Below, piece after piece: positions 1 to 64,000 of a stretch of DNA of 64,000 bases. This DNA comes from Sinorhizobium alkalisoli. Lineage in GTDB: Bacteria > Pseudomonadota > Alphaproteobacteria > Rhizobiales > Rhizobiaceae. The notes under the pieces are model-generated. The model made no database searches, was not told the DNA's origin, and saw only the letters and a program-made list of their open reading frames with translations. The translations under genes were made by a program, and so were the position numbers. The number at the start of each line of letters is the position of its first letter. Position 1 is the first letter of the stretch. The stretch covers positions 1,550,001-1,614,000 of the forward strand of contig NZ_CP034909.1 of assembly GCF_008932245.1 (NCBI RefSeq), read 5' to 3'.

Positions 1-1099
1 GGAAGAGATCCGGACGCAGGCCGGCCAGCGTGACGTCGATCGGATTGCGATCCAGCACCGCCTCTTTGAGGTCGAGCGCCAGCAGCTTTTTCGACGTATC
101 GGGATCGGGGCTCGGCATTTCGAGGCCGGCAAGTCCGACATTGTCGGCGACGATCGTCGCCGCGCCGCCGGTCGATGTCACGATCGCGACTCGCTTGCCG
201 CAAAGAAGGCGCCCCTGGGACAGGGCGGCAGGGATGTCGAGAAGGTCTGCGAATGTCTGCGCTCGAATGATGCCGAGTTGTTTGAATAGGGCATCATACA
301 CCTTGTCCGCGCCGGCCAGCGCGCCGGTGTGGGAGACGGCGGACTGCGCGCCGGACTCGGAACGGCCGACCTTGTAGGCCACGATGGGCTTGCCGGCCGC
401 GATAACCCGCGCGGCGGCATTGCGGAACTTCTCCACGTTGCGAATGGTTTCGAGGTAGAGGGCAACAACGGTGGTTGCCGGATCCTCCGCCATGGCATCG
501 AGAAGGTCGGCAACTTCGATGTCGGATTCATTTCCCGTTGCAATCAGCTTGGAAAAGCCGACCCCGCGTCCGACCCCGCGCGAAAGCAGAGATCCGAGAA
601 TCCCCCCGCTCTGCGACAAAAGGGCAACTCCGCCGGCACGGAAGTCCTTCATCTCCATGGCACCGCTTGCCGTCAGCATGATGCGGTCCGTCAGGTTGAC
701 CAGGCCGATCGTATTTGGGCCCAGAATCCGCATCGAACCAGCAGCCTCGCGCAACTCGGCCTGGAGACGACGCCCCTCCTCCCCGGCCTCGCCGAAACCG
801 CTTGCGAGTACGATCGCCGCCTTGCTGCCCACAGCTGCAAGCTGGCGAACGGATTCGATCACCCGATTGGCACCGACGAGGACGAGCCCGACATCCGGTG
901 CCTCGGGAAGTGCTTGCGCATCCGCATAGCATGTCAGATCGCCGATCGCTTCATTGCGCGGGTTGATGGGGTAGATCCGACCATTATAACCGTGCTGTTG
1001 CAGATAGGCGATCGGCCGCCCCGTGAGCTTCGTCACATCGGAAGAGGCTCCCACGACGGCGACGCTGGAAGGGTTCAGAAGCGCATCAATGAAAGTCAT
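1..1099 (-). CDS. NDP-forming acyl-CoA synthetase (acetate-CoA ligase type), 3' part outside window
   Basis: The first 366 codons of an ADP/GDP-forming acyl-CoA synthetase are present; the rest lies beyond the left edge. This family makes an acyl-CoA from a carboxylic acid, CoA and a nucleoside triphosphate through a phosphohistidine. Visible are the N-terminal CoA-binding Rossmann domain (VGAS near residues 16-19), the LGPNTIGLVN segment of the same domain (126-135), a succinyl-CoA-ligase-like domain with SQSGG near 162-166, and the SHTGAL motif whose His257 matches the phosphorylated histidine. The ATG at 1099 lies 11 bases after the enoyl-CoA hydratase stop, so it is the last visible gene of the operon. 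It probably activates the acid handled by the upstream Tct transporter and CoA-transferase, but the substrate cannot be read from the sequence. Confidence 0.85.
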   Translation of the reverse strand, partial: MTFIDALLNPSSVAVVGASSDVTKLTGRPIAYLQQHGYNGRIYPINPRNEAIGDLTCYADAQALPEAPDVGLVLVGANRVIESVRQLAAVGSKAAIVLASGFGEAGEEGRRLQAELREAAGSMRILGPNTIGLVNLTDRIMLTASGAMEMKDFRAGGVALLSQSGGILGSLLSRGVGRGVGFSKLIATGNESDIEVADLLDAMAEDPATTVVALYLETIRNVEKFRNAAARVIAAGKPIVAYKVGRSESGAQSAVSHTGALAGADKVYDALFKQLGIIRAQTFADLLDIPAALSQGRLLCGKRVAIVTSTGGAATIVADNVGLAGLEMPSPDPDTSKKLLALDLKEAVLDRNPIDVTLAGLRPDLF

Positions 1100-1110
1100 C
1101 TGGGCTCGCC

Positions 1111-1911
1111 TCACGCGCTGGTTTTGTTGAGGAATGCCTCTACGGACGAACGATGTTCGGCCGTGGTGTAGCAGATTGCCTGCGCCTCGCGTCCGAGAGC
1201 GAAAATCGCCTCATCGCTGCTCTCGAAGGTCTTGTCGAGGATGGCCTTGGTCAGGGCAATGGCGGCCGGCGAGCCGGCACTCAACTGCTCCGCCCAGAGC
1301 TGGGCATCATCGATCAGGGTATTGGCCGGCGAGATCCTGTCGATCATGCCGATCCCAAGCGCCTCCTCGGGTTCGACCACCCTGCCCGTCAGAATGAGCT
1401 CCTTGGCGCGGGCGAGGCCCACGCGACGCGGCAGGAAATACATCCCTCCGCCATCCGATACGAGGCCCCGCTTGATGAAGCTCATCGCCATTTTCGCGCC
1501 TTCGGCCGCGATGATGAAATCGCAGGCGAGGGCCATGTCGAGACCGAGACCGAAGGCTGCACCATTGACCGCGGCAATGACCGGCTTGGAGAGACCATGG
1601 ATGACGGCAACACCCCTATGCGTACTGCGCTGGCGGGTCCAGCCATTGAAGGCGACTTCTCCCGCAGGAACCTCCAGGCGCGCGCGCATGCCTGATACAT
1701 CGCCACCGGAGCAGAAGCCCTTGCCGGCGCCCGTCAGAATGACCGCGCGAACCGTCCGGTCGGTGCCAACCTTCTCGAAGGCGTCGATCAGTTCAGACCG
1801 CATCTGATCGTTGATGGCGTTGCGAACATCCGGACGGTTCAATGTGACGGTCGCTATGCCGTTCTTGTGGGAAACCGCTATGAACTCATGTTCACGAACA
1901 TTGACGGTCAT
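1111..1911 (-). CDS. enoyl-CoA hydratase/isomerase family protein
   Basis: A crotonase-fold protein of 266 residues. I chose the ATG at 1911 (MTVNVREHEF) over an ATG 13 codons upstream because a GGAAGG Shine-Dalgarno stretch lies about 8 bases before it. The oxyanion-hole segments GKGFCSGGD and VNGAAFGLGLDMALACD are present. The two glutamates of classical hydratases are not conserved: the first position is Asp in GLDMAL and the second region reads FIKRGLVSDGGG, which resembles isomerase or PaaG-type members. A CoA-thioester isomerase or hydratase is likely, with unknown substrate. It sits 131 bases after the PrpD gene and 11 bases before the acyl-CoA synthetase. Confidence 0.85.
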   Translation of the reverse strand: MTVNVREHEFIAVSHKNGIATVTLNRPDVRNAINDQMRSELIDAFEKVGTDRTVRAVILTGAGKGFCSGGDVSGMRARLEVPAGEVAFNGWTRQRSTHRGVAVIHGLSKPVIAAVNGAAFGLGLDMALACDFIIAAEGAKMAMSFIKRGLVSDGGGMYFLPRRVGLARAKELILTGRVVEPEEALGIGMIDRISPANTLIDDAQLWAEQLSAGSPAAIALTKAILDKTFESSDEAIFALGREAQAICYTTAEHRSSVEAFLNKTSA

Positions 1912-2042
1912 TCCTTTGTTCCTTCCTCTCGAGCGCTGCCATGGTGGCACTGGCGCGATCTTTCACTTGACTAGAGGCATCCATGTCTTCGGACTGTCAC
2001 CTGGACAACTGATCATCTGGCCGCGTTAGCCCAACCAGCAGT

Positions 2043-3416
2043 TTAGGGGAGAGACCCTTTTGCCTGGCCAGCCGGGGCGACCAGCAGTTCTCGCGGCAGA
2101 TCGGCGCCGTGCAGGATCCCGTCGCGAAGCGCAGCTGCATCTGCGTCAGGGAGAATTCCGGACGCCAGTTCGTGGAACTTCGCGATTATCTCCGCGTCGC
2201 TCAGAGGATCCTCGGGATCGCCTCGCCGCGTCTGTTGAAGGTGTTCAAGCACGCGGCCATCCCGCAAGATCACCCGTAGACGGGCCTGTCGTCGGTGTGG
2301 ATATAGAACCGAAAGGGCCGGATCCTCGAACACTGAAATTCTCGTCATCAGTTCGCGTATGTCCGCGCGCGCCAGGGTCTCCTCTTCGAAGGCTGCGAGG
2401 CGGACCGCTCCGAGGATCAGTCGTGCGGCAAGGCAATATTGCAGACTGAAACGCGCATCCTGCGCCGACGCGGGATCTGGCCGATTGCACATCGCTTCGG
2501 TCGCGCGATAACCGTGCACTTCAACCCGCGCGACATCCCCCTCGCGGAAAGAGTGACGCTCGCTCATTGCTGCAATGGCATCGAGCGCAGGAAAGATATG
2601 GCCGCAACATCCGTGGGCCTTGACGGTCATGCGGGTGATCGGTGTCCACTCGCCGAGACCCGCAAGCGCCCCCTCCCAATCTCCGGTCGTATCGCTCGTC
2701 GCAGCCGCAAAACCGTTCTCTGCGTCGAGGCTATCGGAAGACCCGGCAATCCCCGCCGCGGCTGCCATCGCGGCCAGCAAGCCTGCATCTGCCGCATGTC
2801 CCGGATGCAGAGCTTTTGCCAGGCCCTGCCCGCGGAGGTTCTGCTGGTGCCCACCCGCGAAGCTTGAAGCCAACGCCAGGGCATTGCCGACGCTCCTTCC
2901 GTCAGCGCCGAGAAGCATCGCCCCCGCGACGGCCGCGCCCATGGTACCGACGGTCGACGTCGTATGCCAAAAGGTGTAGTGGCTGGGCTGGATTGCCAGC
3001 GAAATCCGGCACCCCACCTCGTAGCCGGCGACTATGGCGCGGTGCAGTTCTTCAAGGCTTGACCCGAGATGCTGCGACAGGGCGAGAGCAGCCGCTATAG
3101 TGGGGCTGCCCGGATGATAGCCGCCATCCTTGAAAATGTCGTCGAATTCGACGGTGTGGCTGGCCGTGGCGTTGAGAAGAGCCGCGCGGCGCGGCGTAGA
3201 GAAGCGGCCGTCGACGTACGACCATGCGCCGCCGCTACCATTCGTCTCCGGCACCGCCTTGGCCAGCATTGTCGCCGGCGCGCGAACGCAGCCGGGCAAT
3301 GTCGTTGCAAACCAGTCCAGGATCGCGCGGCGCACCGCCCACTCAACGGCGCCTTCGATCGGCCGTCGACGCCAATCGCAAGCCGCTTGGGCCAAAGCCG
3401 AAAGCGGACCGCTCAT
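2043..3416 (-). CDS. MmgE/PrpD family protein (2-methylcitrate dehydratase-like)
   Basis: A 457-residue member of the MmgE/PrpD family, whose known members dehydrate 2-methylcitrate or act on related hydroxy-tricarboxylates (cis-aconitate decarboxylase is also in this fold). Family segments visible are HTVEFDDIFKDGGYHPGSP, SFAGGHQQNLRGQGLAKALHPGHAADAG (the family usually has a related AGL motif here) and KAHGCCGHIFPALDA. The open frame extends 37 codons upstream to 3527, but I prefer the ATG at 3416. It gives the usual family length, has GGGAG about 10 bases upstream, and overlaps in ATGA fashion the stop of a small frame that begins just after the CoA-transferase gene. The association with CaiB and Tct genes suggests a di- or tricarboxylate-derived substrate. 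Confidence 0.85.
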   Translation of the reverse strand: MSGPLSALAQAACDWRRRPIEGAVEWAVRRAILDWFATTLPGCVRAPATMLAKAVPETNGSGGAWSYVDGRFSTPRRAALLNATASHTVEFDDIFKDGGYHPGSPTIAAALALSQHLGSSLEELHRAIVAGYEVGCRISLAIQPSHYTFWHTTSTVGTMGAAVAGAMLLGADGRSVGNALALASSFAGGHQQNLRGQGLAKALHPGHAADAGLLAAMAAAAGIAGSSDSLDAENGFAAATSDTTGDWEGALAGLGEWTPITRMTVKAHGCCGHIFPALDAIAAMSERHSFREGDVARVEVHGYRATEAMCNRPDPASAQDARFSLQYCLAARLILGAVRLAAFEEETLARADIRELMTRISVFEDPALSVLYPHRRQARLRVILRDGRVLEHLQQTRRGDPEDPLSDAEIIAKFHELASGILPDADAAALRDGILHGADLPRELLVAPAGQAKGSLP

Positions 3417-3499
3417 CGCAAGATCGCTCCCAGCCGTATCTTCCGAAAGGGTAGGATCCGCTGCGGCGGAGGCTTCATCGAAACATGCCGTCGTGCCAT
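3413..3499 (-). CDS. possible 28-residue linker/leader peptide between CoA-transferase and PrpD genes
   Basis: A short frame starts with ATG at 3499, 13 bases after the CaiB-type gene stop, preceded by GGCGGAG at good spacing. It ends in a TGA that overlaps the preferred PrpD start as ATGA. The predicted product begins MARRHVSMKPPPQ and is rich in Arg, Pro and Ile. It could be a real small protein, a coupling frame that delivers ribosomes to the PrpD start, or chance. I do not recognise any family. Confidence 0.3.
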   Translation of the reverse strand: MARRHVSMKPPPQRILPFRKIRLGAILR

Positions 3500-3511
3500 C
3501 TTCTCCGCCTT

Positions 3512-4708
3512 TCAGTTGATCGCGCATTCGGCACGAAGCCTTTCGATGTCCGCGCTGTCGAAGCCTACCCCCCGCAGGATTTCCTCCGTTTGCGCACCGA
3601 CAGGCTGTGGCGGGAAACTCAACCCAGGCGCGCTATCCGACATGGTGAAACCCGCGACAGGAACCACCAAGCCATCCGTCGACGTGCCGGGCGCCGCGTG
3701 TTTATGCAGAAGCGGCCGCGATTCAATTTGCGGATCCGCGAGGGCTTCTTTCAGCTCTCGTACGCGCGCCGCTGGTATCCGCCTTTCCCGGAAGAAACTC
3801 TCCCAGTAGTCGGCGGGCATGGTGGCGATGATGCTGCTGAGTGCAGCCTCCTCCTCGCCATGGCTGTCCAGCCGCTGATTGTTGTTCTGCTTTATGAGAT
3901 CTTCGCGCCCGAGGGCGATCCATAGGCGGCGCTGCTGCTCGAGGTTCGAGGCGGCGATCATCAGGCCCCCGTCAGAGGCACGGTACTGGCCGATCGTGGC
4001 GAAGGGAAAGCGGTTGCCCTTCGGCTTCGGATGACTGCCATTCCACAGGTATCCCGTTACGTAAGGACTACACAGGACGAGCGCCACGTCCAGCATGGAG
4101 ACGTCCACGAACTGCCCGCTGCTGCTGCCACTGCGTTCACGCTGCAGGAGGGCCGCCGTGATGGCATAGGCGGCCGTTGTACCCGTCGCATAGTCAACCA
4201 CGGGAGCGCCACATTTCAGAGGATCGCCATCCTCGCTGCCGGTCATCGTCATCATGCCCGAGAATGCCTGAAGAACGGAATCATAGCCCGTCTGCTCCCG
4301 GCGCGGTCCGGTCGAGCCGAAAGCCGAGATCGAGCAATATATCAGCCGGGGGTTGAGTTTGCGCAGATCGTCGTAGCCGAGCCCCAGGTCTTCAAATGCA
4401 CCGGGCCGGTAGTTTTCGACGAAGACGTCCGCTGTTTCGACGAGCCGCATCAAGGCGTCACGACCGGCTTCGGTCTTCAGGTTCAGTGCAACCGCCTTCT
4501 TGTTCGACGCCTGTGCCATGAAGGCAGTGCCCATGCCGGCGCTGCTGAGATCGCGATCCGAGCCCTGAAGGCGCGCCTGGTCCGGATCGTGCGGATCCTC
4601 GATCTTGATCACGTCGGCGCCGAGTACGGCCATCTGATAGCTGGCGAACGGTCCGGCCAGCACGTGCGTGGTGTCTATGACACGGAAACCGGCAAGGGCC
4701 CTCGTCAT
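3512..4708 (-). CDS. CaiB/BaiF (class III) CoA-transferase
   Basis: A 398-residue class III CoA-transferase, full length for the family. These enzymes move CoA between organic acids through an aspartyl-CoA intermediate. The N-terminal GFRVIDTTHVLAGPFASYQM segment, the VFVENYRPGAFEDLGLGYDDL block and the PVVDYATG block are typical; Asp172 in the last block is the expected catalytic aspartate. The gene follows the TctC gene after 90 bases that hold two hairpins, and precedes the PrpD gene. It is the likely entry reaction of the pathway, loading CoA onto the acid imported by the Tct system. Donor and acceptor are not predictable. Confidence 0.92.
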   Translation of the reverse strand: MTRALAGFRVIDTTHVLAGPFASYQMAVLGADVIKIEDPHDPDQARLQGSDRDLSSAGMGTAFMAQASNKKAVALNLKTEAGRDALMRLVETADVFVENYRPGAFEDLGLGYDDLRKLNPRLIYCSISAFGSTGPRREQTGYDSVLQAFSGMMTMTGSEDGDPLKCGAPVVDYATGTTAAYAITAALLQRERSGSSSGQFVDVSMLDVALVLCSPYVTGYLWNGSHPKPKGNRFPFATIGQYRASDGGLMIAASNLEQQRRLWIALGREDLIKQNNNQRLDSHGEEEAALSSIIATMPADYWESFFRERRIPAARVRELKEALADPQIESRPLLHKHAAPGTSTDGLVVPVAGFTMSDSAPGLSFPPQPVGAQTEEILRGVGFDSADIERLRAECAIN

Positions 4709-4740
4709 GGTCTTTCCCTATCCATTCTTGCTGTCGTGTT

Positions 4741-4794
4741 CTCCGGCGGGTCAATCACCGCCGGAGGTCACCTTCACACGGATGCGGAGGCATC
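4741..4794 (-). terminator. two intercistronic hairpins between TctC and CoA-transferase genes
   Basis: Arms CTCCGGCGG (4741-4749) and CCGCCGGAG (4758-4766) are perfectly complementary with an 8-base loop. A second hairpin, GGATGC/GCATCC, lies at about 4780-4794. Neither is followed by a T-run on the minus strand, so they look more like mRNA-stabilising or processing hairpins between the transporter and enzyme parts of the operon than a strong intrinsic terminator. Confidence 0.5.
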
Positions 4795-4798
4795 CGCA

Positions 4799-5800
4799 CT
4801 ACTGCAGGAGTCGAGCCGCCTCTAGCTGCTTGCTGGCGATCTTGCTGACGTCGCGTACGAAAGCGTCGTATTCCTTCGGCCCCAAAGTGGAATCGATGAC
4901 ACCCGTGCTGCGGGCATAGTCCTGATAGGTCTTGGCCTTCATCGCCTCGTGGATTGTGTCTGCAATCTGCTGCTGAAGTTCGAGCGGCATGTCCTTTGGA
5001 CCAAAGACACCGCGCACTTGCACCCAGCTCGTGTCGACCTCGTAGCCCGCCTCACCGAAGGTGGGAACGTCCGGCAGACCATCGAGCCGCTTTTCACCCA
5101 GGACCCCGAGACCGATGATCCGCTTGGATTCGAAGAAGGGCGCGGTCGGCCCGAGGTTCGAAACACCTACATCCACGTGCCCACCGAGCAAGGCCGTCAT
5201 GATGTCAGGAGTGGAGTCAAACCCGACCCAGTTGAACTTCACGTCTGCAGCGCTTTCGAGCATGGCCGTGCCAAGATGCTGCATCGACCCAACGGGCCCG
5301 AAACCGCCGATGTTGACAGTGCCGGAGCTGGCTTTCGCCTTTGCAACGAGGTCCGGCAGTGATTTGATGTCGGAATCCGCGCGAACGAAATAGATGATCG
5401 GGTCTTCCTGCGTGGAAGCTATCCAGGAGAAGTCGTCGACCGAGAAGGTTCCCTTCAGATTGGTCAGCATGCTCGTGAAGTGGGTCATCGTGTTGATGCC
5501 GATTGTCAAGCCATCGGGCTTGGCTTGGCGGACATGCGCCATCTGCGTTGCGCCTCCGGCGCCCGGAGCATTCACCACGACAACCGGCTGGCCGATCATC
5601 GGCTCCAGCGATTGCGCCAGGGTGCGGATGAAAATGTCCGCCGTTCCGCCGGGCTTCGTATGCATGACGACATTTACCGGTCCTGATGGCTTCCAGGCCG
5701 TCTCCGCCGCGACAGGACTGGAAAGACCCAGCGAGGCAACGACGGCGAAAAATGCCGTTGCCACGAACGCGCGCGCCGGCTTGAACAGATTTACTGACAT
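4799..5800 (-). CDS. TctC/Bug-family periplasmic solute-binding protein of a tripartite tricarboxylate transporter
   Basis: A 333-residue substrate-binding protein. I chose the ATG at 5800 (MSVNLFKPAR) because GGGAGGCG lies just upstream and because it places a Sec signal peptide at the N-terminus: positive start, hydrophobic core AFVATAFFAVVASLGLSS, cleavage near AAE at 31-33. The upstream 54 codons of open frame look non-coding. The mature part shows typical Bug features: PGGTADIFIRTLAQSLEPMIG, VVVVNAPGAGG (the loop that closes over a carboxylate) and GFGPVGSMQHLG. It should capture a carboxylate in the periplasm for TctA/TctB. The gene lies after tctA and tctB, separated by 165 bases. Confidence 0.92.
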   Translation of the reverse strand: MSVNLFKPARAFVATAFFAVVASLGLSSPVAAETAWKPSGPVNVVMHTKPGGTADIFIRTLAQSLEPMIGQPVVVVNAPGAGGATQMAHVRQAKPDGLTIGINTMTHFTSMLTNLKGTFSVDDFSWIASTQEDPIIYFVRADSDIKSLPDLVAKAKASSGTVNIGGFGPVGSMQHLGTAMLESAADVKFNWVGFDSTPDIMTALLGGHVDVGVSNLGPTAPFFESKRIIGLGVLGEKRLDGLPDVPTFGEAGYEVDTSWVQVRGVFGPKDMPLELQQQIADTIHEAMKAKTYQDYARSTGVIDSTLGPKEYDAFVRDVSKIASKQLEAARLLQ

Positions 5801-5965
5801 GAAACGCCTCCCACGTTTGAACGAAAGAACCACGGTCCTCTCCAATGAGACCAGTGTCTTATGTTGGATCCGCGAAATGAACTGAGATTTGGTCAGGTCG
5901 AACGACCGCAAATATTGGGCATAGTGCTCGGGCAGTGAAGGCTGAGCCTGCCGCCCGAGCAATCG

Positions 5966-7477
5966 TCAGCCTCTCACCGAAGGGTCGGCCGCCCGGGTTG
6001 CCTGTCTCCGCTTCTGAATAAAGCCGATTGCCGGAAGCAGGAATGCAAGGACAGCCGTTAGAAGCAACGCAACCGTCAGAGGCGAGGTGTAGAAGACTTC
6101 AAGGGAACCTTGCGACGTAATCAGCGCCCGGCGGAAATTGGTTTCCATCATCTCGCCGAGCACCAGAGCCAGAATGATCGGAGCCAGCGGAACCTGCACC
6201 TTTCGAAGCAGGTATCCGAGAATACCGAACGCAGTCATGACGTAGACCGGGAACATCGTGCCCTCGGAGGCGAAGGCACCCACAAGGCAAATTCCTGCGA
6301 CGATCGCCGCGATAGCGGGACCGGGAATGTTTGCAACCCTGGCCCAGGCGCGGGCACCGGCAAGCCCGATGAACACCATCACCGGCACGCCGATCCAGAG
6401 CGACGCGAAGATAGTATAAGGAATTTCGGGATTGCGGCTGAACAGGAGAGGCCCCGGCTGAATGCCCTGGATCATCAGGGCGCCGATCATCACCGCCGTC
6501 GTCGGCGAACCGGGGATGCCGAGTGCAAGCAAAGGTGCCATGGCACCGGACACGGCAGCATTGTTTGCCGCTTCCGAGGCCGCAACACCCTCGATAGATC
6601 CTTTCCCGAATCGCTCCGGAGTCTTGGATGTTTTCTTGGCCACCGCATAGGCAATGAAGGAGGCAATGGAGGCGCCCGCACCCGGAATGATGCCGATGAT
6701 GTAGCCGAGCACCGAGCTTCTGAACACGACGCCATTGAGTGACCATAGACCCCTCCAGTTCCAGCTGCGCCAGCCGCCAAGCGGCGCACTCTTGATCTTG
6801 GCTGTCATGCCCCCCTCGACCAGGAAGAGGACCTCCGAAAGCGCATAAAGCCCGAGCAGCACCGGCACGAGGGGCAGCCCCTCGAAGAGCTCGACCGACG
6901 CGGCAAAACGCGGCGTCCCGGTCTGCGTATCCAGCCCGACCGTCGCGAGCGCGAGACCGATGCCCATCGCCACCGCGCCCTTGACCACCGAGCCTTCTGC
7001 AAGGCCGACCACCAGGCTGAGCCCGACGAGCGCCAGAGCGAAGTATTCACCGGGTCCGAACCGCAATGCGAATTCCGAGAGCGGCACGGCGGTAAACAGC
7101 AGGAACAGGGCGCTGATGAAGATACCAATGCCGGAGGTGACGATAGACACCAGGAGGGCTTCGCCCGCCTTTCCCTGCTGACTCAGCGGATAGCCGTCCC
7201 AAGCCGTCGCGACCGCTGCCGACGTGCCGGGCGAATTGATGAGAATGGCGGTGATCGCGCCGCCATATTCTGCCGCGGCATACAAGGCCACCAAACCGAC
7301 GATCGAGACGACGGGGTCAAGTCCGTAGGTGAATGGGATGAGCAATGCGACGCCGAGACTGGGGCCGAGACCAGGAATCGCGCCGATGAGATAGCCGGCC
7401 AGCGAGCCGAAGACCAAGCTCAGCCACACGAGCGGATCGCCGAAGGCCGAGAAGCCTGAGAGGAGGTTTTCAATCAT
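5966..7477 (-). CDS. TctA-family large membrane subunit of tripartite tricarboxylate transporter
   Basis: A 503-residue polytopic inner-membrane protein with the family signature GAIPGLGPSLGVALLIPFTYGLDPV near residues 32-56 and a second related GIIPGAGASIASFIAYAVAKK segment, which fits the internal duplication of TctA. It forms the transport channel with TctB and takes substrate from the TctC-type binding protein. The gap to tctB is only 9 bases, so the two are translated from one message. About a dozen hydrophobic segments are visible and the C-terminus ends in a short basic tail. The substrate is unknown; the family transports citrate, tartrate, aromatic acids and other carboxylates. Confidence 0.93.
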   Translation of the reverse strand: MIENLLSGFSAFGDPLVWLSLVFGSLAGYLIGAIPGLGPSLGVALLIPFTYGLDPVVSIVGLVALYAAAEYGGAITAILINSPGTSAAVATAWDGYPLSQQGKAGEALLVSIVTSGIGIFISALFLLFTAVPLSEFALRFGPGEYFALALVGLSLVVGLAEGSVVKGAVAMGIGLALATVGLDTQTGTPRFAASVELFEGLPLVPVLLGLYALSEVLFLVEGGMTAKIKSAPLGGWRSWNWRGLWSLNGVVFRSSVLGYIIGIIPGAGASIASFIAYAVAKKTSKTPERFGKGSIEGVAASEAANNAAVSGAMAPLLALGIPGSPTTAVMIGALMIQGIQPGPLLFSRNPEIPYTIFASLWIGVPVMVFIGLAGARAWARVANIPGPAIAAIVAGICLVGAFASEGTMFPVYVMTAFGILGYLLRKVQVPLAPIILALVLGEMMETNFRRALITSQGSLEVFYTSPLTVALLLTAVLAFLLPAIGFIQKRRQATRAADPSVRG

Positions 7478-7486
7478 GGCAGACCC

Positions 7487-7987
7487 TCACGGAAAGACCA
7501 CGTTCAACGCAAGCGCGAACACAACATAGATGAATGTGACCAAGCCGATCGGCACGCCCAGCACATGCAGGATCCGACGCTCGCCAGCCGCCACCATGAT
7601 CGCAGCGGAGAAGAGCGCGACGCAGAGATAGACACCCAGCGTTGCGAAGCTCAGGGTCTGCCCGACAAGGAGCAGGGCAACGATCAAAACAAGGAGCGGC
7701 CGCCGCCAACGGCTGTCGGAACGCCCCATTCTGCCCATGAGCCGCGCGACTGCGAGGCCGATCATCGATATGGTGGCGATTCCGGTTCCGAAGGCGACGA
7801 GAAGCGGGAATCCGCCCGCTCCGATATCGTTCGAATTGAAAGGCTTCGGCAGGTGGTACGCCTGGACGACGTACCAGGATAAAATCGCAAGTACGATCAG
7901 ACCGATCACGATTTCGAGTATCGGCAAAGGTATTCGGACATAGCCCTCCACTGGCTGCTCGCCCTTGTCGAGAACCTCGCTCTCCAT
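7487..7987 (-). CDS. TctB-family small membrane subunit of tripartite tricarboxylate transporter
   Basis: A 166-residue membrane protein with four hydrophobic segments, the expected size and topology for TctB (PF07331 type). The start is set at the ATG 7987 (MESEVLDKGEQ) because GGAGGAG lies 4-10 bases upstream. The open frame continues 45 codons further up but that part reads as non-coding and has no good ribosome site. It pairs with TctA directly downstream. Sequence conservation in TctB is low, so the call leans on size, topology and position. Confidence 0.88.
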   Translation of the reverse strand: MESEVLDKGEQPVEGYVRIPLPILEIVIGLIVLAILSWYVVQAYHLPKPFNSNDIGAGGFPLLVAFGTGIATISMIGLAVARLMGRMGRSDSRWRRPLLVLIVALLLVGQTLSFATLGVYLCVALFSAAIMVAAGERRILHVLGVPIGLVTFIYVVFALALNVVFP

Positions 7988-8208
7988 GGTCTCCTCCTTG
8001 CTGCCACTCTGCCGGCAAGTGCCGTATGGCAGCCATTTCCTCCAGCGCCGTTCGATGTGTTTTCGGATGACGACGCAAAGAGACGCGCCCACTGGCACGG
8101 CCTCGATCTTCGTTATGGGCACTCAGAGGTGTGAATTGAACTGAGTATATATTGGGCAGAATGTTCATTCGCCTTGGTCAAGGTGGCCACGTCACCGGCA
8201 GGCGGACG

Positions 8209-9318
8209 CTACGGCCGATCCGAACCGTCGCCGCCGTCGCAGCAGTTTCGGCGGCGCTCAAATCTGTGGCTCATGCGGATGATCCAGGGAATGTTCGGCA
8301 TCAGGATAAAGATGCGGGTCAAATGAAAGGCCGTGATCAGCGCAACGTCCTGGCCCAGAAATTTCGCTGTCAGCGCCATTTCGGTAACGCCACCCGGTGC
8401 AGTGCCCAGCACCATCAGCTCCCAGCTCAGCCCCGCCATCCGGGAGACGATGACCGCCATGATCGACGTCAGGGCGAGCATGAGAAGCGTCGTGACGATG
8501 GAAGCCGTGACGAGCCGCCCCGCCGCAGCGAAAAGTGATCTGCGGAAGGTCGAGCCAAGCCAGACGCCAAGAGTGACCTGCGCGCAGGAGAGAACGATTG
8601 ACGGGTAGAAGGACGGGGCGACGCCAAGTGCCGAAACTGCCGAAGAGGCAGCCAAGGGACCAAGAAAGAAGGGATTGGGCACGCGACATGCTTGGGCCAG
8701 CAACGCCCCGGCCATTCCTGTGCCGGCGAGGAGGAGGACAGCAATTGCATCGAGCTCACGCGTTGTCCGCACCATGTCGCGAGCCGGCCACCCGTCGATC
8801 ATGTAGATGGCGACCGGGACCAGGACCACGACGGACGCGATCCGCACGGTTTGAGACAGTATGACCGGACCGGGATTGCAGTTGTAACGTTCGGCCATAA
8901 CCGCTGCCTCCACGGGACTCGTCGGCAAGGAGGAGAGAAAGGCCGCAGTTAGGTTCAGGTTGGCCACACGCGCAAGCAGGAGCGCGACCACGAGCGCGCA
9001 GCACGCCGTGGCGAGTGCCATCCCGATAAGAAGCGGTGCGAATGCCAGGAGCATGGCGAATGCGGCGGGCGAGAAATATACCCCCACCTGCGACGCAATG
9101 ACGATCTGGCCGACCGGCCGCGTCTCAACGGGTATACGGATGTCCACCACGCCCGTCAGATAGAGCGATGCCGTGGCAAGCAGCGGTCCGATCATCCATG
9201 GCAGCGGCGACCCGATCCATGCCGCAAACGCCCCAGCGCCAGCACCGAACAGGTACACACCGACGAGGCGCGCCAGAAGCTGGCGGTGTGCGATTTCACG
9301 CCATGGCGGCACGCGCAT
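8209..9318 (-). CDS. AbrB-family membrane protein (duplicated AbrB transport domain)
   Basis: A 369-residue protein with roughly ten hydrophobic segments and two copies of an AbrB-type unit. The N-terminal half contains GSPLPWMIGPLLATA, and the C-terminal half contains FLGPLAAS and GTAPGGVTEMALTAKFLGQDVALITAFHLTR, a segment characteristic of the family once named ammonia monooxygenase-like. The biochemical role is not settled. In my knowledge such genes often sit beside Tct systems, as here, where it lies 221 bases upstream of tctB on the same strand and may be the first gene of the operon. The start at 9318 is the longest plausible one and has only a weak GAG/GGGG ribosome site. Confidence 0.82.
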   Translation of the reverse strand: MRVPPWREIAHRQLLARLVGVYLFGAGAGAFAAWIGSPLPWMIGPLLATASLYLTGVVDIRIPVETRPVGQIVIASQVGVYFSPAAFAMLLAFAPLLIGMALATACCALVVALLLARVANLNLTAAFLSSLPTSPVEAAVMAERYNCNPGPVILSQTVRIASVVVLVPVAIYMIDGWPARDMVRTTRELDAIAVLLLAGTGMAGALLAQACRVPNPFFLGPLAASSAVSALGVAPSFYPSIVLSCAQVTLGVWLGSTFRRSLFAAAGRLVTASIVTTLLMLALTSIMAVIVSRMAGLSWELMVLGTAPGGVTEMALTAKFLGQDVALITAFHLTRIFILMPNIPWIIRMSHRFERRRNCCDGGDGSDRP

Positions 9319-9743
9319 CGTCCCCGCTCAACAGGTCTTCGCTGTCACACACCGCGCAGCATCGGCATTGAGATGTCCTTTCTCCTGCCGTTGCGTACTG
9401 ATTTGCGACGCGGGCCCTCCTTCCCAGGTCGTGGACCAGCGGCGAGCGGCGGCCGCGGGTCCCGCGGTCACGATCAGATTCGAAATACAGTCTCATGAAA
9501 TGCCGATGTTTTCTTGCTCCAACCAACAACTTATCAGATTGACGCACTGGCTTTGCACCTGCCTATCGGCAAGCCTGGAGCAAACAATTGGTTATGTTAC
9601 CAGGCTGTCAATCCGCGCTATAGACGCAGTTCACTCGGCGCAAACTGGCAGATCGCAAAGGCGCACCGGAATTGCCGGCCCAGCGTACGGCACGCCGCCT
9701 CGGACAGCGGCAGCACCATTCATATTTGCGAGTGGAGGACCAT
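9319..9743. promoter_or_regulatory. divergent intergenic region between acid-utilisation operon and FadJ-type gene
   Basis: These 425 bases separate divergent starts and must hold both promoters. No convincing gene is seen. One feature stands out: TTGCTCCA at 9514-9521 and its exact reverse complement TGGAGCAA at 9576-9583, 54 bases apart, in the AT-richer middle. They could be two half-sites for one regulator. No regulator gene of the cluster lies inside this window. Confidence 0.4.
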
Positions 9744-11747
9744 ATGACATCCATCGTCAGTCATGAACGCCGCGACGGACTCGCGATCGTCACAATCGAC
9801 AATCCGCCGGTCAACGCATTGAGCTACGCCGTCAGGGCGGGTCTCATCGATGCAGTGCACGCTCTGGAAGAGGACCCGGCCGTCATAGCCGTGGTTCTAC
9901 GGTGCGCTGGTCGAACCTTCGTGGCCGGCGCCGACATTCGCGAACTGGGGCAGCCGCCGCGGGCGCCCATCCTGCCGGAAGTGATCGAGGCGATCGAAGG
10001 CGCGCGCGTGCCGTGGATTGCAGCAATTCATGGAACAGCCCTGGGCGGAGGATTGGAGTTGGCGCTCGGCTGCCACGCAAGGATCGCCGATCCAGGAACA
10101 AAACTCGGATTGCCCGAGGCGAGCTTGGGCACGATCCCCGGCGCTGGCGGTACGGTCCGCCTGCCGAGGCTGATCCCGATCGCTGATGCCATAGAACTCG
10201 TGACAAGCGGCAAACCGATCGATGCCGCTCAGGCCCTGAAGGTCGGTCTTGTCGATCGCATAGCCGAAGGTGATCTGCTGGACGCTGCAGCAACGCTCGC
10301 GCGCGAGTTGCTGACCCGCCCCATGCCTGCGCCATTGGTCGATCGTCCCTGCCCGATTGGGGAGGCGGTCGATTGGAATTCGAGGGCGAAGGCTCTTGCC
10401 CGAAAAGCGAGAGGTGCGCAGGCGCCACTGGAAGCCTTGGAGGCGCTTCGCGAGGGAGTTTCCCTCTCGGGCCGCGACGCCTTGACGAAAGAAAGGGAAC
10501 GGTTCCTGAGGCTCGTTGCTTCCGAAGAGGCAGCGGCTCTTCGCTACGCCTTCTTCTCCGAACGGAATGCGGGCAAGAGTCTTGCAGCGATGACGGCCGA
10601 ACCGGCCGATCTTTCCCGCGTGGGTGTCGTTGGCGGCGGCACGATGGGCGCCGGGATCGCAATAGCACTGCTCCTGTCAGGCTCCGCAGTAAGCCTGCTC
10701 GAGCGGGACGAAGCTACTGTTGCAGCGGCGCGAAAGCGGGTTCTGGAGACACTGCAGGCAAGCGCTGCGCGGGGCGCGATCACGCTGTCGCAGGCAGACG
10801 ACGCTCTCGCACGGCTGACGGCAACGCACGACTACACCTCGCTTTCCGACTGCCCACTCGTGATCGAGGCGGTATTTGAAGACATGGACGTCAAGAAACA
10901 GGTGTTTGCTCAACTCGATGCAGTCATGCCGCCCAAGGCAGTTCTGGCGACCAACACGTCCTACCTCGACGTCGACGCCTTGGCAGAAGCGACGGCCGAC
11001 CCAACCAGGGTGCTGGGTCTACACTTTTTCGCGCCCGCCCACGTCATGAAACTTTTGGAGATCGTCCGCGGCAAGCGCACCGGTGATCGCTCCCTGGCAA
11101 CCGGCTCGGCTCTCGCTAGGCGCCTGAAGAAAATTCAGGTGGTGTCGGGCGTTTGCCATGGCTTCATCGGCAACCGGATCATGGCTGCCTATCGGAGGGA
11201 CTGCGAGTTCATGCTTCTCGAGGGTGCTTTACCGGCCCAGATCGATACCGCCATGAAGGCGTTCGGCTTCGCCATGGGCATCTTCGAGGCCCAGGATCTG
11301 AGCGGGCTCGACATCGCCTGGGCGCAGCGCAGGGCCGCGGAAGCGACGCGAGACAGGTCGCAGCCCTACTGTCAAATAGCGGACAGGCTGTGCGAGCTTG
11401 GACGGTTGGGGCGGAAGACGAGGAAGGGCTGGTACGATTACAGTTCAGGCGAGCCCCAAACCGATCCGGCAGTCACGCGCATCATCGAGGAAGAGAGGGT
11501 AAGGACAGCTGCGGCCGTTCGGGGATTTTCGAACGAAGAAATCATTCGGCGGATCATCAGAGTGATGCAGCAGGAGGGCGAGGCGCTTCTTGCCGAAGGA
11601 ATTGCCGAAAGCGCGGCCGATATCGATGTAGTGATGGTCTCCGGCTATGGCTTTCCCCGCCATCGCGGCGGGCCCATGTACAGGAAGCAAAGCACTGTAA
11701 GGGACTGCTCCCTAAGTATTCAGCCACTCCATTTTAGCATTGCTTAA
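9744..11747 (+). CDS. FadJ-type fused enoyl-CoA hydratase / 3-hydroxyacyl-CoA dehydrogenase with replaced C-terminus
   Basis: A 667-residue fusion enzyme of beta-oxidation type. The start is the ATG at 9744, preceded by GTGGAGGACCAT. Residues 1 to about 190 form a crotonase domain with both catalytic glutamates kept (GGGLELAL, Glu105; LGLPEASLG, Glu125), so hydratase activity is likely. A Rossmann domain begins at VGVVGGGTMGAGIA, and the dehydrogenase histidine is in GLHFFAPAH. The final 3HCDH repeat runs normally to GYGFPRHRGGPMY, then about 20 unrelated residues starting RKQSTVRDC follow to the stop. The change falls at the left arm of an inverted-repeat element at 11683. Roughly 50 native residues appear to be missing, so activity is uncertain. 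It is divergent from the acid operon and probably belongs to the same pathway. Confidence 0.85.
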   Translation: MTSIVSHERRDGLAIVTIDNPPVNALSYAVRAGLIDAVHALEEDPAVIAVVLRCAGRTFVAGADIRELGQPPRAPILPEVIEAIEGARVPWIAAIHGTALGGGLELALGCHARIADPGTKLGLPEASLGTIPGAGGTVRLPRLIPIADAIELVTSGKPIDAAQALKVGLVDRIAEGDLLDAAATLARELLTRPMPAPLVDRPCPIGEAVDWNSRAKALARKARGAQAPLEALEALREGVSLSGRDALTKERERFLRLVASEEAAALRYAFFSERNAGKSLAAMTAEPADLSRVGVVGGGTMGAGIAIALLLSGSAVSLLERDEATVAAARKRVLETLQASAARGAITLSQADDALARLTATHDYTSLSDCPLVIEAVFEDMDVKKQVFAQLDAVMPPKAVLATNTSYLDVDALAEATADPTRVLGLHFFAPAHVMKLLEIVRGKRTGDRSLATGSALARRLKKIQVVSGVCHGFIGNRIMAAYRRDCEFMLLEGALPAQIDTAMKAFGFAMGIFEAQDLSGLDIAWAQRRAAEATRDRSQPYCQIADRLCELGRLGRKTRKGWYDYSSGEPQTDPAVTRIIEEERVRTAAAVRGFSNEEIIRRIIRVMQQEGEALLAEGIAESAADIDVVMVSGYGFPRHRGGPMYRKQSTVRDCSLSIQPLHFSIA

Positions 11748-11793
11748 ATCTTGGCGCACCCTCGCGAGTGAAGGTTCCCTCACAATTGCTTCC
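11683..11793. repeat. short inverted-repeat element (MITE-like or IS end remnant) at the broken fadJ end
   Basis: GGAAGCAA (11683-11690) is mirrored by TTGCTTCC (11786-11793), and just inside TGTAAGGGAC (11696-11705) is nearly mirrored by GTTCCCTCACA (11774-11784). The 111-base span holds no gene. The TGTAAGGG/CCCTCACA inner ends resemble the GTAA-starting termini of IS66-type elements, so this may be a non-autonomous derivative or two fused IS ends. The exact limits and family are my inference. Confidence 0.5.
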
Positions 11794-11811
11794 CAAGGCG
11801 GAGATCAAGGC

Positions 11812-12534
11812 ATGACAACAATCGTAACCATTCCGGGCATCATGTCCGATGCCCGCACTTGGAACACCATCGCGGATGCGTTGAAATGTGAGGGAACCAC
11901 CGTGCACGTGGCCGATACAAGCAGCGATACCACCTTGGAAGGGATGGCAGCACGCGCGCTGTCTGAGGCACATGGCGAGTTGATTGTCCTGGCACATTCG
12001 ATGGGTGGTCGCATAGCCATGGAAATGGGCCGCCAAGCACCAGAACGCATCCGGGCCATGGTTCTCTCCAGTACGAATGCCGAAGGTCCAGATGTGCATG
12101 AAGCCGCTCAGCGCGAGGCCCGCATCGCAGAAGCGAATGCCGACATGATTGCTTACGCGCGTGGTTGGATCCCGAAAGTGATCTCGACCGCAAGTATGCG
12201 GAACGCTGATTTGGTGGCTCGTCTTCGACAAGTGGTCGAAAATTGTCCGCTTGAGGTGCACGAGCGGCAAAACCGTGCACTGCTCCTGAGACCCGATGCG
12301 ACTGCATACTTGGGCACGTTCGAGTTTCCGGTGTTGCTGATTACCGGTTCAGAAGATCGTTTGTCGACAGCCGTCGCACACGATGCCATCGCAGCAATGC
12401 TGCAGGACGCCGAATCCGTGATCATAGAAGATGCGGGTCATCTGCTTCCATTCGAACAGCCACGAAGAGTTTTCGAGACCATCAAAGAGTGGCTTTCGCG
12501 TAAGAACTTGCGTCCACGTGAGTGCAACGCTTGA
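11812..12534 (+). CDS. alpha/beta hydrolase
   Basis: A 240-residue alpha/beta-hydrolase-fold protein. The ATG at 11812 (MTTIVTIPGI) has GGAG about 8 bases upstream and lies just right of the inverted-repeat element; the frame upstream of it runs through the repeat and is not convincing. The triad is visible: nucleophile Ser in LAHSMGG, acid Asp in TGSEDRLS and base His in DAGHLLPFEQP. No signal peptide is seen, so it should be a cytoplasmic esterase or hydrolase of unknown substrate. The reading frame is less GC-skewed at third positions than purL, and it lies between a truncated gene and a gene-free stretch, which suggests it came in by transfer. Confidence 0.85.
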   Translation: MTTIVTIPGIMSDARTWNTIADALKCEGTTVHVADTSSDTTLEGMAARALSEAHGELIVLAHSMGGRIAMEMGRQAPERIRAMVLSSTNAEGPDVHEAAQREARIAEANADMIAYARGWIPKVISTASMRNADLVARLRQVVENCPLEVHERQNRALLLRPDATAYLGTFEFPVLLITGSEDRLSTAVAHDAIAAMLQDAESVIIEDAGHLLPFEQPRRVFETIKEWLSRKNLRPRECNA

Positions 12535-13197
12535 GGAACCGCTGAGAATCAGGCCTTTGCCGGGGCGGGATTTAGTAATCCGGCACGCCCACCAGACGGC
12601 TGCTGCTGTCAAAAAACCTTCGGCGCGTTTGCTCGCGTAGGCAGAATCGTGATTTCAGGACGAGATCAATCTCTTCACCTCTATGCCATGGCCGTGCTCC
12701 TCGTGCCAACAGAGCCATACCTGACTGAGACGTTCTTGAGGTCACCCGGTATATTGAGACTGAGCAGAAATCGAGGACTGTGCGGCATGCAAAAGCGGCC
12801 GCTTACAGGCCTAGTTGCAGTGTCGGCTTCTCGCGGCGCATTACTTTCACACAGCGGCTGGGTCTCTAAGCTCCACTCTCCACCCAATTCGGCCATTTAT
12901 CACGGCACCAAGCGTTAGATTTTCACCACTAGACCAGGCGTCCGCCAGGACGCTGCTCGTTCTCAACCTCACGCCCGCGTTCCAGATCCGGCGCACTGTT
13001 GATCGACGGCATTTTTCTGTCGCGCCGCGGCCTCGCTTAGGCTAAAGAAGCCGCGAAACGCTCCCTGCAGCGCCGGGCGTCCCATCGGACACGCAAAGGC
13101 CGTTGCAGCACTCTGAATTCAGTATCTGCTGCGGTTCGCACGCGCCGTATTCTTCCCGGAAGGGTTTGCGCGCCGCCCGAAGGATTGACGGTCGACG
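12535..13197. other. gene-free stretch between hydrolase and purL
   Basis: No protein family is recognisable in these 663 bases; the open frames are short and lack ribosome sites. At about 13085-13125 a degenerate copy of the palindromic rhizobial intergenic repeat (AAAGGCCGTTGCAGCAC, ending near CTGCTGCGG) is visible, related to the full copy at 46602-46700. The purL promoter probably lies in the last 100 bases. The rest looks like eroded accessory DNA. Confidence 0.4.
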
Positions 13198-15429
13198 ATG
13201 ACGATTTCCAACACCCGCCCCATCACCCCGGACCTCATCGCCTCTCACGGGCTGAAGCCCGATGAATACGAACGCATCCTGAGCCTGATCGGGCGCGAGC
13301 CGACCTTCACGGAACTCGGCATTTTCTCGGCGATGTGGAACGAGCACTGCTCGTACAAATCCTCGAAGAAGTGGCTGCGCACGCTTCCGACCAAGGGGCC
13401 GCGCGTCATCCAGGGACCTGGAGAGAATGCCGGCGTCGTTGACATCGACGATGGCGACTGCGTCGTCTTCAAGATGGAGAGCCACAACCATCCCTCCTAT
13501 ATCGAGCCCTATCAGGGCGCGGCCACCGGCGTCGGCGGCATTCTTCGCGACGTTTTCACCATGGGTGCGCGGCCGATCGCGGCGATGAACGCGTTGCGCT
13601 TCGGCTCCCCCGATCATGCAAAAACCCGCCACCTCGTCTCCGGCGTCGTCGCAGGCATCGGTGGCTATGGCAACTCCTTCGGCGTGCCGACGGTCGGCGG
13701 GGAGGTCGAGTTCGACGCCCGCTATAACGGCAACATTCTCGTCAACGCCTTCGCCGCCGGTCTCGCCAGGGCCGATGCGATCTTCTATTCGAAGGCGGAA
13801 GGCGTCGGCCTGCCCGTCGTCTATCTGGGCGCCAAGACCGGTCGCGACGGCGTCGGCGGCGCCACCATGGCCTCGGCCGAATTCGACGAGTCGATCGAGG
13901 AGAAGCGCCCGACCGTCCAGGTCGGCGACCCCTTCACGGAAAAGTGCCTGCTGGAAGCCTGCCTCGAACTGATGCAGACCGGCGCGGTTATCGCCATCCA
14001 GGACATGGGCGCGGCCGGGCTTACCTGCTCCGCCGTCGAGATGGGTGCCAAGGGCGATCTCGGCATCGAACTCGACCTCGACAAGGTGCCGGTGCGCGAA
14101 GAACGGATGACCGCCTACGAGATGATGCTCTCGGAAAGCCAGGAGCGCATGCTGATGGTGCTGCGCCCGGAGAAGGAAGAAGAAGCCAAGGCGATCTTCG
14201 TCAAATGGGGCCTCGACTTCGCGATCGTCGGCAAGACCACGGACGATCTGCGCTTCCGCATCCTGCACCAGGGCGAAGAGGTCGCAAACCTGCCGATCAA
14301 GGAACTGGGCGACGAGGCGCCGGAATATGATCGCCCCTGGACGCCGGCCAAGAGCCCCTCGCCGCTCGAGACCAACGACATCCCGCAGGCCGACATCGCT
14401 GATGCGCTGCTGAAGCTCGTCGGATCCGCCAACAATTCTTCGCGCCGCTGGGTCTACGAGCAATACGATACGCTTATCCAGGGCAATTCGCTGCAGTTGC
14501 CGGGTGGCGATGCAGGCGTCGTCCGGGTCGACGGTCACGAGACCAAGGCGCTCGCCTTCTCTTCCGACGTGACCCCGCGCTACGTCGAGGCCGATCCGTT
14601 CGAGGGCGGCAAGCAGGCCGTTGCCGAGTGCTGGCGCAATCTGACGGCAACGGGTGCCCTCCCCCTTGCGGCGACCGACAACCTGAACTTCGGCAATCCG
14701 GAGCGTCCGGAGATCATGAGCCAGTTCGTGCATGCGATCAAAGGCATCGGCGAGGCCTGCGGCGCCCTCGAATTCCCGATCGTGTCCGGCAACGTCTCGC
14801 TCTACAACGAGACCAACGGCCAGGCGATCCTGCCGACCCCGACCATTGGCGGCGTCGGTCTGATCAAGGACTGGTCGAAGATGGCGCGCATCCGCTTTGC
14901 GGCAGCCGGCGAAACAATCCTGCTCGCCGGCGCTCCCGAAGGCTGGGGCACGCATGTTGCGCAGTCGGTTTACATGCGCGACATCCACGGTCGCACCGAC
15001 GGCCCGGCGCCGCATGTGGACCTGGCGCATGAGCGCAAGGTCGGCGATTTCGTCCGCACCCTGATCGAGGACGGCCTGGTAACCGCCGTGCATGACTGCT
15101 CGTCCGGCGGTCTCGCGCTTGCCGTCGCCGAAATGGCGATGGCGTCCGGCATCGGGGCGACGATCGCAGCACCGGAGGGACGCGACCCGATCGCGGTCTT
15201 CTACGGTGAGGACCAGGGCCGCTATGTCGTGACCGCCGCCGACGCCCACATCGATGCGGTCGCCGCAAGGGCGGAGACCGCGGGCATCGCCCTGCCGGTC
15301 ATCGGCAGGACCGGCGGCGATATGGTCAAGCTCGGCGCGGCAAAGGCAGTGCCGGTTACGGACCTGCGGTCCGCCCACGAAGCCTGGTTCCCCACCTATA
15401 TGGGTGGCGATCTCGCGCCGGACAATTGA
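13198..15429 (+). CDS. purL: phosphoribosylformylglycinamidine synthase subunit PurL
   Basis: A 743-residue small-form PurL, which converts FGAR and glutamine-derived ammonia to FGAM with ATP in de novo purine synthesis. It works with PurS and the glutaminase PurQ, which are not in this window. Visible features are the N-terminal [17 protein letters not shown] segment, VQGPGEN-like [14 protein letters not shown], the ATP-binding [27 protein letters not shown] block, and the second AIR-synthase-like half containing DLNFGNPE-like [11 protein letters not shown]. The length matches the rhizobial form. It is followed by bolA after 125 bases. Confidence 0.97.
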
Positions 15430-15554
15430 TCGAAAGCCCCCTCGAAAAGCCTCAAATCAGCATTTGCTTTCCGCCCCTGAATCGTGGTTCCCTGAACTCA
15501 GGTATGGCGAAAAGCAGTGCTTTCGCCCACGCGATAACAAGGAGTTGGCGTATC

Positions 15555-15788
15555 ATGCCCATGGCACCAGGCGACATCGAAGACATGATCAAGGCCGGCA
15601 TCCCCGGCGCCAAGGTCACGATCCGCGATTTGGCCGGTGACGGCGACCACTATGCCGCCGAAGTCGTGGCCGAAGCGTTTCGCGGCAAGACCCGCGTGCA
15701 ACAGCACCAGATGGTCTACGACGCCCTGAAGGGACATATGGGCGGCATGCTGCATGCCCTCGCCCTGCAGACCAGCGCCCCGGACTGA
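15555..15788 (+). CDS. bolA: BolA family protein
   Basis: A 77-residue BolA/IbaG-like protein. I chose the ATG at 15555 (MPMAPGDIEDMIKAGIPGAKV) over an in-frame start 43 codons upstream that overlaps the purL stop, because AAGGAG lies about 9 bases before it and it gives the normal family length. The class II KH-like fold is indicated by DGDHYAAEVVAEAFRGKTRVQQHQMVYDALKGHM, with the conserved His-containing segments used to share a [2Fe-2S] cluster with a monothiol glutaredoxin. Such a glutaredoxin is encoded two genes downstream, so the pair probably works in iron-sulfur cluster handling or iron sensing. Confidence 0.93.
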   Translation: MPMAPGDIEDMIKAGIPGAKVTIRDLAGDGDHYAAEVVAEAFRGKTRVQQHQMVYDALKGHMGGMLHALALQTSAPD

Positions 15789-15793
15789 GGCAG

Positions 15794-16039
15794 ATGGCGG
15801 ACCTGATCAAGGAATTCGTCAGCGGCGTCATCGACAGTGCATTAAAGGAAGTCCTCAAAAAGTCCGGCAGCCGCAGAACCGCGAACCGTCGGATCAAGCG
15901 TCGATCCCGGAAAACCGCGTCGGGCGGCGGACTGCTTGGCGATATCCTCGAGGCGGCAATCCGCAAGCCGGCGAAGAAGCAGGTGAGCCGCCGCCGCACC
16001 GTCAAGGCCCGAAGCAAACTTCGCCGCCGTTCTGCCTGA
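15794..16039 (+). CDS. small basic protein of unknown function between bolA and grxD
   Basis: An 81-residue protein starting 5 bases after the bolA stop. The N-terminal 24 residues (MADLIKEFVSGVIDSALKEV) form a likely amphipathic helix, residues 25-40 are very rich in Arg and Lys, a glycine-rich GGGLLGDILEAAIRK helix follows, and the C-terminus is again strongly basic. There is no signal peptide and no cysteine. I do not recognise the family. The tight spacing with bolA suggests co-translation; nucleic-acid binding is possible from charge alone but unproven. Confidence 0.7.
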   Translation: MADLIKEFVSGVIDSALKEVLKKSGSRRTANRRIKRRSRKTASGGGLLGDILEAAIRKPAKKQVSRRRTVKARSKLRRRSA

Positions 16040-16174
16040 AGCACACGTTTTGCCCACCGCATGTTGAGGACCATCAATTTTTATTGCGGCGGGATGGGTG
16101 AAATATGCCCCCATGCATGCTATCTAGGCTCAGGAAGACCCGGTCCTTGAAGCCGGCGCGAGAAGGAAGACAAG

Positions 16175-16510
16175 ATGAGCGGAATTCACGATTTCATTGA
16201 CAACGAGGTCAAGACCAACGACGTCGTTCTCTTCATGAAGGGCACACCGCAGTTTCCGCAATGCGGGTTCTCCGGTCAGGTGGTCCAGATCCTCGACTAC
16301 GTCGGTGTCGACTACAAAGGCATCGACGTGCTCGCCGATGGTGATCTGCGCCAGGGGATCAAGGACTATTCGAACTGGCCGACCATTCCGCAGCTCTATG
16401 TGAAGGGCGAGTTCATCGGTGGCTGCGACATCGTACGCGAGATGTTCCAGGCCGGCGAGCTTCAGACGGTTCTTGAGAACAATGGGATCTCGGTCAAGGG
16501 TGCCGCCTGA
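16175..16510 (+). CDS. grxD: monothiol glutaredoxin GrxD (Grx4 type)
   Basis: A 111-residue monothiol glutaredoxin with the defining CGFS motif at Cys30 ([11 protein letters not shown]). Other glutathione-binding parts are also visible: the MKGTPQFP strand, the [13 protein letters not shown] segment with cis-proline, and [15 protein letters not shown]. These proteins bind a [2Fe-2S] cluster with glutathione and pass it on, often as a heterodimer with BolA. The ATG at 16175 has AGAAGGAAGAC just upstream. A clear intrinsic terminator follows, closing the purL-bolA-grxD block. Confidence 0.96.
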
Positions 16511-16540
16511 CATCGAATGTCCGGCATTTCGCCAGGCTCG

Positions 16541-16564
16541 AAAAGGCGGGTGACCGCCTTTTTT
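16541..16564 (+). terminator. intrinsic terminator after grxD
   Basis: AAAAGGCGG and CCGCCTTTT form a 9-base-pair stem around a GTGA loop, followed by further T residues. It is a standard rho-independent terminator 30 bases after the grxD stop. Confidence 0.9.
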
Positions 16565-16824
16565 GATTCCGGCGCTTTCTGCCGGTCTTCTAAATTTCGA
16601 TGCGCTCCATGAGTAAGCCGCAAATTTCCGGTTACTTGCGTAGCATTGCCTCAGCGGTCTGCCAATCGTGAGACACCCGCCTGGCGATATATTCCACGCG
16701 CCTCGAACACGCGCGGCCCGGGCCGGATCTCAAGCACTGAATTCATACGCTTTACAATAGGTTTCCGCGCGTTTCCAGAGTTCTACTTTAAGTCGCGAGC
16801 GCGTGTCGCTGCAGGTATAATGAC
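16565..16824. other. intergenic region upstream of the first MFS gene
   Basis: No gene is visible in these 260 bases. The stretch should contain the promoter for the MFS pair. TTTACAATA near 16750 is a candidate promoter element, but I cannot fix a pair of hexamers with confidence. Confidence 0.3.
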
Positions 16825-18063
16825 ATGACAAAGCCGTTAGATCACACCGCCGCCCTTTCCGGATTGTCGAAGATACAGTTCATCGCATTGATGGCCATGC
16901 TGATGTCCATCAATGCGCTTTCGATCGACATCATGCTTCCGGGCCTGCAGCAGATCGGCGCCAGCCTCGGCGTCGCCGACGAGAACGAGCGCCAATACAT
17001 CCTCTCCGCCTATTTGCTCGGCATGGGCTTTGCGCAACTGTTCTTCGGGCCGCTATCCGATCGATTTGGACGCAAGGCACCGCTTTTGGGCGGGCTTGCG
17101 CTCTACGCCATCTGCGCGCTGGCGATCGCTTTCGTGCCGACCTTCACGGCGCTCCTCGTCCTCCGGTTCGTCCAGGGTGTTGGCGCGGCCGCGACCCGGG
17201 TCGTGACGGTCTCGATCGTGCGTGACGTTTATGGCGGTCGCCAAATGGCAGAGATCATGTCCCTGGTCATGATGGTGTTCATGATCGTTCCGGTCGTGGC
17301 GCCGAGCATCGGACAGTTGATCATGATCTTTGCGGAATGGCACATGATCTTCGTGGTCATTGCGCTCTTCGGGCTGGCCGTTTCAGCACCGGTGGCCCTT
17401 CGGCTCAGGGAAACGCTGGATCCCGCCTATCGGCGTGCCTTCACGGCCGAGGTGATACTGGACGGATTCCGCATCGTGCTCACGAATCGGCTGGCGCTGT
17501 CCTACACGCTGGCGATATCGGTTCTCCTCGGCGGCCTCTTTGGCTTCGTCAACTCGGCGCAGCAGATTCTCGTCGGCATCTATGGCCTCGGCATCTGGTT
17601 TCCGGCGGTTTTCGCCACCTTCGCCAGCGCGATGGCGGTTGCCTCATTTGTCAATTCACGCCTTGTCCGGCGGTTTGGCATGCGTGCACTTTCGCATGCG
17701 GCTCTTCTCGGCTTTGGGCTTACGAGCTTCGTTTGGCTATCCCTGTCGCTGATGGGGCCGCTACCGCTGCCGCACTTTGTCGTCCTGCAAGCGGCGGCCA
17801 TGTTCCAATTCGGGCTGATGGCAGCGAATTTCAATGCCATGGCCATGGAGCCGCTCGGTCACGTCGCCGGAACGGCATCCTCCGTTCTCGGATTCACCCA
17901 GACGGTCGGCGGAGCTCTTATCGGCGCAACCATTGGCCAGGCCTTCGACGGCACGGTCACGCCCTTGGCCGTCGGCTCTTTCAGCATCGCCGTCCTTGCC
18001 CTCGCCTTCGTACTGATCGCAGAGGGCGGCAAACTTTTCAGGCCACACAACCCCTCGGGCTAG
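16825..18063 (+). CDS. MFS multidrug efflux transporter, Bcr/CflA family (copy 1)
   Basis: A 412-residue, 12-segment major facilitator. Bcr/CflA-type marks are the early acidic SIDIMLPGLQQIGASL segment in helix 1, the motif-A loop GPLSDRFGRKAPLLGG after helix 2, RFVQGVGAAATRVVTVSIVRDVYGG in helix 4-5 and the C-terminal GTASSVLGFTQTVGGALIG. It should export a drug-like or metabolite substrate by proton antiport. It is followed after 83 bases by a close paralogue on the same strand. No regulator is attached directly. Confidence 0.9.
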   Translation: MTKPLDHTAALSGLSKIQFIALMAMLMSINALSIDIMLPGLQQIGASLGVADENERQYILSAYLLGMGFAQLFFGPLSDRFGRKAPLLGGLALYAICALAIAFVPTFTALLVLRFVQGVGAAATRVVTVSIVRDVYGGRQMAEIMSLVMMVFMIVPVVAPSIGQLIMIFAEWHMIFVVIALFGLAVSAPVALRLRETLDPAYRRAFTAEVILDGFRIVLTNRLALSYTLAISVLLGGLFGFVNSAQQILVGIYGLGIWFPAVFATFASAMAVASFVNSRLVRRFGMRALSHAALLGFGLTSFVWLSLSLMGPLPLPHFVVLQAAAMFQFGLMAANFNAMAMEPLGHVAGTASSVLGFTQTVGGALIGATIGQAFDGTVTPLAVGSFSIAVLALAFVLIAEGGKLFRPHNPSG

Positions 18064-18146
18064 CAAACGGTCTCCCTGTGTTTCTAGCGCAGGGCGCCGC
18101 TTTCCAAACTGCTCAAGGTCAGTTGATCACATACGGACGCTCGACA

Positions 18147-19436
18147 ATGTCTACCATTACCGGACAACCAGATTCGCTCGACAGGGCTTCGGGCGCGGCC
18201 CGCATCCGCATGGGCCTCGTCGAATTCATCATTACCATCGCTCTCATGACCGCGAGCGTCGCGATCGCGATCGACAGCATGCTGCCGGCCCTGACGAGCA
18301 TCGGTCAATCGCTCCGGGTTGCGAATGCCAACGACGCCCAGCTCGTCATCGCCGTGTTCTTCTTCGGCTTCGGCTTTTCACAGATCTTCTTCGGTAGCCT
18401 GTCCGACGCATTCGGCCGGCGCGTCGTGCTCATGGGAGGTCTTGCCGTCTTCACCCTCTCGATGTTTGCCGCGTCGCAGGCGGCGAGCTTCGAACAGTTG
18501 CTGGCGCTACGCTTCGTCCAAGGGATCGGCGCCGCAGCCATCCGCATCACGACGCTTGCGATCGTTCGCGACTGTTTCGGCGGCCGCGAGATGGCGCGCG
18601 TCATGTCCTACGTCATGATCGTCTTCATGATTGTGCCGATCGTCGCGCCGTCGTTCGGACAGCTCGTCGTCTTCTATGCCAGCTGGCATTGGATCTTCAC
18701 TCTGATCGGTTGTATCGGCTTCGTGCTCTTCTTCTGGGCGCTGGCGCGCATGAAAGAATCGTTGTCGCGCGAAGAGCGCCTGCCGCTCTCGGCGAGCGCC
18801 GTCTTTGCCGGCTTCCGGACGGTCCTGACGAACCGAATCACCTGCGGCTACATGATCGGCATGACGCTCTTCACTGCTGTCATCTGTGCCTATATCGTGA
18901 CTGTCCAGCAGGTCTTCGGTGAGGTCTACGGGCTCGACGAGTGGCTGCCGATCGCCTTTGCCGGAACGGCGGGCGGCATCGCCGCCGCCAATTTCGCCAA
19001 TGGCTTCTTCGTCCGCAGCTTCGGAATGCGCCGCATCTCGCATGCCGCGATGATCCTGTTCACGGCGCTGGCAGCCAGCGGCTATGGCGTGTCGCTCGGC
19101 GGCACGCCCACCTTCGTCGTGAGCTATGTCCTGTTTTCGGTCCTGCTGATGTTCTTCGCGGTCATCGCCACCAATTTCACCGCCATCAGCCTCGAGCCGA
19201 TGGGACATCTTGCCGGAACAGCAACGGCCATCACCGGCTTCGTCTCGACAACGGGCGGGGCGCTTCTCGGCGGCGCCGTCGGGCAACTCTTCGACGGCAC
19301 CCTTGAACCGCTGTTCGGCGGCTTCGCCCTCTTCGGTCTCCTGACCATTCTCGCAACGCTTTGGGCAGAAAAGGGAAGGCTCTTCACCCATCCCGGGGAT
19401 CAGGATGCCGTGCACGACCACGGTGCCCACGTTTGA
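18147..19436 (+). CDS. MFS multidrug efflux transporter, Bcr/CflA family (copy 2)
   Basis: A 429-residue paralogue of the preceding gene. I chose the ATG at 18147 (MSTITGQPDSLDRAS); the frame is open for another 270 codons upstream but that part lies inside copy 1 and is antiparallel noise. It repeats the same landmarks: AIDSMLPALTSIGQSL, GSLSDAFGRRVVLMGG, RFVQGIGAAAIRITTLAIVRDCFGG and GTATAITGFVSTTGGALLG. The two proteins align throughout by eye, which points to a tandem duplication followed by divergence. A polar extension of about 30 residues precedes helix 1. Confidence 0.9.
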   Translation: MSTITGQPDSLDRASGAARIRMGLVEFIITIALMTASVAIAIDSMLPALTSIGQSLRVANANDAQLVIAVFFFGFGFSQIFFGSLSDAFGRRVVLMGGLAVFTLSMFAASQAASFEQLLALRFVQGIGAAAIRITTLAIVRDCFGGREMARVMSYVMIVFMIVPIVAPSFGQLVVFYASWHWIFTLIGCIGFVLFFWALARMKESLSREERLPLSASAVFAGFRTVLTNRITCGYMIGMTLFTAVICAYIVTVQQVFGEVYGLDEWLPIAFAGTAGGIAAANFANGFFVRSFGMRRISHAAMILFTALAASGYGVSLGGTPTFVVSYVLFSVLLMFFAVIATNFTAISLEPMGHLAGTATAITGFVSTTGGALLGGAVGQLFDGTLEPLFGGFALFGLLTILATLWAEKGRLFTHPGDQDAVHDHGAHV

Positions 19437-19477
19437 CACTGGAGGATACGATGCGGGCGGTCTCCCGCCCGCATCCC

Positions 19478-19927
19478 TCACCCTAATTCGAGCGGTGGTC
19501 CCGTGAAGCGGAGATTATGGCGGCTTGCGGCCGCCAGGATTGCCGGCATATCGGTCGAGATGGAATAGTGGCCGGCCGCCATTTCTGCGAAGAAGGCTTC
19601 GAAGCCGCCCGGTGTCAGGATGACGAGATGCCGACAAGGACGGTCTCCGACGATTTGGAACGTATGCTCCGACCCCCGCGGTATGAATACCGTTTCTCCC
19701 GGGCCGCGCCTTAGCTCCTCACCCTCGAGCCAGAATTTGCACTGACCTGTGACGATTATGAAAATCTCGTCTTCGGTTTCGTGTACGTGCCGCGGCGGAC
19801 CGCTTCCGACCGGCGAGAGACTGTCGACGATCGACATCTTGCCGCCTGTAGCCTCGGTGGACAAAATCGTGCGGTATCTGACGCCGTTCCAGTCGATCGC
19901 ATCGCCGGGATAATCTTCATTGTTCAT
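19478..19927 (-). CDS. cupin-domain protein
   Basis: A 149-residue single-domain cupin. The two metal-binding motifs are visible: PPRHVHETEDEIFIIVTGQCKFWLEG (His, His, Glu of motif 1) and GSEHTFQIVGDRPCRHLVI (His of motif 2). A C-terminal segment GGFEAFFAEMAAGHYS resembles that of quercetinase/pirin-like or small-molecule dioxygenase cupins, but function is open. It is transcribed divergently from the LysR gene 110 bases away and is a likely target of that regulator. Confidence 0.87.
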   Translation of the reverse strand: MNNEDYPGDAIDWNGVRYRTILSTEATGGKMSIVDSLSPVGSGPPRHVHETEDEIFIIVTGQCKFWLEGEELRRGPGETVFIPRGSEHTFQIVGDRPCRHLVILTPGGFEAFFAEMAAGHYSISTDMPAILAAASRHNLRFTGPPLELG

Positions 19928-19997
19928 CGTCTTTCTCCGTTTAAGCGTAAAAAAACGAAAGCGCTCTCGTTGACTCCTGCTTACTCACCATCTCACT

Positions 19998-20012
19998 ATC
20001 GGTCCAACCGAT
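19998..20012. promoter_or_regulatory. palindrome in cupin-lysR intergenic region, likely LysR operator
   Basis: ATCGGT-CCA-ACCGAT is a perfect 6-base inverted repeat with a 3-base centre. It lies 26 bases before the LysR ATG and about 70 bases before the cupin ATG, the typical place for a LysR recognition site that controls both directions. Confidence 0.6.
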
Positions 20013-20037
20013 TGTCGTGATAGGTGCTATCGCGAAA

Positions 20038-20994
20038 ATGAATTTTGCAACATTCGACCTCAACCTGATGCGCGTTCTCGATGCCATTCTGCGCGAAGGC
20101 TCTACGGTGCATGCGGCCAAACGGCTGAATATGTCCCAGTCCGCCGTGTCGGGCGCCCTGGCGAGATTGCGGTACTCACTCTGTGACGAACTCTTCGTCC
20201 GCCACGGCAATCGCTTGGTTCCGACCGATTACGCCAAGTCCATCGAATTGCCGCTCAGGGAGGAGCTTGATCGGCTTGCAGCCATTCTTGCGCCGCCGAG
20301 CGCGTTCGATCCGGCGACAGCCGTGGGAACGTTCCGTATCACGGCAAGCGACTTCTTTGCGGAGATGCTGATGCCGCCGCTGGCCGACCTGCTGCGCAAG
20401 CAGGCGCCCGGCATCAGAGCGCAGCTCGTCGATCTCGTTCCGAACAGCTATATCGATAGCCTTGAGACCTATCGCGCCGACCTCGCCCTCATTCCGAACC
20501 AGTCGATTCCGAACTGGACCAGCAGCCAACCTCTCTTCTATTCGAGCTTCGTCGTGATCGCACGGCGAAGGCATCTTCAGTTGGCGACGGCAGGCTTGGC
20601 GCCGGGAACGATCGTGCCGATGGACCTGTACTGTGAGCTCGACCATGCTCTCTTTTCGCCCGAGGGAAATTTCTCGGCCATGGGCGATGCTGCCCTGGCC
20701 AGAATGGGCCGCAGCCGGAAGGTCGTTATGACCTTACCGGTGTTCTCCGGCGTTTGCCGCGCCGTCGCGGAAAGCGACCTGATCGCGTTGGTCCCGCGTC
20801 AGCTTGCCGAACGCGTCGCTCCACAGATGGGCTTGGAGCTCTATCGCCCGCCCATGCCGATCGATCCGCCCCTGGTCATTGCTGTCTGGCATCGTCGCTC
20901 CGCTTCGAGCCCCTTGCACCGCTGGATGCGTGAGAAGATCATCGGCTTGACGCGCCGCCTCAATGAAGGTGAGCACACCTCCATTGGATCATGA
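20038..20994 (+). CDS. LysR-family transcriptional regulator
   Basis: A 318-residue LysR regulator. I chose the ATG at 20038 (MNFATFDLNLMRVLDAILREG); an in-frame ATG 7 codons up overlaps the likely operator region. The N-terminal winged helix is clear: GSTVHAAKRLNMSQSAVSGALARLRYSLCDELFVRHGNRLVPT. The C-terminal inducer-binding domain resembles NodD/NahR-type members, with FRITASDFFAEMLMPPL. The probable target is the divergent cupin gene. The inducer is unknown. Confidence 0.9.
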   Translation: MNFATFDLNLMRVLDAILREGSTVHAAKRLNMSQSAVSGALARLRYSLCDELFVRHGNRLVPTDYAKSIELPLREELDRLAAILAPPSAFDPATAVGTFRITASDFFAEMLMPPLADLLRKQAPGIRAQLVDLVPNSYIDSLETYRADLALIPNQSIPNWTSSQPLFYSSFVVIARRRHLQLATAGLAPGTIVPMDLYCELDHALFSPEGNFSAMGDAALARMGRSRKVVMTLPVFSGVCRAVAESDLIALVPRQLAERVAPQMGLELYRPPMPIDPPLVIAVWHRRSASSPLHRWMREKIIGLTRRLNEGEHTSIGS

Positions 20995-21023
20995 CCAAAT
21001 CCGGCACTTGCCTCCGATCAGGC

Positions 21024-21848
21024 TCAGACCGTGAAGACCTCGCGCCGCAGCGCGTCCCAGCTTTCCTTGTCCGTCGCCAGCAGCAAACCGCCGCTCAAAT
21101 GCGCCGGCAGGTAGGGTGACCCGTCGAAGCGCGCGGCAAAGGCACCGGCCTCCTCGGCGATCAGCGTGCCGGCGAGATGGTCCCACGGCATCAGCTTCTG
21201 ATACATCAGAAAGTGCAGGTGGCCGCCGGCAAAGATGCGATATTCATGCGCCGCGCAGCGGTAGCTGGTCGCAATCCGCACCTTCGCGAGGTTGCCCATG
21301 ACGATGCGGCGATCGGCTTCGCCATAGAAGCCCGTCGAAGCGCCGCCGACCATGTTTTGAAGCGGCACGCCGGTGCTCACCGACAGTCTTTCCTGTGAGC
21401 CGTTCGGCCGGCACATCCAGGCGCCGGACCCTTTCTCGGCAATGACCCAATCATTGCCGAGCGGATCGTAGATGATGCCGGCCACCGTCTCGCCCTTGGC
21501 GACCACGCTTGCCATCACCCCGAAGAGCGGCATGCCGGCCGCGAAATTGAACGTACCGTCGATCGGATCGACGACGATGGCGAGATCGGCATCCGCCAGC
21601 TCTTCGAGGAGCGCCGGATCGGCGGCGACCGATTCCTCGCCGATGAAGACGGAGCCCGGCGCAATCGCATCGATCCGCGATTTGATCAGCCGTTCCGCCG
21701 CTTCGTCCGCTTCGGTGACAAGGTCGATCGCTTCCGTCTTCACCCGCACATCGCCGGATTCAAGATTGCGGAACCGCGGCAGAATTTCCTTCATCGCCGC
21801 CTCCTGCAGAAGGTTTGCAAGGGCGGCAATATCGACGGAATGGCTCAT
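21024..21848 (-). CDS. inositol monophosphatase family protein (possible 3'(2'),5'-bisphosphate nucleotidase-like)
   Basis: A 274-residue member of the Li-sensitive, Mg-dependent phosphatase family. Metal-binding motifs are present: GEES near residue 70, [21 protein letters not shown] (DPIDGT) and the C-terminal [16 protein letters not shown]. The natural substrate in this family varies (inositol phosphate, histidinol phosphate, PAP), and nothing in the sequence decides among them. Its start overlaps the ttcA stop by 4 bases (ATGA), so the two genes are translationally coupled. Confidence 0.9.
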
Positions 21849-22735
21849 TCTCGGGGCTCCGGGGAAAGGGACTGGAAATCGAACAGCTTGGGATCGAGGA
21901 GGTGCGACGGGTTCGCGTGCCCGAGCGCGCGAAGCATGGTGTCCTTGCGACCGGGCATACGCCGCTCGATATCGGCAAGCATCGCCTTCATCGCGTTACG
22001 CTCGAGCCCATCCTGGGAGCCGCAAAGGTCGCAGGGAATGATCGGAAACGCCATCGCCGCCGCGAAACGCGCAAGATCCTCCTCGGCCGCATAGGCGAGC
22101 GGACGCAGCACCATCAGGTCGCCGTCGTCGTTGAGAAGTTTCGCCGGCATGGATGCGAGCCGTCCGCCATGGAACAGGTTCATGAAGAACGTCTCGAGGA
22201 TATCCTCGCGATGATGCCCGAGTACGAGCGCATCGCAGCCTTCCTCCCGGGCGATCCGGTAGAGATTGCCGCGACGCAGCCGCGAACAAAGCGAGCAATA
22301 GGTCGCCCCCGTCGGCAGCTTTTCCTTCACGATCGAATAGGTGTCGCGATACTCGATCCGGTGCTCGACGCCGATCGACGTGAGATAGTCCGGCAGGATG
22401 TGCTTCGGAAAGTTCGGCTGCCCCTGATCGAGGTTACAGGCGACGAGCTCGACCGGCAGCAGGCCGCGCCACTGGAGGTCCATGAGCAATGCCAAAAGGC
22501 TGTAGCTATCCTTGCCGCCCGACACGCCGACAAGCCAGCGCCTCGCACCGTTGAGCATCGCAAAGTCATCCAGCGCTTGGCGGACTTGCCTGAGCAGACG
22601 CTTGCGCAGTTTATTGAAGGCGACCGAGGACGGCATGCGCGAGAACAGCGGATGGCTGTCGGCGTCAAGGCCGGCGAGATCCTCATCGACAGCGATATTC
22701 GTCCTGTCGCGCTCAGACGATCGTGCGGTTTCCAT
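21845..22735 (-). CDS. ttcA: tRNA 2-thiocytidine(32) synthetase TtcA
   Basis: A 296-residue PP-loop ATPase. The PP-loop SGGKDS ([19 protein letters not shown]) is intact, and two CxxC pairs follow, [12 protein letters not shown] and CDLCGSQDG, which bind the [4Fe-4S] cluster needed to thiolate cytidine 32 of some tRNAs. The helix [29 protein letters not shown] is also typical of the family. The C-terminal extension and length are normal. It is coupled to the downstream phosphatase-family gene. Confidence 0.95.
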
Positions 22736-22918
22736 GGCATCTGTCTCGGAATGTGCAGGGCATTAATACGGCCAAGGGCTGAACCAGCACTTGCCCGGTC
22801 GGCCCCGGAAGATCAAGGGGAAATCGAACCGCCGCCCCTGTGATTCGGCACAATGGCCCCCCTCCCCGTTTTTGGCGGTGGAGAGGGACAGGATCGTGGC
22901 GCCCTCCCCAGCTACCTG

Positions 22919-23085
22919 AAAACACGGAGTAGCGTTCCGGCCAAGGCTGGAGATCGCCGACATCTTTCGTAGCTATGGCCCCGCGTGGCAGCGGGCCAAT
23001 GCCGGCATGTAAGCCTGGTCCAGCTCAAGGTCATGAAGGCGATCGAAGTCTGCCGAACCGAGGCGCTCTCGGCCAGGATGTGCTG
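22919..23085 (+). pseudogene. remnant of an IS91-family transposase N-terminus
   Basis: Conceptual translation with two frameshifts reads RPRLEIADIFRSYGPAW, then HVSLVQLKVMKAIEVCRTEAL, which matches what I know as the conserved N-terminus of IS91-family (Y2, HUH-type) transposases. The frame then breaks and no zinc-finger or catalytic tyrosine region follows. It is therefore a short decayed end of an IS91-type element. It marks the junction between the ttcA backbone and the aromatic/alicyclic acid island. Confidence 0.7.
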
Positions 23086-23130
23086 AATATGGCGCTTACC
23101 GATGAGGCCCGCGCCAAGTACGGCCAGCAT
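23040..23130 (-). pseudogene. 5' stump of a Gfo/Idh/MocA-family dehydrogenase gene
   Basis: Starting at the ATG 23130, 21 bases after the aroQ stop, the minus strand encodes MLAVLGAGLIGKRHIQHIL followed by AESASV. This is the first beta strand and dinucleotide-binding GAGLIGKRH loop of Gfo/Idh/MocA oxidoreductases. After about 30 residues the frame runs into sequence that on the opposite strand is the IS91 transposase remnant. The gene was probably the next member of the aroQ operon and was cut off when the IS91-type element moved in or deleted neighbouring DNA. Confidence 0.65.
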
Positions 23131-23151
23131 AACCCGCTGATCATGGTCACT

Positions 23152-23601
23152 TCAGCCCGTGCTGGCCGCCTTGATCATTGTCGCCGCGCGCCGGATGGCA
23201 AGCTGGTAACCTTCTGTTCCAAGGCCGCAGATTACGCCGTCGGCGCGGTGCGAAACGAACGAATGGTGTCGGAAGCTTTCGCGCTTGTGCACATTGGAGA
23301 TGTGGATCTCGATCACGGGCCCTTCAAATGTGTTCAGAGCGTCGAGGATAGCGAGTGAGGTATGGGTGAAGGCCGCCGGATTAATGACGATGCCCGCACC
23401 GTCTTCGCGCGCCTCATGAATCCAATCGATGATCTCGTATTCCCGGTTGCTCTGATGAAAGCGGATTTCATGGCCGAGTTCGGCTGCCAGCTTGCGGCAG
23501 TCCGCCTCTACGTCTGCGAGGGTTTCATGCCCGTAGATGTGCGGCTGGCGTTTGCCAAGCAGGTTGAGATTTGGTCCATTGAGAACGTAGATCAAACTCA
23601 T
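23152..23601 (-). CDS. aroQ: type II 3-dehydroquinate dehydratase
   Basis: A 149-residue type II dehydroquinase, interconverting 3-dehydroquinate and 3-dehydroshikimate. The active-site set is visible: [17 protein letters not shown] with the essential Arg18 and Tyr23, [14 protein letters not shown], and [17 protein letters not shown] with the catalytic His100 and flanking Arg. It lies in a catabolic-looking operon with a quinate/shikimate-type dehydrogenase rather than with biosynthetic aro genes, so it probably works in quinate or shikimate breakdown. Confidence 0.96.
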
Positions 23602-23634
23602 AGCATAGTGTCCTTGTTGAGCACGTCGTCCTGG

Positions 23635-24003
23635 TCAGACGACTGCCGTGGCTTGAGCAGCAAAATCAGGGTCCGACTCGTAGAGATCGGCACGCAAACC
23701 GAGCCTTCCAGCTTCGAGAGCAGGCGCGGCGATCACCCGCGCGGCCTCGAGAACGGCAGTGAGAAGCTTCTGCTTGATCTCCGCAGTACGACCCGGTGCC
23801 ATCCGCAAGATGATTTGGATGAAATGATTATCGAGATTTTCATCGCCGACGCAGGAGTATGTCGCCTCCCGCGCAAGCGTGCGCACGGCGGAAGGTTTCA
23901 CAAGGCCGCCATCGCGAACGCAGCGATGCACGGCCAGGGTGAGCCGGTCCATGGCCACATGCTCGCCCGCGCCCCGGCTATAATCGATGATGATATGCGG
24001 CAC
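23635..24003 (-). CDS. 5-carboxymethyl-2-hydroxymuconate isomerase-family tautomerase (GTG start)
   Basis: A 122-residue member of the CHMI (HpaF/HpcD) branch of the tautomerase superfamily. The start is decided by chemistry and ribosome site together. A GTG at 24003 is preceded by GGGAG with 7-base spacing and encodes M-PHIIIDYS, which puts the catalytic Pro directly after the initiator Met as the family requires. The upstream ATG at 24036 would bury that proline. Other family parts are SGAGEHV-like RGAGEHVAMDRL and HFIQIILRMAPGRTAEIKQKL. In homoprotocatechuate degradation CHMI isomerises an unsaturated dicarboxylate; here it is mixed with quinate genes, so the substrate is open. Confidence 0.88.
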   Translation of the reverse strand: MPHIIIDYSRGAGEHVAMDRLTLAVHRCVRDGGLVKPSAVRTLAREATYSCVGDENLDNHFIQIILRMAPGRTAEIKQKLLTAVLEAARVIAAPALEAGRLGLRADLYESDPDFAAQATAVV

Positions 24004-24017
24004 TTGGGATCTCCCCA

Positions 24018-24884
24018 TCAAGCCGACAGGCGGCATAAATCGGTAAAGTGACGAGACATGCGCTCTGCGTCGGGTGCGATCCCGGTAAACAATTCGAAAG
24101 CCGCTGCTGCCTGGTAGACGGTCATGCCGCCGCCGGGAAGGGTCCGGCAGCCTTTTCCTTCGGCGAGCGCAAGGAGCTCAGTGACGAGCGGCATGTAGAC
24201 GATGTCGGCGACCCAATGCCGCGGCAGAAGCCAATCCGGGTCGATCGGCAAACCTGGATGGCTCTTCATCCCCGTCGGTGTCGCGTGGATAAGGCCTTCC
24301 GCGGAGCGCAGGGCACCGCCGACGTCCGTCGTGGCACGGGCACAATCCCTTGAGAAGCGATCGTTCAACTGCCCAGCCAAGGTCTCTGCCCGTTTCGAAT
24401 CCTGGTCAAAGATCGATATTCTCTCAATACCGAGCTTGATTGCGGCATGCGCCACGGCGACACCGGCACCGCCGGCGCCCAGCAGCACGGCATGCGACAT
24501 CGCGACGTCCGGAAGGCCGCGCTGGAAATTCTCGTAGAAACCGTACCAATCAGTGTTGTGGCCGATCCTCTCGCCGTCACGAAAGACCACGGTGTTGACC
24601 GCACCGAGCATCTCTGCATCCTCGGAAAGGCGATGGAGGTGGGCGATCACCGTCTGTTTGCACGGATGCGTAATGTTGCTCCCGGCAAAGCCGCGCCGCT
24701 CTTCCTCGTCGAGGAGGTCCGGCAGCGCCGAGGCGGGAAGGCCTCGCTCGGCCAGATCGAGAAGCTCGTAACGGTAATCGAGGCCCTGATGTCGAGCTTC
24801 CGTTTCGTGGAGCGCCGGGGACTTTGACATTTGAATGTCGGCCCCGATCAGTCCCACGAGAAATTTCTTGTCGTGCATTGGCAT
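24018..24884 (-). CDS. quinate/shikimate dehydrogenase (AroE family, probably catabolic and NAD-linked)
   Basis: A 288-residue AroE-family enzyme. Substrate-binding residues are Ser20 and Ser22 in MSKSPALHE, the catalytic Lys76 in SNITHPCKQ and Asp112 in GHNTDWYGF. The cofactor loop is LGAGGAGVAVAHA. The second strand ends in FDQD at Asp160, where NADP-specific biosynthetic AroE has an NRT-type basic motif, so NAD use is more likely. The SNITHPCKQ form is what I know from quinate/shikimate dehydrogenases of actinobacteria and related catabolic enzymes. It lies 14 bases before the tautomerase gene and 12 bases after the ABC ATPase gene. Confidence 0.9.
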   Translation of the reverse strand: MPMHDKKFLVGLIGADIQMSKSPALHETEARHQGLDYRYELLDLAERGLPASALPDLLDEEERRGFAGSNITHPCKQTVIAHLHRLSEDAEMLGAVNTVVFRDGERIGHNTDWYGFYENFQRGLPDVAMSHAVLLGAGGAGVAVAHAAIKLGIERISIFDQDSKRAETLAGQLNDRFSRDCARATTDVGGALRSAEGLIHATPTGMKSHPGLPIDPDWLLPRHWVADIVYMPLVTELLALAEGKGCRTLPGGGMTVYQAAAAFELFTGIAPDAERMSRHFTDLCRLSA

Positions 24885-24896
24885 CGCTTTCGAACG

Positions 24897-25670
24897 TCAG
24901 TGGTGGGCCAGGATTTCGCCGAGGAAGGTTTTCGTGCGTTCATGCCGGGGAGACTTGAAGAAGACATCCGGTTGGGCCTCTTCGACGATTTCTCCGGAAG
25001 CCATGAAGATGACGCGATCGGCGACTTGGCGGGCAAAGCCCATTTCGTGCGTGACGCAAATCATCGTCATGCCGTCACGGGCGAGCCCGATCATGGTGTC
25101 GAGCACTTCCTTCACCATTTCGGGATCAAGGGCAGAGGTCGGTTCGTCGAAGAGCATGACCTTCGGCTCCATGCAGAGCGCGCGAGCGATGGCAACGCGT
25201 TGCTGTTGGCCGCCGGATAGCTGCGCTGGATATTTTTCCGCTTGGTCAAGGATGCGGACGCGCTCGAGATATTTTCGAGCCAGTCGCTCTGCGTCAGTGC
25301 GGCTTGTGCCTCGAACACGCATCGGGGCAAGCGTACAGTTCTGAAGCACGGTCATGTGCGGGAAGAGATTGAAACTCTGGAAGACCATTCCCACTTCGCG
25401 ACGGATCGCATCGATGGACTTGCTGCTTCCGTCCAGTACCTGACCCTCGACGACGATCTTGCCGTCCTCGATCGTTTCGAGGGCGTTGATGCAGCGGATT
25501 AACGTCGATTTCCCGGAGCCTGACGGCCCGCAGAGGACGATTTTTTCGCCTTTGCGGACCGATAGGCTGATGGATTTCAAGGCATGGAAAGCGCCGTACC
25601 ACTTCTGTACGTCCTCAAGGGAAATCAGCGTCGGTTGACCGGTTGCGGTATTGAGCACGGAACTCTCCAT
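24897..25670 (-). CDS. ABC transporter ATP-binding protein, polar amino acid/HisP type
   Basis: A 257-residue ABC ATPase. Walker [11 protein letters not shown]-loop [17 protein letters not shown], signature [15 protein letters not shown], Walker [15 protein letters not shown] and the H-loop CVTHEMGFA are all intact, and the GlnQ/HisP-like subfamily is clear. It energises the two permeases encoded further up the operon, which take substrate from the binding protein at 25778-26602. A hairpin-rich repeat separates it from the binding protein gene. In this context the cargo is more likely a quinate- or shikimate-type acid than an amino acid. Confidence 0.94.
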
Positions 25671-25679
25671 TTGGGCTTT

Positions 25680-25772
25680 AGAGCATGATCCGACCGGAGT
25701 AAAACGAGGATCGATAAGATCATGCGTCGGAAGAAAGCGTTACAGCGCCGATCTGATCCAGTCAGATCGGCA
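25680..25772. repeat. rhizobial intergenic palindromic repeat between ABC ATPase and binding-protein genes
   Basis: The stretch contains GCATGATC and its reverse complement GATCATGC about 30 bases apart, followed by a 10-base-pair hairpin GCCGATCTGA (25747-25756) / TCAGATCGGC (25762-25771). I recognise the AGAGCATGATCCGA...GATCATGCG layout as a common dispersed intergenic element of Rhizobiales. Lying inside an operon, it may lower the downstream transcript relative to the binding protein. Confidence 0.65.
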
Positions 25773-25777
25773 CGCGC

Positions 25778-26602
25778 TTAGTTGACGGTGAACGGGATGT
25801 TTGGAATCGATTCCGGGAACTGCGGCAGATCGATTGCCATCCACTTTTTCGTGACGGCGGCAAGCTCACCATTGGCCTTGATCTTCTCGATGAAGGCGTT
25901 GACGGCTTCGTTCCAGTCCTTCTCGCCGAGACGGGTCCCGACGCCGTTGTAGGTCGTCAGAAAGTCAATCTTGCGCTCATAGGTGCCGGCACTCGCCGCA
26001 TCCAGACGCTGGCCATAGAACTGGTTGCCGCCAATCGCCTTTACCTGTCCGGAGATGAGAGCCTGAATGGTTGCGGCGTCGTCATCAAAGCGGCGAACCG
26101 TCGCGGTGGATCCGACGGCGTCCGTGACGGCCTTGTCCTGCGAACTGGACTTAGGAACGCCAATCTCCCATCCCGCAACGTCTTCAGGCTTCGTAACCGT
26201 GTCGGACTTCGCGGCATAAAGGGAAATCGTGTTAGCGGCGTAGGGCTTGCTGTATTGAATCGATTTCGCGCGTTCTTCCGTCATCGCCATCGTTGCGAAC
26301 AGGATGTCGACTTTGCCGGTCGTAAGCGCCGGAATTCGGTTGGCGACGGCCAGCGGCTGGAATTGAACGTTCACGCCCAACTCCTTAGCAAAAAGGTTGG
26401 CGACGTCGGCGTCGAAGCCGTCCTGCACGCCGCTTGTGTTGACGAACCCCCATGGCGCATTGTCGCCCTGGATGCCGACCACAAGCGTGCCCTTTGCCTT
26501 GATTTCCTCCACACTTGCCGCAGAGGCGGTGGCAGCACCAACGGTTGCGAAGGCAATGGTTGCCAGTGCAAGTCCGAGAAAATTCCGACGATTGTGATGC
26601 AT
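25778..26602 (-). CDS. periplasmic solute-binding protein, family 3 (amino-acid type)
   Basis: A 274-residue binding protein. I chose the ATG at 26602 (MHHNRRNFLGLALATIAFA) because GAGGAGGAG lies upstream and it opens a signal peptide with a basic start, a hydrophobic core and cleavage near ASA-AS at about residue 29. The mature part shows the family 3 blocks GTLVVGIQGDNAPWGFVN, FDADVANLFAKELGVNVQFQPL, DILFATMAMTEERAKSIQYSKPY and KWMAIDLPQFP. It delivers ligand to the two permeases downstream. The ligand is unknown; the operon favours a cyclic hydroxy acid. Confidence 0.93.
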   Translation of the reverse strand: MHHNRRNFLGLALATIAFATVGAATASAASVEEIKAKGTLVVGIQGDNAPWGFVNTSGVQDGFDADVANLFAKELGVNVQFQPLAVANRIPALTTGKVDILFATMAMTEERAKSIQYSKPYAANTISLYAAKSDTVTKPEDVAGWEIGVPKSSSQDKAVTDAVGSTATVRRFDDDAATIQALISGQVKAIGGNQFYGQRLDAASAGTYERKIDFLTTYNGVGTRLGEKDWNEAVNAFIEKIKANGELAAVTKKWMAIDLPQFPESIPNIPFTVN

Positions 26603-26643
26603 GCTTATTCTCCTCCTCAAGAGTTTTGCTTCGAGCGAAGCGG

Positions 26644-27294
26644 TTATCGGGCAGCTTTCGCCATCCGTTTTTCGAGGCCGCTTCCGGCATGGGAGAGCGG
26701 CCAGCAAATGATGAAGTAGATTGCGCCGACGATCCCGAAGACGAGCAGCGGACGATAGGTCTGGTTTGAAATGATCTGGCCGGCGCGAGTGAGTTCAATG
26801 AAGCCGACGATTGCTGCCAGCGACGTGCCCTTGATGAGCTGGACAAGGAATCCGATCGTGGCCGGCATCGAGATTTTCAGGGCCTGCGGCAGGACGACGT
26901 CTTTCATCCGCGAGACATAATGCAGACCGAGGGCGTTGGCGGCTTCCGTCTGTCCCTTTGGCACAGCCTCGATGGAACCGCGCCAGATCTCTCCCAGGAA
27001 AGCACTGGCATGGAGCGTGAAGGCGATTGCGACCGCGATCCACGCATTGACCTCGATGCCCAAAAGCGCAACGCCGTAGTAGACAACGAAAAGCTGCATC
27101 AGAAGGGGCGTGCCCTGGAAGACGCCGATATAGCCTGCTGTGATCCTCCGGGCGGCTTTCGTCTTCGAGGTGCGCAGCAGCGCGATCAGGATTCCGAATA
27201 TCCCCCCACCGATGAACCCTACGATCGCGAGCAGCACGGTCCACTTCAAACCCTGCATCAAAAAGAAGAATTCATTTTCACCGATTGGACCCAT
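26644..27294 (-). CDS. ABC transporter permease, polar amino acid type (subunit 2)
   Basis: A 216-residue inner-membrane permease of the HisM/GlnP family with about five membrane segments. The EAA coupling loop is visible as EAANALGLHYVSRMKDVVLPQALKISMP, and the family mark RGTPLL appears as FQGTPLLMQLFVVYYG. It pairs with the permease gene just upstream (9-base gap) to form a heterodimeric channel. The N-terminus MGPIGENEFFFLMQGLKWT is short and periplasmic or cytoplasmic without a signal. Confidence 0.93.
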   Translation of the reverse strand: MGPIGENEFFFLMQGLKWTVLLAIVGFIGGGIFGILIALLRTSKTKAARRITAGYIGVFQGTPLLMQLFVVYYGVALLGIEVNAWIAVAIAFTLHASAFLGEIWRGSIEAVPKGQTEAANALGLHYVSRMKDVVLPQALKISMPATIGFLVQLIKGTSLAAIVGFIELTRAGQIISNQTYRPLLVFGIVGAIYFIICWPLSHAGSGLEKRMAKAAR

Positions 27295-27303
27295 GGCTGC
27301 CTC

Positions 27304-27972
27304 CTATCGCGTCGGGTAGTTGAAGTAGCGGCGGGAAATAAGGGCGAAGAGCCCCATCATCAGGGTCGAGATAACCAGATAGATAGCGGTCACCGTGAAA
27401 TAGACTTCGAAGCTGCGGAAGGTGTCAGACTCAATGCGCTGAGCGGCCGAGGTCAGTTCGTAAGCGGCGATTGACGTGCAGACGGACGTTGTCAGTGTCA
27501 GCATGATGAACTGGCTTGTGAGCGAGGGATAAATCGCCCGCAGCGCCGGCTTGAGCACGATGAGCCGGAAGACGTCCGCCTTGTGCAGTCCGAGGGCGAA
27601 GCCAGCCTCGATCTGGCCACGCGACACGCTCTCGACCCCGCCTCGAATGATCTCGATTGCGTACGCGCCACCGTTGATGCCGAGGGCAATGATCGCCGTA
27701 ACGGTCGGATTGAAGCGTATGCCCATGAGAGGAAGGGCAAAATATATGAAGAATATCTGCACGAGGAATGGCGTATTACGCACGACCTCGACGAACACGA
27801 TCACGGGAGTGCGTGTGATCTCGCTCTTGGACGTCCTTGCCACAACGCCCAGGATTCCGATAACGAGCGCCAGGAGCATCCCAGCCAACGCAAGGCCAAG
27901 CGTTCCAAGCGAACCCCACAGCAATTCCGGGGCGCGGTCGAGGACCGCACCGAAATCGAACCTATAAGGCAT
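27304..27972 (-). CDS. ABC transporter permease, polar amino acid type (subunit 1)
   Basis: A 222-residue permease homologous to its neighbour. The family blocks VVRNTPFLVQIFFIYFALP and the EAA loop QIEAGFALGLHKADVFRLIVLKPAL are clear, with GINGGAYAIEIIRGGVESV before it. With the other permease, the ATPase and the binding protein it makes a complete importer. It is preceded after 46 bases by the TIM-barrel gene. Confidence 0.93.
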   Translation of the reverse strand: MPYRFDFGAVLDRAPELLWGSLGTLGLALAGMLLALVIGILGVVARTSKSEITRTPVIVFVEVVRNTPFLVQIFFIYFALPLMGIRFNPTVTAIIALGINGGAYAIEIIRGGVESVSRGQIEAGFALGLHKADVFRLIVLKPALRAIYPSLTSQFIMLTLTTSVCTSIAAYELTSAAQRIESDTFRSFEVYFTVTAIYLVISTLMMGLFALISRRYFNYPTR

Positions 27973-28018
27973 GTAAGACTTCCTCCTTCCGACCGGCCTA
28001 TGCCACGTCGGCGCCGGA

Positions 28019-28840
28019 TCACTGATCCGGTTTCAAAATTCCCAGCGCGCTCTCATGGAGATGTTTTAAATGTGCCTCCGGGTCCACCGACCCGACGAGT
28101 GGCACTTCAACCGAGATAGCAGTGCCGTGTTCGGTTGCCGCCCACAGGTCCTTCAATGGCAATTCGCCTTCCCCGGGAGCGAGCCTGCCGCCTCTAGCCT
28201 CGGCGATCATTGCTTCCGATGTTTTGGGAGCAGGCCCGCGGACGTCGCAAAACTGCACGTGTTTTACCTTCCCCGCATTTGGCCGAAGCTCGTCGACCGA
28301 GGCGCCGTTTCGGAAGAAGTGAATCCCGTCAACAAGGATACCGGCGTTCTCTGCTCCGCAGGAATTCACGACCGCTACGCTGTCGCGAAAGGTTCTTACC
28401 GTCCGCCAACCCATGTTTTCGATGTCGACTGACATGCCATATCGCGCCGCGAGGGCGCAAAACTCCGAAAGGTTTGTGGCAAGACGACCGCCGTCGCGAT
28501 CATCGCCGCAAACACTCAGCCGGCGCGCCCCTATGTTCGCAGCGGCTGCCACGGTCGCCTCATGGCAGGCCGCGACGAAGCTCTCGTCGATCACGAAGAA
28601 CTCGATATCGAACACCTTGATGCCTTCGCCATCGGCAACGGCCTTGAATTCCTGGGCACTCCGGCTGCCCACCGGCAACTCGTAGAAAGGGGCTCCGGGA
28701 AAGGCGGGGTGGAGACGCAGCCCTATCGACGCAAAACCCGCCCGAGCGGCGATCACGGCGAACTCCTTGGGCGCCAGCGTGATGGATGAAAAATGCGCCG
28801 CGCCCAGTTCGGGGCCCGGTCCTGGCGTCGCGACGGTCAT
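28019..28840 (-). CDS. TIM-barrel sugar-phosphate isomerase/epimerase family protein, candidate 3-dehydroshikimate dehydratase
   Basis: A 273-residue AP_endonuc_2 (xylose isomerase-like) TIM barrel. The ATG at 28840 shares its A with the TGA of the GntR gene, so the two are translationally coupled; an in-frame ATG 26 codons up lies inside the regulator. Candidate metal ligands are the acidic residues in DIEFFVIDE, VDIENMGWR, ILVDGIHF and VQFCDVRG. The same fold includes the AsbF and QsuB/QuiC-type 3-dehydroshikimate dehydratases, which make protocatechuate from 3-dehydroshikimate, the product of AroQ. That role would complete the operon, but hydroxypyruvate isomerase or inosose-type activity cannot be excluded. 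Confidence 0.8.
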   Translation of the reverse strand: MTVATPGPGPELGAAHFSSITLAPKEFAVIAARAGFASIGLRLHPAFPGAPFYELPVGSRSAQEFKAVADGEGIKVFDIEFFVIDESFVAACHEATVAAAANIGARRLSVCGDDRDGGRLATNLSEFCALAARYGMSVDIENMGWRTVRTFRDSVAVVNSCGAENAGILVDGIHFFRNGASVDELRPNAGKVKHVQFCDVRGPAPKTSEAMIAEARGGRLAPGEGELPLKDLWAATEHGTAISVEVPLVGSVDPEAHLKHLHESALGILKPDQ

Positions 28841-29577
28841 CACAAGATCCCCTTTGTCGCGAGGTGTTTGCGCAGATTGGTTCCCGTGCGGTGAATATGC
28901 TGACGCAACATGTCGCACGCATAGTCCAGATCACGCGCGACGGCTCCCTGAGCAATCTCACTGTGCTCCTGGCTGACGTTGCGGTCACCCGACGTGCGGG
29001 TCAGAAACGCCCGGCGATAACGGTCGTTGAGATTGAGAAGCAGTCTGCAGAAATGGAGCAGGATCGGCTTCCCGCAGCCCGATATGAGTGTCAGATGAAA
29101 TTCGCGGTGGAGCTCCTCCCAGCGCTCCAGTGTCTCCGGACGAGCTGCGTCACGCTCGGTGCGATTCAGGCGATGCAGCGCGCGCATGACGTTGCCTTCC
29201 CACTCGACGTCGCCGACCCGCATGGACTCGCGAAGCGCAAAGATTTCGAACTCTTCGCGCAAGGTGGTTATCTCTTCCAGATTGGCCAGGGAAATCGGTG
29301 AAACGCGGTAGCCGCGATTGTCCTCGAACTCCACTAGACCGTCCGATATCAGCCGCGCCAACCCTTCACGCAGCGGACTGAGGCTCACGTTGAACGTCTT
29401 GCGCGCCTTGTCGAGATTGATCTTGCTGCCGGCCTGAAGCTCGCCAGAGATGATCGCCTCACGAAGACGGGAGGCAAGCTGGCTCCCAATTGTGTTTTTG
29501 CCGTCATCGAGAAAGCCAGAAGACGATGGAGCATCTTCTGTCGTCGGAGCAAATGCGCCGTCGTCATCCGGTACCAT
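28840..29577 (-). CDS. GntR-family transcriptional regulator (FCD type)
   Basis: A 245-residue GntR/FadR-like regulator. The start ATG at 29577 (MVPDDDGAFAP) has GGGAGGAAC just upstream; the frame is open 40 codons further but without a ribosome site. The winged helix is SQLASRLREAIISGELQAGSKINLDKARKTFNVSLSPLREGLARLISDGLV, and a helical FCD ligand domain follows with EFHLTLISGCGKPILLHFC. It heads the minus arm of the island and faces the dioxygenase gene, so it probably represses both arms and is released by a pathway acid. Palindromes at 29784-29795 and 29620-29635 are likely sites. Confidence 0.92.
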   Translation of the reverse strand: MVPDDDGAFAPTTEDAPSSSGFLDDGKNTIGSQLASRLREAIISGELQAGSKINLDKARKTFNVSLSPLREGLARLISDGLVEFEDNRGYRVSPISLANLEEITTLREEFEIFALRESMRVGDVEWEGNVMRALHRLNRTERDAARPETLERWEELHREFHLTLISGCGKPILLHFCRLLLNLNDRYRRAFLTRTSGDRNVSQEHSEIAQGAVARDLDYACDMLRQHIHRTGTNLRKHLATKGIL

Positions 29578-29619
29578 TGTTCCTCCCAGGGTTCCTCGAG
29601 CTAATTGTCGATGATCGAT

Positions 29620-29635
29620 ATAATAAACGATTATT
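29620..29635. promoter_or_regulatory. second candidate GntR operator, near the gntR start
   Basis: ATAAT-AAACG-ATTAT at 29620-29634 is an inverted repeat sharing the CGATTAT half with the perfect palindrome at 29784-29795. It lies about 43 bases before the GntR ATG and could serve autoregulation. The different centre length (5 against 2 bases) makes it weaker evidence. Confidence 0.4.
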
Positions 29636-29776
29636 CCTGTCAACTTGAGTGCGCTTAATCTGCAAAATTCGAGCGGCCAGCCGCATTTATCAAACAATGT
29701 TTCGAAAAATCAATGCACTGAATGCCGATATCTTGGTTCTTCCGACCAATTGTCGCTGCGAGGACGCATGGCAGCC

Positions 29777-29804
29777 TTGACATATAATCGATTATTTTGA
29801 TAGT
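29777..29804 (+). promoter_or_regulatory. sigma-70-like promoter with palindromic operator in its spacer, for the dioxygenase operon
   Basis: A TTGACA -35 box (29777-29782) and a GATAGT -10-like box (29799-29804) are 16 bases apart. The spacer contains the perfect 12-base palindrome ATAATCGATTAT (29784-29795). A regulator bound there would block polymerase, which fits repression by the divergent GntR protein. The dioxygenase ATG follows 24 bases after the -10 box with GGGAGG in between. Confidence 0.65.
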
Positions 29805-29828
29805 CGGGGAAACCGGGAGGTAGCCCAC

Positions 29829-30722
29829 ATGGTGATCAAAACTGAATGCGATCTGACGCCAGCCGTCCTTGCTGTGATGAATCGCACTGAAGACCCCCGC
29901 CTGCGGGAAATCCTCGTGGCGATGGTCAAGCATCTTCATGCCTTCGTGCGCGAGGTTCGACTGACGGAGGTCGAGTTTCGGGAGGCGACAGCCATTCTGA
30001 ATGAGATCGGGAAGCTGCATACCGATCATCACAACGAGTTTGTACTGATGGCCGGTTCCCTTGGCGTGTCTTCACTTGTCTGCCTGCTGAACAATGGCGA
30101 CAGCGGACAGACTGAGACCTCCCAGTCGCTGTTGGGCCCATTCTGGCGGCTCAACTCTCCGCGAGTCGAAAATGGCGGGTCGATCATCCGATCCGAGACG
30201 CCGGGCACTCCCTTGTTCGTGCATGCCAGCGTCGTCGACCGCGACGGTAAGCCAATTGCCGGCGCCGAAGTGGACGTGTGGCATGCATCTCCCGTCGGTC
30301 TTTATGAAAACCAGGACCCGGACCAGGCCGAGATGAACTTGCGCGGCAAATTCATGACCGACGAGCAAGGTCGGTTCTGGTTCAGGACCGTCAAGATGGT
30401 CGGGTATCCGATACCGGTCGATGGCGTGGTCGGACGCCTGCTCAAAGCTCAGGGACGCCATCCGTACCGACCAGCGCACCTGCACGCACTGATCTTCAAG
30501 CATGGATACAAGACGCTGATTTCCCAGGTCTTCGACCCCAGCGACCCGAACATCGACTCCGATGTTCAGTTCGGTGTCACGGCAGCGCTGACCGGCGACT
30601 TCATTCGTCATGAGGAGCCCCATCCGACCGAAGCGGATATTCCTGGTCCGTGGTTCTCGCTCGACTACACCTATGTCATGGAGCCCGGCGAAGCCGTTTT
30701 GCCGCGTCCCCCGATCAAGTAA
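29829..30722 (+). CDS. intradiol ring-cleavage dioxygenase, hydroxyquinol 1,2-dioxygenase-like
   Basis: A 297-residue non-haem Fe(III) intradiol dioxygenase. The four iron ligands are visible: Tyr159 (ASPVGLYEN), Tyr193 (KMVGYPIPVDG), His217 and His219 (YRPAHLHALIF). The N-terminal helical dimerisation domain (1 to about 105) and the following SLLGPFWR and DVWHASP segments fit the catechol/hydroxyquinol 1,2-dioxygenase group rather than protocatechuate 3,4-dioxygenase; the MVGYPIPVDGVVG region resembles hydroxyquinol enzymes. It cleaves a 1,2-dihydroxy or 1,2,4-trihydroxy benzene between the hydroxyls. GGGAGG lies 7 bases before the ATG. No maleylacetate reductase is nearby, which is odd for a pure hydroxyquinol route. 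Confidence 0.9.
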   Translation: MVIKTECDLTPAVLAVMNRTEDPRLREILVAMVKHLHAFVREVRLTEVEFREATAILNEIGKLHTDHHNEFVLMAGSLGVSSLVCLLNNGDSGQTETSQSLLGPFWRLNSPRVENGGSIIRSETPGTPLFVHASVVDRDGKPIAGAEVDVWHASPVGLYENQDPDQAEMNLRGKFMTDEQGRFWFRTVKMVGYPIPVDGVVGRLLKAQGRHPYRPAHLHALIFKHGYKTLISQVFDPSDPNIDSDVQFGVTAALTGDFIRHEEPHPTEADIPGPWFSLDYTYVMEPGEAVLPRPPIK

Positions 30723-30746
30723 ATCACGATCAGCAGAGCAAACGAT

Positions 30747-31529
30747 ATGATCACCGAAGAAGAACGCCGGGCCGCGGCAGACGCGCTGCTCAAAGCTGAA
30801 ATCGAGCGCAAGCCGATCATTCAGCCTAGCCAGACCTACCCGAACCTCGAACTCGAGGACGCCTACCGAATTCAGGCTTTGTGGGCGGAGGCGAGAGTGG
30901 CCAAGGGTGCACGGATCGTCGGGCATAAGATCGGCCTGACGTCACGCGCGATGCAGATGGCTTCGAAGATGACGGAGCCGGACTACGGCTGCATTCTCGA
31001 CGATGCGCTTTACAACGACGGAGCGCAGATCAGGGCTGACCTGTTTATCAAGCCGCGCCTCGAGGTCGAGCTGGCCTTCGTCATGGGTGAGGATCTCGTC
31101 GGGCCCGGCACCAGGATCTATGACGTCATGCGTGCGACCGAGTTCGTTGTCCCGGCGCTCGAGATCATCGACTACCGGACCGAAGTCCCTCGAGCGATCA
31201 CCGATACCATTGCGGACAACGCGGCTTTCGGCGCCCTCGTCGTTGGCGGCCGTATAATTCGGCCGATGGACATCGATATCCGTTGGGTCGGAGCGACTCT
31301 TTCCAAGAACGGCATCATCGAGGAGTCGGGCGTTTCGGCGGCGATCATGGGACATCCGGCAGCCGGCATTGCGTGGCTGGTCAACAAACTTCATGCTGTG
31401 GGCGGCGGCCTGAAGAAGGGACAAATAGTCCTGGCCGGCTCGTTCACGCGCCCTGTCGATATCGCGAAAGGTGACGTCATTCAGGCCGATTACGGCCCTG
31501 TCGGCTCGATCGGCGTGTCGTTCGTGTGA
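30747..31529 (+). CDS. 2-oxo-hept-4-ene-1,7-dioate hydratase / 2-keto-4-pentenoate hydratase family
   Basis: A 260-residue hydratase of the HpaH/MhpD (FAH-like) family, close to the usual 265 residues. Landmarks are [29 protein letters not shown] and the metal-binding acidic cluster [16 protein letters not shown], with a further acidic ligand in [10 protein letters not shown]. HpaH-type enzymes add water to 2-oxo-hept-4-ene-1,7-dioate to give the substrate of an HpaI-type aldolase, and such an aldolase gene follows 8 bases downstream. This combination normally belongs to extradiol (meta) pathways, whereas the preceding gene is an intradiol dioxygenase. Confidence 0.92.
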
Positions 31530-31537
31530 GGTGCTGG

Positions 31538-32329
31538 ATGGAACATCCTGTCAATCGGTTCAAGCAGAAGCTTCTTGCCGGTCAAAGTCAGATCGGCCTG
31601 TGGTGTGGCCTGCCGGGAAGCTACGCCGCGGAAATCGTCGCGCCTTCCGGTTTCGATTGGCTCCTGTTCGACACGGAACATTCTCCGGGTGACGTTCTGA
31701 CCGTCCTGCCACAATTGCAAGCGGTCGCACCATACGACGTTTCCCCAGTCGTCCGCCCGGCCATCAACGACCCCGTTCTCATCAAACGTTTCCTGGATAT
31801 CGGCGTTCAGACGCTGCTCATTCCTTACGTTCAGAACGCGGAAGAGGCGAAAGCCGCAGTCGCGGCCGTGCGGTATCCTCCGGAGGGAATTCGTGGTGTT
31901 TCCGCCCTGACGCGCGCCACTCGTTTCGGCCGAGTTGTGAACTATGCGCAAAATGCGGAACGGGAAATTTGCCTTTTGCTGCAAGTTGAGACGCGGGAGG
32001 CGCTTGGCAACCTCGAGTCGATTGCCTCGGTAGAGGGAGTGGATGGGGTATTCGTAGGACCGGCAGACCTGGCAGCGAGTTTCGGACACAGGGGCCAACC
32101 GAGCCACCCGGAGGTGGTCGGTGCAATCGTCGACGCGATTGAACGCCTGAAAGCCTTGGGCAAGCCTGCGGGCATTCTTACCCCGGATGAGACGTTCGCG
32201 GCACGGTGCATCTCACTGGGAACACTTTTTACTGCCGTTGGTGTCGATGTCGCCGTTTTGGCAAGGGGATCGGAAGCACTCGCGGCACGATTTTTATCGC
32301 AAGAAGCGTGCCGCGATGCCGGAACGTGA
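31538..32329 (+). CDS. HpcH/HpaI-family aldolase
   Basis: A 263-residue class II pyruvate aldolase. The start ATG at 31538 ([15 protein letters not shown]) follows GAGGTG; a GTG four codons up is less likely. Active-site features match Hpa[13 protein letters not shown] with the catalytic His, the Arg in [26 protein letters not shown] with a metal-binding Glu, and [20 protein letters not shown] with a metal-binding Asp. It should split 4-hydroxy-2-oxo-heptanedioate or a similar 4-hydroxy-2-oxo acid to pyruvate plus an aldehyde. The stop lies 14 bases inside the next gene. Confidence 0.94.
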
Positions 32330-33002
32330 AGAACTCCTCATTGAAATCGCACCGACGGGAGTCATCAGAGCGGCGGTCAACATGTCGAATGCCGCACTTG
32401 TCAAACTCGATCCGGTGACAGGCGTACTAAACGGGCAGAGCGCGCAGATCGCGACCGCACTTGCGGCAGAACTCGACTGCGGTTTGTCGCTGGTCCGATA
32501 CGGATCGGCTGCCGACATTCTCGCGGCTGCCGAAGGCAGCGAGTGGGACGTTGCGTTCATTGCTTCCGATCCGTCACGTGCCGACAGGTTCTCCTTCTCG
32601 CCACCCTATACCACGGTGACCGCCAGCTTTCTGGTATCGGACCGGAGCCCTCTGGGCAGCGTCGAGCATGTTGACGTCGAAGGGGTGCGCATTGCCGCAG
32701 CCAGAACCGCTGCGTATACAAGGGAGCTTGAGCGACAGATTAGAAGTGCAATCCTCCTCCATACCGAAAGTCCCGCCTCCGCCCTGGACATGCTTGTATC
32801 CTCCGAGTGCGATGCGGCTGCGGGCCTGACCGAGTCCCTGTCACGTTTCTGCGAAGAGAATCCAGGTTTCCGAGTTGTTGAGGGGACATTCTCGAAAGTG
32901 CCTCAGGCGATCGCTGTGCATCGGAGGTGTGTCCACGCGTCAACCTTCCTGTCGGACTTCATCCAACAGCATTGCAGTGCGGGTAAGCCGAGCAATCCTT
33001 AA
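32316..33002 (+). CDS. solute-binding-protein family 3-like domain without signal peptide
   Basis: A 228-residue protein made of one PBPb/family 3 periplasmic-binding-protein domain: [74 protein letters not shown] (shown here as consecutive landmarks) and a C-terminal QAIAVHRR block. The ATG at 32316 overlaps the aldolase gene by 14 bases. Neither this start nor any upstream codon gives a hydrophobic signal sequence, so the protein should stay in the cytoplasm. It may be a ligand sensor, an enzyme on the same fold as cyclohexadienyl dehydratase, or a decayed binding protein. Confidence 0.75.
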
Positions 33003-33117
33003 TTTGCATGGGGCACTTCAATTGGGACAATTTCCTCATTCCGCGCCGCACCGGCGGATATCGCTGGCTGCGCTCAGGGTAGGCTTCGCCCCCTCCCGCA
33101 AGCAACCGCGAGAATGA

Positions 33118-34065
33118 TCACGGCCCGAACACCGACCATCCCGTGCGCGCCGCCAGCATCTCGAGCGCCAGCGAGCCGAGCAGCGAGTTTCCGTTCTCGT
33201 TCAGTCCCGGCGACCAGACGGCGATCGAGGCCCTGCCCGGCGCAACCGCCATGATACCGCCGCCGACGCCGCTTTTGGCGGGCAGCCCGACGCGATAGGC
33301 GAAATCGCCGGAGCCGTCATAATGACCGCAGGTGAGCATCAGCGCGTTGATGCGCCGGGCCCGCTGCCGCGAGACCACGGAATGCCCGGTCAAGGGATTG
33401 CTGCCGCCGGCGGCGAGGAACAGTCCCGCCTTGGCGAGCTGGCTGCAGGTCATTGCCAGCGCGCAATGGTGGAAATAGACCCCGAGCACATGCTCGGCCG
33501 GATGGTCGAGCCGTCCGAAGGAGCGCATGAAATTGGCGAGCGCAAAATTGCGGAAGCCGGTTGCCGTTTCCGAACGCGCAACCTCGTGGTCGATCACGAT
33601 TGTGTCGTCGTCGGCGAGATAGCGCACGAAGCGCACGATCTCACCGATCAGTTCCCTCGGCGTGTGGCCGGCAAGGATGAGATCGCTGATGGTGATCGCC
33701 CCGGCATTGATGAACGGATTGCGCGGTTTGCCGCCCTCGTGTTCGAGCTGGACGATCGAATTGAAGGCCGAGCCGGACGGCTCGCGCCCGACGCGGTTCC
33801 AGATGTTCTCGCCATGCTTTCCGAGTGCCAGCGTCAAGGTGAACACCTTGGAGACGCTTTGAATCGAGAACGGTACTTCCGCGTCGCCGACGCGGTGCAA
33901 TTCGCCATCCGTCGTCACGATCGCCATACCGAAATGGCGCGGGTTTACCCGAGCGAGCTGGGGAATATAGTCGGCGACCTTGCCCTCGCCGAAGCGCGGC
34001 GCCAGCTCCCGATGGATGTCGTCGAGGATCAACTGGAGATCCTGTCGCGCTGTCTGCTCCGGCAT
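33118..34065 (-). CDS. glsA: glutaminase GlsA
   Basis: A 315-residue serine-dependent glutaminase of the beta-lactamase-like family, releasing ammonia from glutamine. The ATG at 34065 ([21 protein letters not shown]) follows GAGGAG and gives the family length; the frame runs 22 codons further up. Catalytic landmarks are [16 protein letters not shown] (Ser and Lys of S-x-x-K), the NPFINAGAI block, [18 protein letters not shown] and the Tyr in [28 protein letters not shown]. The rpsD terminator lies about 100 bases beyond its start, so it has its own promoter in between. Confidence 0.95.
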
Positions 34066-34163
34066 GCGGCACTCCTCGGCGCTGGCGTGGGAGAGACCCT
34101 CCGGGAAACTTTTCTGCCCGCGTCCCGCCAACTTATGAGATCCGTTCCGATCTTCCCCTATAG

Positions 34164-34188
34164 AAAAACCGCCCGTTTCCGGGCGGTT
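34164..34188 (-). terminator. intrinsic terminator after rpsD
   Basis: On the minus strand ACCGCCCG-GAAA-CGGGCGGT is followed by a run of T residues (the AAAAA at 34164-34168 on plus). It is a textbook terminator 28 bases past the rpsD stop. Confidence 0.9.
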
Positions 34189-34215
34189 CCAAAAATCCAG
34201 CCACGAAGGCCCGGA

Positions 34216-34833
34216 TTAACGCGAATAGAATTCGACGACCAGGTGCGGCTCCATGACGACCGGGTACGGAACGTCGGAGAGAACCGGAACGCGGGCATAG
34301 GTCGCGACCATCTTGTTGTGATCGACTTCGATATAGTCCGGAACGTCACGCTCGGCGAGTTGCACGGATTCGAGAACCGAAACGAGCTGCTTGGACTTTT
34401 CCTTGACTTCGATGACGTCGCCCGGCTTGCAGCGGTAGGAACCGATGTTGACGCGAACGCCGTTGACCTTCACGTGACCGTGGTTGACGAACTGGCGCGC
34501 AGCAAAAACTGTCGGAACGAACTTGGCGCGGTAGACGATCGCGTCGAGACGCGACTCGAGCAGGCCGACCAGGTTTTCCGGAGTATCGCCCTTGCGGCGG
34601 GACGCTTCGTCGAAGATCGCGCGGAACTGCTTCTCACGAATGTCGCCGTAGTAGCCCTTCAGCTTCTGCTTGGCGCGCAGCTGCACACCGAAATCCGACA
34701 GCTTGGACTTGCGGCGCTGGCCGTGCTGGCCGGGGCCGTATTCGCGGCGGTTGACCGGGGACTTCGGACGGCCCCAGATGTTTTCGCCCATGCGGCGGTC
34801 AATTTTGTACTTGGACGATTCGCGCTTGCTCAT
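34216..34833 (-). CDS. rpsD: 30S ribosomal protein S4
   Basis: A 205-residue S4 protein, a primary 16S rRNA-binding protein of the small subunit. The start ATG at 34833 ([21 protein letters not shown]) follows AAAGGAAATGCG. The N-terminal domain contains [23 protein letters not shown], and the S4 RNA-binding domain is [31 protein letters not shown]. It is monocistronic here, apart from the alpha operon, as I know from alphaproteobacteria. Confidence 0.98.
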
Positions 34834-34972
34834 CGCATTTCCTTTCAAAAGGTTACGCCGGTCTGTTGCCAAACCGGTCAAGGAAACACGCCCTCCTCTG
34901 AACTCGTTTTTGGAGTTCTGACAGGCTTCTCGCGATCACGCGAACGCTAAGAAGCCACGGGACATGTCAAAT

Positions 34973-35000
34973 GAAACACCGGGCATCGCTGCCCGGCGTT
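34973..35000 (-). terminator. terminator after the HerA-like gene
   Basis: On the minus strand an 11-base stem AACGCCGGGCA / TGCCCGGTGTT (one G-U pair) with a GCGA loop is followed by TTCATTT. It lies about 90 bases after the stop of the ATPase gene and before rpsD, separating the two transcripts. Confidence 0.75.
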
Positions 35001-35086
35001 GGGCGGGTCTTTACGCAGAGGACGCTGATTTGTCAACGGAATATGACGCAGGTGGCAGATTTTCCTTCGCCGTCTTGCGCCGAGGC

Positions 35087-36601
35087 TCACTCGGCCGCGG
35101 CGCGTCCGGCATTTCCTGCATCGGGCGCGTCGGCATCGCCCGGCGCGGTCTCCTTGCCGAGGTCGGGGAAAGCGACGATGCGCTTTCCAGAAAAATCCGC
35201 ATGGGTGACGATCAGCCCCTGCTCCTCGAAGTAGCCGAGCAACCGTCTGGCGCGACGCGCGGAGTGCGTACCGTAAGCGCGGGCGATCATTGCATCCGAA
35301 GGGCACGGCAGACCCCGCACGGCGGCCTGGGCCATCATCAGGAACACTGCCTGCAGGTCCTCCGTCACTCTTTCGGCGAGTTGGACGGCAGAGCCCCATG
35401 TATCGGTCGCGGCGGTCTCCGGATCGACGCCGGAGCGCGCAACAGCCATCTTGCGACGGAAGGCGCTCAATGTGAGCGCAGCCCCCGGCACACGGCGTAT
35501 GCGGCAGCGCACGAGAAAGTCCTGATAGAGTTCCGCATCGGGGCGGAAGGCGGCTTCCGGATTGGCAAGGATTTCGGCGAAGAGGCCATCGAGCAGCGCC
35601 CCCCGCTCCTCTGCCGACATCTCCGGCTGCGCCGGCTTGATTTCCAGCGGCGCTGCCGGTTCCGGTCGCGGGCGCGACAACTCGGCCAGAATGTCGCTTG
35701 CCGGGCGCGGCTGCGGGGCCGCACGGCGAATGACAGGCCGGGCCAATTCCTCCGGATCTGGCGTGAAGATCAGGTCTTCCACGTCCTGCGGCGCTTCCGG
35801 CAAGGGCATCAGCTTCGGGCTCGTCGAGCGGGCCGATGTTTCGACCGAACCGATCGTCACCTTCAGCGGACGGCGCGAAAGCGCCGGTCCGAGCGCCACG
35901 AAGGAACCGCGCTTCAGGTCACGGAACATCTCCGCGGTGCGCCGGTCCATGCCGAGGAGATCGGCGGCGCGCTGCATGTCGATATCGAGAAAGGTCCGTC
36001 CCATCAGGAAGTTGGACGCTTCGGCCGCGACGTTCTTCGCGAGCTTCGCCAGTCGCTGGGTGGCGATCACACCGGCAAGTCCGCGCTTGCGGCCGCGGCA
36101 CATCAGGTTCGTCATGGCGCCGAGAGAAATCTTGCGCGCCTCTTCCGAGACATCCCCACCCACGGAAGGCGCGAACATCTGCGCTTCGTCGACGACGACC
36201 AGTACCGGATACCAATAGTCCCGGTCGGCATCGAACATCGCATTCAGGAACACGCCGGCGCTGCGCATTTGCTGCTCGATGTCCATTCCCTCGAGCGACA
36301 GTACGCAGGAGACGCGGTGCTGGCGGATGCGGGTGGCGATGCCGATCAGCTCCGCATCCGTGCGCTCGCCTTCGACGACCACGTGTCCGAACCTGTCGGC
36401 GAGCGTGACGAAATCGCCCTCCGGGTCGATGATGCATTGCTGCACCCAGGGTGCGGACTGTTCGAGCAGGCGGCGCAAAAGATGCGACTTGCCGGAGCCG
36501 GAGTTACCCTGCACGAGGAGACGCGTCGCCAGAAGCTCTTCGATATCGAGCGAGGCCGAAGTCCCTTCGGACGTCGTTCCCATGTCGATGCCGACTTTCA
36601 T
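35087..36601 (-). CDS. HerA-like ATP-binding protein (DUF87-type AAA ATPase)
   Basis: A 504-residue HerA/FtsK-clade ATPase. Walker A is GNSGSGKSH near residues 32-40, Walker B is VLVVVDEAQMF, and the region CRGRKRGLAGVIATQRLAKLAK contains the sensor/arginine-type residues of this clade. The second half has a long Pro/Arg-rich linker and a C-terminal winged-helix-like segment (MMAQAAVRGLPCPSDAMIARAYGTHSARRARRLLGYFEEQ in pieces). The start at 36601 (MKVGIDMG) uses GAGGTGGGA. HerA proteins usually act with NurA nucleases or as DNA pumps; no nuclease gene is adjacent, so the function is unassigned. Confidence 0.85.
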   Translation of the reverse strand: MKVGIDMGTTSEGTSASLDIEELLATRLLVQGNSGSGKSHLLRRLLEQSAPWVQQCIIDPEGDFVTLADRFGHVVVEGERTDAELIGIATRIRQHRVSCVLSLEGMDIEQQMRSAGVFLNAMFDADRDYWYPVLVVVDEAQMFAPSVGGDVSEEARKISLGAMTNLMCRGRKRGLAGVIATQRLAKLAKNVAAEASNFLMGRTFLDIDMQRAADLLGMDRRTAEMFRDLKRGSFVALGPALSRRPLKVTIGSVETSARSTSPKLMPLPEAPQDVEDLIFTPDPEELARPVIRRAAPQPRPASDILAELSRPRPEPAAPLEIKPAQPEMSAEERGALLDGLFAEILANPEAAFRPDAELYQDFLVRCRIRRVPGAALTLSAFRRKMAVARSGVDPETAATDTWGSAVQLAERVTEDLQAVFLMMAQAAVRGLPCPSDAMIARAYGTHSARRARRLLGYFEEQGLIVTHADFSGKRIVAFPDLGKETAPGDADAPDAGNAGRAAAE

Positions 36602-36953
36602 TCCCACCTCTTCGTCACAGATTGATTCGGGATCCCGCCCAGGTCCTTGAGATCCCGCCCGTGCCCTTGAATCGAGTTCGATTTAAGAGACGTGCAGTAG
36701 CACGGATCGCCTCACTGAGACGCTGCCTACTGCAACAACCCACAGGAATACTCAGCTGGGACAATTTCGCCTTTTGCCCGCAGGTGCGCCACGGCGGCGC
36801 ACCAGGCCAACGGAGCCATCGCACTCGATGATCAGAACGGGCGGATGACCACGTCAGCAGCGACCGACAAAAGTGTTACTTATCGATCGCCGCGAGAAAT
36901 GCTAATCCTCACAGCAGACGAAGGCTCCTGCAGATCGATAGGAGATGTCCTCC
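36602..36953. other. intergenic stretch with rhizobial repeat fragment
   Basis: No gene is visible in these 352 bases. At 36665-36703 CTTGAATCGAGTTCGATTTA followed by AGAGACGTGCAGTAGCAC matches the right half of the palindromic repeat at 46602-46700. TGGGACAATTTC at 36757-36768 also occurs at 33023-33034. The AraC-gene promoter probably lies in the last 100 bases, but I cannot place it. Confidence 0.45.
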
Positions 36954-37844
36954 ATGGGCGGAAATGCGCTTGCGGATACGACGGTTCATCTTCGCCGTTT
37001 GCAAGGAGGCGTATCGCCCCCTGTCGTTCCAGAGGCGTTTTCCGGCGACACACGGCTCGTTGGCCGCTGGCATAACAAGCCATTCGAATACGATTTGCCG
37101 GCCCTCGAAGATCATATTCTTTCCGCGACATATGCCGGCACCGGCACCGCCTCGGTAAAGATCGGCCGCCAAACGATTTCTGCTCCGGCAAGGTCCGGGA
37201 TGATAACGCTCTGGCCGAGAGGGCATAAGGGGTTCTGGCGTGTGGATGGTGCCGTCGAGGTCTCGAACGCCTTCCTGGGGCGTAGCCGCCTTGTCGCCTG
37301 CTCGGATCAGGTGGGAAACGGTCGGGAACCCGACCTTCTCGGCCGCGTGCATTTCAGCGACCCCAAGCTGTTCACGATCATGACGTTGATCAATGACGAA
37401 GTCAGTTCGGGCGATGCGATATCGCACCTGTTCATTGAGCAACTCCTCGATCTTGTTTGCCTCCAGCTCCTCAGGGCGCACTCCGCAACTTCGGTGCCGA
37501 TCTCGCCGGGGCCGCGGCGCGGTCTGTCGAGTTGGCAAGTCAAGCGCGTGACGACCTATATACGCGAACATCTCGCGGAGAATATCCGGCTTCAGGAACT
37601 AGCAGATCTGGTCAATTTGAGCCGCTTCCATTTCTGCACGGCCTTCCGCGCGGCCACCGGACATACGCCTTATGTGTGGCTGACCCGCCAGCGGATCGCC
37701 TATGCCAAGACGCTGCTCAAGGACCGAACGCTGCGCATTATCGATATCGCTCTTATCGTCGGATACGAAACACAATCGTCTTTCTCCGCGAGCTTTCGCA
37801 AGGTGGTGGGCCTCACACCGAGCGAGTTCCGCCGGCGGCTCTGA
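36954..37844 (+). CDS. AraC-family transcriptional regulator
   Basis: A 296-residue AraC-type regulator. The start ATG at 36954 has AGGAG 9 bases upstream; an ATG three codons earlier touches that ribosome site. The C-terminal 100 residues hold the double helix-turn-helix: LQELADLVNLSRFHFCTAFRAATGHTPYVWLTRQRIAYAKTLL and IIDIALIVGYETQSSFSASFRKVVGLTPSEFRRRL. The N-terminal part is an unclassified effector domain. It stands 150 bases before the aldehyde oxidoreductase operon on the same strand and is its likely activator. Confidence 0.9.
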   Translation: MGGNALADTTVHLRRLQGGVSPPVVPEAFSGDTRLVGRWHNKPFEYDLPALEDHILSATYAGTGTASVKIGRQTISAPARSGMITLWPRGHKGFWRVDGAVEVSNAFLGRSRLVACSDQVGNGREPDLLGRVHFSDPKLFTIMTLINDEVSSGDAISHLFIEQLLDLVCLQLLRAHSATSVPISPGPRRGLSSWQVKRVTTYIREHLAENIRLQELADLVNLSRFHFCTAFRAATGHTPYVWLTRQRIAYAKTLLKDRTLRIIDIALIVGYETQSSFSASFRKVVGLTPSEFRRRL

Positions 37845-37994
37845 AGATCGGGCCCTGGTTCGGCACGGCTCTCTGTCGAGCCGCGCCTGTCGATCGTCGC
37901 AACATCCAAACAACTTCAAAAGATCGCGACAGTGACGTGGCGGTATGGATTCTATTCTCTGCCCCGATCACCTAGCTGAAGAGGATGTTCCTTC

Positions 37995-38597
37995 ATGGCC
38001 GAGAATCCGTCAGAACTGCATCCGCCCGGTCCTGTCATCTCGCGCCGGGAAGCGCTTCAGGCTACAGCCGCGGCAGCGGCACTGGCCGCCTTGCCGTCAG
38101 CATCTGTGGCTGCGACGAATGCCGCTGCCGCAAACACCGTGACGTTGACGATGACCGTGAACGGGCGTGCCCACACGCTGACCATCGACCCGCGCCAGTC
38201 GGTGCTGGACGTCCTGCGCGAGACCCTCAATCTGACCGGCACGAAGAAGGGTTGCAACCAAGGTGCCTGCGGCGCGTGCACCGTTCTTGTGAACGGCAAA
38301 CGTATCGTCTCCTGCCTCACCTTGGCATCCATGCACGACGGCGCCCGGATCGAAACGATCGAGGGGCTCGAGAAGGACGGCGCGCTTCATCCCCTCCAGG
38401 AAGCGTTCGTGGAGCACGACGGATTGCAGTGCGGATTCTGCACGCCTGGCCAGATCATGTCTGGTCTCGGCTGTATTGCCGAAGGCCATGCGGGCTCGCC
38501 GGAGGAAATCCAGTTCTGGATGAGCGGCAATATCTGTCGCTGCGGCGCCTATCCAGGCATCGTCGCAGCCGTCGCCGACGCGGCCAGGAGGAGCTGA
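37995..38597 (+). CDS. PaoA-like 2Fe-2S subunit of molybdenum aldehyde oxidoreductase (Tat signal)
   Basis: A 200-residue iron-sulfur subunit of the xanthine dehydrogenase family. The N-terminus carries a twin-arginine motif SRREAL (16-21) followed by an alanine-rich hydrophobic stretch, so the folded complex is probably exported to the periplasm, as I know for E. coli PaoABC. The first [2Fe-2S] site uses Cys87, Cys92, Cys95 (GCNQGACGAC) and Cys107; the second uses QCGFCTPGQ (Cys146, Cys149) and CRC near 180. It is the first gene of a tight three-gene operon. Confidence 0.93.
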   Translation: MAENPSELHPPGPVISRREALQATAAAAALAALPSASVAATNAAAANTVTLTMTVNGRAHTLTIDPRQSVLDVLRETLNLTGTKKGCNQGACGACTVLVNGKRIVSCLTLASMHDGARIETIEGLEKDGALHPLQEAFVEHDGLQCGFCTPGQIMSGLGCIAEGHAGSPEEIQFWMSGNICRCGAYPGIVAAVADAARRS

Positions 38598-38600
38598 GCC

Positions 38601-39578
38601 ATGTTCCCCTTCACTTTGGAGAAGCCTCGTAGCACCGAAGACGCGATTGCGGCGGCCGCTTCCGGCGCGCGCTTCATTGCCGGCGGCACGACACTCATCG
38701 ACCTGATGCGCGAGGAGGTCGAGCGTCCGGATCGGCTCATCGACATCAACAGCCTTCCGTTCGGCGGCATCCGCGTAGAGGGTGCAGATCTGGTCATCGG
38801 CGCACTGGCGTGCATGGCCGAGGTCGCCGCAGATCCGAACGTCCAACGCCTGCAGCCGCTGATCGCGGAAAGCCTGATCGAGGGCGCGTCGCCGCAACTG
38901 CGGAACATGGCGTCGATGGGCGGCAACCTGCTGCAGCGGGTGCGCTGTCCCTATTTTCGAATGCTGGATGCCGGCTGCAACAAGCGCACACCGGGCTCCG
39001 GATGCGCCGCGATCGACGGATTGAATTCCGGTCATGCGATCCTCGGCACGAGCGATCACTGCGTCGCCACCCACCCTTCCGACGTCGCCGTCGCCCTGGT
39101 AGCACTGGACGCCACGTTGCGGGTCAAGGGGCCGCAAGGCGAGCGCAGCTTCACGGTCGAGGAACTCTTCCGGTTGCCGGGTGACACGCCGCATCTCGAA
39201 AACACATTGCTCCCGGGCGAGCTCATCGTCGAAATCCGTGTGCCGGGCGGACCACACAGCCGCCGGGCGCGGTATCTGAAGGTCCGCGACCGCGCCTCCT
39301 ATGAATTCGCGCTGGTTTCGGCAGCCGCTGCGCTTTCGATCGAGGCTGGAGTGATCCGCGAAGTCCGTCTCGCCGTCGGCGGGGTCGGCACACGGCCGTG
39401 GCGGCTGCGGGATTGTGAAGCCGCACTGGTCGGAAAGAGACCGGAACGTGGGGCCTTCGAGGAAGCTGCGCAAATCGCCAGGCAGGGCGCGCGGCCGTTG
39501 CGTCACAACCAGTTCAAAGTCGAACTCTTGCCGCGGACGATCGTCCGGGCGCTGGAACTGGCGGGAGAAGTAGCATGA
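38601..39578 (+). CDS. PaoB-like FAD subunit of aldehyde oxidoreductase
   Basis: A 325-residue FAD-binding subunit, starting 3 bases after the paoA-like stop. FAD contacts are RFIAGGTTLIDLMREE and ASPQLRNMASMGGNLLQ. The cysteine-bearing loop RVRCPYFRMLDAGCNKRTPGSGC resembles the extra [4Fe-4S] cluster site that distinguishes PaoB-type from ordinary xanthine dehydrogenase FAD subunits. It passes electrons between the Fe-S and molybdenum subunits. The stop overlaps the next start by 4 bases (ATGA). Confidence 0.93.
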   Translation: MFPFTLEKPRSTEDAIAAAASGARFIAGGTTLIDLMREEVERPDRLIDINSLPFGGIRVEGADLVIGALACMAEVAADPNVQRLQPLIAESLIEGASPQLRNMASMGGNLLQRVRCPYFRMLDAGCNKRTPGSGCAAIDGLNSGHAILGTSDHCVATHPSDVAVALVALDATLRVKGPQGERSFTVEELFRLPGDTPHLENTLLPGELIVEIRVPGGPHSRRARYLKVRDRASYEFALVSAAAALSIEAGVIREVRLAVGGVGTRPWRLRDCEAALVGKRPERGAFEEAAQIARQGARPLRHNQFKVELLPRTIVRALELAGEVA

Positions 39579-41782
39579 ATGTGAGCTTCATCGGAAAGCC
39601 TCTGACCCGCGTCGATGGTGGCGCAAAAGTCACCGGCGCGGCACGCTACGCCGCCGATTTCAACCAACCGGGCCAGCTCTACGCCGTGATCGTCAGCGCC
39701 ACTGTGGGTCTCGGCCGAGTGACGGAGATCGCCAGCACCGAGGTCGAGCGCATGCCGGGCGTTGTTGCCTTGATAACGTACCGCAATGCGCAGAAGCTGC
39801 CCTATCTGCCGCATAAAGGGGTCATAGACCCGGCCGTGGGTGAGCGCCTTCATGTCTTGCAGGACGACCAGGTGCACTTTTACGGTCAACCCGTTGCCAT
39901 CGTTGTTGCGGACAACCTCGATCACGCCGAGCGCGCTGCGGCCGCACTGCGTATCACATACGTGGCTAAGCGGCCGCTCGTCGACCATGCAGACCGGATC
40001 ATAGAGAGGATAGCTCCGAAGTCGTCCGACGGATCACGCGGCGACGCCGATGTCGCGGTGACGCAGGCGCCGGTCATGATCGACGAGACCTATGAGATTG
40101 CCCGAGAAAACCACAATCCCATGGAGCCGCACGCGACGATCGCTGCCTGGAGCGGCGATCGACTGACGCTTTGGAGCAAGAGCCAGTACCTGGTCAATGA
40201 GCAAGCCGAGATCGCCGCGGTGTTTGGTCTGCCCGTCGAGAATGTGGAGGTCATCTGCCCATTCATTGGTGGAGCCTTTGGAACAAGTCTGAGGACCTGG
40301 CCGCATGTCACCTTGGCGGCACTTGCCGCGCGCCAAACAGGGCGAACCGTCAAGCTTGTGCTGACCCGCAAGCAGATGTTCTTCACGACCGGCCACCGGC
40401 CGCGCACGCTTCAACGGATTGCGCTTGGCGCGACGCCGAATGGCAAGCTTACCGGAGTTATACACGAAGGCACGGGCGAAACGAGCCGCTACGAGCAGTT
40501 CACGGAGGCACTGACCGCCGCCACCGCCTACCTGTATTCCTGCCCCAATGTGCGCACCCAGTACCGCCTGGCGCAACTCGACACCAGCACGCCCAATCAC
40601 ATGCGTGGTCCAGGTGAGGCAAGCGGCATCTTTGCGCTCGAAAGTGCGATGGACGAGCTCTCCTATAAGCTCGGGATCGATCCGATCGAGTTGAGGCGGC
40701 GAAATGAACCTCGACGCGACGAAGCCGAAAACAAGCCGTTCTCCAGTCGCTCACTGATGCAATGTTATGAGTTCGGGTCTGAACGCTTCGGCTGGGCTCG
40801 GAGAACACCCGAACCGCGTTCCATGCGCGACGGGCGTCTTCTGATCGGCCTGGGAGCCGCAACCGCCACCTATCCGGCCTACCATGCACCTGCAAGCGCC
40901 AGAGTACGGCTGCTCGCGGACGGTCTGGCCGAAGTCGAGGCAGCGGCTAGCGACATGGGACCAGGAACCTATACGTCCATGACCCAGGTCGCCGCGGAAT
41001 TCCTCGGATTGCCACCGGAGCAGGTTCGCTTCAGCCTCGGCCAGTCTGCCTACCCACAGACGCCGTCGCATGGCGGATCATGGACCATGGCGTCGGTGGG
41101 ATCGGCAATTCGAGCGGCCTGCGTAGAGGCGCAGGCGCAGGCAGCAAGCCGGGCCGTCGCGGATAGCGGCTCACCGGTCTTTGAAGGGTCGGTGGACGAT
41201 CTCGAGTGGAGCGAAGGACGCCTGCGGCGCCGTGGAGATGCCTCGCCCGGCATGTCCTACCGGGACATCATCGCCAGGACCGGCACGCCGGTGGAGGCGG
41301 AGGGATCTGCACAGCGCGATCCCGAAGTGGCGGAACGCTATTCGATGCATTCCTTCGGCGCGGTGTTCGCCGAAGTCGCCATTGACCCCGATGTCGGAAC
41401 CATCCGCGTGCGCCGTATCGTCGGGGCATATGGCATCGGGCGCGTCGTCAATCCGCTGCTTGCCAGAAGCCAATGCACGGGTGGGATGATCGGCGGCATC
41501 GGCATGGCCTTGATGGAGCGCACTGTTCTCGATCCGCGTGATGGCCGACCGGTCAACGCCCATATGGCCGACTACCTCATGCCCGTGAATCTCGATATTC
41601 CTAAGCTGGAAGCGCTCTTCGTCGATGAAGTCGATCCGCATGTAAACCCGCTTGGTGTAAAAGGGCTCGGCGAGATCGCTCTGGTGGGTACCGCACCGGC
41701 GATAGCCAATGCAGTATTCCACGCGACGGGCAAGCGTGTGCGCTCCCTGCCGATCCACATCGAGGATGTCCTGACCGCATAA
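39575..41782 (+). CDS. PaoC-like molybdenum-binding subunit of aldehyde oxidoreductase
   Basis: A 735-residue large subunit carrying the molybdopterin cytosine dinucleotide cofactor. Family marks are the N-terminal GKPLTRVDGGAKVTGAARYAAD, CPFIGGAFGTSL and RGPGEASGIFALESAMDELSYKLGIDP, and the C-terminal NPLGVKGLGEIALVG, whose Glu is the catalytic base. The complex oxidises aldehydes to acids in the periplasm. No XdhC/PaoD-type chaperone gene follows; the next gene is convergent murI 29 bases away, so the insertase must be encoded elsewhere. Confidence 0.94.
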   Translation: MNVSFIGKPLTRVDGGAKVTGAARYAADFNQPGQLYAVIVSATVGLGRVTEIASTEVERMPGVVALITYRNAQKLPYLPHKGVIDPAVGERLHVLQDDQVHFYGQPVAIVVADNLDHAERAAAALRITYVAKRPLVDHADRIIERIAPKSSDGSRGDADVAVTQAPVMIDETYEIARENHNPMEPHATIAAWSGDRLTLWSKSQYLVNEQAEIAAVFGLPVENVEVICPFIGGAFGTSLRTWPHVTLAALAARQTGRTVKLVLTRKQMFFTTGHRPRTLQRIALGATPNGKLTGVIHEGTGETSRYEQFTEALTAATAYLYSCPNVRTQYRLAQLDTSTPNHMRGPGEASGIFALESAMDELSYKLGIDPIELRRRNEPRRDEAENKPFSSRSLMQCYEFGSERFGWARRTPEPRSMRDGRLLIGLGAATATYPAYHAPASARVRLLADGLAEVEAAASDMGPGTYTSMTQVAAEFLGLPPEQVRFSLGQSAYPQTPSHGGSWTMASVGSAIRAACVEAQAQAASRAVADSGSPVFEGSVDDLEWSEGRLRRRGDASPGMSYRDIIARTGTPVEAEGSAQRDPEVAERYSMHSFGAVFAEVAIDPDVGTIRVRRIVGAYGIGRVVNPLLARSQCTGGMIGGIGMALMERTVLDPRDGRPVNAHMADYLMPVNLDIPKLEALFVDEVDPHVNPLGVKGLGEIALVGTAPAIANAVFHATGKRVRSLPIHIEDVLTA

Positions 41783-41811
41783 CCATGGCAACGGCCTTCT
41801 GATGTCGCGCG

Positions 41812-42615
41812 TTAGCGGGAAGTAACGGCAAGCCCAAACCCCTGCATCAGCCGGCGCGTGGCGAAATCGGGCTTGCCGGAGGTGAAGATCGCCGGATCCT
41901 CGCCATTGAGCGGTTCGAAGCCGTTCGGCAGCGCCACCAGCGAGCGTGCACGCCGTGCAATCGCCTCCGCGGGATCCAGCCAATCGACCGGCCATGGCGC
42001 CAGCCGCCGGAAGACATTGGCCATGAAGGGATAATGGGTGCAGGCGAGTACGACGATGTCGGTCTTCCGCCCATCGAGTTCCACGAAGCAGGGGGCAATC
42101 TCCGCGAGGACGGTTTCGTCCTCCAGCTTTTCGCCGCGGATATAGGCCTCGGCCATGCGCGCCAGGTTTTCCGATCCCACGAGTCGCACATGGCATTGCG
42201 AGGCGAAAGACTGGATGAGGTCGCGGGTGTAGGCACGCCTCACCGTGCCGGGCGTGGCAAGCACCGCTACCACTCCCGAGCGCGTGCGCTCGGCTGCCGG
42301 CTTGATTGCCGGCACCGTGCCGACGAAGGTCATTTGTGGATAGGCGGCGCGCAGCTCCGCGCCGACCAGGGTGAAGGCCGTGTTGCAGGCGATGATGCAG
42401 ATTTCCGGATCGTGTTCGGCCAGCAATCTGCCGAAGAGCGCGACCACGCGCTCCTTCAGGGCGCCCTCCTCCCAACCGCCATAGGGAAAGCCGGAATCGT
42501 CGGCGACATAGATGAAATGCCGTTCGGGCATCAGCACTCGCGCTTCGCGCAGCACCGTCAGTCCACCGATACCGCTGTCGAAGACCAGAATGGGTTTCGG
42601 TTCAGTCGTCGTCAC
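41812..42615 (-). CDS. murI: glutamate racemase MurI
   Basis: A 267-residue cofactor-independent racemase that makes D-glutamate for peptidoglycan. The two catalytic cysteines lie in IIACNTAFT and [10 protein letters not shown], and the N-terminal [11 protein letters not shown] and DDSGFPYGG segments are standard. Its start overlaps the trmJ stop by 14 bases, so the two are co-expressed. Confidence 0.96.
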
Positions 42616-43429
42616 CGCCGCTCCGTGCTTTCCTGCCCTGGTCCGGCGCGCCCGAACCGCGTGGGTTTTCCCGCGTGAAGCGGTCGAGCGAGGAGATGAC
42701 GCCGCGCAGCACCTGGATTTCGGATTCGGTGAAGCCCGGCCTCGTCAGGACAGCGCGCAGGTTTTCCATCAGTTTCGGTTTCTTGTCGGCGGGACGGAAA
42801 TAGTTGCGTGCCTCCAGCGCCTCCTCCATGTGGTCGACCAGGCCCTGAAGCTGTTCCTTCGTGGCAGGACGCTGCGCTATCGCCTGGAACGAGGTCTCGT
42901 CCTCCGAGGCCATGCCGGTCTTCAGCCATTCATAGGACATGAGCAGCACGGCCTGCGCCAGGTTCAGCGACGCGAAAGCCGGATTGACCGGGAACGTGAC
43001 GATCTCGTCGGCGAGCGACACCTCCTCGTTGGTCAAGCCCGTGCGCTCGCGGCCGAAGATGATCCCGACCGCTTCACCGCCCTTGAAGCGCGTGCGCAAC
43101 TCCCGCGCCGCGACGATCGGCGAGCGCACCGGCTTGAAGCCGTCGCGATCGCGGGCAGTGGTCGCATAAACGAAATTGAGATCGGCGACCGCCTCTTCGA
43201 GCGAGCCATAGAGTTTGGCATTGTCGATCACGTGGTCGGCACGGCTGGCGGCGGACCGCGCCTTCTCGTTCGGCCAGCCATCGCGCGGATTGACGAGCCT
43301 CAGTTCCGACAGCCCGAAATTCGCCATGGCGCGCGCCACCATGCCGATATTCTCGCCGAGTTGCGGATAGGCGAGTATGATCGCCGGGCCTTCCGTCAAG
43401 AGTTCGCGCTCGCTGTTGGTCCCTGCCAT
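42602..43429 (-). CDS. trmJ: tRNA (cytidine/uridine-2'-O-)-methyltransferase TrmJ-like
   Basis: A 275-residue SpoU-type (SPOUT) RNA 2'-O-methyltransferase. I chose the ATG at 43429 ([19 protein letters not shown]); the open frame extends 70 codons further but that part overlaps the icd promoter region. The trefoil-knot SAM site is [22 protein letters not shown] and [21 protein letters not shown], and the N-terminal Asn/Arg motif is [14 protein letters not shown]. The C-terminal extension with a conserved RNA-binding-like helix is usual for TrmJ. The exact target position in tRNA cannot be read here. Confidence 0.88.
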
Positions 43430-43650
43430 GCCATCCTTGCCTTCGCCTTCGTCCGGCGCCTCCCTCGCACAAATGGCGCGAAAATTAAAGCTGCTTTCGC
43501 TCCCGGACGGGCCCGTCGGCCACCGGTCCGCGTAGATCGAAAGTTTCGACCAAGCATGCTTTGCCTTCCCCACCCACGGTGCTATAGGGCTCTGGATTTT
43601 TCCACCGGAGGGACATCGAGCCGGTGTCCCGCAAAGCACGAGGCATGTTC

Positions 43651-44865
43651 ATGGCAAAGATCAAGGTCGCCAATCCGGTCGTCGAACTCGACGGCGACGA
43701 GATGACCCGTATCATCTGGCAGTTCATCAAAGACAAGCTGATCCATCCCTATCTCGACCTTGATCTCGAATATTACGACCTCAGCGTCCAGAACCGCGAT
43801 GCGACCGACGACCAGGTGACCGTCGATGCGGCCAATGCCATCAAGAAGCACGGCGTCGGCGTCAAGTGCGCGACGATCACCCCCGACGAGGCTCGCGTCG
43901 AAGAATTCAGCCTCAAGAAAATGTGGAAGTCGCCGAACGGCACGATCCGCAACATACTTGGCGGCGTGATCTTCCGCGAACCGATCATCTGCAAGAACGT
44001 GCCGCGCCTGGTCCCCGGCTGGACCAAGCCGATCATCGTCGGCCGCCACGCTTTCGGCGACCAGTACCGCGCCACCGACTTCAAGTTCCCGGGCAAGGGC
44101 AAGCTGTCGATCAAGTTCGTCGGCGACGACGGCGAGACGATCGAGCATGAGGTCTATGACGCGCCGGGCGCCGGCGTCGCCATGGCAATGTATAACCTCG
44201 ACGAATCGATCACCGACTTCGCCCGCGCCTCGTTCAATTACGGCCTGCAGCGCAAGGTTCCGGTTTATCTCTCGACCAAGAACACGATCCTGAAAGCCTA
44301 TGACGGCCGCTTCAAGGACATCTTCCAGAAGGTGTTCGAGGAAGAGTTCGCCGAGCAGTTCAAGGCCGAAAAGATCTGGTACGAACACCGCCTGATCGAC
44401 GACATGGTCGCCTCGGCGCTCAAGTGGTCCGGCGGCTATGTCTGGGCCTGCAAGAACTATGACGGCGACGTCCAGTCCGACATCGTCGCGCAGGGCTTCG
44501 GCTCGCTCGGCCTGATGACCTCGGTGCTGATGACGCCGGACGGCAACACGGTCGAGGCGGAAGCCGCCCACGGTACCGTCACCCGCCACTACCGCCAGCA
44601 CCAGAAGGGCGAGGAAACCTCGACCAACTCGATCGCCTCGATCTTCGCCTGGACCCGCGGCCTCGCTCACCGTGCCAAGCTCGACGACAATGCGGATCTC
44701 GCGAAGTTTGCAGAGACGCTCGAGCGCGTCTGCGTCGACACGGTCGAATCGGGCTTCATGACGAAGGACCTCGCCCTGCTGATCGGTCCCGACCAGCCCT
44801 GGCTCTCGACCACCGGGTTCCTCGACAAGATCGACGAGAACCTTCGGAAAGCGATGGCTGCCTGA
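43651..44865 (+). CDS. icd: NADP-dependent isocitrate dehydrogenase
   Basis: A 404-residue homodimer-type isocitrate dehydrogenase of the TCA cycle. The ATG at 43651 ([20 protein letters not shown]) has GAGG with 7-base spacing. Substrate binding is shown by [14 protein letters not shown] and FREPI, the metal site by [28 protein letters not shown], and NADP binding by [32 protein letters not shown]. The length equals the eukaryote-like bacterial form found in rhizobia. Confidence 0.97.
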
Positions 44866-44890
44866 ACCAGCCGCATGGACAACGATCTGG

Positions 44891-44918
44891 AAACCCGGCC
44901 TCGCGCCGGGTTTCTTGT
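44891..44918 (+). terminator. intrinsic terminator after icd
   Basis: AAACCCGGC (44891-44899) and GCCGGGTTT (44905-44913) form a 9-base stem with a CTCGC loop, followed by CTTGTATTTT. It ends icd transcription 25 bases past the stop. Confidence 0.88.
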
Positions 44919-45085
44919 ATTTTGACTGCTATAATGTGTTCGCGAGGGGCAAGGCGTTGCCACCCGTGCCTTCTCCTGCCCGTGGGAGAAGGTTGCGGTC
45001 CACCCTCCGCAACTGCTGTGCAGGACGGGCAGCGGGACGAAGGGGCAGATTTCCGACCATTTGATGAAGAGTGGGAACGGGAAAG

Positions 45086-45835
45086 ATGACAAACGGTCCG
45101 GTAAGGATGCTGGCATCCGACATAGACGGGACGCTGCTCGGCGACGAGGCGGCGGCCGAACGCTTCCGCCACACCTGGCATGCGCTGAACAGGGACCAGC
45201 GGCCGCTGCTCGTCTATAACAGCGCGCGCACCGCCGACGACATGCTGTCCCTGGTCGAGGCCATGCTTTTGCCGAGGCCCGACTACGTGATCGCTGGGGT
45301 CGGCACGGTAATCGCCGACATGCGCATGCCCGGTCCGCTGCAGGCCTTTTTGGAAGAGCTTGGCCCTCCCTTCGAGGCGCAAACGATCGCCGCTGTCATG
45401 CAGTCGATCGAGGGGGCCGTTCCGCAGCCGCAATTGCACCAGCTTCCTCACAAGATAAGCTGGCATCTGGCCGACGCCCCGGAAGCGGCAATCACGGAGA
45501 TTGCCGGGCTCTTCGCTGCGTCGGGCCTGGCGGTAAAGCTCGTTTATTCCAGCCGCCGCGACCTCGACATCGTGCCGACGGCCGGCGGAAAAGGCGGTGC
45601 GCTCGGCTGGATCTGCCGCCGGTTATCGATCGGCCTCGACGAAGTCGTCGTTGCCGGCGACAGCGGCAACGACCGGGAGATGTTCGAGATGCCGTATGTC
45701 CGCGGCGTCGTGGTCGCCAATGCGCTTTCCGAACTTCGCGACTCCCCATCATTGGATCGCCGACACTTCCTGGCATCCGCTTGCCACGCGGATGGCGTCA
45801 TCGAAGGCCTGAAATATTGGGGCGCACTACGGTGA
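45086..45835 (+). CDS. HAD-IIB hydrolase, sucrose/mannosylfructose-phosphate phosphatase-like
   Basis: A 249-residue HAD hydrolase. Motif I is MLASDIDGTLLGDEAAAERF with the nucleophile Asp, motif II the Ser in LLVYNSARTADDM, motif III the Lys in GGKGGALGWICRRL and motif IV VVAGDSGNDREMF. The cap and the YNSAR segment resemble sucrose-6-phosphate phosphatase, and rhizobia have the related mannosylfructose-phosphate phosphatase. No glycosyltransferase partner is adjacent, so the substrate is inferred only at family level. The ATG at 45086 has GGGAAAG upstream. Confidence 0.83.
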   Translation: MTNGPVRMLASDIDGTLLGDEAAAERFRHTWHALNRDQRPLLVYNSARTADDMLSLVEAMLLPRPDYVIAGVGTVIADMRMPGPLQAFLEELGPPFEAQTIAAVMQSIEGAVPQPQLHQLPHKISWHLADAPEAAITEIAGLFAASGLAVKLVYSSRRDLDIVPTAGGKGGALGWICRRLSIGLDEVVVAGDSGNDREMFEMPYVRGVVVANALSELRDSPSLDRRHFLASACHADGVIEGLKYWGALR

Positions 45836-45865
45836 GGTTCACCGGACCGTGGGGCGCGCTCGATC

Positions 45866-46585
45866 TCAGCGTGGCATCTCGCTGAAAGGGCAAACGTCGT
45901 CTTCGAAGGGTACGTGTCTTCGACGAAACTGCGTGCCTTCCACGATTTCCGGCTTGCTGATCCTGTCCATGCGGAAGTGGCGGAAATCCTCGCGGGCGGC
46001 ATCCCAGGCCACGAGGTACCAAAGTGGCGGCAGGATCAGCATCGCCTGAGGTTCGACTTCGCGGATGGTTTCTACTCCTTTGGCGTCACGATAGTGGAAC
46101 CGCAGATGTAGCCGCTGGAGAAATGCCGTCTCGAAGGCAGACAGCAGCGCGGGATCGATCGATCCCAGGTCCGAAATATCCTGCTTGGGCGACAAGTGTC
46201 CGATGTACAGACAATCGAGGAGTCGGCGCAGGTCTCGCACCTTGTCTGCCGACAATGCCTTTTCGATCTTGGCAAGCCCCGAATCGGCGAGATCGGAGAA
46301 GGGAAGAGATCGGGCCGCGCGCATTGCCGCAACGCTGATGATGAGCGCGAACACCTCAGTCACGGAGAGCCGAGTAGTGGTCTGCACCGATTCCGGGTCG
46401 AGCTGAATCCCGCCGCCCCGGCCAGATTCCGAATGGATGACGAAACCCTGGTCACGCAGCGCTCCGATGTCGCGCAGCACCGTTCGCCTGGAAGCGCCAA
46501 TTTCCTCCGCCAATTCGGCGACCGTTGAAGTCCCGTTGCGCCGGAGGATGCGCACTATGGCGTCATGTCTGAGGCGGATGTTCAT
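45866..46585 (-). CDS. YafY-type helix-turn-helix/WYL-domain regulator
   Basis: A 239-residue regulator with an N-terminal HTH_11 (RHDAIVRILRRNGTSTVAELAEEIGASRRTVLRDIGALRDQGFV) and a C-terminal WYL domain (LHLRFHYRDAKGVETIREVEPQAMLILPPLWYLVAWDAAREDFRHFRMDRI in pieces, with the LWYLVAWD core). WYL domains bind small nucleic acid or nucleotide ligands. It is divergent from the RidA-family gene across a palindromic repeat and probably regulates that gene and itself. Confidence 0.9.
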   Translation of the reverse strand: MNIRLRHDAIVRILRRNGTSTVAELAEEIGASRRTVLRDIGALRDQGFVIHSESGRGGGIQLDPESVQTTTRLSVTEVFALIISVAAMRAARSLPFSDLADSGLAKIEKALSADKVRDLRRLLDCLYIGHLSPKQDISDLGSIDPALLSAFETAFLQRLHLRFHYRDAKGVETIREVEPQAMLILPPLWYLVAWDAAREDFRHFRMDRISKPEIVEGTQFRRRHVPFEDDVCPFSEMPR

Positions 46586-46601
46586 TTACGGACCCTACGC
46601 C

Positions 46602-46700
46602 GCGCGTCTTATCAGACGCGCAAAGGTCGCTGTAGCACTTTGAATTGCTGCATGTCCTTGTTCTTGAATCGAGGTCGATAAAAAGGAGACATGCAGTAGC
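46602..46700. repeat. rhizobial palindromic intergenic repeat, near-complete copy
   Basis: Two nested hairpins are present: GCGCGTCT-TATC-AGACGCGC (46602-46621), and CTGCATGTC (46648-46656) paired with GACATGCAG (46688-46696). Between them lies TGTAGCACTTTGAATTG. I know this layout as a widespread Sinorhizobium intergenic element. Partial copies in this window lie at about 13085-13125 and 36665-36703. Confidence 0.75.
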
Positions 46701-46770
46701 ACATTTGGTGCCAAATTATGGCACCGATTTACCTTAGGCGAGTCATGACAACTCAGTAAGGAGACCAAAC

Positions 46771-47202
46771 GTGACATAGCAAAACCAAACAGCCGGCGCC
46801 AGCATAAAGCCGGTCATCGTCAACCCTTCCCACCTGCATGACCCGACGCCGAATGGCTACAGCACAGCGGTCATCACCCCGGCTTCCGGTCGGTTGGCTT
46901 TTATCTCAGGGCAAGGCGGACAGGACCACACCGGCGCACTCTCGTCCGATTTCGGCGAACAGGTGAAGCAAGCCTACGCGAACCTCGCCGCCGTGATCGC
47001 CGCGCTTGGCGCTCGCCCGGACCAGGTCGTGAAGCTGACAGTTTTCGTGGTTGACCACGATATGTCGAAACTGAGCGTGCTCACCGAGAACGTGGTGCGG
47101 ACGTTCGGTGCCAAGCTGCCTGCGCAGACTTTGGTGCCGGTGCCAAAGCTCGCCATCGACCCTATGCTTTTCGAGGTTGAGGCTGTCCTCCTGTTGGATT
47201 GA
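46771..47202 (+). pseudogene. RidA/YjgF-family gene with amber codon at position 3
   Basis: From a GTG at 46771, preceded by AAGGAG at ideal spacing, the frame reads GTG ACA TAG and then continues without interruption for 140 codons as a full RidA-family protein: QNQTAGASIKPVIVNPSHL, AFISGQGGQD, VVKLTVFVVDHDMSKL, PAQTLVPVPKLA. The third codon is a stop where CAG or GAG would restore the gene. RidA proteins hydrolyse reactive enamine/imine intermediates. The next possible in-frame start, a TTG at 46894, would remove about 40 residues including the first strand and has no ribosome site. Either the gene is dead, or the stop is read through, or it is a sequencing error. Confidence 0.75.
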
Positions 47203-47382
47203 GTACCTGTTAGAATCGCTTTCTGCGCTTCGCCGGGGGAACGGTCAAATCCCACTTCGACTTGACAGATCCTGCCGGCTTGCCGTCGGCTGTATCCTGC
47301 TTGTGCGCCGGCGCGACTCAGATACGCTAAGCGTGCCGTGCATGTTCGATCCCGACGTGACGGCGTCCGGAAAGCGTTGCCT

Positions 47383-49041
47383 ATGCCCGATTCCATGGTT
47401 CCGAAGACTGCCAGCGTGTTTGCCGAGGGCTACGATCTTGCGCGGCTGAAGGCGGATGCCTTTGCCGGCCTGACGGTCGCCATCGTCGCCCTGCCGCTTT
47501 CGATGGCGATTGCCATCGCCTCCGGTGTTACGCCCGATCGCGGGCTCTACACGGCGATCATCGGCGGTTTCCTGGTCTCGCTGCTCGGCGGCAGCCGCGT
47601 ACAGATCGGCGGGCCAGCCGGCGCTTTCATCGTGCTCGTCGCTGCGACGGTGGCACGACACGGCGTCGACGGTCTGCTGCTGGCAACCGCCATGAGCGGC
47701 CTCATGCTGGTCGCCGCCGGCTATCTGCGGCTCGGCCAATACATCAAGTTCATTCCCTATCCGGTGACCGTCGGCTTCACCGCCGGAATTGCCGTGATCA
47801 TCTTTGCAAGCCAGTTGCGCGATCTCTTCGGGCTCACCCTGCCGGGCGCTGAGCCGGGCCCGATCGTCGACAAGGTCGTCGCGCTAGCCGGGGCAGCCGG
47901 CACGGTCAATTGGGCATCCGTGCTGACTGCGGCCCTGACGATCTGCATCATCCTCGCACTCCGGCGCGTAAGGCCCCATTGGCCCGGCATGCTGATCGCG
48001 GTTGCCGCGGCGTCGGCCGTGGTCGCCCTGCTGCAATTGCCAGCGGAGACGATCGGCACCCGCTTCGGCGGTATTCCGCGGGGACTGCCGCTGCCTGCCC
48101 TGCCGCCACTTTCGCCGGACAAGGTGCTCGCAGTCTTTCCGGATGCGGTCTCCTTCACCCTTCTAGGAGCGATCGAATCGCTGCTTTCGGCCGTCGTCGC
48201 CGATGGAATGACTGGGCGCAGGCATCGTTCGAGCATGGAACTGATCGCTCAGGGGATCGCAAATTTCTTTTCGGCCCTCTTCGGCGGCATCTGCGTGACC
48301 GGCACCATCGCGCGGACGGCAACCAATGTGCGCGCCGGTGGCACGAGCCCGGTCTCGGGCATGCTGCACTCGGTCTTTCTGCTTCTCTTCATGCTGCTCG
48401 CCGCGCCGCTCGCAAGCTACATCCCGCTTGCCGCACTTGCCGGGGTGCTCTCCATCGTCGCCTGGAACATGATCGAGAAGCCGGCCTTCATGGCGCTGCT
48501 GCGATCCTCCTATGGCGATGCGGTCGTCCTGCTCGCCACCTTTCTGATCGTCGTTTTTCGAGAGTTGACCGAGGGGATCGTGATCGGCTTCGCCCTCGGC
48601 GCGGTACTGTTCATCGATCGCATGGCAAGGAGCATTTCCGTTGGAGAGACCACGCCCCTGGCGATTTTGAAGCGGGAAAATGGCGAAGAGGAGCATCCGG
48701 TCGTCGCGGACGACCCGGATACCGTTATCTACCGCATCTCCGGCATCTTCTTCTTCGGCTCCGCTGCCACCGTGGGCACCGTTCTCGATCGGATAGCCGA
48801 TCAACGCCGGAATTTCATTCTCGACTGCTCCGAAGTTCCCTTTATGGATTCGACGGCCGCCAATGTCATCGAAGGGACGCTTCGGAAGGCGGAACGAAGC
48901 GGCGTCCGCTTCATCATTACCGGAGCCAGGTCGCAGGTCCGCCGCACGCTTTACCAGCACCACGTCCGCCCGCCGCGCGTCCTGATGCGTGCATCCGTTC
49001 CGGCGGCACTCGAGACCATCCGTGCCGAAAGGGCCGCATGA
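47383..49041 (+). CDS. SulP-family anion transporter with STAS domain
   Basis: A 552-residue SulP transporter (sulfate, bicarbonate or dicarboxylate type). The start ATG at 47383 (MPDSMVPKTASVF) is followed by about 12 membrane segments with GLTVAIVALPLSMAIAIASG, GGSRVQIGGPAGAFIVLVAATV and FTLLGAIESLLSAVVADGMTG, the core substrate-site helices. The cytoplasmic STAS domain occupies the last 110 residues (VIYRISGIFFFGSAATVG, FILDCSEVPFMDSTAANVIEG). Substrate is not assignable; no carbonic anhydrase or cys genes are adjacent. Confidence 0.93.
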   Translation: MPDSMVPKTASVFAEGYDLARLKADAFAGLTVAIVALPLSMAIAIASGVTPDRGLYTAIIGGFLVSLLGGSRVQIGGPAGAFIVLVAATVARHGVDGLLLATAMSGLMLVAAGYLRLGQYIKFIPYPVTVGFTAGIAVIIFASQLRDLFGLTLPGAEPGPIVDKVVALAGAAGTVNWASVLTAALTICIILALRRVRPHWPGMLIAVAAASAVVALLQLPAETIGTRFGGIPRGLPLPALPPLSPDKVLAVFPDAVSFTLLGAIESLLSAVVADGMTGRRHRSSMELIAQGIANFFSALFGGICVTGTIARTATNVRAGGTSPVSGMLHSVFLLLFMLLAAPLASYIPLAALAGVLSIVAWNMIEKPAFMALLRSSYGDAVVLLATFLIVVFRELTEGIVIGFALGAVLFIDRMARSISVGETTPLAILKRENGEEEHPVVADDPDTVIYRISGIFFFGSAATVGTVLDRIADQRRNFILDCSEVPFMDSTAANVIEGTLRKAERSGVRFIITGARSQVRRTLYQHHVRPPRVLMRASVPAALETIRAERAA

Positions 49042-49046
49042 AAAAA

Positions 49047-49071
49047 AGGGCGCCGTTGCAGCGGGCGCCCT
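49047..49071. terminator. bidirectional terminator between sulP and alaS
   Basis: AGGGCGCC (49047-49054) pairs with GGCGCCCT (49064-49071). An A-run before it and TCTT after it let it serve both the convergent sulP-type gene and alaS. Confidence 0.8.
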
Positions 49072-49092
49072 CTTCCTGAAGCGTATTTTGAC

Positions 49093-51756
49093 TCAGCCGG
49101 CCAGCGCCAGCGCCACTGCCTCGATTGCCTCGGCTGCCCGACCGCCGTCCGGACCGCCCGCCTGAGCCATGTCCGGCCGACCGCCGCCGCCCTTGCCGCC
49201 AAGCGCTGCCGAGGCGACACGCACCAGATCGACGGCGCTGACCTTGGACGTGAGGTCGTCGGTCACGGCAACGACAGCGCTTGCCTTGCCGTCACCCGAG
49301 ACGCCGACGAAGGCGACGACACCAGAGCCGAGGGTCTTCTTGCCGTCGTCGGCGAGGCTCTTCAGGTCCTTCGGCTCGACGCCGGATACGACCCTGCCGA
49401 GGAAGCGGACGCCGCCAATCTCGCGGGCCGCCTCGCCCGAGCCGTTCTGGCCATCGCCGGCAAGTGCCAGCTTCTTCTTCGCCTCGGTCAGTTCCCGCTC
49501 CAGCTTGCGCCGCTCGTCAAGAAGCGCCTCGACTCGGCCGAGAACGTCGGCCGGCTGCACCTTGAGTGCCGCCGCGAGCGTCTTCACCCGCTCGTCCTGC
49601 TCGTTCAGATAGGCGCGGGCCGCCTCGCCGGTCAACGCTTCGAGGCGGCGGACGCCGGCGCCGACGGCGCTTTCCGAGACGACACGGATCAGGCCGATAT
49701 CGCCCGTCGCGGAGACGTGTGTGCCGCCGCAGAGCTCAACCGAATAGGGCTTTCCGGCCTTGGAACCGCGAACACCTTCGCCCATCGCGACCACGCGAAC
49801 CTCGTCGCCGTATTTCTCGCCGAAGAGCGCCATCGCGCCTTCGGCGATCGCGTCGTCGACGCTCATCAGGCGAGTCGTGACCGGCGTGTTCTGGACGACG
49901 ATCTCGTTCGCCATCTCCTCGACGATCTTCAGCTCTTCGGCCGTCATCGGCTTCGGATGCGACACGTCGAAACGCAGGCGTTCGGGTGCGACCAGCGAGC
50001 CCTTCTGCGCCACATGGGTGCCGAGCACCTCGCGCAGCGCCTCATGCAGGAGGTGCGTTGCCGAGTGGTTGGCGCGCAGGCGCGTGCGCCGCGCATGATC
50101 CACCGTCAGCGTTGCGGCTTCTCCGGTGTTCACGCTGCCTTCCGTGACCATGCAATAGTGAACGAAGAGCCCCTCGCCGCGCTTCTGCGTGTCGGTGACG
50201 GTCAATCGGCCCGTCTCGGTGGTGATGACGCCGGTATCGCCCATCTGGCCGCCCGACTCCCCATAGAAAGGTGTCTGGTTCAGGATCACCTGGATGCCTT
50301 CACCCTCGTTCGCCGAATCGACGACCGTGCCGTCGCGAACAATCGCCTGGATCACGCCCTCGGCCGCCTCCGTGTCGTAGCCCAGGAAGTCCGTGGCGCC
50401 GTGCCTTTCCTTGAGCTCGTACCAGATCGTCTCGGTCGCCGCTTCGCCGGAACCGGCCCAATTGGCCCGCGCTTCCGCCTTCTGCCGTTCCATCGCTGCG
50501 GCGAAGGCGTCCGTATCCACGGTGATGCCCTTGGCGCGCAGCGCGTCCTGTGTCAGGTCGAGCGGGAACCCGTAGGTGTCGTAGAGTTTGAAGGCGGTTT
50601 CGCCATTGAACCGATCGCCTTCGGAGAGACCGGTCGAGGCGTCCGCAAGCAGGTTGAGGCCGCGCTCCAGCGTCTTGCGGAAACGGGTCTCCTCGAGCTT
50701 CAGCGTTTCGGAGATCAGCGCTTCGGCGCGAATCAGCTCCGGGTAGGCACGACCCATCTGGCCGACGAGTGCCGGCAGCAGCTTCCACATCAACGGCTCC
50801 TCGGCACCGAGCAACTGCGCATGGCGCATGGCGCGGCGCATGATACGACGCAGCACGTAGCCGCGGCCCTCGTTCGACGGCAGCACGCCGTCGGCGATCA
50901 GGAAGGCGGAGGAACGCAGATGGTCGGCAATGACGCGATGGCTCGCGCGCCGTTCGCCCTCAGCCCTTACTCCGGTCGCTTCCTCCGATGCCGCGATCAA
51001 TGCCCGGAAGAGGTCGATATCGTAGTTGTCGTGCTGGCCCTGCAGGACTGCGGCGACACGTTCCAGGCCCATGCCGGTGTCGATCGATGGACGCGGCAGA
51101 TCGATGCGCTCCTCTTTCGTCACCTGCTCGTACTGCATGAAGACGAGGTTCCATATCTCTATGAAGCGATCGCCGTCCTCATCGGCCGAGCCCGGCGGTC
51201 CGCCCCAGATCTCTTCGCCATGATCGTAGAAGATCTCCGAGCACGGGCCGCAAGGGCCGGTATCGCCCATGGCCCAGAAATTGTCGCTCGTCGGAATGCG
51301 GATGATGCGGTCGTCGCCGAGACCGGCGATCTTCTTCCAGAGGTCATAGGCCTCGTCATCGGTGTGATAGACGGTGACGAGCAACCGCTTCGCATCGAGC
51401 CCGTATTCCTTGGTGATCAGGTTCCATGCAAGCTCGATCGCACGGTCCTTGAAATAATCGCCGAAGGAAAAATTGCCGAGCATCTCGAAGAAGGTGTGAT
51501 GACGCGCGGTATAGCCGACATTGTCGAGGTCGTTGTGCTTGCCGCCGGCGCGGACGCATTTCTGCGCGGTCGCCGCCGTCGAATACGGACGCTGTTCCAG
51601 CCCGGTGAAGACGTTCTTGAACTGCACCATGCCGGCATTGGTGAACATCAACGTCGGATCGTTGCGCGGCACCAGAGGGCTCGACGGCACGATCTCGTGG
51701 CCGTTCTTGCGGAAATAGTCGAGAAACACCGACCGGATTTCATTCACGCCGCTCAT
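49093..51756 (-). CDS. alaS: alanyl-tRNA synthetase
   Basis: An 887-residue class II synthetase. I chose the ATG at 51756 ([15 protein letters not shown]); the frame extends 11 codons upstream. The catalytic core has [13 protein letters not shown] and the class II motif region up to about residue 440, the editing domain shows [16 protein letters not shown] and [13 protein letters not shown] (zinc and editing residues), and the C-terminal domain ends with [13 protein letters not shown]. It charges tRNA-Ala and clears Ser/Gly mischarging. It follows recA on the same strand after 228 bases with a terminator between. Confidence 0.98.
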
Positions 51757-51922
51757 CTTGCGTCCTATCTGTGCACACTCCGGCCGCAAGCGCAGGTGTC
51801 CCGCGCTTCAGTGCCGTAACCTTCGACCCCGCGTCTATCGCTCGTAGCCGCCCTCCCCGATGGCCGCTGCCATCGGAACCACAGGCTTTTATCTTCCGCA
51901 TATCACGCTGTCCAGACGGCAG

Positions 51923-51953
51923 CAAAAACCGGCCGCTCATGCCGAGGGCCGGT
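51923..51953 (-). terminator. intrinsic terminator after recA
   Basis: On the minus strand ACCGGCC and GGCCGGT form a 7-base stem, followed by TTTTTGCTG. It lies about 30 bases beyond the recA stop and upstream of alaS. Confidence 0.8.
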
Positions 51954-51984
51954 CCTCCGGGCGAAAGCTGGTTTGCTCTGCCCG

Positions 51985-53067
<1,083 letters not shown>

Positions 53068-53194
53068 TGGGTCCACCTTTAGGTTATTGGAGCTGTTGAG
53101 GCAATGAAGCCGCCGCAGGAGTTTTTGTACACGCTTTGTTCCGATTTGGCAATGGCACATCAACCAATTGAAACATATGGGTTATTCGCCAATC

Positions 53195-53209
53195 GTTCGA
53201 TTCCTGTTC
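53195..53209. promoter_or_regulatory. recA: SOS box (LexA site) upstream of recA
   Basis: GTTC-GATTCCT-GTTC matches the alphaproteobacterial LexA consensus GTTC-N7-GTTC exactly. It lies 128 bases before the recA ATG and 89 bases before the divergent psuK-like ATG. Confidence 0.85.
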
Positions 53210-53297
53210 ACGGGCCATTGTACTCCATTTTCGTGGGACGGCGCGGAGCTTCGCCCAGACCTGTCGAGCCAGTCCGATTCGCATGATGAGGTGACGC

Positions 53298-54245
53298 ATG
53301 AAGCAGCATAGGATCGCCGTTTTCGGTGGCGCCCATATCGACCGCCGCGGCCGTATCAGTGGCCGGACGGCGCCGGGTGCAAGCAATCCCGGAACGTGGT
53401 TCGAGGAGACGGGCGGCGGCGGCTTCAATGCGGCGCGCAATCTCGCACGCCTCGGGCACCGGGTGCGCATGATCAGCCCGCGCGGCGGCGATGCGGCCGG
53501 CGAACTGATCGCTGCGGCCGCAGCGGTGGCCGGAGTGATCGACTGCCCCTTCACCTTCCTCGATCGCAAGACGCCGAGCTACACGGCGATCCTTGAAAAC
53601 GACGGCAACCTCGTCATAGCGCTCGCGGACATGGAGCTCTATGCGCATTTCTCGCCGCGCCGGTTGCTGCAGCGGGCAACACGCGAACTGGTCGCCGCGA
53701 GCGACCTCGTGCTGATGGACGCCAACCTCCCACAGGAGACCTTGGCGGCGCTGGTCCGCGCCGCAAGCGGAGACGGTCGTCTCGTCGCCGGCATCGCCGT
53801 TTCCCCCGCCAAGGTGATCCGATATGGCGAATGCCTCGCCGGTCTCGATTTCCTGTTCATGAACGAGGCGGAAGCACGCGCGCTGACAGGAGCGGATAAC
53901 GCCGATGCCGAGGCGTGGCCTTCCCTTCTGCGGGCGGCCGGGCTCTCCGGCGGTGTGGTGACACGCGGAGGTCGGACGGCGGTCGCCTTCGACCGGTTGA
54001 GTGCCTGCCTCGCCTCGCCGCCTGCCCTGCCCGCCCTTGCAGACGTAACAGGCGCCGGCGACGCTCTGGCCTCCGGCTTCCTTTCCGCCCGGCTCGCCGG
54101 TCTGGAACTCGCCGCATCCCTGCGGCACGGCATGGCCGCCGCCATGATTGCGCTCCGCTCGCGCTACGCGGCTGCGGAAGAGATGTCTTTAAACAATCTC
54201 CGGGAGGCGCTGACCCTTGTGCCGGTGCCGCGAATGCTGTCATGA
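53298..54245 (+). CDS. psuK: PfkB-family carbohydrate kinase, pseudouridine kinase
   Basis: A 315-residue PfkB/ribokinase-type kinase. The N-terminal GGAHIDRRGRISGRTAPGASNPG and FNAARNLARLGHRVRMIS segments bind the nucleoside, and the C-terminal DVTGAGDALASGFLSARLAG holds the catalytic Asp and anion hole. The downstream neighbour 78 bases away is a pseudouridine-5'-phosphate glycosidase, so the likely reaction is pseudouridine to pseudouridine-5'-phosphate. The ATG at 53298 has GAGGTGACGC upstream. Confidence 0.87.
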   Translation: MKQHRIAVFGGAHIDRRGRISGRTAPGASNPGTWFEETGGGGFNAARNLARLGHRVRMISPRGGDAAGELIAAAAAVAGVIDCPFTFLDRKTPSYTAILENDGNLVIALADMELYAHFSPRRLLQRATRELVAASDLVLMDANLPQETLAALVRAASGDGRLVAGIAVSPAKVIRYGECLAGLDFLFMNEAEARALTGADNADAEAWPSLLRAAGLSGGVVTRGGRTAVAFDRLSACLASPPALPALADVTGAGDALASGFLSARLAGLELAASLRHGMAAAMIALRSRYAAAEEMSLNNLREALTLVPVPRMLS

Positions 54246-54323
54246 GATTGCCAATCGAAGGGAGGAGCCGCTGGCGGCCTCTCCCGGTATCCTGCTCCAA
54301 CACTCGATCAGAAGCGAAGAACA

Positions 54324-55253
54324 ATGACGAAGCCTTCCAACCCATCCCTGCCGATGGAATATTCCGACGAAGTCGCGGCCGCGAAAGCGCGCGGCGCGCC
54401 GATCGTCGCGCTGGAATCGACGATCATCACCCACGGCATGCCCTATCCGGGCAATCTCGACATGGCGCGCAGCGTCGAGACGATCATACGCGAACAAGGG
54501 GCGGTGCCCGCGACCATCGCGGTCATCCACGGCACCCTCCATATCGGCCTCGACGACGCGAAGCTGGAAGCGCTTGCCAAGACTGAAGAGGCGATGAAAC
54601 TTTCGCGCGCCGACCTCGCCTTTGCGATCGCCGAGCGCCGCACCGGAGCCACCACCGTTGCCGCGACGATGATCGCCGCCGCCCGCGCCGGCATCGGCGT
54701 TTTCGCGACCGGCGGCATCGGCGGCGTTCATCGCGGCGCGGAACTGAGTTTCGATATTTCCGCCGACCTCGACGAACTCGCGCGCACCAACGTGATCATC
54801 GTCTGTGCGGGCGCCAAGGCGATTCTCGACATTCCTAAGACGCTCGAGGTACTTGAGACCCGGGGCGTGCCGGTGGTCACCTATGACAGCGAAACCTTCC
54901 CCGCCTTCTGGTCGCGCGACTCCGGCCTCAAGAGCCCGTTGATGCTGAACAGCCCCGCGGCGATCGCCAATTTCCAACGCATGCGCGAGCAGCTCGGCGT
55001 CGATGGCGGAATGCTCGTCGCCAATCCGGTGCCGGAGGAAAGCGAGATTGTGCGCGAAGAGATGGAAATCTACATCACCCGCGCGCTGGACAATGCCGCG
55101 AGCGACGGCATTTCCGGCAAGGCGGTGACGCCCTACCTGCTCGACAACCTCTTTCACATGACGGAAGGCCGCAGCCTCGAAACCAATATCGCGCTCGTCG
55201 AGAACAATGCCCGGCTCGCCGCCGAGATCGCCGTCGCACTGGCCGCGAAATAG
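54324..55253 (+). CDS. psuG: pseudouridine-5'-phosphate glycosidase
   Basis: A 309-residue PsuG/IndA-family enzyme that cleaves the C-glycosidic bond of pseudouridine-5'-phosphate to uracil and ribose-5-phosphate. Typical blocks are IVALESTIITHGMPYPGN, ATIAVIHGTLHIGL, TGGIGGVHRGAELSFDISADL and VCAGAKAILDIPKTLEVLETRGVPVVTY, with metal and Lys residues in these motifs. The length is normal. With the kinase before it, it forms a complete pseudouridine salvage route. Confidence 0.95.
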   Translation: MTKPSNPSLPMEYSDEVAAAKARGAPIVALESTIITHGMPYPGNLDMARSVETIIREQGAVPATIAVIHGTLHIGLDDAKLEALAKTEEAMKLSRADLAFAIAERRTGATTVAATMIAAARAGIGVFATGGIGGVHRGAELSFDISADLDELARTNVIIVCAGAKAILDIPKTLEVLETRGVPVVTYDSETFPAFWSRDSGLKSPLMLNSPAAIANFQRMREQLGVDGGMLVANPVPEESEIVREEMEIYITRALDNAASDGISGKAVTPYLLDNLFHMTEGRSLETNIALVENNARLAAEIAVALAAK

Positions 55254-55728
55254 TCGCAACTCTCCGCTTGCTCGACGGTATACTCCTGGGCTTCGGCAGT
55301 ATCGTCGCGACCTCGGCAAGAACTCGGGCGCCGCGCACAAATCCGACATAGTCGCGGGGGCTGCCGGCGATAGCTGGGTTGCGGTGCCGGGCAGGCTGAA
55401 CATCGAAGAAATCCCGATCTGAAACGGAATGCGACAGGAATGTCGCATTTGCTCGCTGTGTCGTCGCCTGGACGACGACACGAGACGGCGCAAATTCTTA
55501 CGTAGGATTGACCAAACGACATCAAGAGACGCGGCCAGCGCGTCCTCACGAGCAGGAACTCCGGCGCTTGAAATCCGGACCCGCGCACCGGCTTTTGCAC
55601 AACATCTTCCGGACTGCAATACAAGACTGCCGGCGCGTGGACCACTCGCGATCAAAAGCCGCAACCGCAATTCACCATGAGAAAAGGAGAAGAGAAGAGG
55701 TCAACCGGTAAACAAAACTGGAGGGGAA
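55254..55728. promoter_or_regulatory. gene-free region upstream of the stress protein/BCCT operon, with a palindrome
   Basis: No gene is visible in these 475 bases. TGCGACA-GGAA-TGTCGCA at 55430-55447 is a perfect 7-base inverted repeat about 280 bases before the universal stress protein start. It may be a regulator site or a hairpin. AAAAGGAGAAGAGAAGAGG and GGAGGGGAA just before 55729 provide the ribosome site. Confidence 0.45.
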
Positions 55729-56145
55729 ATGTACACGAAAATAATGGTTCCCGTCGATCTGGCGCATGTCGAAAAGCTAGAGCGTGCCCTTGATACGGCG
55801 GCAAAACTTTCCAAGCTCTACAATGCTCCCGTTGCTTATGTGGGCGTCACGGCCTCAGCCCCCGGTCCACTCGGGCATAACGCTGCGGAATATGCCGCGA
55901 GGCTGGCGGCTTTCGCGAAGGACCAGGGCGCTCGTCACGGCATCTCGACCCGGTCGGAGTCGGTGGTCAGTCACGACCCGGCAGTGGATCTCGGCGATGC
56001 CCTGGTCGAGGCGGTCAAGAACACGGGAAGTGACCTCGTCGTCATGGCGACGCACATTCCCAATGTTGCCGATCATCTCTGGCCATCCAACGGAGGCCGC
56101 CTGGCAACCCACACGAATGCCTCCGTATTCCTGGTCCGCAGTTGA
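55729..56145 (+). CDS. universal stress protein (UspA family)
   Basis: A 138-residue single-domain Usp. It opens with the MYTKIMVPVDLAH strand that contacts ATP, has a middle helix-rich part, and ends in the nucleotide-binding pattern SDLVVMATHIPNVADHLWPSNGGRLATHTNASVFLV. The G-2x-G-9x-G-S/T pattern is only partly kept, so ATP binding is not certain. It is 57 bases upstream of the BCCT carrier on the same strand; in this setting it may adjust the transporter to osmotic stress. Confidence 0.9.
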   Translation: MYTKIMVPVDLAHVEKLERALDTAAKLSKLYNAPVAYVGVTASAPGPLGHNAAEYAARLAAFAKDQGARHGISTRSESVVSHDPAVDLGDALVEAVKNTGSDLVVMATHIPNVADHLWPSNGGRLATHTNASVFLVRS

Positions 56146-56202
56146 ACGGTCTCTACCGGACCGATCACGACAACTCATAGCAATATCTGAGGAGCATATT
56201 CC

Positions 56203-57816
56203 ATGAGCGATGCTGGAATTCCGGCCCCTGAAGGCCCTTCGGCGCTGATCGACACCGACTACGAAATCGGTCAGGACAACATCACTGCGCAAATCGGGCC
56301 CTTCGGCCTCGACATTCACAACCCCGTCTTCCTGATATCCGGCCTGACGGCCGTGGCCTTCGTGCTGCTGACGCTCGCCTTTCAGGAGCAGGCGGGTCCA
56401 ATCTTCAACAGCATGCGTGAGTGGCTGACGTCGACCTTCGATTGGTTCTTCCTTCTCTCGGCCAATATCTTCGTCCTGCTCTGCCTCTTCCTGATTGTCT
56501 CGCCCTACGGCAAGGTGCGGATCGGCGGAAAGGAGGCCACGCCCGACTATTCCTATTCCGGCTGGTTCGCGATGCTGTTTGCCGCCGGCATGGGCATCGG
56601 ATTGATGTTCTACGGCGTTTCCGAGCCGATCTCGCATTTCTCCTCTTCCGTGGCGGAGGATGCCGGCACGGCGGACAGTTGGGCCCCGCTCGGCGGCGCC
56701 CCAGGCGATATTGTGACCGCCCGCCATCTCGGCATGGCCGCGACCATTTTCCATTGGAGCCTGCATCCCTGGGCGATCTACGCCGTGGTGGCGCTTGCAC
56801 TTGCTCTTTTCGCCTATAACAAGGGGCTGCCGCTTACGATCCGTTCGATCTTCTATCCGATCTTCGGCGAACGCACTTGGGGGTGGCCGGGCCACATCAT
56901 CGATGTGGTCGCAGTCTTCGCGACGCTGTTCGGTCTTGCCACCTCGCTCGGGTTCGGCGCCGAACAGGCGAATGCCGGGCTCAATCATCTGTTCGGCCTG
57001 CCGGTCAACGACGTCTCGAAAGTGCTTCTGATCGTCGGGATCACCGCCATCGCGCTCGGATCCGTCGTGGCGGGTCTCGATGCCGGGGTGAAGCGCCTGT
57101 CGGAAATCAACATGATCCTGGCCGCCTTGCTCCTGTTCTTCGTGCTTGTCGTCGGGCCGACCTGGGCGATCCTTACAGGCTTCTTCACCAACCTCTATGA
57201 ATACGCACGCTACCTGCCGGAACTGTCGAACCCGTTCGGGCGCACCGACGACAACTTCCGTGACGGCTGGACGGCCTTCTACTGGGCATGGTGGATCTCC
57301 TGGTCGCCCTTTGTCGGGATGTTCATTGCCCGCATTTCCCGCGGGCGCACCGTGCGCGAATTCCTCACCTGTGTCCTCATCATCCCGTCCCTCGTTTCGG
57401 TCTTCTGGATGACGGCTTTCGGTGGCACGGCAATCAGCCAGATCGTCAATGACGGCTACCAGGTCATTGTCGATGCACCGCTGGAACTGAAACTGTTTTC
57501 GATGCTGGAGGCGCTGCCACTGCAGGCGATCACGTCCTTCATCGGGATCGTTCTTGTAATTGTCTTCTTCGTGACCTCATCGGACTCCGGCTCGCTGGTG
57601 ATCGATACGATTACAGCCGGTGGAAAGGTGGATGCACCGACGCCGCAGCGTGTCTTCTGGGCAACCTTCGAGGGCTTGGTCGCGATCGCGCTTCTTCTGG
57701 GCGGCGGCCTGGGCGCATTGCAGGCGATGGCGGTTTCGACCGGCTTCCCCTTCACTATCGTGCTGTTGCTCGCCAGCTTTGCCATCATCAAGGGATTGGC
57801 GAGCGAACCGCGCTAA
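56203..57816 (+). CDS. BCCT-family choline/betaine/carnitine transporter
   Basis: A 537-residue, 12-segment secondary transporter. The BCCT marks are PDYSYSGWFAMLFAAGMGIGLMFYGVSEP in helices 3-4 and WAWWISWSPFVGMFIARISRGRTVREF in helices 8-9, the latter containing the aromatic box that coordinates the trimethylammonium group. The GMGIG stretch, as in BetP, suggests sodium coupling. The C-terminal tail is very short, so the BetP-style osmosensing tail is lacking. With the neighbouring ABC transporter genes and GlxA regulators it points to glycine betaine or choline uptake. Confidence 0.93.
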   Translation: MSDAGIPAPEGPSALIDTDYEIGQDNITAQIGPFGLDIHNPVFLISGLTAVAFVLLTLAFQEQAGPIFNSMREWLTSTFDWFFLLSANIFVLLCLFLIVSPYGKVRIGGKEATPDYSYSGWFAMLFAAGMGIGLMFYGVSEPISHFSSSVAEDAGTADSWAPLGGAPGDIVTARHLGMAATIFHWSLHPWAIYAVVALALALFAYNKGLPLTIRSIFYPIFGERTWGWPGHIIDVVAVFATLFGLATSLGFGAEQANAGLNHLFGLPVNDVSKVLLIVGITAIALGSVVAGLDAGVKRLSEINMILAALLLFFVLVVGPTWAILTGFFTNLYEYARYLPELSNPFGRTDDNFRDGWTAFYWAWWISWSPFVGMFIARISRGRTVREFLTCVLIIPSLVSVFWMTAFGGTAISQIVNDGYQVIVDAPLELKLFSMLEALPLQAITSFIGIVLVIVFFVTSSDSGSLVIDTITAGGKVDAPTPQRVFWATFEGLVAIALLLGGGLGALQAMAVSTGFPFTIVLLLASFAIIKGLASEPR

Positions 57817-57866
57817 GCAGTCGGAACCTGCTTGTCGTAAAGCACGCACGGTGCTGAAGACTACTT

Positions 57867-57893
57867 AACGCCCCGCCGGATACGCGGGGCGTT
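57867..57893 (+). terminator. hairpin after the BCCT gene
   Basis: AACGCCCCGC (57867-57876) and GCGGGGCGTT (57884-57893) form a 10-base stem. A long T-run is missing, so it may stop transcription only partly or stabilise the message. The remaining bases up to 58048 hold no visible gene. Confidence 0.65.
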
Positions 57894-58048
57894 GACGCTG
57901 TCGGCCCCGGCTTCGAGGCAACGGTAATCCGCCTGCTGCAGCATTTCGCTCTCCACGCGTCCTTGCGCTCCGAGAACGTGCAGCAGACGAAACGGTGCGC
58001 AGAATGGGCCGGCACAGCACGATGCGAGCTATCGAGAGGCAAAACTTT

Positions 58049-58080
58049 AGCGCCGCCCGTCTTTTCAGACGGGCGGCGCT
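58049..58080 (-). terminator. 14-base-pair perfect hairpin after the minus-strand GlxA-type regulator
   Basis: AGCGCCGCCCGTCT-TTTC-AGACGGGCGGCGCT is a perfect 14-base stem with a 4-base loop, about 50 bases past the regulator stop. The GTCT-loop-AGAC core is like that of the repeat at 46602, so it may be a derived copy of the same rhizobial palindrome that serves as terminator. Confidence 0.75.
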
Positions 58081-58127
58081 GTAAGTCATATGGCCTTCGG
58101 ATCGTATGGCTGCCGTAGAAGCACCCG

Positions 58128-59162
58128 TTATGCGGCCGAGGCAAATTCGCGCAAACGCCGCGCCGGAGTCCTTTTGCTGTGGCTGTTGCGATTTCTCGTG
58201 TCCTGCGGCGAACAGCCATAGGTTTCACGATAGCACTTCGAGAAGTGGGAAGCCGATACGAAGCCGCAGGCGATGGCGACTTCCACGACCGGCATGGAGG
58301 TTTGTACCAGCAGGTGTTGGGCGCGTTCGAGACGAAGCTTCAGGTAGTAGCGCGCCGGTGAGCAGCGCAGTTCGTTGCGGAAGATCCGTTCGATCTGCCG
58401 GCGCGAGAGCCCCACGGATGCGGTGAGTTCGTCGATCTGCATCGGATCGGCGAGACTCTGCTCCATTTTCTCGACCAGCATCATCACGGTTCGATCCTGC
58501 GCCCCGACCCGTTGCGCAAAAGGCATGCGCTGCCGCTCACCAGGCCCACGCACGCGGTCCACCAGCGCGAGTTCGCATATGCTGCCGATGACCTCTTCGC
58601 CGACATCGCGCTGAATGATGTGGAGCATCATGTCGAAGGAGGCGGCGCCGCCGGCGCAGGTAAAGATGCTGCCGTCGACTTCATAAATCCCGGTATTGAC
58701 ATCGACGCCGCGAAACTCCTCGACGAAGCCGGGAATGTTCTCCCAGTGGAGCGCGCATTTCTTCTCGTTCAACAGCCCCGCTTTCGCGAGGATATGAGCA
58801 CCGGTGCAAAGGCTTCCGATCGCCACGCCCCGATGCCGACATTCGCGCAGCCATGCCTCGACCGCCCGATCGCTATGACGATGCACGTTCTTGCCGCCGC
58901 AAACGATCGCCAGGGCGGGCCGCTGATGAGTAATGAGGTGCTGGCGTTCTTCGGCAATTGAGTTGTCGGATTCCAGGGTGAGGCCGCAGCTCGCGCGGAT
59001 CTTCCCGCCGTCGCCCGTGGCCACACGCCAGCCATAGGCCTCGTAACCAAGGGCGGCGTTGGCCATCCGTAGAGCCTCGATCGCCGAGGAGAATGCCATC
59101 ATCGTGAATTCCGGCACCAAATAAAATACTACCAGACGCGGCTCAGCACTCACCAGTCTCAT
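58128..59162 (-). CDS. GlxA-type AraC regulator (GbdR/CdhR-like)
   Basis: A 344-residue regulator with an N-terminal class I glutamine-amidotransferase-like (DJ-1/PfpI) domain (FYLVPEFTMMAFSSAIEALRMAN, LAIVCGGKN, GSLCTGAHILAKAGLL) and a C-terminal AraC double helix-turn-helix (IDELTASVGLSRRQIERIFRNELRCSPARYYLKLRLERAQHLL, CGFVSASHFSKCYRETYGCSPQ). Proteins of this architecture include GbdR, which responds to glycine betaine and dimethylglycine. The position between a BCCT carrier and cho-type ABC genes supports a betaine-related role. It is divergent from a second GlxA-type gene 149 bases away. Confidence 0.88.
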   Translation of the reverse strand: MRLVSAEPRLVVFYLVPEFTMMAFSSAIEALRMANAALGYEAYGWRVATGDGGKIRASCGLTLESDNSIAEERQHLITHQRPALAIVCGGKNVHRHSDRAVEAWLRECRHRGVAIGSLCTGAHILAKAGLLNEKKCALHWENIPGFVEEFRGVDVNTGIYEVDGSIFTCAGGAASFDMMLHIIQRDVGEEVIGSICELALVDRVRGPGERQRMPFAQRVGAQDRTVMMLVEKMEQSLADPMQIDELTASVGLSRRQIERIFRNELRCSPARYYLKLRLERAQHLLVQTSMPVVEVAIACGFVSASHFSKCYRETYGCSPQDTRNRNSHSKRTPARRLREFASAA

Positions 59163-59311
59163 GGAAGACCTCCTCTGATCCTCGGCGGACCGGCGCGCAC
59201 TTTAGCTGCCACGACCGTCCGCTTCTCCCAAATGATCGACAGATATTGACCTGTCCTGAAAATCTGAAAAGAATGATTGCGACATATGGACGGTAAAAAC
59301 GAGACATACCG

Positions 59312-60370
59312 ATGCCTCCAAAAAAGGTCTCCCCCGTTGGCCAGCGCCGCGATCAGTCTCTGCGCCTGTCCGTGGGTTTCGTGCTGCTGCGCCGGTTCAC
59401 GCTTTGCGCATTCGCCAACTTCGTGGACGTGTTGCGCCTTGCCGCCGATGAAGGTGACCGCAGCCGGCCGATCCAATGCCGATGGAGCGTCATTGCTGCC
59501 GACATGAGGCCGGTAAGTGCGAGTTGCGGGGTATCGATCCAACCCCAAGAAACGTTAGGCAACCCGAAGCGGTTCGATTACATCGTCGTGGTCGGCGGCC
59601 TTCTCGACGAGATCGATCGCAGCGACGACAGGATAGATGGATTCCTGCGCGAGGCCGCCGCGGCCGGCGTCCCGCTGGTCGGCCTTTGTACCGGCACGTT
59701 CATCCTCCACCGCGCCGGACTGATGGACGGTTATCGCTGTTGCGTAAGCTGGTTCCACCACCAGGACTTCCTGGCGCAGTTCGAGCGGATGAAGCCGGTG
59801 TCGGATCAGATTTTCGTGGTCGACCGGGATCGCCTTACCTGTTCCGGCGGCACCAGCACGGCGCACCTCGCAGCATTCCTCGTCGACAGACACATCGGCA
59901 AGGCGCAGGCGACGAAAAGCCTGAACATCATGATGATCAGCGGCGCGGAGGAAGGTGGAGCCCCGCAGCCGGGACTCACGCTTGATTTCAGAACCAAGGA
60001 CCTGGTCGTCAGGAAAGCGCTTCTGCTGATGCAGCAAAACCTGGATACGCCGCTCTCCGTCGCGGAGATCGCCAGGCACCTCGATATTGGCAAGCGCAAG
60101 CTTGAACGGCACTTCCGCGATGCGCTCGAAATCTCGCCCCTGTCTGCCTTTATCGAGATGCGGCTCTTGCATGCCCGCCACATGATCGAGAACACGGACA
60201 AGTCCATCGCCTCTATTGCCGCGGAGAGCGGCTTTTGCGATTCCTCACATCTCAGCCGGCTGTTCCGGCGCCGCTTCGACGGCACCCCGCAGCAATTCCG
60301 CGCGTCTGCCACGGTCGAAACACCGTCTGACGACCGAATGGCCCCTGAACATCTGTGGACACCCCCGTAA
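59312..60370 (+). CDS. GlxA-type AraC regulator with C-terminal end altered by an IS insertion
   Basis: A 352-residue regulator of the same architecture as its divergent neighbour: DJ-1/PfpI-like domain (SVGFVLLRRFTLCAFANFVDVLRLAADEG, IVVVGGLLDEID, VGLCTGTFILHRAGLMDG) and AraC domain (LSVAEIARHLDIGKRKLERHFRDALEISPLSAFIEMRLLHARHMI, CDSSHLSRLFRRRFDGTPQQFR). The last four residues and the stop are supplied by the left end of the IS110-type element (60355 onward). Joining the sequence across the element would end the protein about two residues after HL, so the AraC domain itself is intact and the protein may still work. Confidence 0.88.
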   Translation: MPPKKVSPVGQRRDQSLRLSVGFVLLRRFTLCAFANFVDVLRLAADEGDRSRPIQCRWSVIAADMRPVSASCGVSIQPQETLGNPKRFDYIVVVGGLLDEIDRSDDRIDGFLREAAAAGVPLVGLCTGTFILHRAGLMDGYRCCVSWFHHQDFLAQFERMKPVSDQIFVVDRDRLTCSGGTSTAHLAAFLVDRHIGKAQATKSLNIMMISGAEEGGAPQPGLTLDFRTKDLVVRKALLLMQQNLDTPLSVAEIARHLDIGKRKLERHFRDALEISPLSAFIEMRLLHARHMIENTDKSIASIAAESGFCDSSHLSRLFRRRFDGTPQQFRASATVETPSDDRMAPEHLWTPP

Positions 60371-61714
60371 GTGCAAGAGGATTTTCCAGGCACGGTACTT
60401 GCGCGTAGTCGGGTGCTGACATCTGTCCGGCCTCTGTTGCGACCATCTGGATGCCGCGGGCCCGTATGGGAGTTCGCGGATCGGGTCCAAATCATAAAAG
60501 CGTGCTCTGGGCACTCCGTTCAGGCCTGGTTTTCCGATCCCGTCTCTTATCGACTGTGCGCCATACCTTCCTTTCGACCCTCCTACACCTTCGACGCCTC
60601 CTGTTTGCGGCCGGTTTATCCGGCCGCTACTGGAGCTCCATAGACCCCGCCTTTCGCTAGCAGCGCCCAAACGATGCGCGCCAGCTTGTTGGCGAGGGCG
60701 ACGATCACAAGCATACGTGGCTTACGGACGAGCATGCGCCCGAGCCACGATCCCTCTGGCAGACCACGATGAGCGGCTTGCCGGACCACGGAGCTGGCTC
60801 CAAGAATAAGGAGGCGCCGCAATGTTCGCTCGCCCATTTTCGATGTCGCGCCAAGTTTCTGTTTTCCGCCAGTAGATCGCTGAAGTGGCGTCAGGCCGAG
60901 CCAGGCGGCAAAATCACGTCCTCTTTTGAAGGTCGATGCCGCTGGAGCCAATGCTGTCAATGCCGTCGCTGTTATCGGTCCTACACCTGGGATCGTCGCA
61001 AGCCGCCGAGCGTCCGCGTCTTCTCGGGCGCGACGTGCGATCTCGTGGTCGAGCTGCCTGATCCGGTCCTCCAGCGATCGCAGAGTATCGACCAACATGG
61101 CGAGCGCCAGACGAGCTGCGTCCGGCAGAGTGTTCTTATCATCCGTCACGTATTCTATGAGCCCGGCGACATGCGATGGACCCTGAGCGGTGACGAAGCC
61201 GTATTCGGCGAGGTGACCGCGGAGCGAGTTGATAACTTGCGTTCGCTGTCGCACCAGCAAGTCCCGAGCCCGAAACACAACGGCGCTTGCCTGAGCATCC
61301 TCACTCTTTACAGCGACGAAACGCATCGTCGGACGCTGGGCAGCCTCGCAAATTGCCTCGGCGTCGGCCGCGTCGTTCTTCTGTCGCTTCACGAACGGCT
61401 TGACGTAGGCCGGCGGGATCAATCTAACAGTGTGACCAAATCTACCAATCTCCCTCGCCCAATAATGCGCACCGGCACATGCCTCCATGGCAACCATGCA
61501 CACGGGCTGCTTGGCGAAGAATTCGAGCACGTTCTTCCGGCGCAATTGCTTGCGGAAAACGACGCAACCAGACGCGTCCGCCCCATGGGCCTGAAACACA
61601 TTCTTCGCCAAATCCAGGCCGATCGTGCTAACTTCCATCGTGGACACTCCTTCTCTCCGGTGGCTGCAACAACCACCATTCTGGCACATCGATGCCGTCG
61701 AGGGGGGTGTCCAC
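60355..61714 (-). mobile_element. IS110-family (IS1111-like) insertion sequence, about 1.36 kb
   Basis: A 12-base perfect inverted repeat, GTGGACACCCCC at 60355-60366 and GGGGGTGTCCAC at 61703-61714, brackets one transposase gene on the minus strand with about 250 bases of non-coding DNA on its 3' side. Size and organisation fit IS110/IS1111 elements. No target duplication is obvious, as expected for this family. The real ends may lie a few bases outside the repeats, because IS1111 repeats are subterminal. Confidence 0.8.
60616..61638 (-). CDS. IS110-family transposase
   Basis: A 340-residue DEDD-type transposase. The start ATG at 61638 (MEVSTIGLDLAKNVFQAHG) follows GAAGGAG; the frame extends 37 codons up into the element end. 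The N-terminal RuvC-like domain carries Asp in IGLDLAKN, Glu in VAMEACAGAHYWAREI and the acidic pair in RQKNDAADAEAI. The C-terminal transposase_20 domain has RLATIPGVGPITATALTAL, the FKRGRDFAAWLGLTPLQRSTGGKQ block and the catalytic Ser region. It appears full length and potentially active. Confidence 0.93.
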   Translation of the reverse strand: MEVSTIGLDLAKNVFQAHGADASGCVVFRKQLRRKNVLEFFAKQPVCMVAMEACAGAHYWAREIGRFGHTVRLIPPAYVKPFVKRQKNDAADAEAICEAAQRPTMRFVAVKSEDAQASAVVFRARDLLVRQRTQVINSLRGHLAEYGFVTAQGPSHVAGLIEYVTDDKNTLPDAARLALAMLVDTLRSLEDRIRQLDHEIARRAREDADARRLATIPGVGPITATALTALAPAASTFKRGRDFAAWLGLTPLQRSTGGKQKLGATSKMGERTLRRLLILGASSVVRQAAHRGLPEGSWLGRMLVRKPRMLVIVALANKLARIVWALLAKGGVYGAPVAAG

Positions 61715-62157
61715 CCCATCATGAAAGAGAGGCATAGATCGGCGGCCATCCGCCGGGGGCGTCAAGTCCGTCCATAAGGGTACCCCATCGGTTTCCATGA
61801 ACGGCTTCGGAGCCCTTTTTCTGCGCAACATTGCCTTCGCTGTGTCGCGAGGCGGCGCATCCGTGCCCGCCCCATGCAGGCGCCAAAGAGCCGTCCGATG
61901 GACTAGGCCAATCGGCCGATCCTGACGGGACAATGTATCGGCCGACAGGCCGAATGGATCAAAGGGATTAATGAAGTCTATATCAACGGCACAGCGTCGG
62001 CGAAAAACGAATGAGATTCTGTCTGACCTGCGATGCCGCACTTGTTCGGCGCAACCCCAACCAGCGAAGGATCGACTGATTGAAAACCTTCTCCGCTTAT
62101 CCACGCGGGCGCCGTGGCCGATGACGAGAAGGTGGCCGTGACGTCGGAGGGCAAGCA
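61715..62157. other. gene-free stretch right of the IS element
   Basis: No convincing gene is seen in these 443 bases. A short hairpin CGGCGG-CCAT-CCGCCG (61740-61755) probably was the terminator of the regulator interrupted by the IS. Promoter elements for the small gene at 62158 must lie near the right end; GGAGGGCAAGCA is its ribosome site. Confidence 0.4.
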
Positions 62158-62514
62158 ATGAGCCTGATGGAATGGCTATTTGGCAAGCTGGAGACTTCCA
62201 GGAACGTGGCGGTCCTGCAGGGCAGGCCGGTTCTCGCCGGAACCACGATCAAGATCGCTCCGCGGGTGGTCGCAGTGGAACCGAATGAGGCGGAGCCGCA
62301 TATCAGGGAGGACTGGGACCGCTTCCTGCTGGGGCAGACGCTAATCGACACCCTCGTTCCCCACGCGAGGAACCCGGCCCCCTTCTCCACCCACGAATTG
62401 CGGTACTTCACTGACCAGTGGATTGCCGCCATGTCGGAGGATGACCGGAGAACCATGTCCGAAATCCTCGTGCGTAACAGGGGCAAGCGCGATTTCAACA
62501 GGCGACATGGATGA
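62158..62514 (+). CDS. hypothetical protein, 118 residues
   Basis: A 118-residue soluble protein, preceded by a strong GGAGGG ribosome site. It begins MSLMEWLFGKLETSRNVAVL, has a basic strand-rich middle (AGTTIKIAPRVVAVEPNEAEP) and helical acidic to basic segments toward the C-terminus (REDWDRFLLGQTLIDTL, ELRYFTDQWIAAMSEDDRR). There are no cysteines, no signal peptide and no recognised motif. It stands alone between the IS element and the convergent transporter operon. The function is unknown. Confidence 0.65.
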   Translation: MSLMEWLFGKLETSRNVAVLQGRPVLAGTTIKIAPRVVAVEPNEAEPHIREDWDRFLLGQTLIDTLVPHARNPAPFSTHELRYFTDQWIAAMSEDDRRTMSEILVRNRGKRDFNRRHG

Positions 62515-62641
62515 TCGGAGCCATGACTGCGCCTGTAGTCCTGTCAGAATCCCGTCGGCACGGGCCGACGCACAGGAGCATTATTGGCGCCCGCTCTAAC
62601 CAGGATGGCAATCCGGATTGATCGGGCGCCGGATCGCCGCC

Positions 62642-63721
62642 TCACATGACCTTTGCCAGCGAGGCGTCAGTCTGTTGCGGGTCGCCGTGGGCGCTCACCA
62701 ATGCTCCAGCGAGTAGGCGCAGGTCGACGATGCCGACCGGCTTGCCTTCGGCGTCCACCACGGCAACATCGCCATCCGGGCCATGGGCGATCATGCGCAT
62801 GGCGTCCTCGATAGTCGTGCCCACCTCGATCGGCGTTCCGACCGGCGAAGCACCGGGACGCATCGGCACCATGACCGCCTCGACATGCACGACGCGGCCG
62901 CGGTTCACTTCCTTGACAAAGTTCGCGACGTAATCGTCGGCTGGCCGCAGCACGATGTCCTGGCTGGTGCCCTGCTGGATGACTTCGCCATCGCGCAGGA
63001 TGGCGATCTGGTCGCCGAGCCTCAGCGCCTCGTCGAGATCGTGGGTGATGAAGACGACCGTCTTCCTGATCTCCTTCTGCAGGTCCAGGAGCACCGTCTG
63101 CATGTCCATGCGGATCAGCGGATCGAGCGCCGAATAGGCTTCGTCCATCAGCAGCACCGGCGCGTCGTTGGAAAGCGCGCGCGCAAGCCCGACGCGCTGC
63201 TGCATGCCGCCCGAAAGCTGGTTCGGATACTTGCTCTCGAAGCCCTTGAGCCCGACCCGCTCGATCCAGCGCATGGCGGTGTCGACGGCCTTCGCCCGCT
63301 CCATCCCCTGCACCTCGAGCCCGTAGAGGGTGTTGTCGAGCACGTTGCGATGCGGAAGAAGCGCAAACTTCTGGAACACCATGGCTGTCTGGTGTCTGCG
63401 GAAGGTCCGCAACTCCTGCTCGTTCATCTTGACGACATCGATGCCATCGACCAGCACCTCGCCAGCGGTCGGGTCGATCAGCCGGTTTATGTGGCGGATC
63501 AGCGTCGACTTGCCCGAGCCCGAAAGCCCCATGATCACCTGTATGCAGCCGGAGGGCATCTCGATATTGATGTCCCGCAAGCCGAGCACATGCCCATGCC
63601 GCTCGTTGAGCTCGGCCTTCGTCAGGCCGTTCTTGACCGCGTCGACATGCGCCTGCGCGTTCGGTCCGAAGATCTTGTAGAGATGGCGTATCTTGATGCC
63701 GCCGAAGTGATGATCAGCCAT
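62642..63721 (-). CDS. choV: quaternary-amine ABC transporter ATP-binding protein (ChoV/ProV-like)
   Basis: A 359-residue ABC ATPase with C-terminal CBS region. The ATG at 63721 ([19 protein letters not shown]) overlaps the permease stop by 8 bases. Walker [10 protein letters not shown] is at 65-73, the Q-loop at [17 protein letters not shown], signature [15 protein letters not shown], Walker [21 protein letters not shown]. The PHRNVLDN and LIRMDMQ forms are typical of ProV/OpuAA/ChoV importers of glycine betaine, choline or proline betaine. The gene symbol follows the rhizobial choXWV model; ligand specificity is not proven here. Confidence 0.9.
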
Positions 63722-64000
63722 GGACGATCTCCAGGTGCTTCTGCAGCCGCTTGCCATAGGCCTGGCTGACCCGGTCGAAGATGATGGCGATGCCGACGAT
63801 GGCGAGGCCGTTGAACATGCCGAGCGTGAAATACTGGTTGGCAATGGCCTTGAGAACCGGCTGGCCCAGGCCCTGGACGCCGATCATCGAGGCGATGACA
63901 ACCATTGCGAGCGCCATCATGATGGTCTGGTTGATCCCGGCCATGATCGTCGGCAGCGCCAGCGGAAGCTGTACGTTCTTCAGCTTCTGCCAGCCCGACG
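63714..64000 (-). CDS. choW: quaternary-amine ABC transporter permease (ChoW/ProW-like), 5' part outside window
   Basis: The last 94 or so codons of a ProW-type permease. The visible part contains the EAA-region tail [33 protein letters not shown] and the final membrane segment, then a short cytoplasmic end [19 protein letters not shown]. It overlaps choV by 8 bases and the gene continues past the right edge. A choX-type binding-protein gene would be expected further upstream. Confidence 0.88.

Follow-up and report, generated by a model that had tools for sequence, protein, structure and literature searches.

A divergent Sinorhizobium alkalisoli locus linking quinate/shikimate-type enzymes, an intradiol dioxygenase and HpaH/HpaI homologues

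Gene content of the divergent locus

The window, a 64,000-nucleotide stretch of Sinorhizobium alkalisoli contig NZ_CP034909.1, contains a divergent locus that a sequence-only reading had described as GntR-controlled. All genes named in that reading are open reading frames with family support (Table 1), and no maleylacetate reductase or muconate-lactone gene was seen among the cluster ORFs, as it had stated. Absent from it was a four-gene ABC transporter of the polar-amino-acid type, which occupies 24897-27972 in the left arm. No gene was identified from 22919 to 23070, at the left end of the interval described.

Table 1. Features of the locus, numbered from the first letter of the window
Feature	Position	Strand	Evidence
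Gfo/Idh/MocA oxidoreductase remnant, 23 residues	23071..23139	-	tblastn 74% over 23 aa, E 2e-5
AroQ, type II 3-dehydroquinate dehydratase	23152..23601	-	PF01220; TIGR01088 above cut-off; usual motifs located
CHMI-type tautomerase	23635..24003	-	PF02962, 66.6 bits; start GTG 24003
Quinate/shikimate dehydrogenase (SDH)	24018..24884	-	NF009201, 446 bits, above cut-off; best PDB match 3JYO
ABC transporter ATPase, polar amino acid type	24897..25670	-	GlnQ/EhuA-like, below equivalog cut-offs
ABC transporter binding protein	25778..26602	-	PF00497; refined start ATG 26602
ABC permease	26644..27294	-	TIGR01726 above cut-off
ABC permease	27304..27972	-	TIGR01726 above cut-off
TIM barrel, related to QuiC-type dehydratase domain and IolI	28019..28840	-	PF01261; start ATG 28840
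GntR/FCD regulator	28840..29577	-	PF00392, PF07729; start ATG 29577
Candidate left-arm operator ATAAACGATTAT, one mismatch	29623..29634		Palindrome comparison
Candidate right-arm operator ATAATCGATTAT, perfect palindrome	29784..29795		Sole exact copy in genome
Intradiol dioxygenase, separate clade	29829..30722	+	PF04444+PF00775; Gly at Asp83 position
HpaH-type hydratase	30747..31529	+	TIGR02312, 351.4 bits vs cut-off 351.5; best PDB match 2EB4
HpaI-type class II pyruvate aldolase	31526..32329	+	TIGR02311, 412.4 vs cut-off 368.8; PDB 2V5J; start GTG 31526 or ATG 31538
SBP_bac_3-fold protein without visible signal peptide	32316..33002	+	PF00497; start ATG 32316

The nearest solved structure to the locus SDH is a quinate/shikimate dehydrogenase (3JYO), and AroQ keeps what we take to be the standard functional motifs of DHQases. 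The tautomerase is matched by Pfam only (PF02962), with no NCBIfam match; its GTG start would give an N-terminal Met-Pro, and Pro1 is the catalytic residue of CHMI-type tautomerases. The TIM barrel matches the QuiC-type protein that this genome encodes elsewhere (32% over 133 aa, E 2e-13; hhalign 97%), has PDB profile matches to 2G0W, 5HMQ and 1I60, and belongs to an alignment in which E/D/H/Q/E residues are invariant. It is a relative of IolI and of the dehydratase domain found in QuiC-type proteins.

The Gfo/Idh/MocA gene survives here only as a remnant, while full-length (344-aa) matches were found by tblastn in 10 of the 15 sister loci searched. For Gfo genes we relied solely on that tblastn set, an annotated Shinella gene and locus L124; some apparent matches adjoining aroQ were short, stemmed from an over-extended ORF in the query (L067) and were disregarded.

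Each arm is preceded by a palindromic site, perfect on the right (ATAATCGATTAT) and with one mismatch on the left (ATAAACGATTAT), and GntR may control both arms through these candidate sites. The palindrome keeps its position in many sister loci; of the 33 loci among the 80 that bear HpaH, only 16 have it in exact form. A further palindrome-like site at 23980-23991 was rejected as an operator, being tautomerase coding sequence (Ile-Ile-Asp-Tyr).

The dioxygenase clade and the wider genome

The dioxygenase combines Dioxygenase_N and Dioxygenase_C domains with Tyr/Tyr/His/His motifs; among characterised structures, the closest to it are those of PnpC and of hydroxyquinol enzymes. With the hydroxyquinol 1,2-dioxygenases (1TMX; PnpC, 3N9T) it has these domains and the Fe(III)-ligand motifs in common, but it is 37-39% identical to them, carries Gln at a V/A position and belongs to a clade separated from the hydroxyquinol enzymes at 100/100 in the tree, where one hydroxyquinol-type row is a paralogue from genome G015 (L086). 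Asp83 (1TMX numbering), presumably a pocket residue, is replaced by Gly in 33 of 33 clade rows, including the window enzyme, and is Asp in the other 16 sequences aligned. The label 'hydroxyquinol-type' given by the sequence-only reading therefore stands for the overall family and fails at this position.

Elsewhere in the genome, contig C2 holds a hydroxyquinol-type cluster with an Fe-ADH gene that we read as a putative maleylacetate reductase. The case that the earlier reading had set against itself, a dioxygenase acting only on hydroxyquinol with such a reductase elsewhere, is thus matched in part, but the C2 cluster has two dioxygenases of its own. Given this cluster, the separate clade and the changed residue, we rejected the reading of the right arm as a hydroxyquinol arm. 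Contig C2 also carries the PcaHG genes, which are not in the window cluster, and a QuiC-type dehydratase gene beside another SDH.

Conservation across relatives

Within the genus, orthologues of the dioxygenase (96% or more) and of HpaH (98% or more) are found in the same 22 of 33 genomes and are adjacent in each by coordinates. Of the genomes whose 20-kb loci we mapped, 12 belong to the same genus and 3 to one that we take to be Rhizobium. In a search of 5.8 billion proteins limited to 8000 candidates, the 120 matches listed were all close orthologues, and none of our conclusions draws on them.

For the wider comparison we counted 58 related loci, namely those with over 5 kb on each side. HpaH is present in 24, and these contain TIM in 23, HpaI in 23, AroQ in 22 and GntR in 22 cases; among the 34 loci without HpaH, TIM occurs in 3 and AroQ in 4. 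Fisher tests of association with HpaH gave 7e-12 (TIM) and 6e-10 (AroQ), for loci that are not independent and cut-offs that were set after an earlier comparison of the loci. Some DNA is present under two labels (L075 and L108, L083 and L122, L087 and L179, L092 and L176), and two of these pairs were counted twice in the test; six Bradyrhizobium kstD-type loci were left out before the distance test. The association of these genes exceeds chance and recurs in many families, in several of which the order gntR-tim-aroQ-diox-hpaH is collinear.

The surrounding genes vary. An SDH-family gene lies between hpaH and hpaI in L120, SDH and TRAP genes lie alongside in L110, and in L127 the dioxygenase and HpaH/HpaI occur with a Mo-hydroxylase and without TIM, AroQ or SDH. 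In Bradyrhizobium, where the dioxygenase is 75-78% identical, pcaF is a near neighbour in 22 of 25 loci, and none of the 25 has HpaH. A full HpaH-type cluster with pcaH beside it was seen in 2 of 80 loci, a third (L126) falling just below the cut-off. Two loci were set aside as evidence. L069 has LigK and an OMA-tautomerase near the dioxygenase, along with two Amidohydro_2 genes that by eye resemble LigJ and LigI, but that cluster is complete in itself, having a LigB dioxygenase and a LysR gene; in L135, an acetaldehyde dehydrogenase and a hydroxyoxovalerate aldolase belong to an mhp-like cluster with, by eye, an apparent extradiol dioxygenase of its own.

A proposed route and its alternatives

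Our main reading, to which we give a probability of roughly 0.4, is that the locus is one regulon serving one pathway, from a quinate/shikimate-like acid through a trihydroxy ring and intradiol cleavage to HpaH and HpaI. The acid would be imported by the ABC transporter (some relatives have TRAP genes alongside), then oxidised by the quinate/shikimate dehydrogenase and dehydrated by AroQ to dehydroshikimate (DHS). DHS would then become an aromatic ring bearing three adjacent hydroxyls, with gallate the likeliest candidate and pyrogallol the second; these are favoured because an intradiol product suits HpaH/HpaI only with a third hydroxyl neighbouring the cleaved bond. Cutting between two hydroxyls, with the third adjoining the cut, the dioxygenase would yield a 2-hydroxymuconate-type acid, which from gallate would be 4-carboxy-2-hydroxymuconate, the enol of 4-oxalomesaconate. 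The CHMI-type tautomerase or spontaneous ketonisation may provide the 2-oxo acid, which the HpaH-type enzyme would hydrate and the HpaI-type aldolase would split into pyruvate and either oxaloacetate (from gallate) or malonate semialdehyde (from pyrogallol). The analysis establishes the gene content, its conservation, the family relations, the operator-like sites and the dioxygenase clade, whereas each substrate and product, the gallate-forming oxidation of DHS and binding by the regulator are our inferences.

The sequence-only reading had already suggested an unusual dioxygenase product passing to tautomerase, hydratase and aldolase. Apart from its label for the dioxygenase, that suggestion is favoured by the distinct clade and by the co-occurrence of dioxygenase, HpaH, HpaI, TIM and AroQ in many families. 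Plant DQD/SDH enzymes are described in a passage of PMC7752791 as oxidising DHS to gallate, slowly and with an optimum at unphysiological pH, and an excerpt of PMC9204233 has an intradiol enzyme acting on pyrogallol, with 2-hydroxymuconic acid as a listed product. The gallate reading also gains slight support, because a 4-oxalomesaconate tautomerase is encoded elsewhere in the genome (513 bits against a cut-off of 440) though the genome has no match to the LigB-family dioxygenases (PF02900).

Against a single pathway, the QuiC-related TIM barrel would predict conversion of DHS to protocatechuate rather than gallate, and the hydratases and aldolases of known bacterial gallate routes are unrelated to HpaH/HpaI. 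HpaH/HpaI family substrates are linear dioates, a better fit to pyrogallol than to gallate, and no decarboxylase was seen. We also counted against a single pathway the slowness and unphysiological pH optimum of the plant SDH reaction from DHS to gallate, the pcaF-linked Bradyrhizobium dioxygenases without HpaH, locus L127, the limited occurrence of the exact palindrome and the reduction of Gfo to a remnant.

The sequence-only reading had offered, as its other option, two pathways under a common regulator; such a pair of co-regulated arms is an explanation that we consider rather unlikely. SDH, AroQ and TIM would supply protocatechuate to PcaHG elsewhere, and dioxygenase, tautomerase, HpaH and HpaI would degrade an accompanying trihydroxy aromatic, either environmental gallate or gallate leaked from DHS. 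Consistent with this are the likeness of TIM to the genome's QuiC-type protein and to 5HMQ, the pca genes on C2 and four Bradyrhizobium loci (L159, L169, L173 and L176) in which genes resembling TIM, AroQ and SDH accompany pcaHG and the dioxygenase, L159 falling just below the 35% identity cut-off for TIM; moreover, protocatechuate would not feed HpaH. However, TIM would be redundant, because the genome encodes a QuiC-type dehydratase elsewhere, next to another SDH; and in L031 and L034, where the 20.9 kb examined include neither AroQ nor SDH, TIM stays with dioxygenase, HpaH and HpaI.

It is improbable that the pathway starts from a different hydroaromatic acid, with one hydroxyl more than quinate, which SDH/Gfo, AroQ and TIM would convert directly to a trihydroxybenzoate or pyrogallol. 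Such a line would use all three enzyme types, and a Microvirga Gfo member resembles inositol dehydrogenases (below cut-off) and TIM also resembles IolI, but we could name no such nutrient and the AroQ motifs, as we understand their roles, are the standard ones. Slightly less probable still is an ordinary hydroxyquinol or catechol 1,2-dioxygenase, with HpaH/HpaI serving an unrelated substrate, which the nearest characterised structures would suit but which the separate clade, the changed residue, the cluster on C2, the lack of a maleylacetate reductase seen nearby and the strict HpaH linkage in the genus all oppose.

Textbook schemes join intradiol cleavage to lower pathways that form lactones, and extradiol cleavage to pathways of the hydratase/aldolase kind. 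A conserved operon crossing the two would predict a specific chemistry, that of an adjacent third hydroxyl. The 4-hydroxyphenylacetate (hpa/hpc) meta pathway likewise has a CHMI-type tautomerase (HpaF), an HpaH-type hydratase and an HpaI-type aldolase, whereas here the dioxygenase is intradiol, no LigB-family (PF02900) dioxygenase was found in the genome, the upstream genes encode quinate/shikimate enzymes and HpaH scores 0.1 bit below the family cut-off. The single pathway would share 4-oxalomesaconate, CHA, pyruvate and oxaloacetate with the gallate (gal/lig) pathway, but GalA/DesB, GalB/LigJ and GalC/LigK would give way to the intradiol dioxygenase, HpaH and HpaI, respectively; a passage of PMC5065237 has the CHA aldolase as structurally distinct from HpaI. 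The qui/qsu route from quinate/shikimate to protocatechuate has the quinate/shikimate dehydrogenase, AroQ and a TIM barrel related to QuiC in common with our locus, which differs in lacking adjacent pcaHG, in its link to HpaH/HpaI and in the separate QuiC-type gene set on C2. Pyrogallol 1,2-oxygenase, which we take to be EC 1.13.11.35, performs intradiol cleavage to 2-hydroxymuconate and leads on to pyruvate, as proposed here, whereas the window enzyme is linked to quinate/shikimate genes; we know of no bacterial gene assigned to that activity.

No description of this gene combination was found by title or abstract among the openly licensed PMC papers that our literature searches listed. More tentatively than the single pathway itself, we suggest that the locus might represent an aerobic pathway, widespread among Alphaproteobacteria but so far undescribed, from quinate/shikimate to gallate (or pyrogallol), in which ortho cleavage followed by a meta-style hydratase and aldolase would bypass the beta-ketoadipate and extradiol gallate routes. 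If so, these would be, to our knowledge, the first dedicated bacterial gallate/pyrogallol intradiol dioxygenases, and the HpaH and HpaI homologues would be non-homologous replacements of GalB/LigJ and GalC/LigK. An excerpt of PMC6628648 states the need, in syringol/lignin conversion, for a dioxygenase cleaving pyrogallol to a further metabolisable product, and the locus offers candidates for this role.

The right arm ends in a second binding-protein homologue (32316-33002), also absent from the sequence-only reading. This predicted cytosolic protein has profile matches to AncCDT-1 and 5JOS and is a relative of cyclohexadienyl dehydratase as well as of amino acid binding proteins.

Composition and conservation of the cluster

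The genome comprises 6.13 Mb on three contigs (the window is C1:1550001-1614000), and open reading frames and family profile matches bear out every gene that the sequence-only reading had named in the divergent cluster. The closest solved structure to its quinate/shikimate dehydrogenase (SDH) is 3JYO, an enzyme of that type; the hydratase (HpaH) scores 351.4 bits against a profile cut-off of 351.5 and the aldolase (HpaI) 412.4 against 368.8. The cluster is a real, widely conserved catabolic unit. Most likely it represents a new variant of aromatic catabolism, in which an intradiol dioxygenase acting on a putative substrate is joined to a hydratase/aldolase lower pathway and fed by quinate/shikimate enzymes. 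Searches of an openly licensed literature library turned up no description of this gene combination.

Features of the cluster and of related loci (window positions unless a locus is named; C2 is another contig of the same genome)
Feature	Location	Remarks
Divergent cluster	23152-33002
Left arm (minus strand), in order		gntR, TIM barrel (TIM, PF01261), two ABC permeases, binding protein, ATPase, SDH, tautomerase, aroQ
Right arm (plus strand), in order		dioxygenase, hpaH, hpaI, binding-protein homologue without visible signal peptide
Gfo/Idh/MocA remnant	23071-23139	23 residues
Binding-protein homologues	25778-26602 and 32316-33002
SDH and QuiC-type two-domain protein	L190 (C2:1205900-1225800), 13881-16753	after transporter genes (by eye)
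Two hydroxyquinol-type dioxygenases and Fe-ADH	L187 (C2:1040000-1059900), 5699-7623 and 14126-15031
4-Oxalomesaconate tautomerase	L202 (C2:1386000-1402000), 7382-8479	513 bits, cut-off 440
Dioxygenase, then PdxA-like and DapA-family genes	L133 (relative), 6608-9691

Within the genus, 22 of 33 genomes (ours included) encode the dioxygenase at 96% identity or more, and precisely these carry HpaH at 98% or more, adjoining the dioxygenase by coordinates. The remaining 11, among them the 70% complete G009, hold weaker dioxygenase homologues only and no HpaH match at E 1e-60 or better. All 13 cluster genes were matched in 12/12 same-genus loci fetched at about 20 kb (drawn from the 21 other carrier genomes), in 3/3 loci of a genus we took for Rhizobium, and in plasmid loci of Shinella (L032) and Rhizobium (L033). 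Two Agrobacterium plasmid loci match only TIM, GntR, dioxygenase, HpaH and HpaI, save that L034 also matches the cytosolic binding-protein homologue and L031 does not. Beside the cluster lies a remnant of a decaying Gfo/Idh/MocA gene; across 15 sister loci this family gives 344-residue matches in 10, shorter ones in L089, L096, L102 and L088, and none in L095.

Dioxygenases of the wider group, taken at E 1e-75 or better with sister clades counted in, have a patchy distribution: among the genomes sampled, 31 of 397 in the order carry one, as do 12 of 398 in the phylum. A pattern-limited scan that took a single genome from each species gave 561 stretches encoding relatives, and HpaH is present in 33 of the best 80. 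Restricting these to the 58 loci with more than 5 kb of flank on each side, and using identity cut-offs chosen after first inspection of the loci, HpaH occurs in 24, together with TIM (23), HpaI (23), AroQ (22), GntR (22) and SDH (10); the 34 without HpaH include TIM in 3, AroQ in 4 and pcaH in 18. Fisher tests of association with HpaH gave 7e-12 for TIM and 6e-10 for AroQ, related loci not being independent. Pairwise distances of dioxygenase, TIM, HpaH, AroQ and GntR show rank correlations of 0.78-0.93 (44 loci, two pairs being duplicates), to which shared species history adds. Paracoccus, Salipiger, Pelagibacterium and others have gntR-tim-aroQ-dioxygenase-hpaH-hpaI on a single strand, an SDH-family gene sits between hpaH and the hpaI match in Pelagibius (L120), and SDH and TRAP genes adjoin the cluster in Aquimixticola (L110).

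Candidate operators

The sequence ATAATCGATTAT, a perfect palindrome, is located 33 bp upstream of the dioxygenase start, and a one-mismatch copy precedes the gntR start by 45 bp. The exact sequence occurs at a single place in the whole genome and, with up to one mismatch, at five, three of them in the cluster; a reversed control pattern had no match. One of the three cluster sites was discounted as an operator because it is coding sequence. With up to two mismatches the window holds three copies, which 8 of 100 shuffles match and which is not rare by chance; the weight of the palindrome comes from its rarity in the genome and its conservation. It is found exactly in 63 of 201 loci, many being overlapping fetches of one place, and in 17 of the best 80 loci, 16 of which carry HpaH (Microvirga, Lichenifustis and a Rhodospirillales locus included). 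The other 17 HpaH-bearing loci of the 80, mostly of one-strand order, lack the exact sequence. We infer that GntR binds the palindrome sites; the cluster is probably a co-regulated unit.

Predicted substrate and feeding enzymes

FAA-family hydratases and HpaI-type aldolases act on 2-oxo or 2-hydroxy-dienoic acids. Intradiol cleavage yields an acid of this kind only with a hydroxyl adjoining the cleaved bond, and the predicted dioxygenase substrate is a vicinal triol: pyrogallol yields 2-hydroxymuconate, and gallate 4-carboxy-2-hydroxymuconate. Known HpaH/HpaI substrates are linear, and by analogy these enzymes lean towards pyrogallol; the known substrate of the CHMI-type tautomerase bears an extra carboxyl-bearing branch, and the tautomerase leans towards gallate. 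One report describes an intradiol enzyme measured on pyrogallol and gives 2-hydroxymuconic acid as the product (PMC9204233), a second places gallic acid among the substrates of a spider-mite intradiol enzyme family (PMC9167512), and in a third, plant DQD/SDH enzymes form gallate by oxidising dehydroshikimate, a reaction that is slow when the pH is physiological (PMC7752791). Gallate is our first choice, since AroQ and SDH yield dehydroshikimate and the plant enzymes oxidise this compound to gallate. Near the dioxygenase, FAD-dependent flavoproteins are encoded in Bradyrhizobium (5 of the 80 loci, kstD-like), in L076 and in L144 (fumarate-reductase-like, under cut-offs, adjoining aroQ); these could be other routes to oxidise a hydroaromatic ring. 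Molybdenum-hydroxylase-family genes, none above a cut-off, adjoin the same dioxygenase clade in L127, L129 and L137 and are possibly an alternative source of the trihydroxy substrate; L127 also carries HpaH, HpaI and a TRAP transporter, with no TIM, AroQ or SDH match.

The rival to a single pathway is that SDH, AroQ and TIM lead separately to protocatechuate. It would gain if TIM were a plain dehydroshikimate dehydratase, since protocatechuate would not feed HpaH. TIM and the QuiC-type protein of this genome align at 32% over 133 residues (E 2e-13; hhalign probability 97), and the 17-sequence TIM profile matches, in order, Lmo2234, 5HMQ (E 3e-14) and IolI (E 1e-11); 5HMQ, deposited as 4-hydroxyphenylpyruvate dioxygenase, is presumably QuiC1. 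E, D, H, Q and E residues retained across this set look like a metal site. TIM accompanies the dioxygenase arm even where the fetched stretch has no AroQ or SDH (L031, L034).

The QuiC-type protein is encoded elsewhere, on C2, beside a further SDH and some 20 kb from pcaHG; its match to NF042435 is almost full length and scores 694 bits, below the strict cut-off of 1200. One of two hydroxyquinol-type dioxygenases there is followed by an Fe-ADH that we read as maleylacetate reductase, NCBIfam resolving no further than Fe-ADHs. No LigB-family extradiol dioxygenase was found in the genome; the presence of a 4-oxalomesaconate tautomerase therefore mildly favours another origin for 4-oxalomesaconate. 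By eye this gene adjoins ABC transporter and LysR genes, and no other gallate genes were recognised in the 16 kb of its locus. Two RraA-like genes also lie elsewhere in the genome.

The cytosolic binding-protein homologue, which may be an enzyme or a sensor, is similar to amino acid binding proteins and to reconstructed ancestors of cyclohexadienyl dehydratase. By eye, both binding-protein homologues of the cluster seem to retain the Arg that we take to bind carboxylates and to lack the usual Asp, taken to bind amino groups, a pattern that would suit a carboxylate ligand without an alpha-amino group.

The dioxygenase clade

The closest characterised relatives of the dioxygenase are PnpC (3N9T) and hydroxyquinol 1,2-dioxygenase (1TMX), at 37-39% identity. 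A 65-row tree splits six rows of reference and hydroxyquinol-type enzymes from the 59 others at 100/100, the reference side carrying a long-branch warning; the window enzyme belongs to a broad clade that forms a fork of 51 rows at 99/95 (100/97 for 49 rows). At the position of 1TMX Asp83, counted from the dioxygenase-1TMX alignment, all 33 aligned rows of the window clade have Gly and the other 16 Asp; the same 33 have Gln at a second position (V/A before FGV). Asp83 presumably lines the substrate pocket, and its absence would suit a substrate with a carboxylate at that spot, as in gallate. Sister dioxygenases retaining Asp occur in L077, L078, L080-L082, L085, L086, L105 and L106. Several of these are accompanied by a BKACE-like gene (in L086, under cut-offs) and, by eye, by zinc-alcohol-dehydrogenase-like, SDR and cupin genes.
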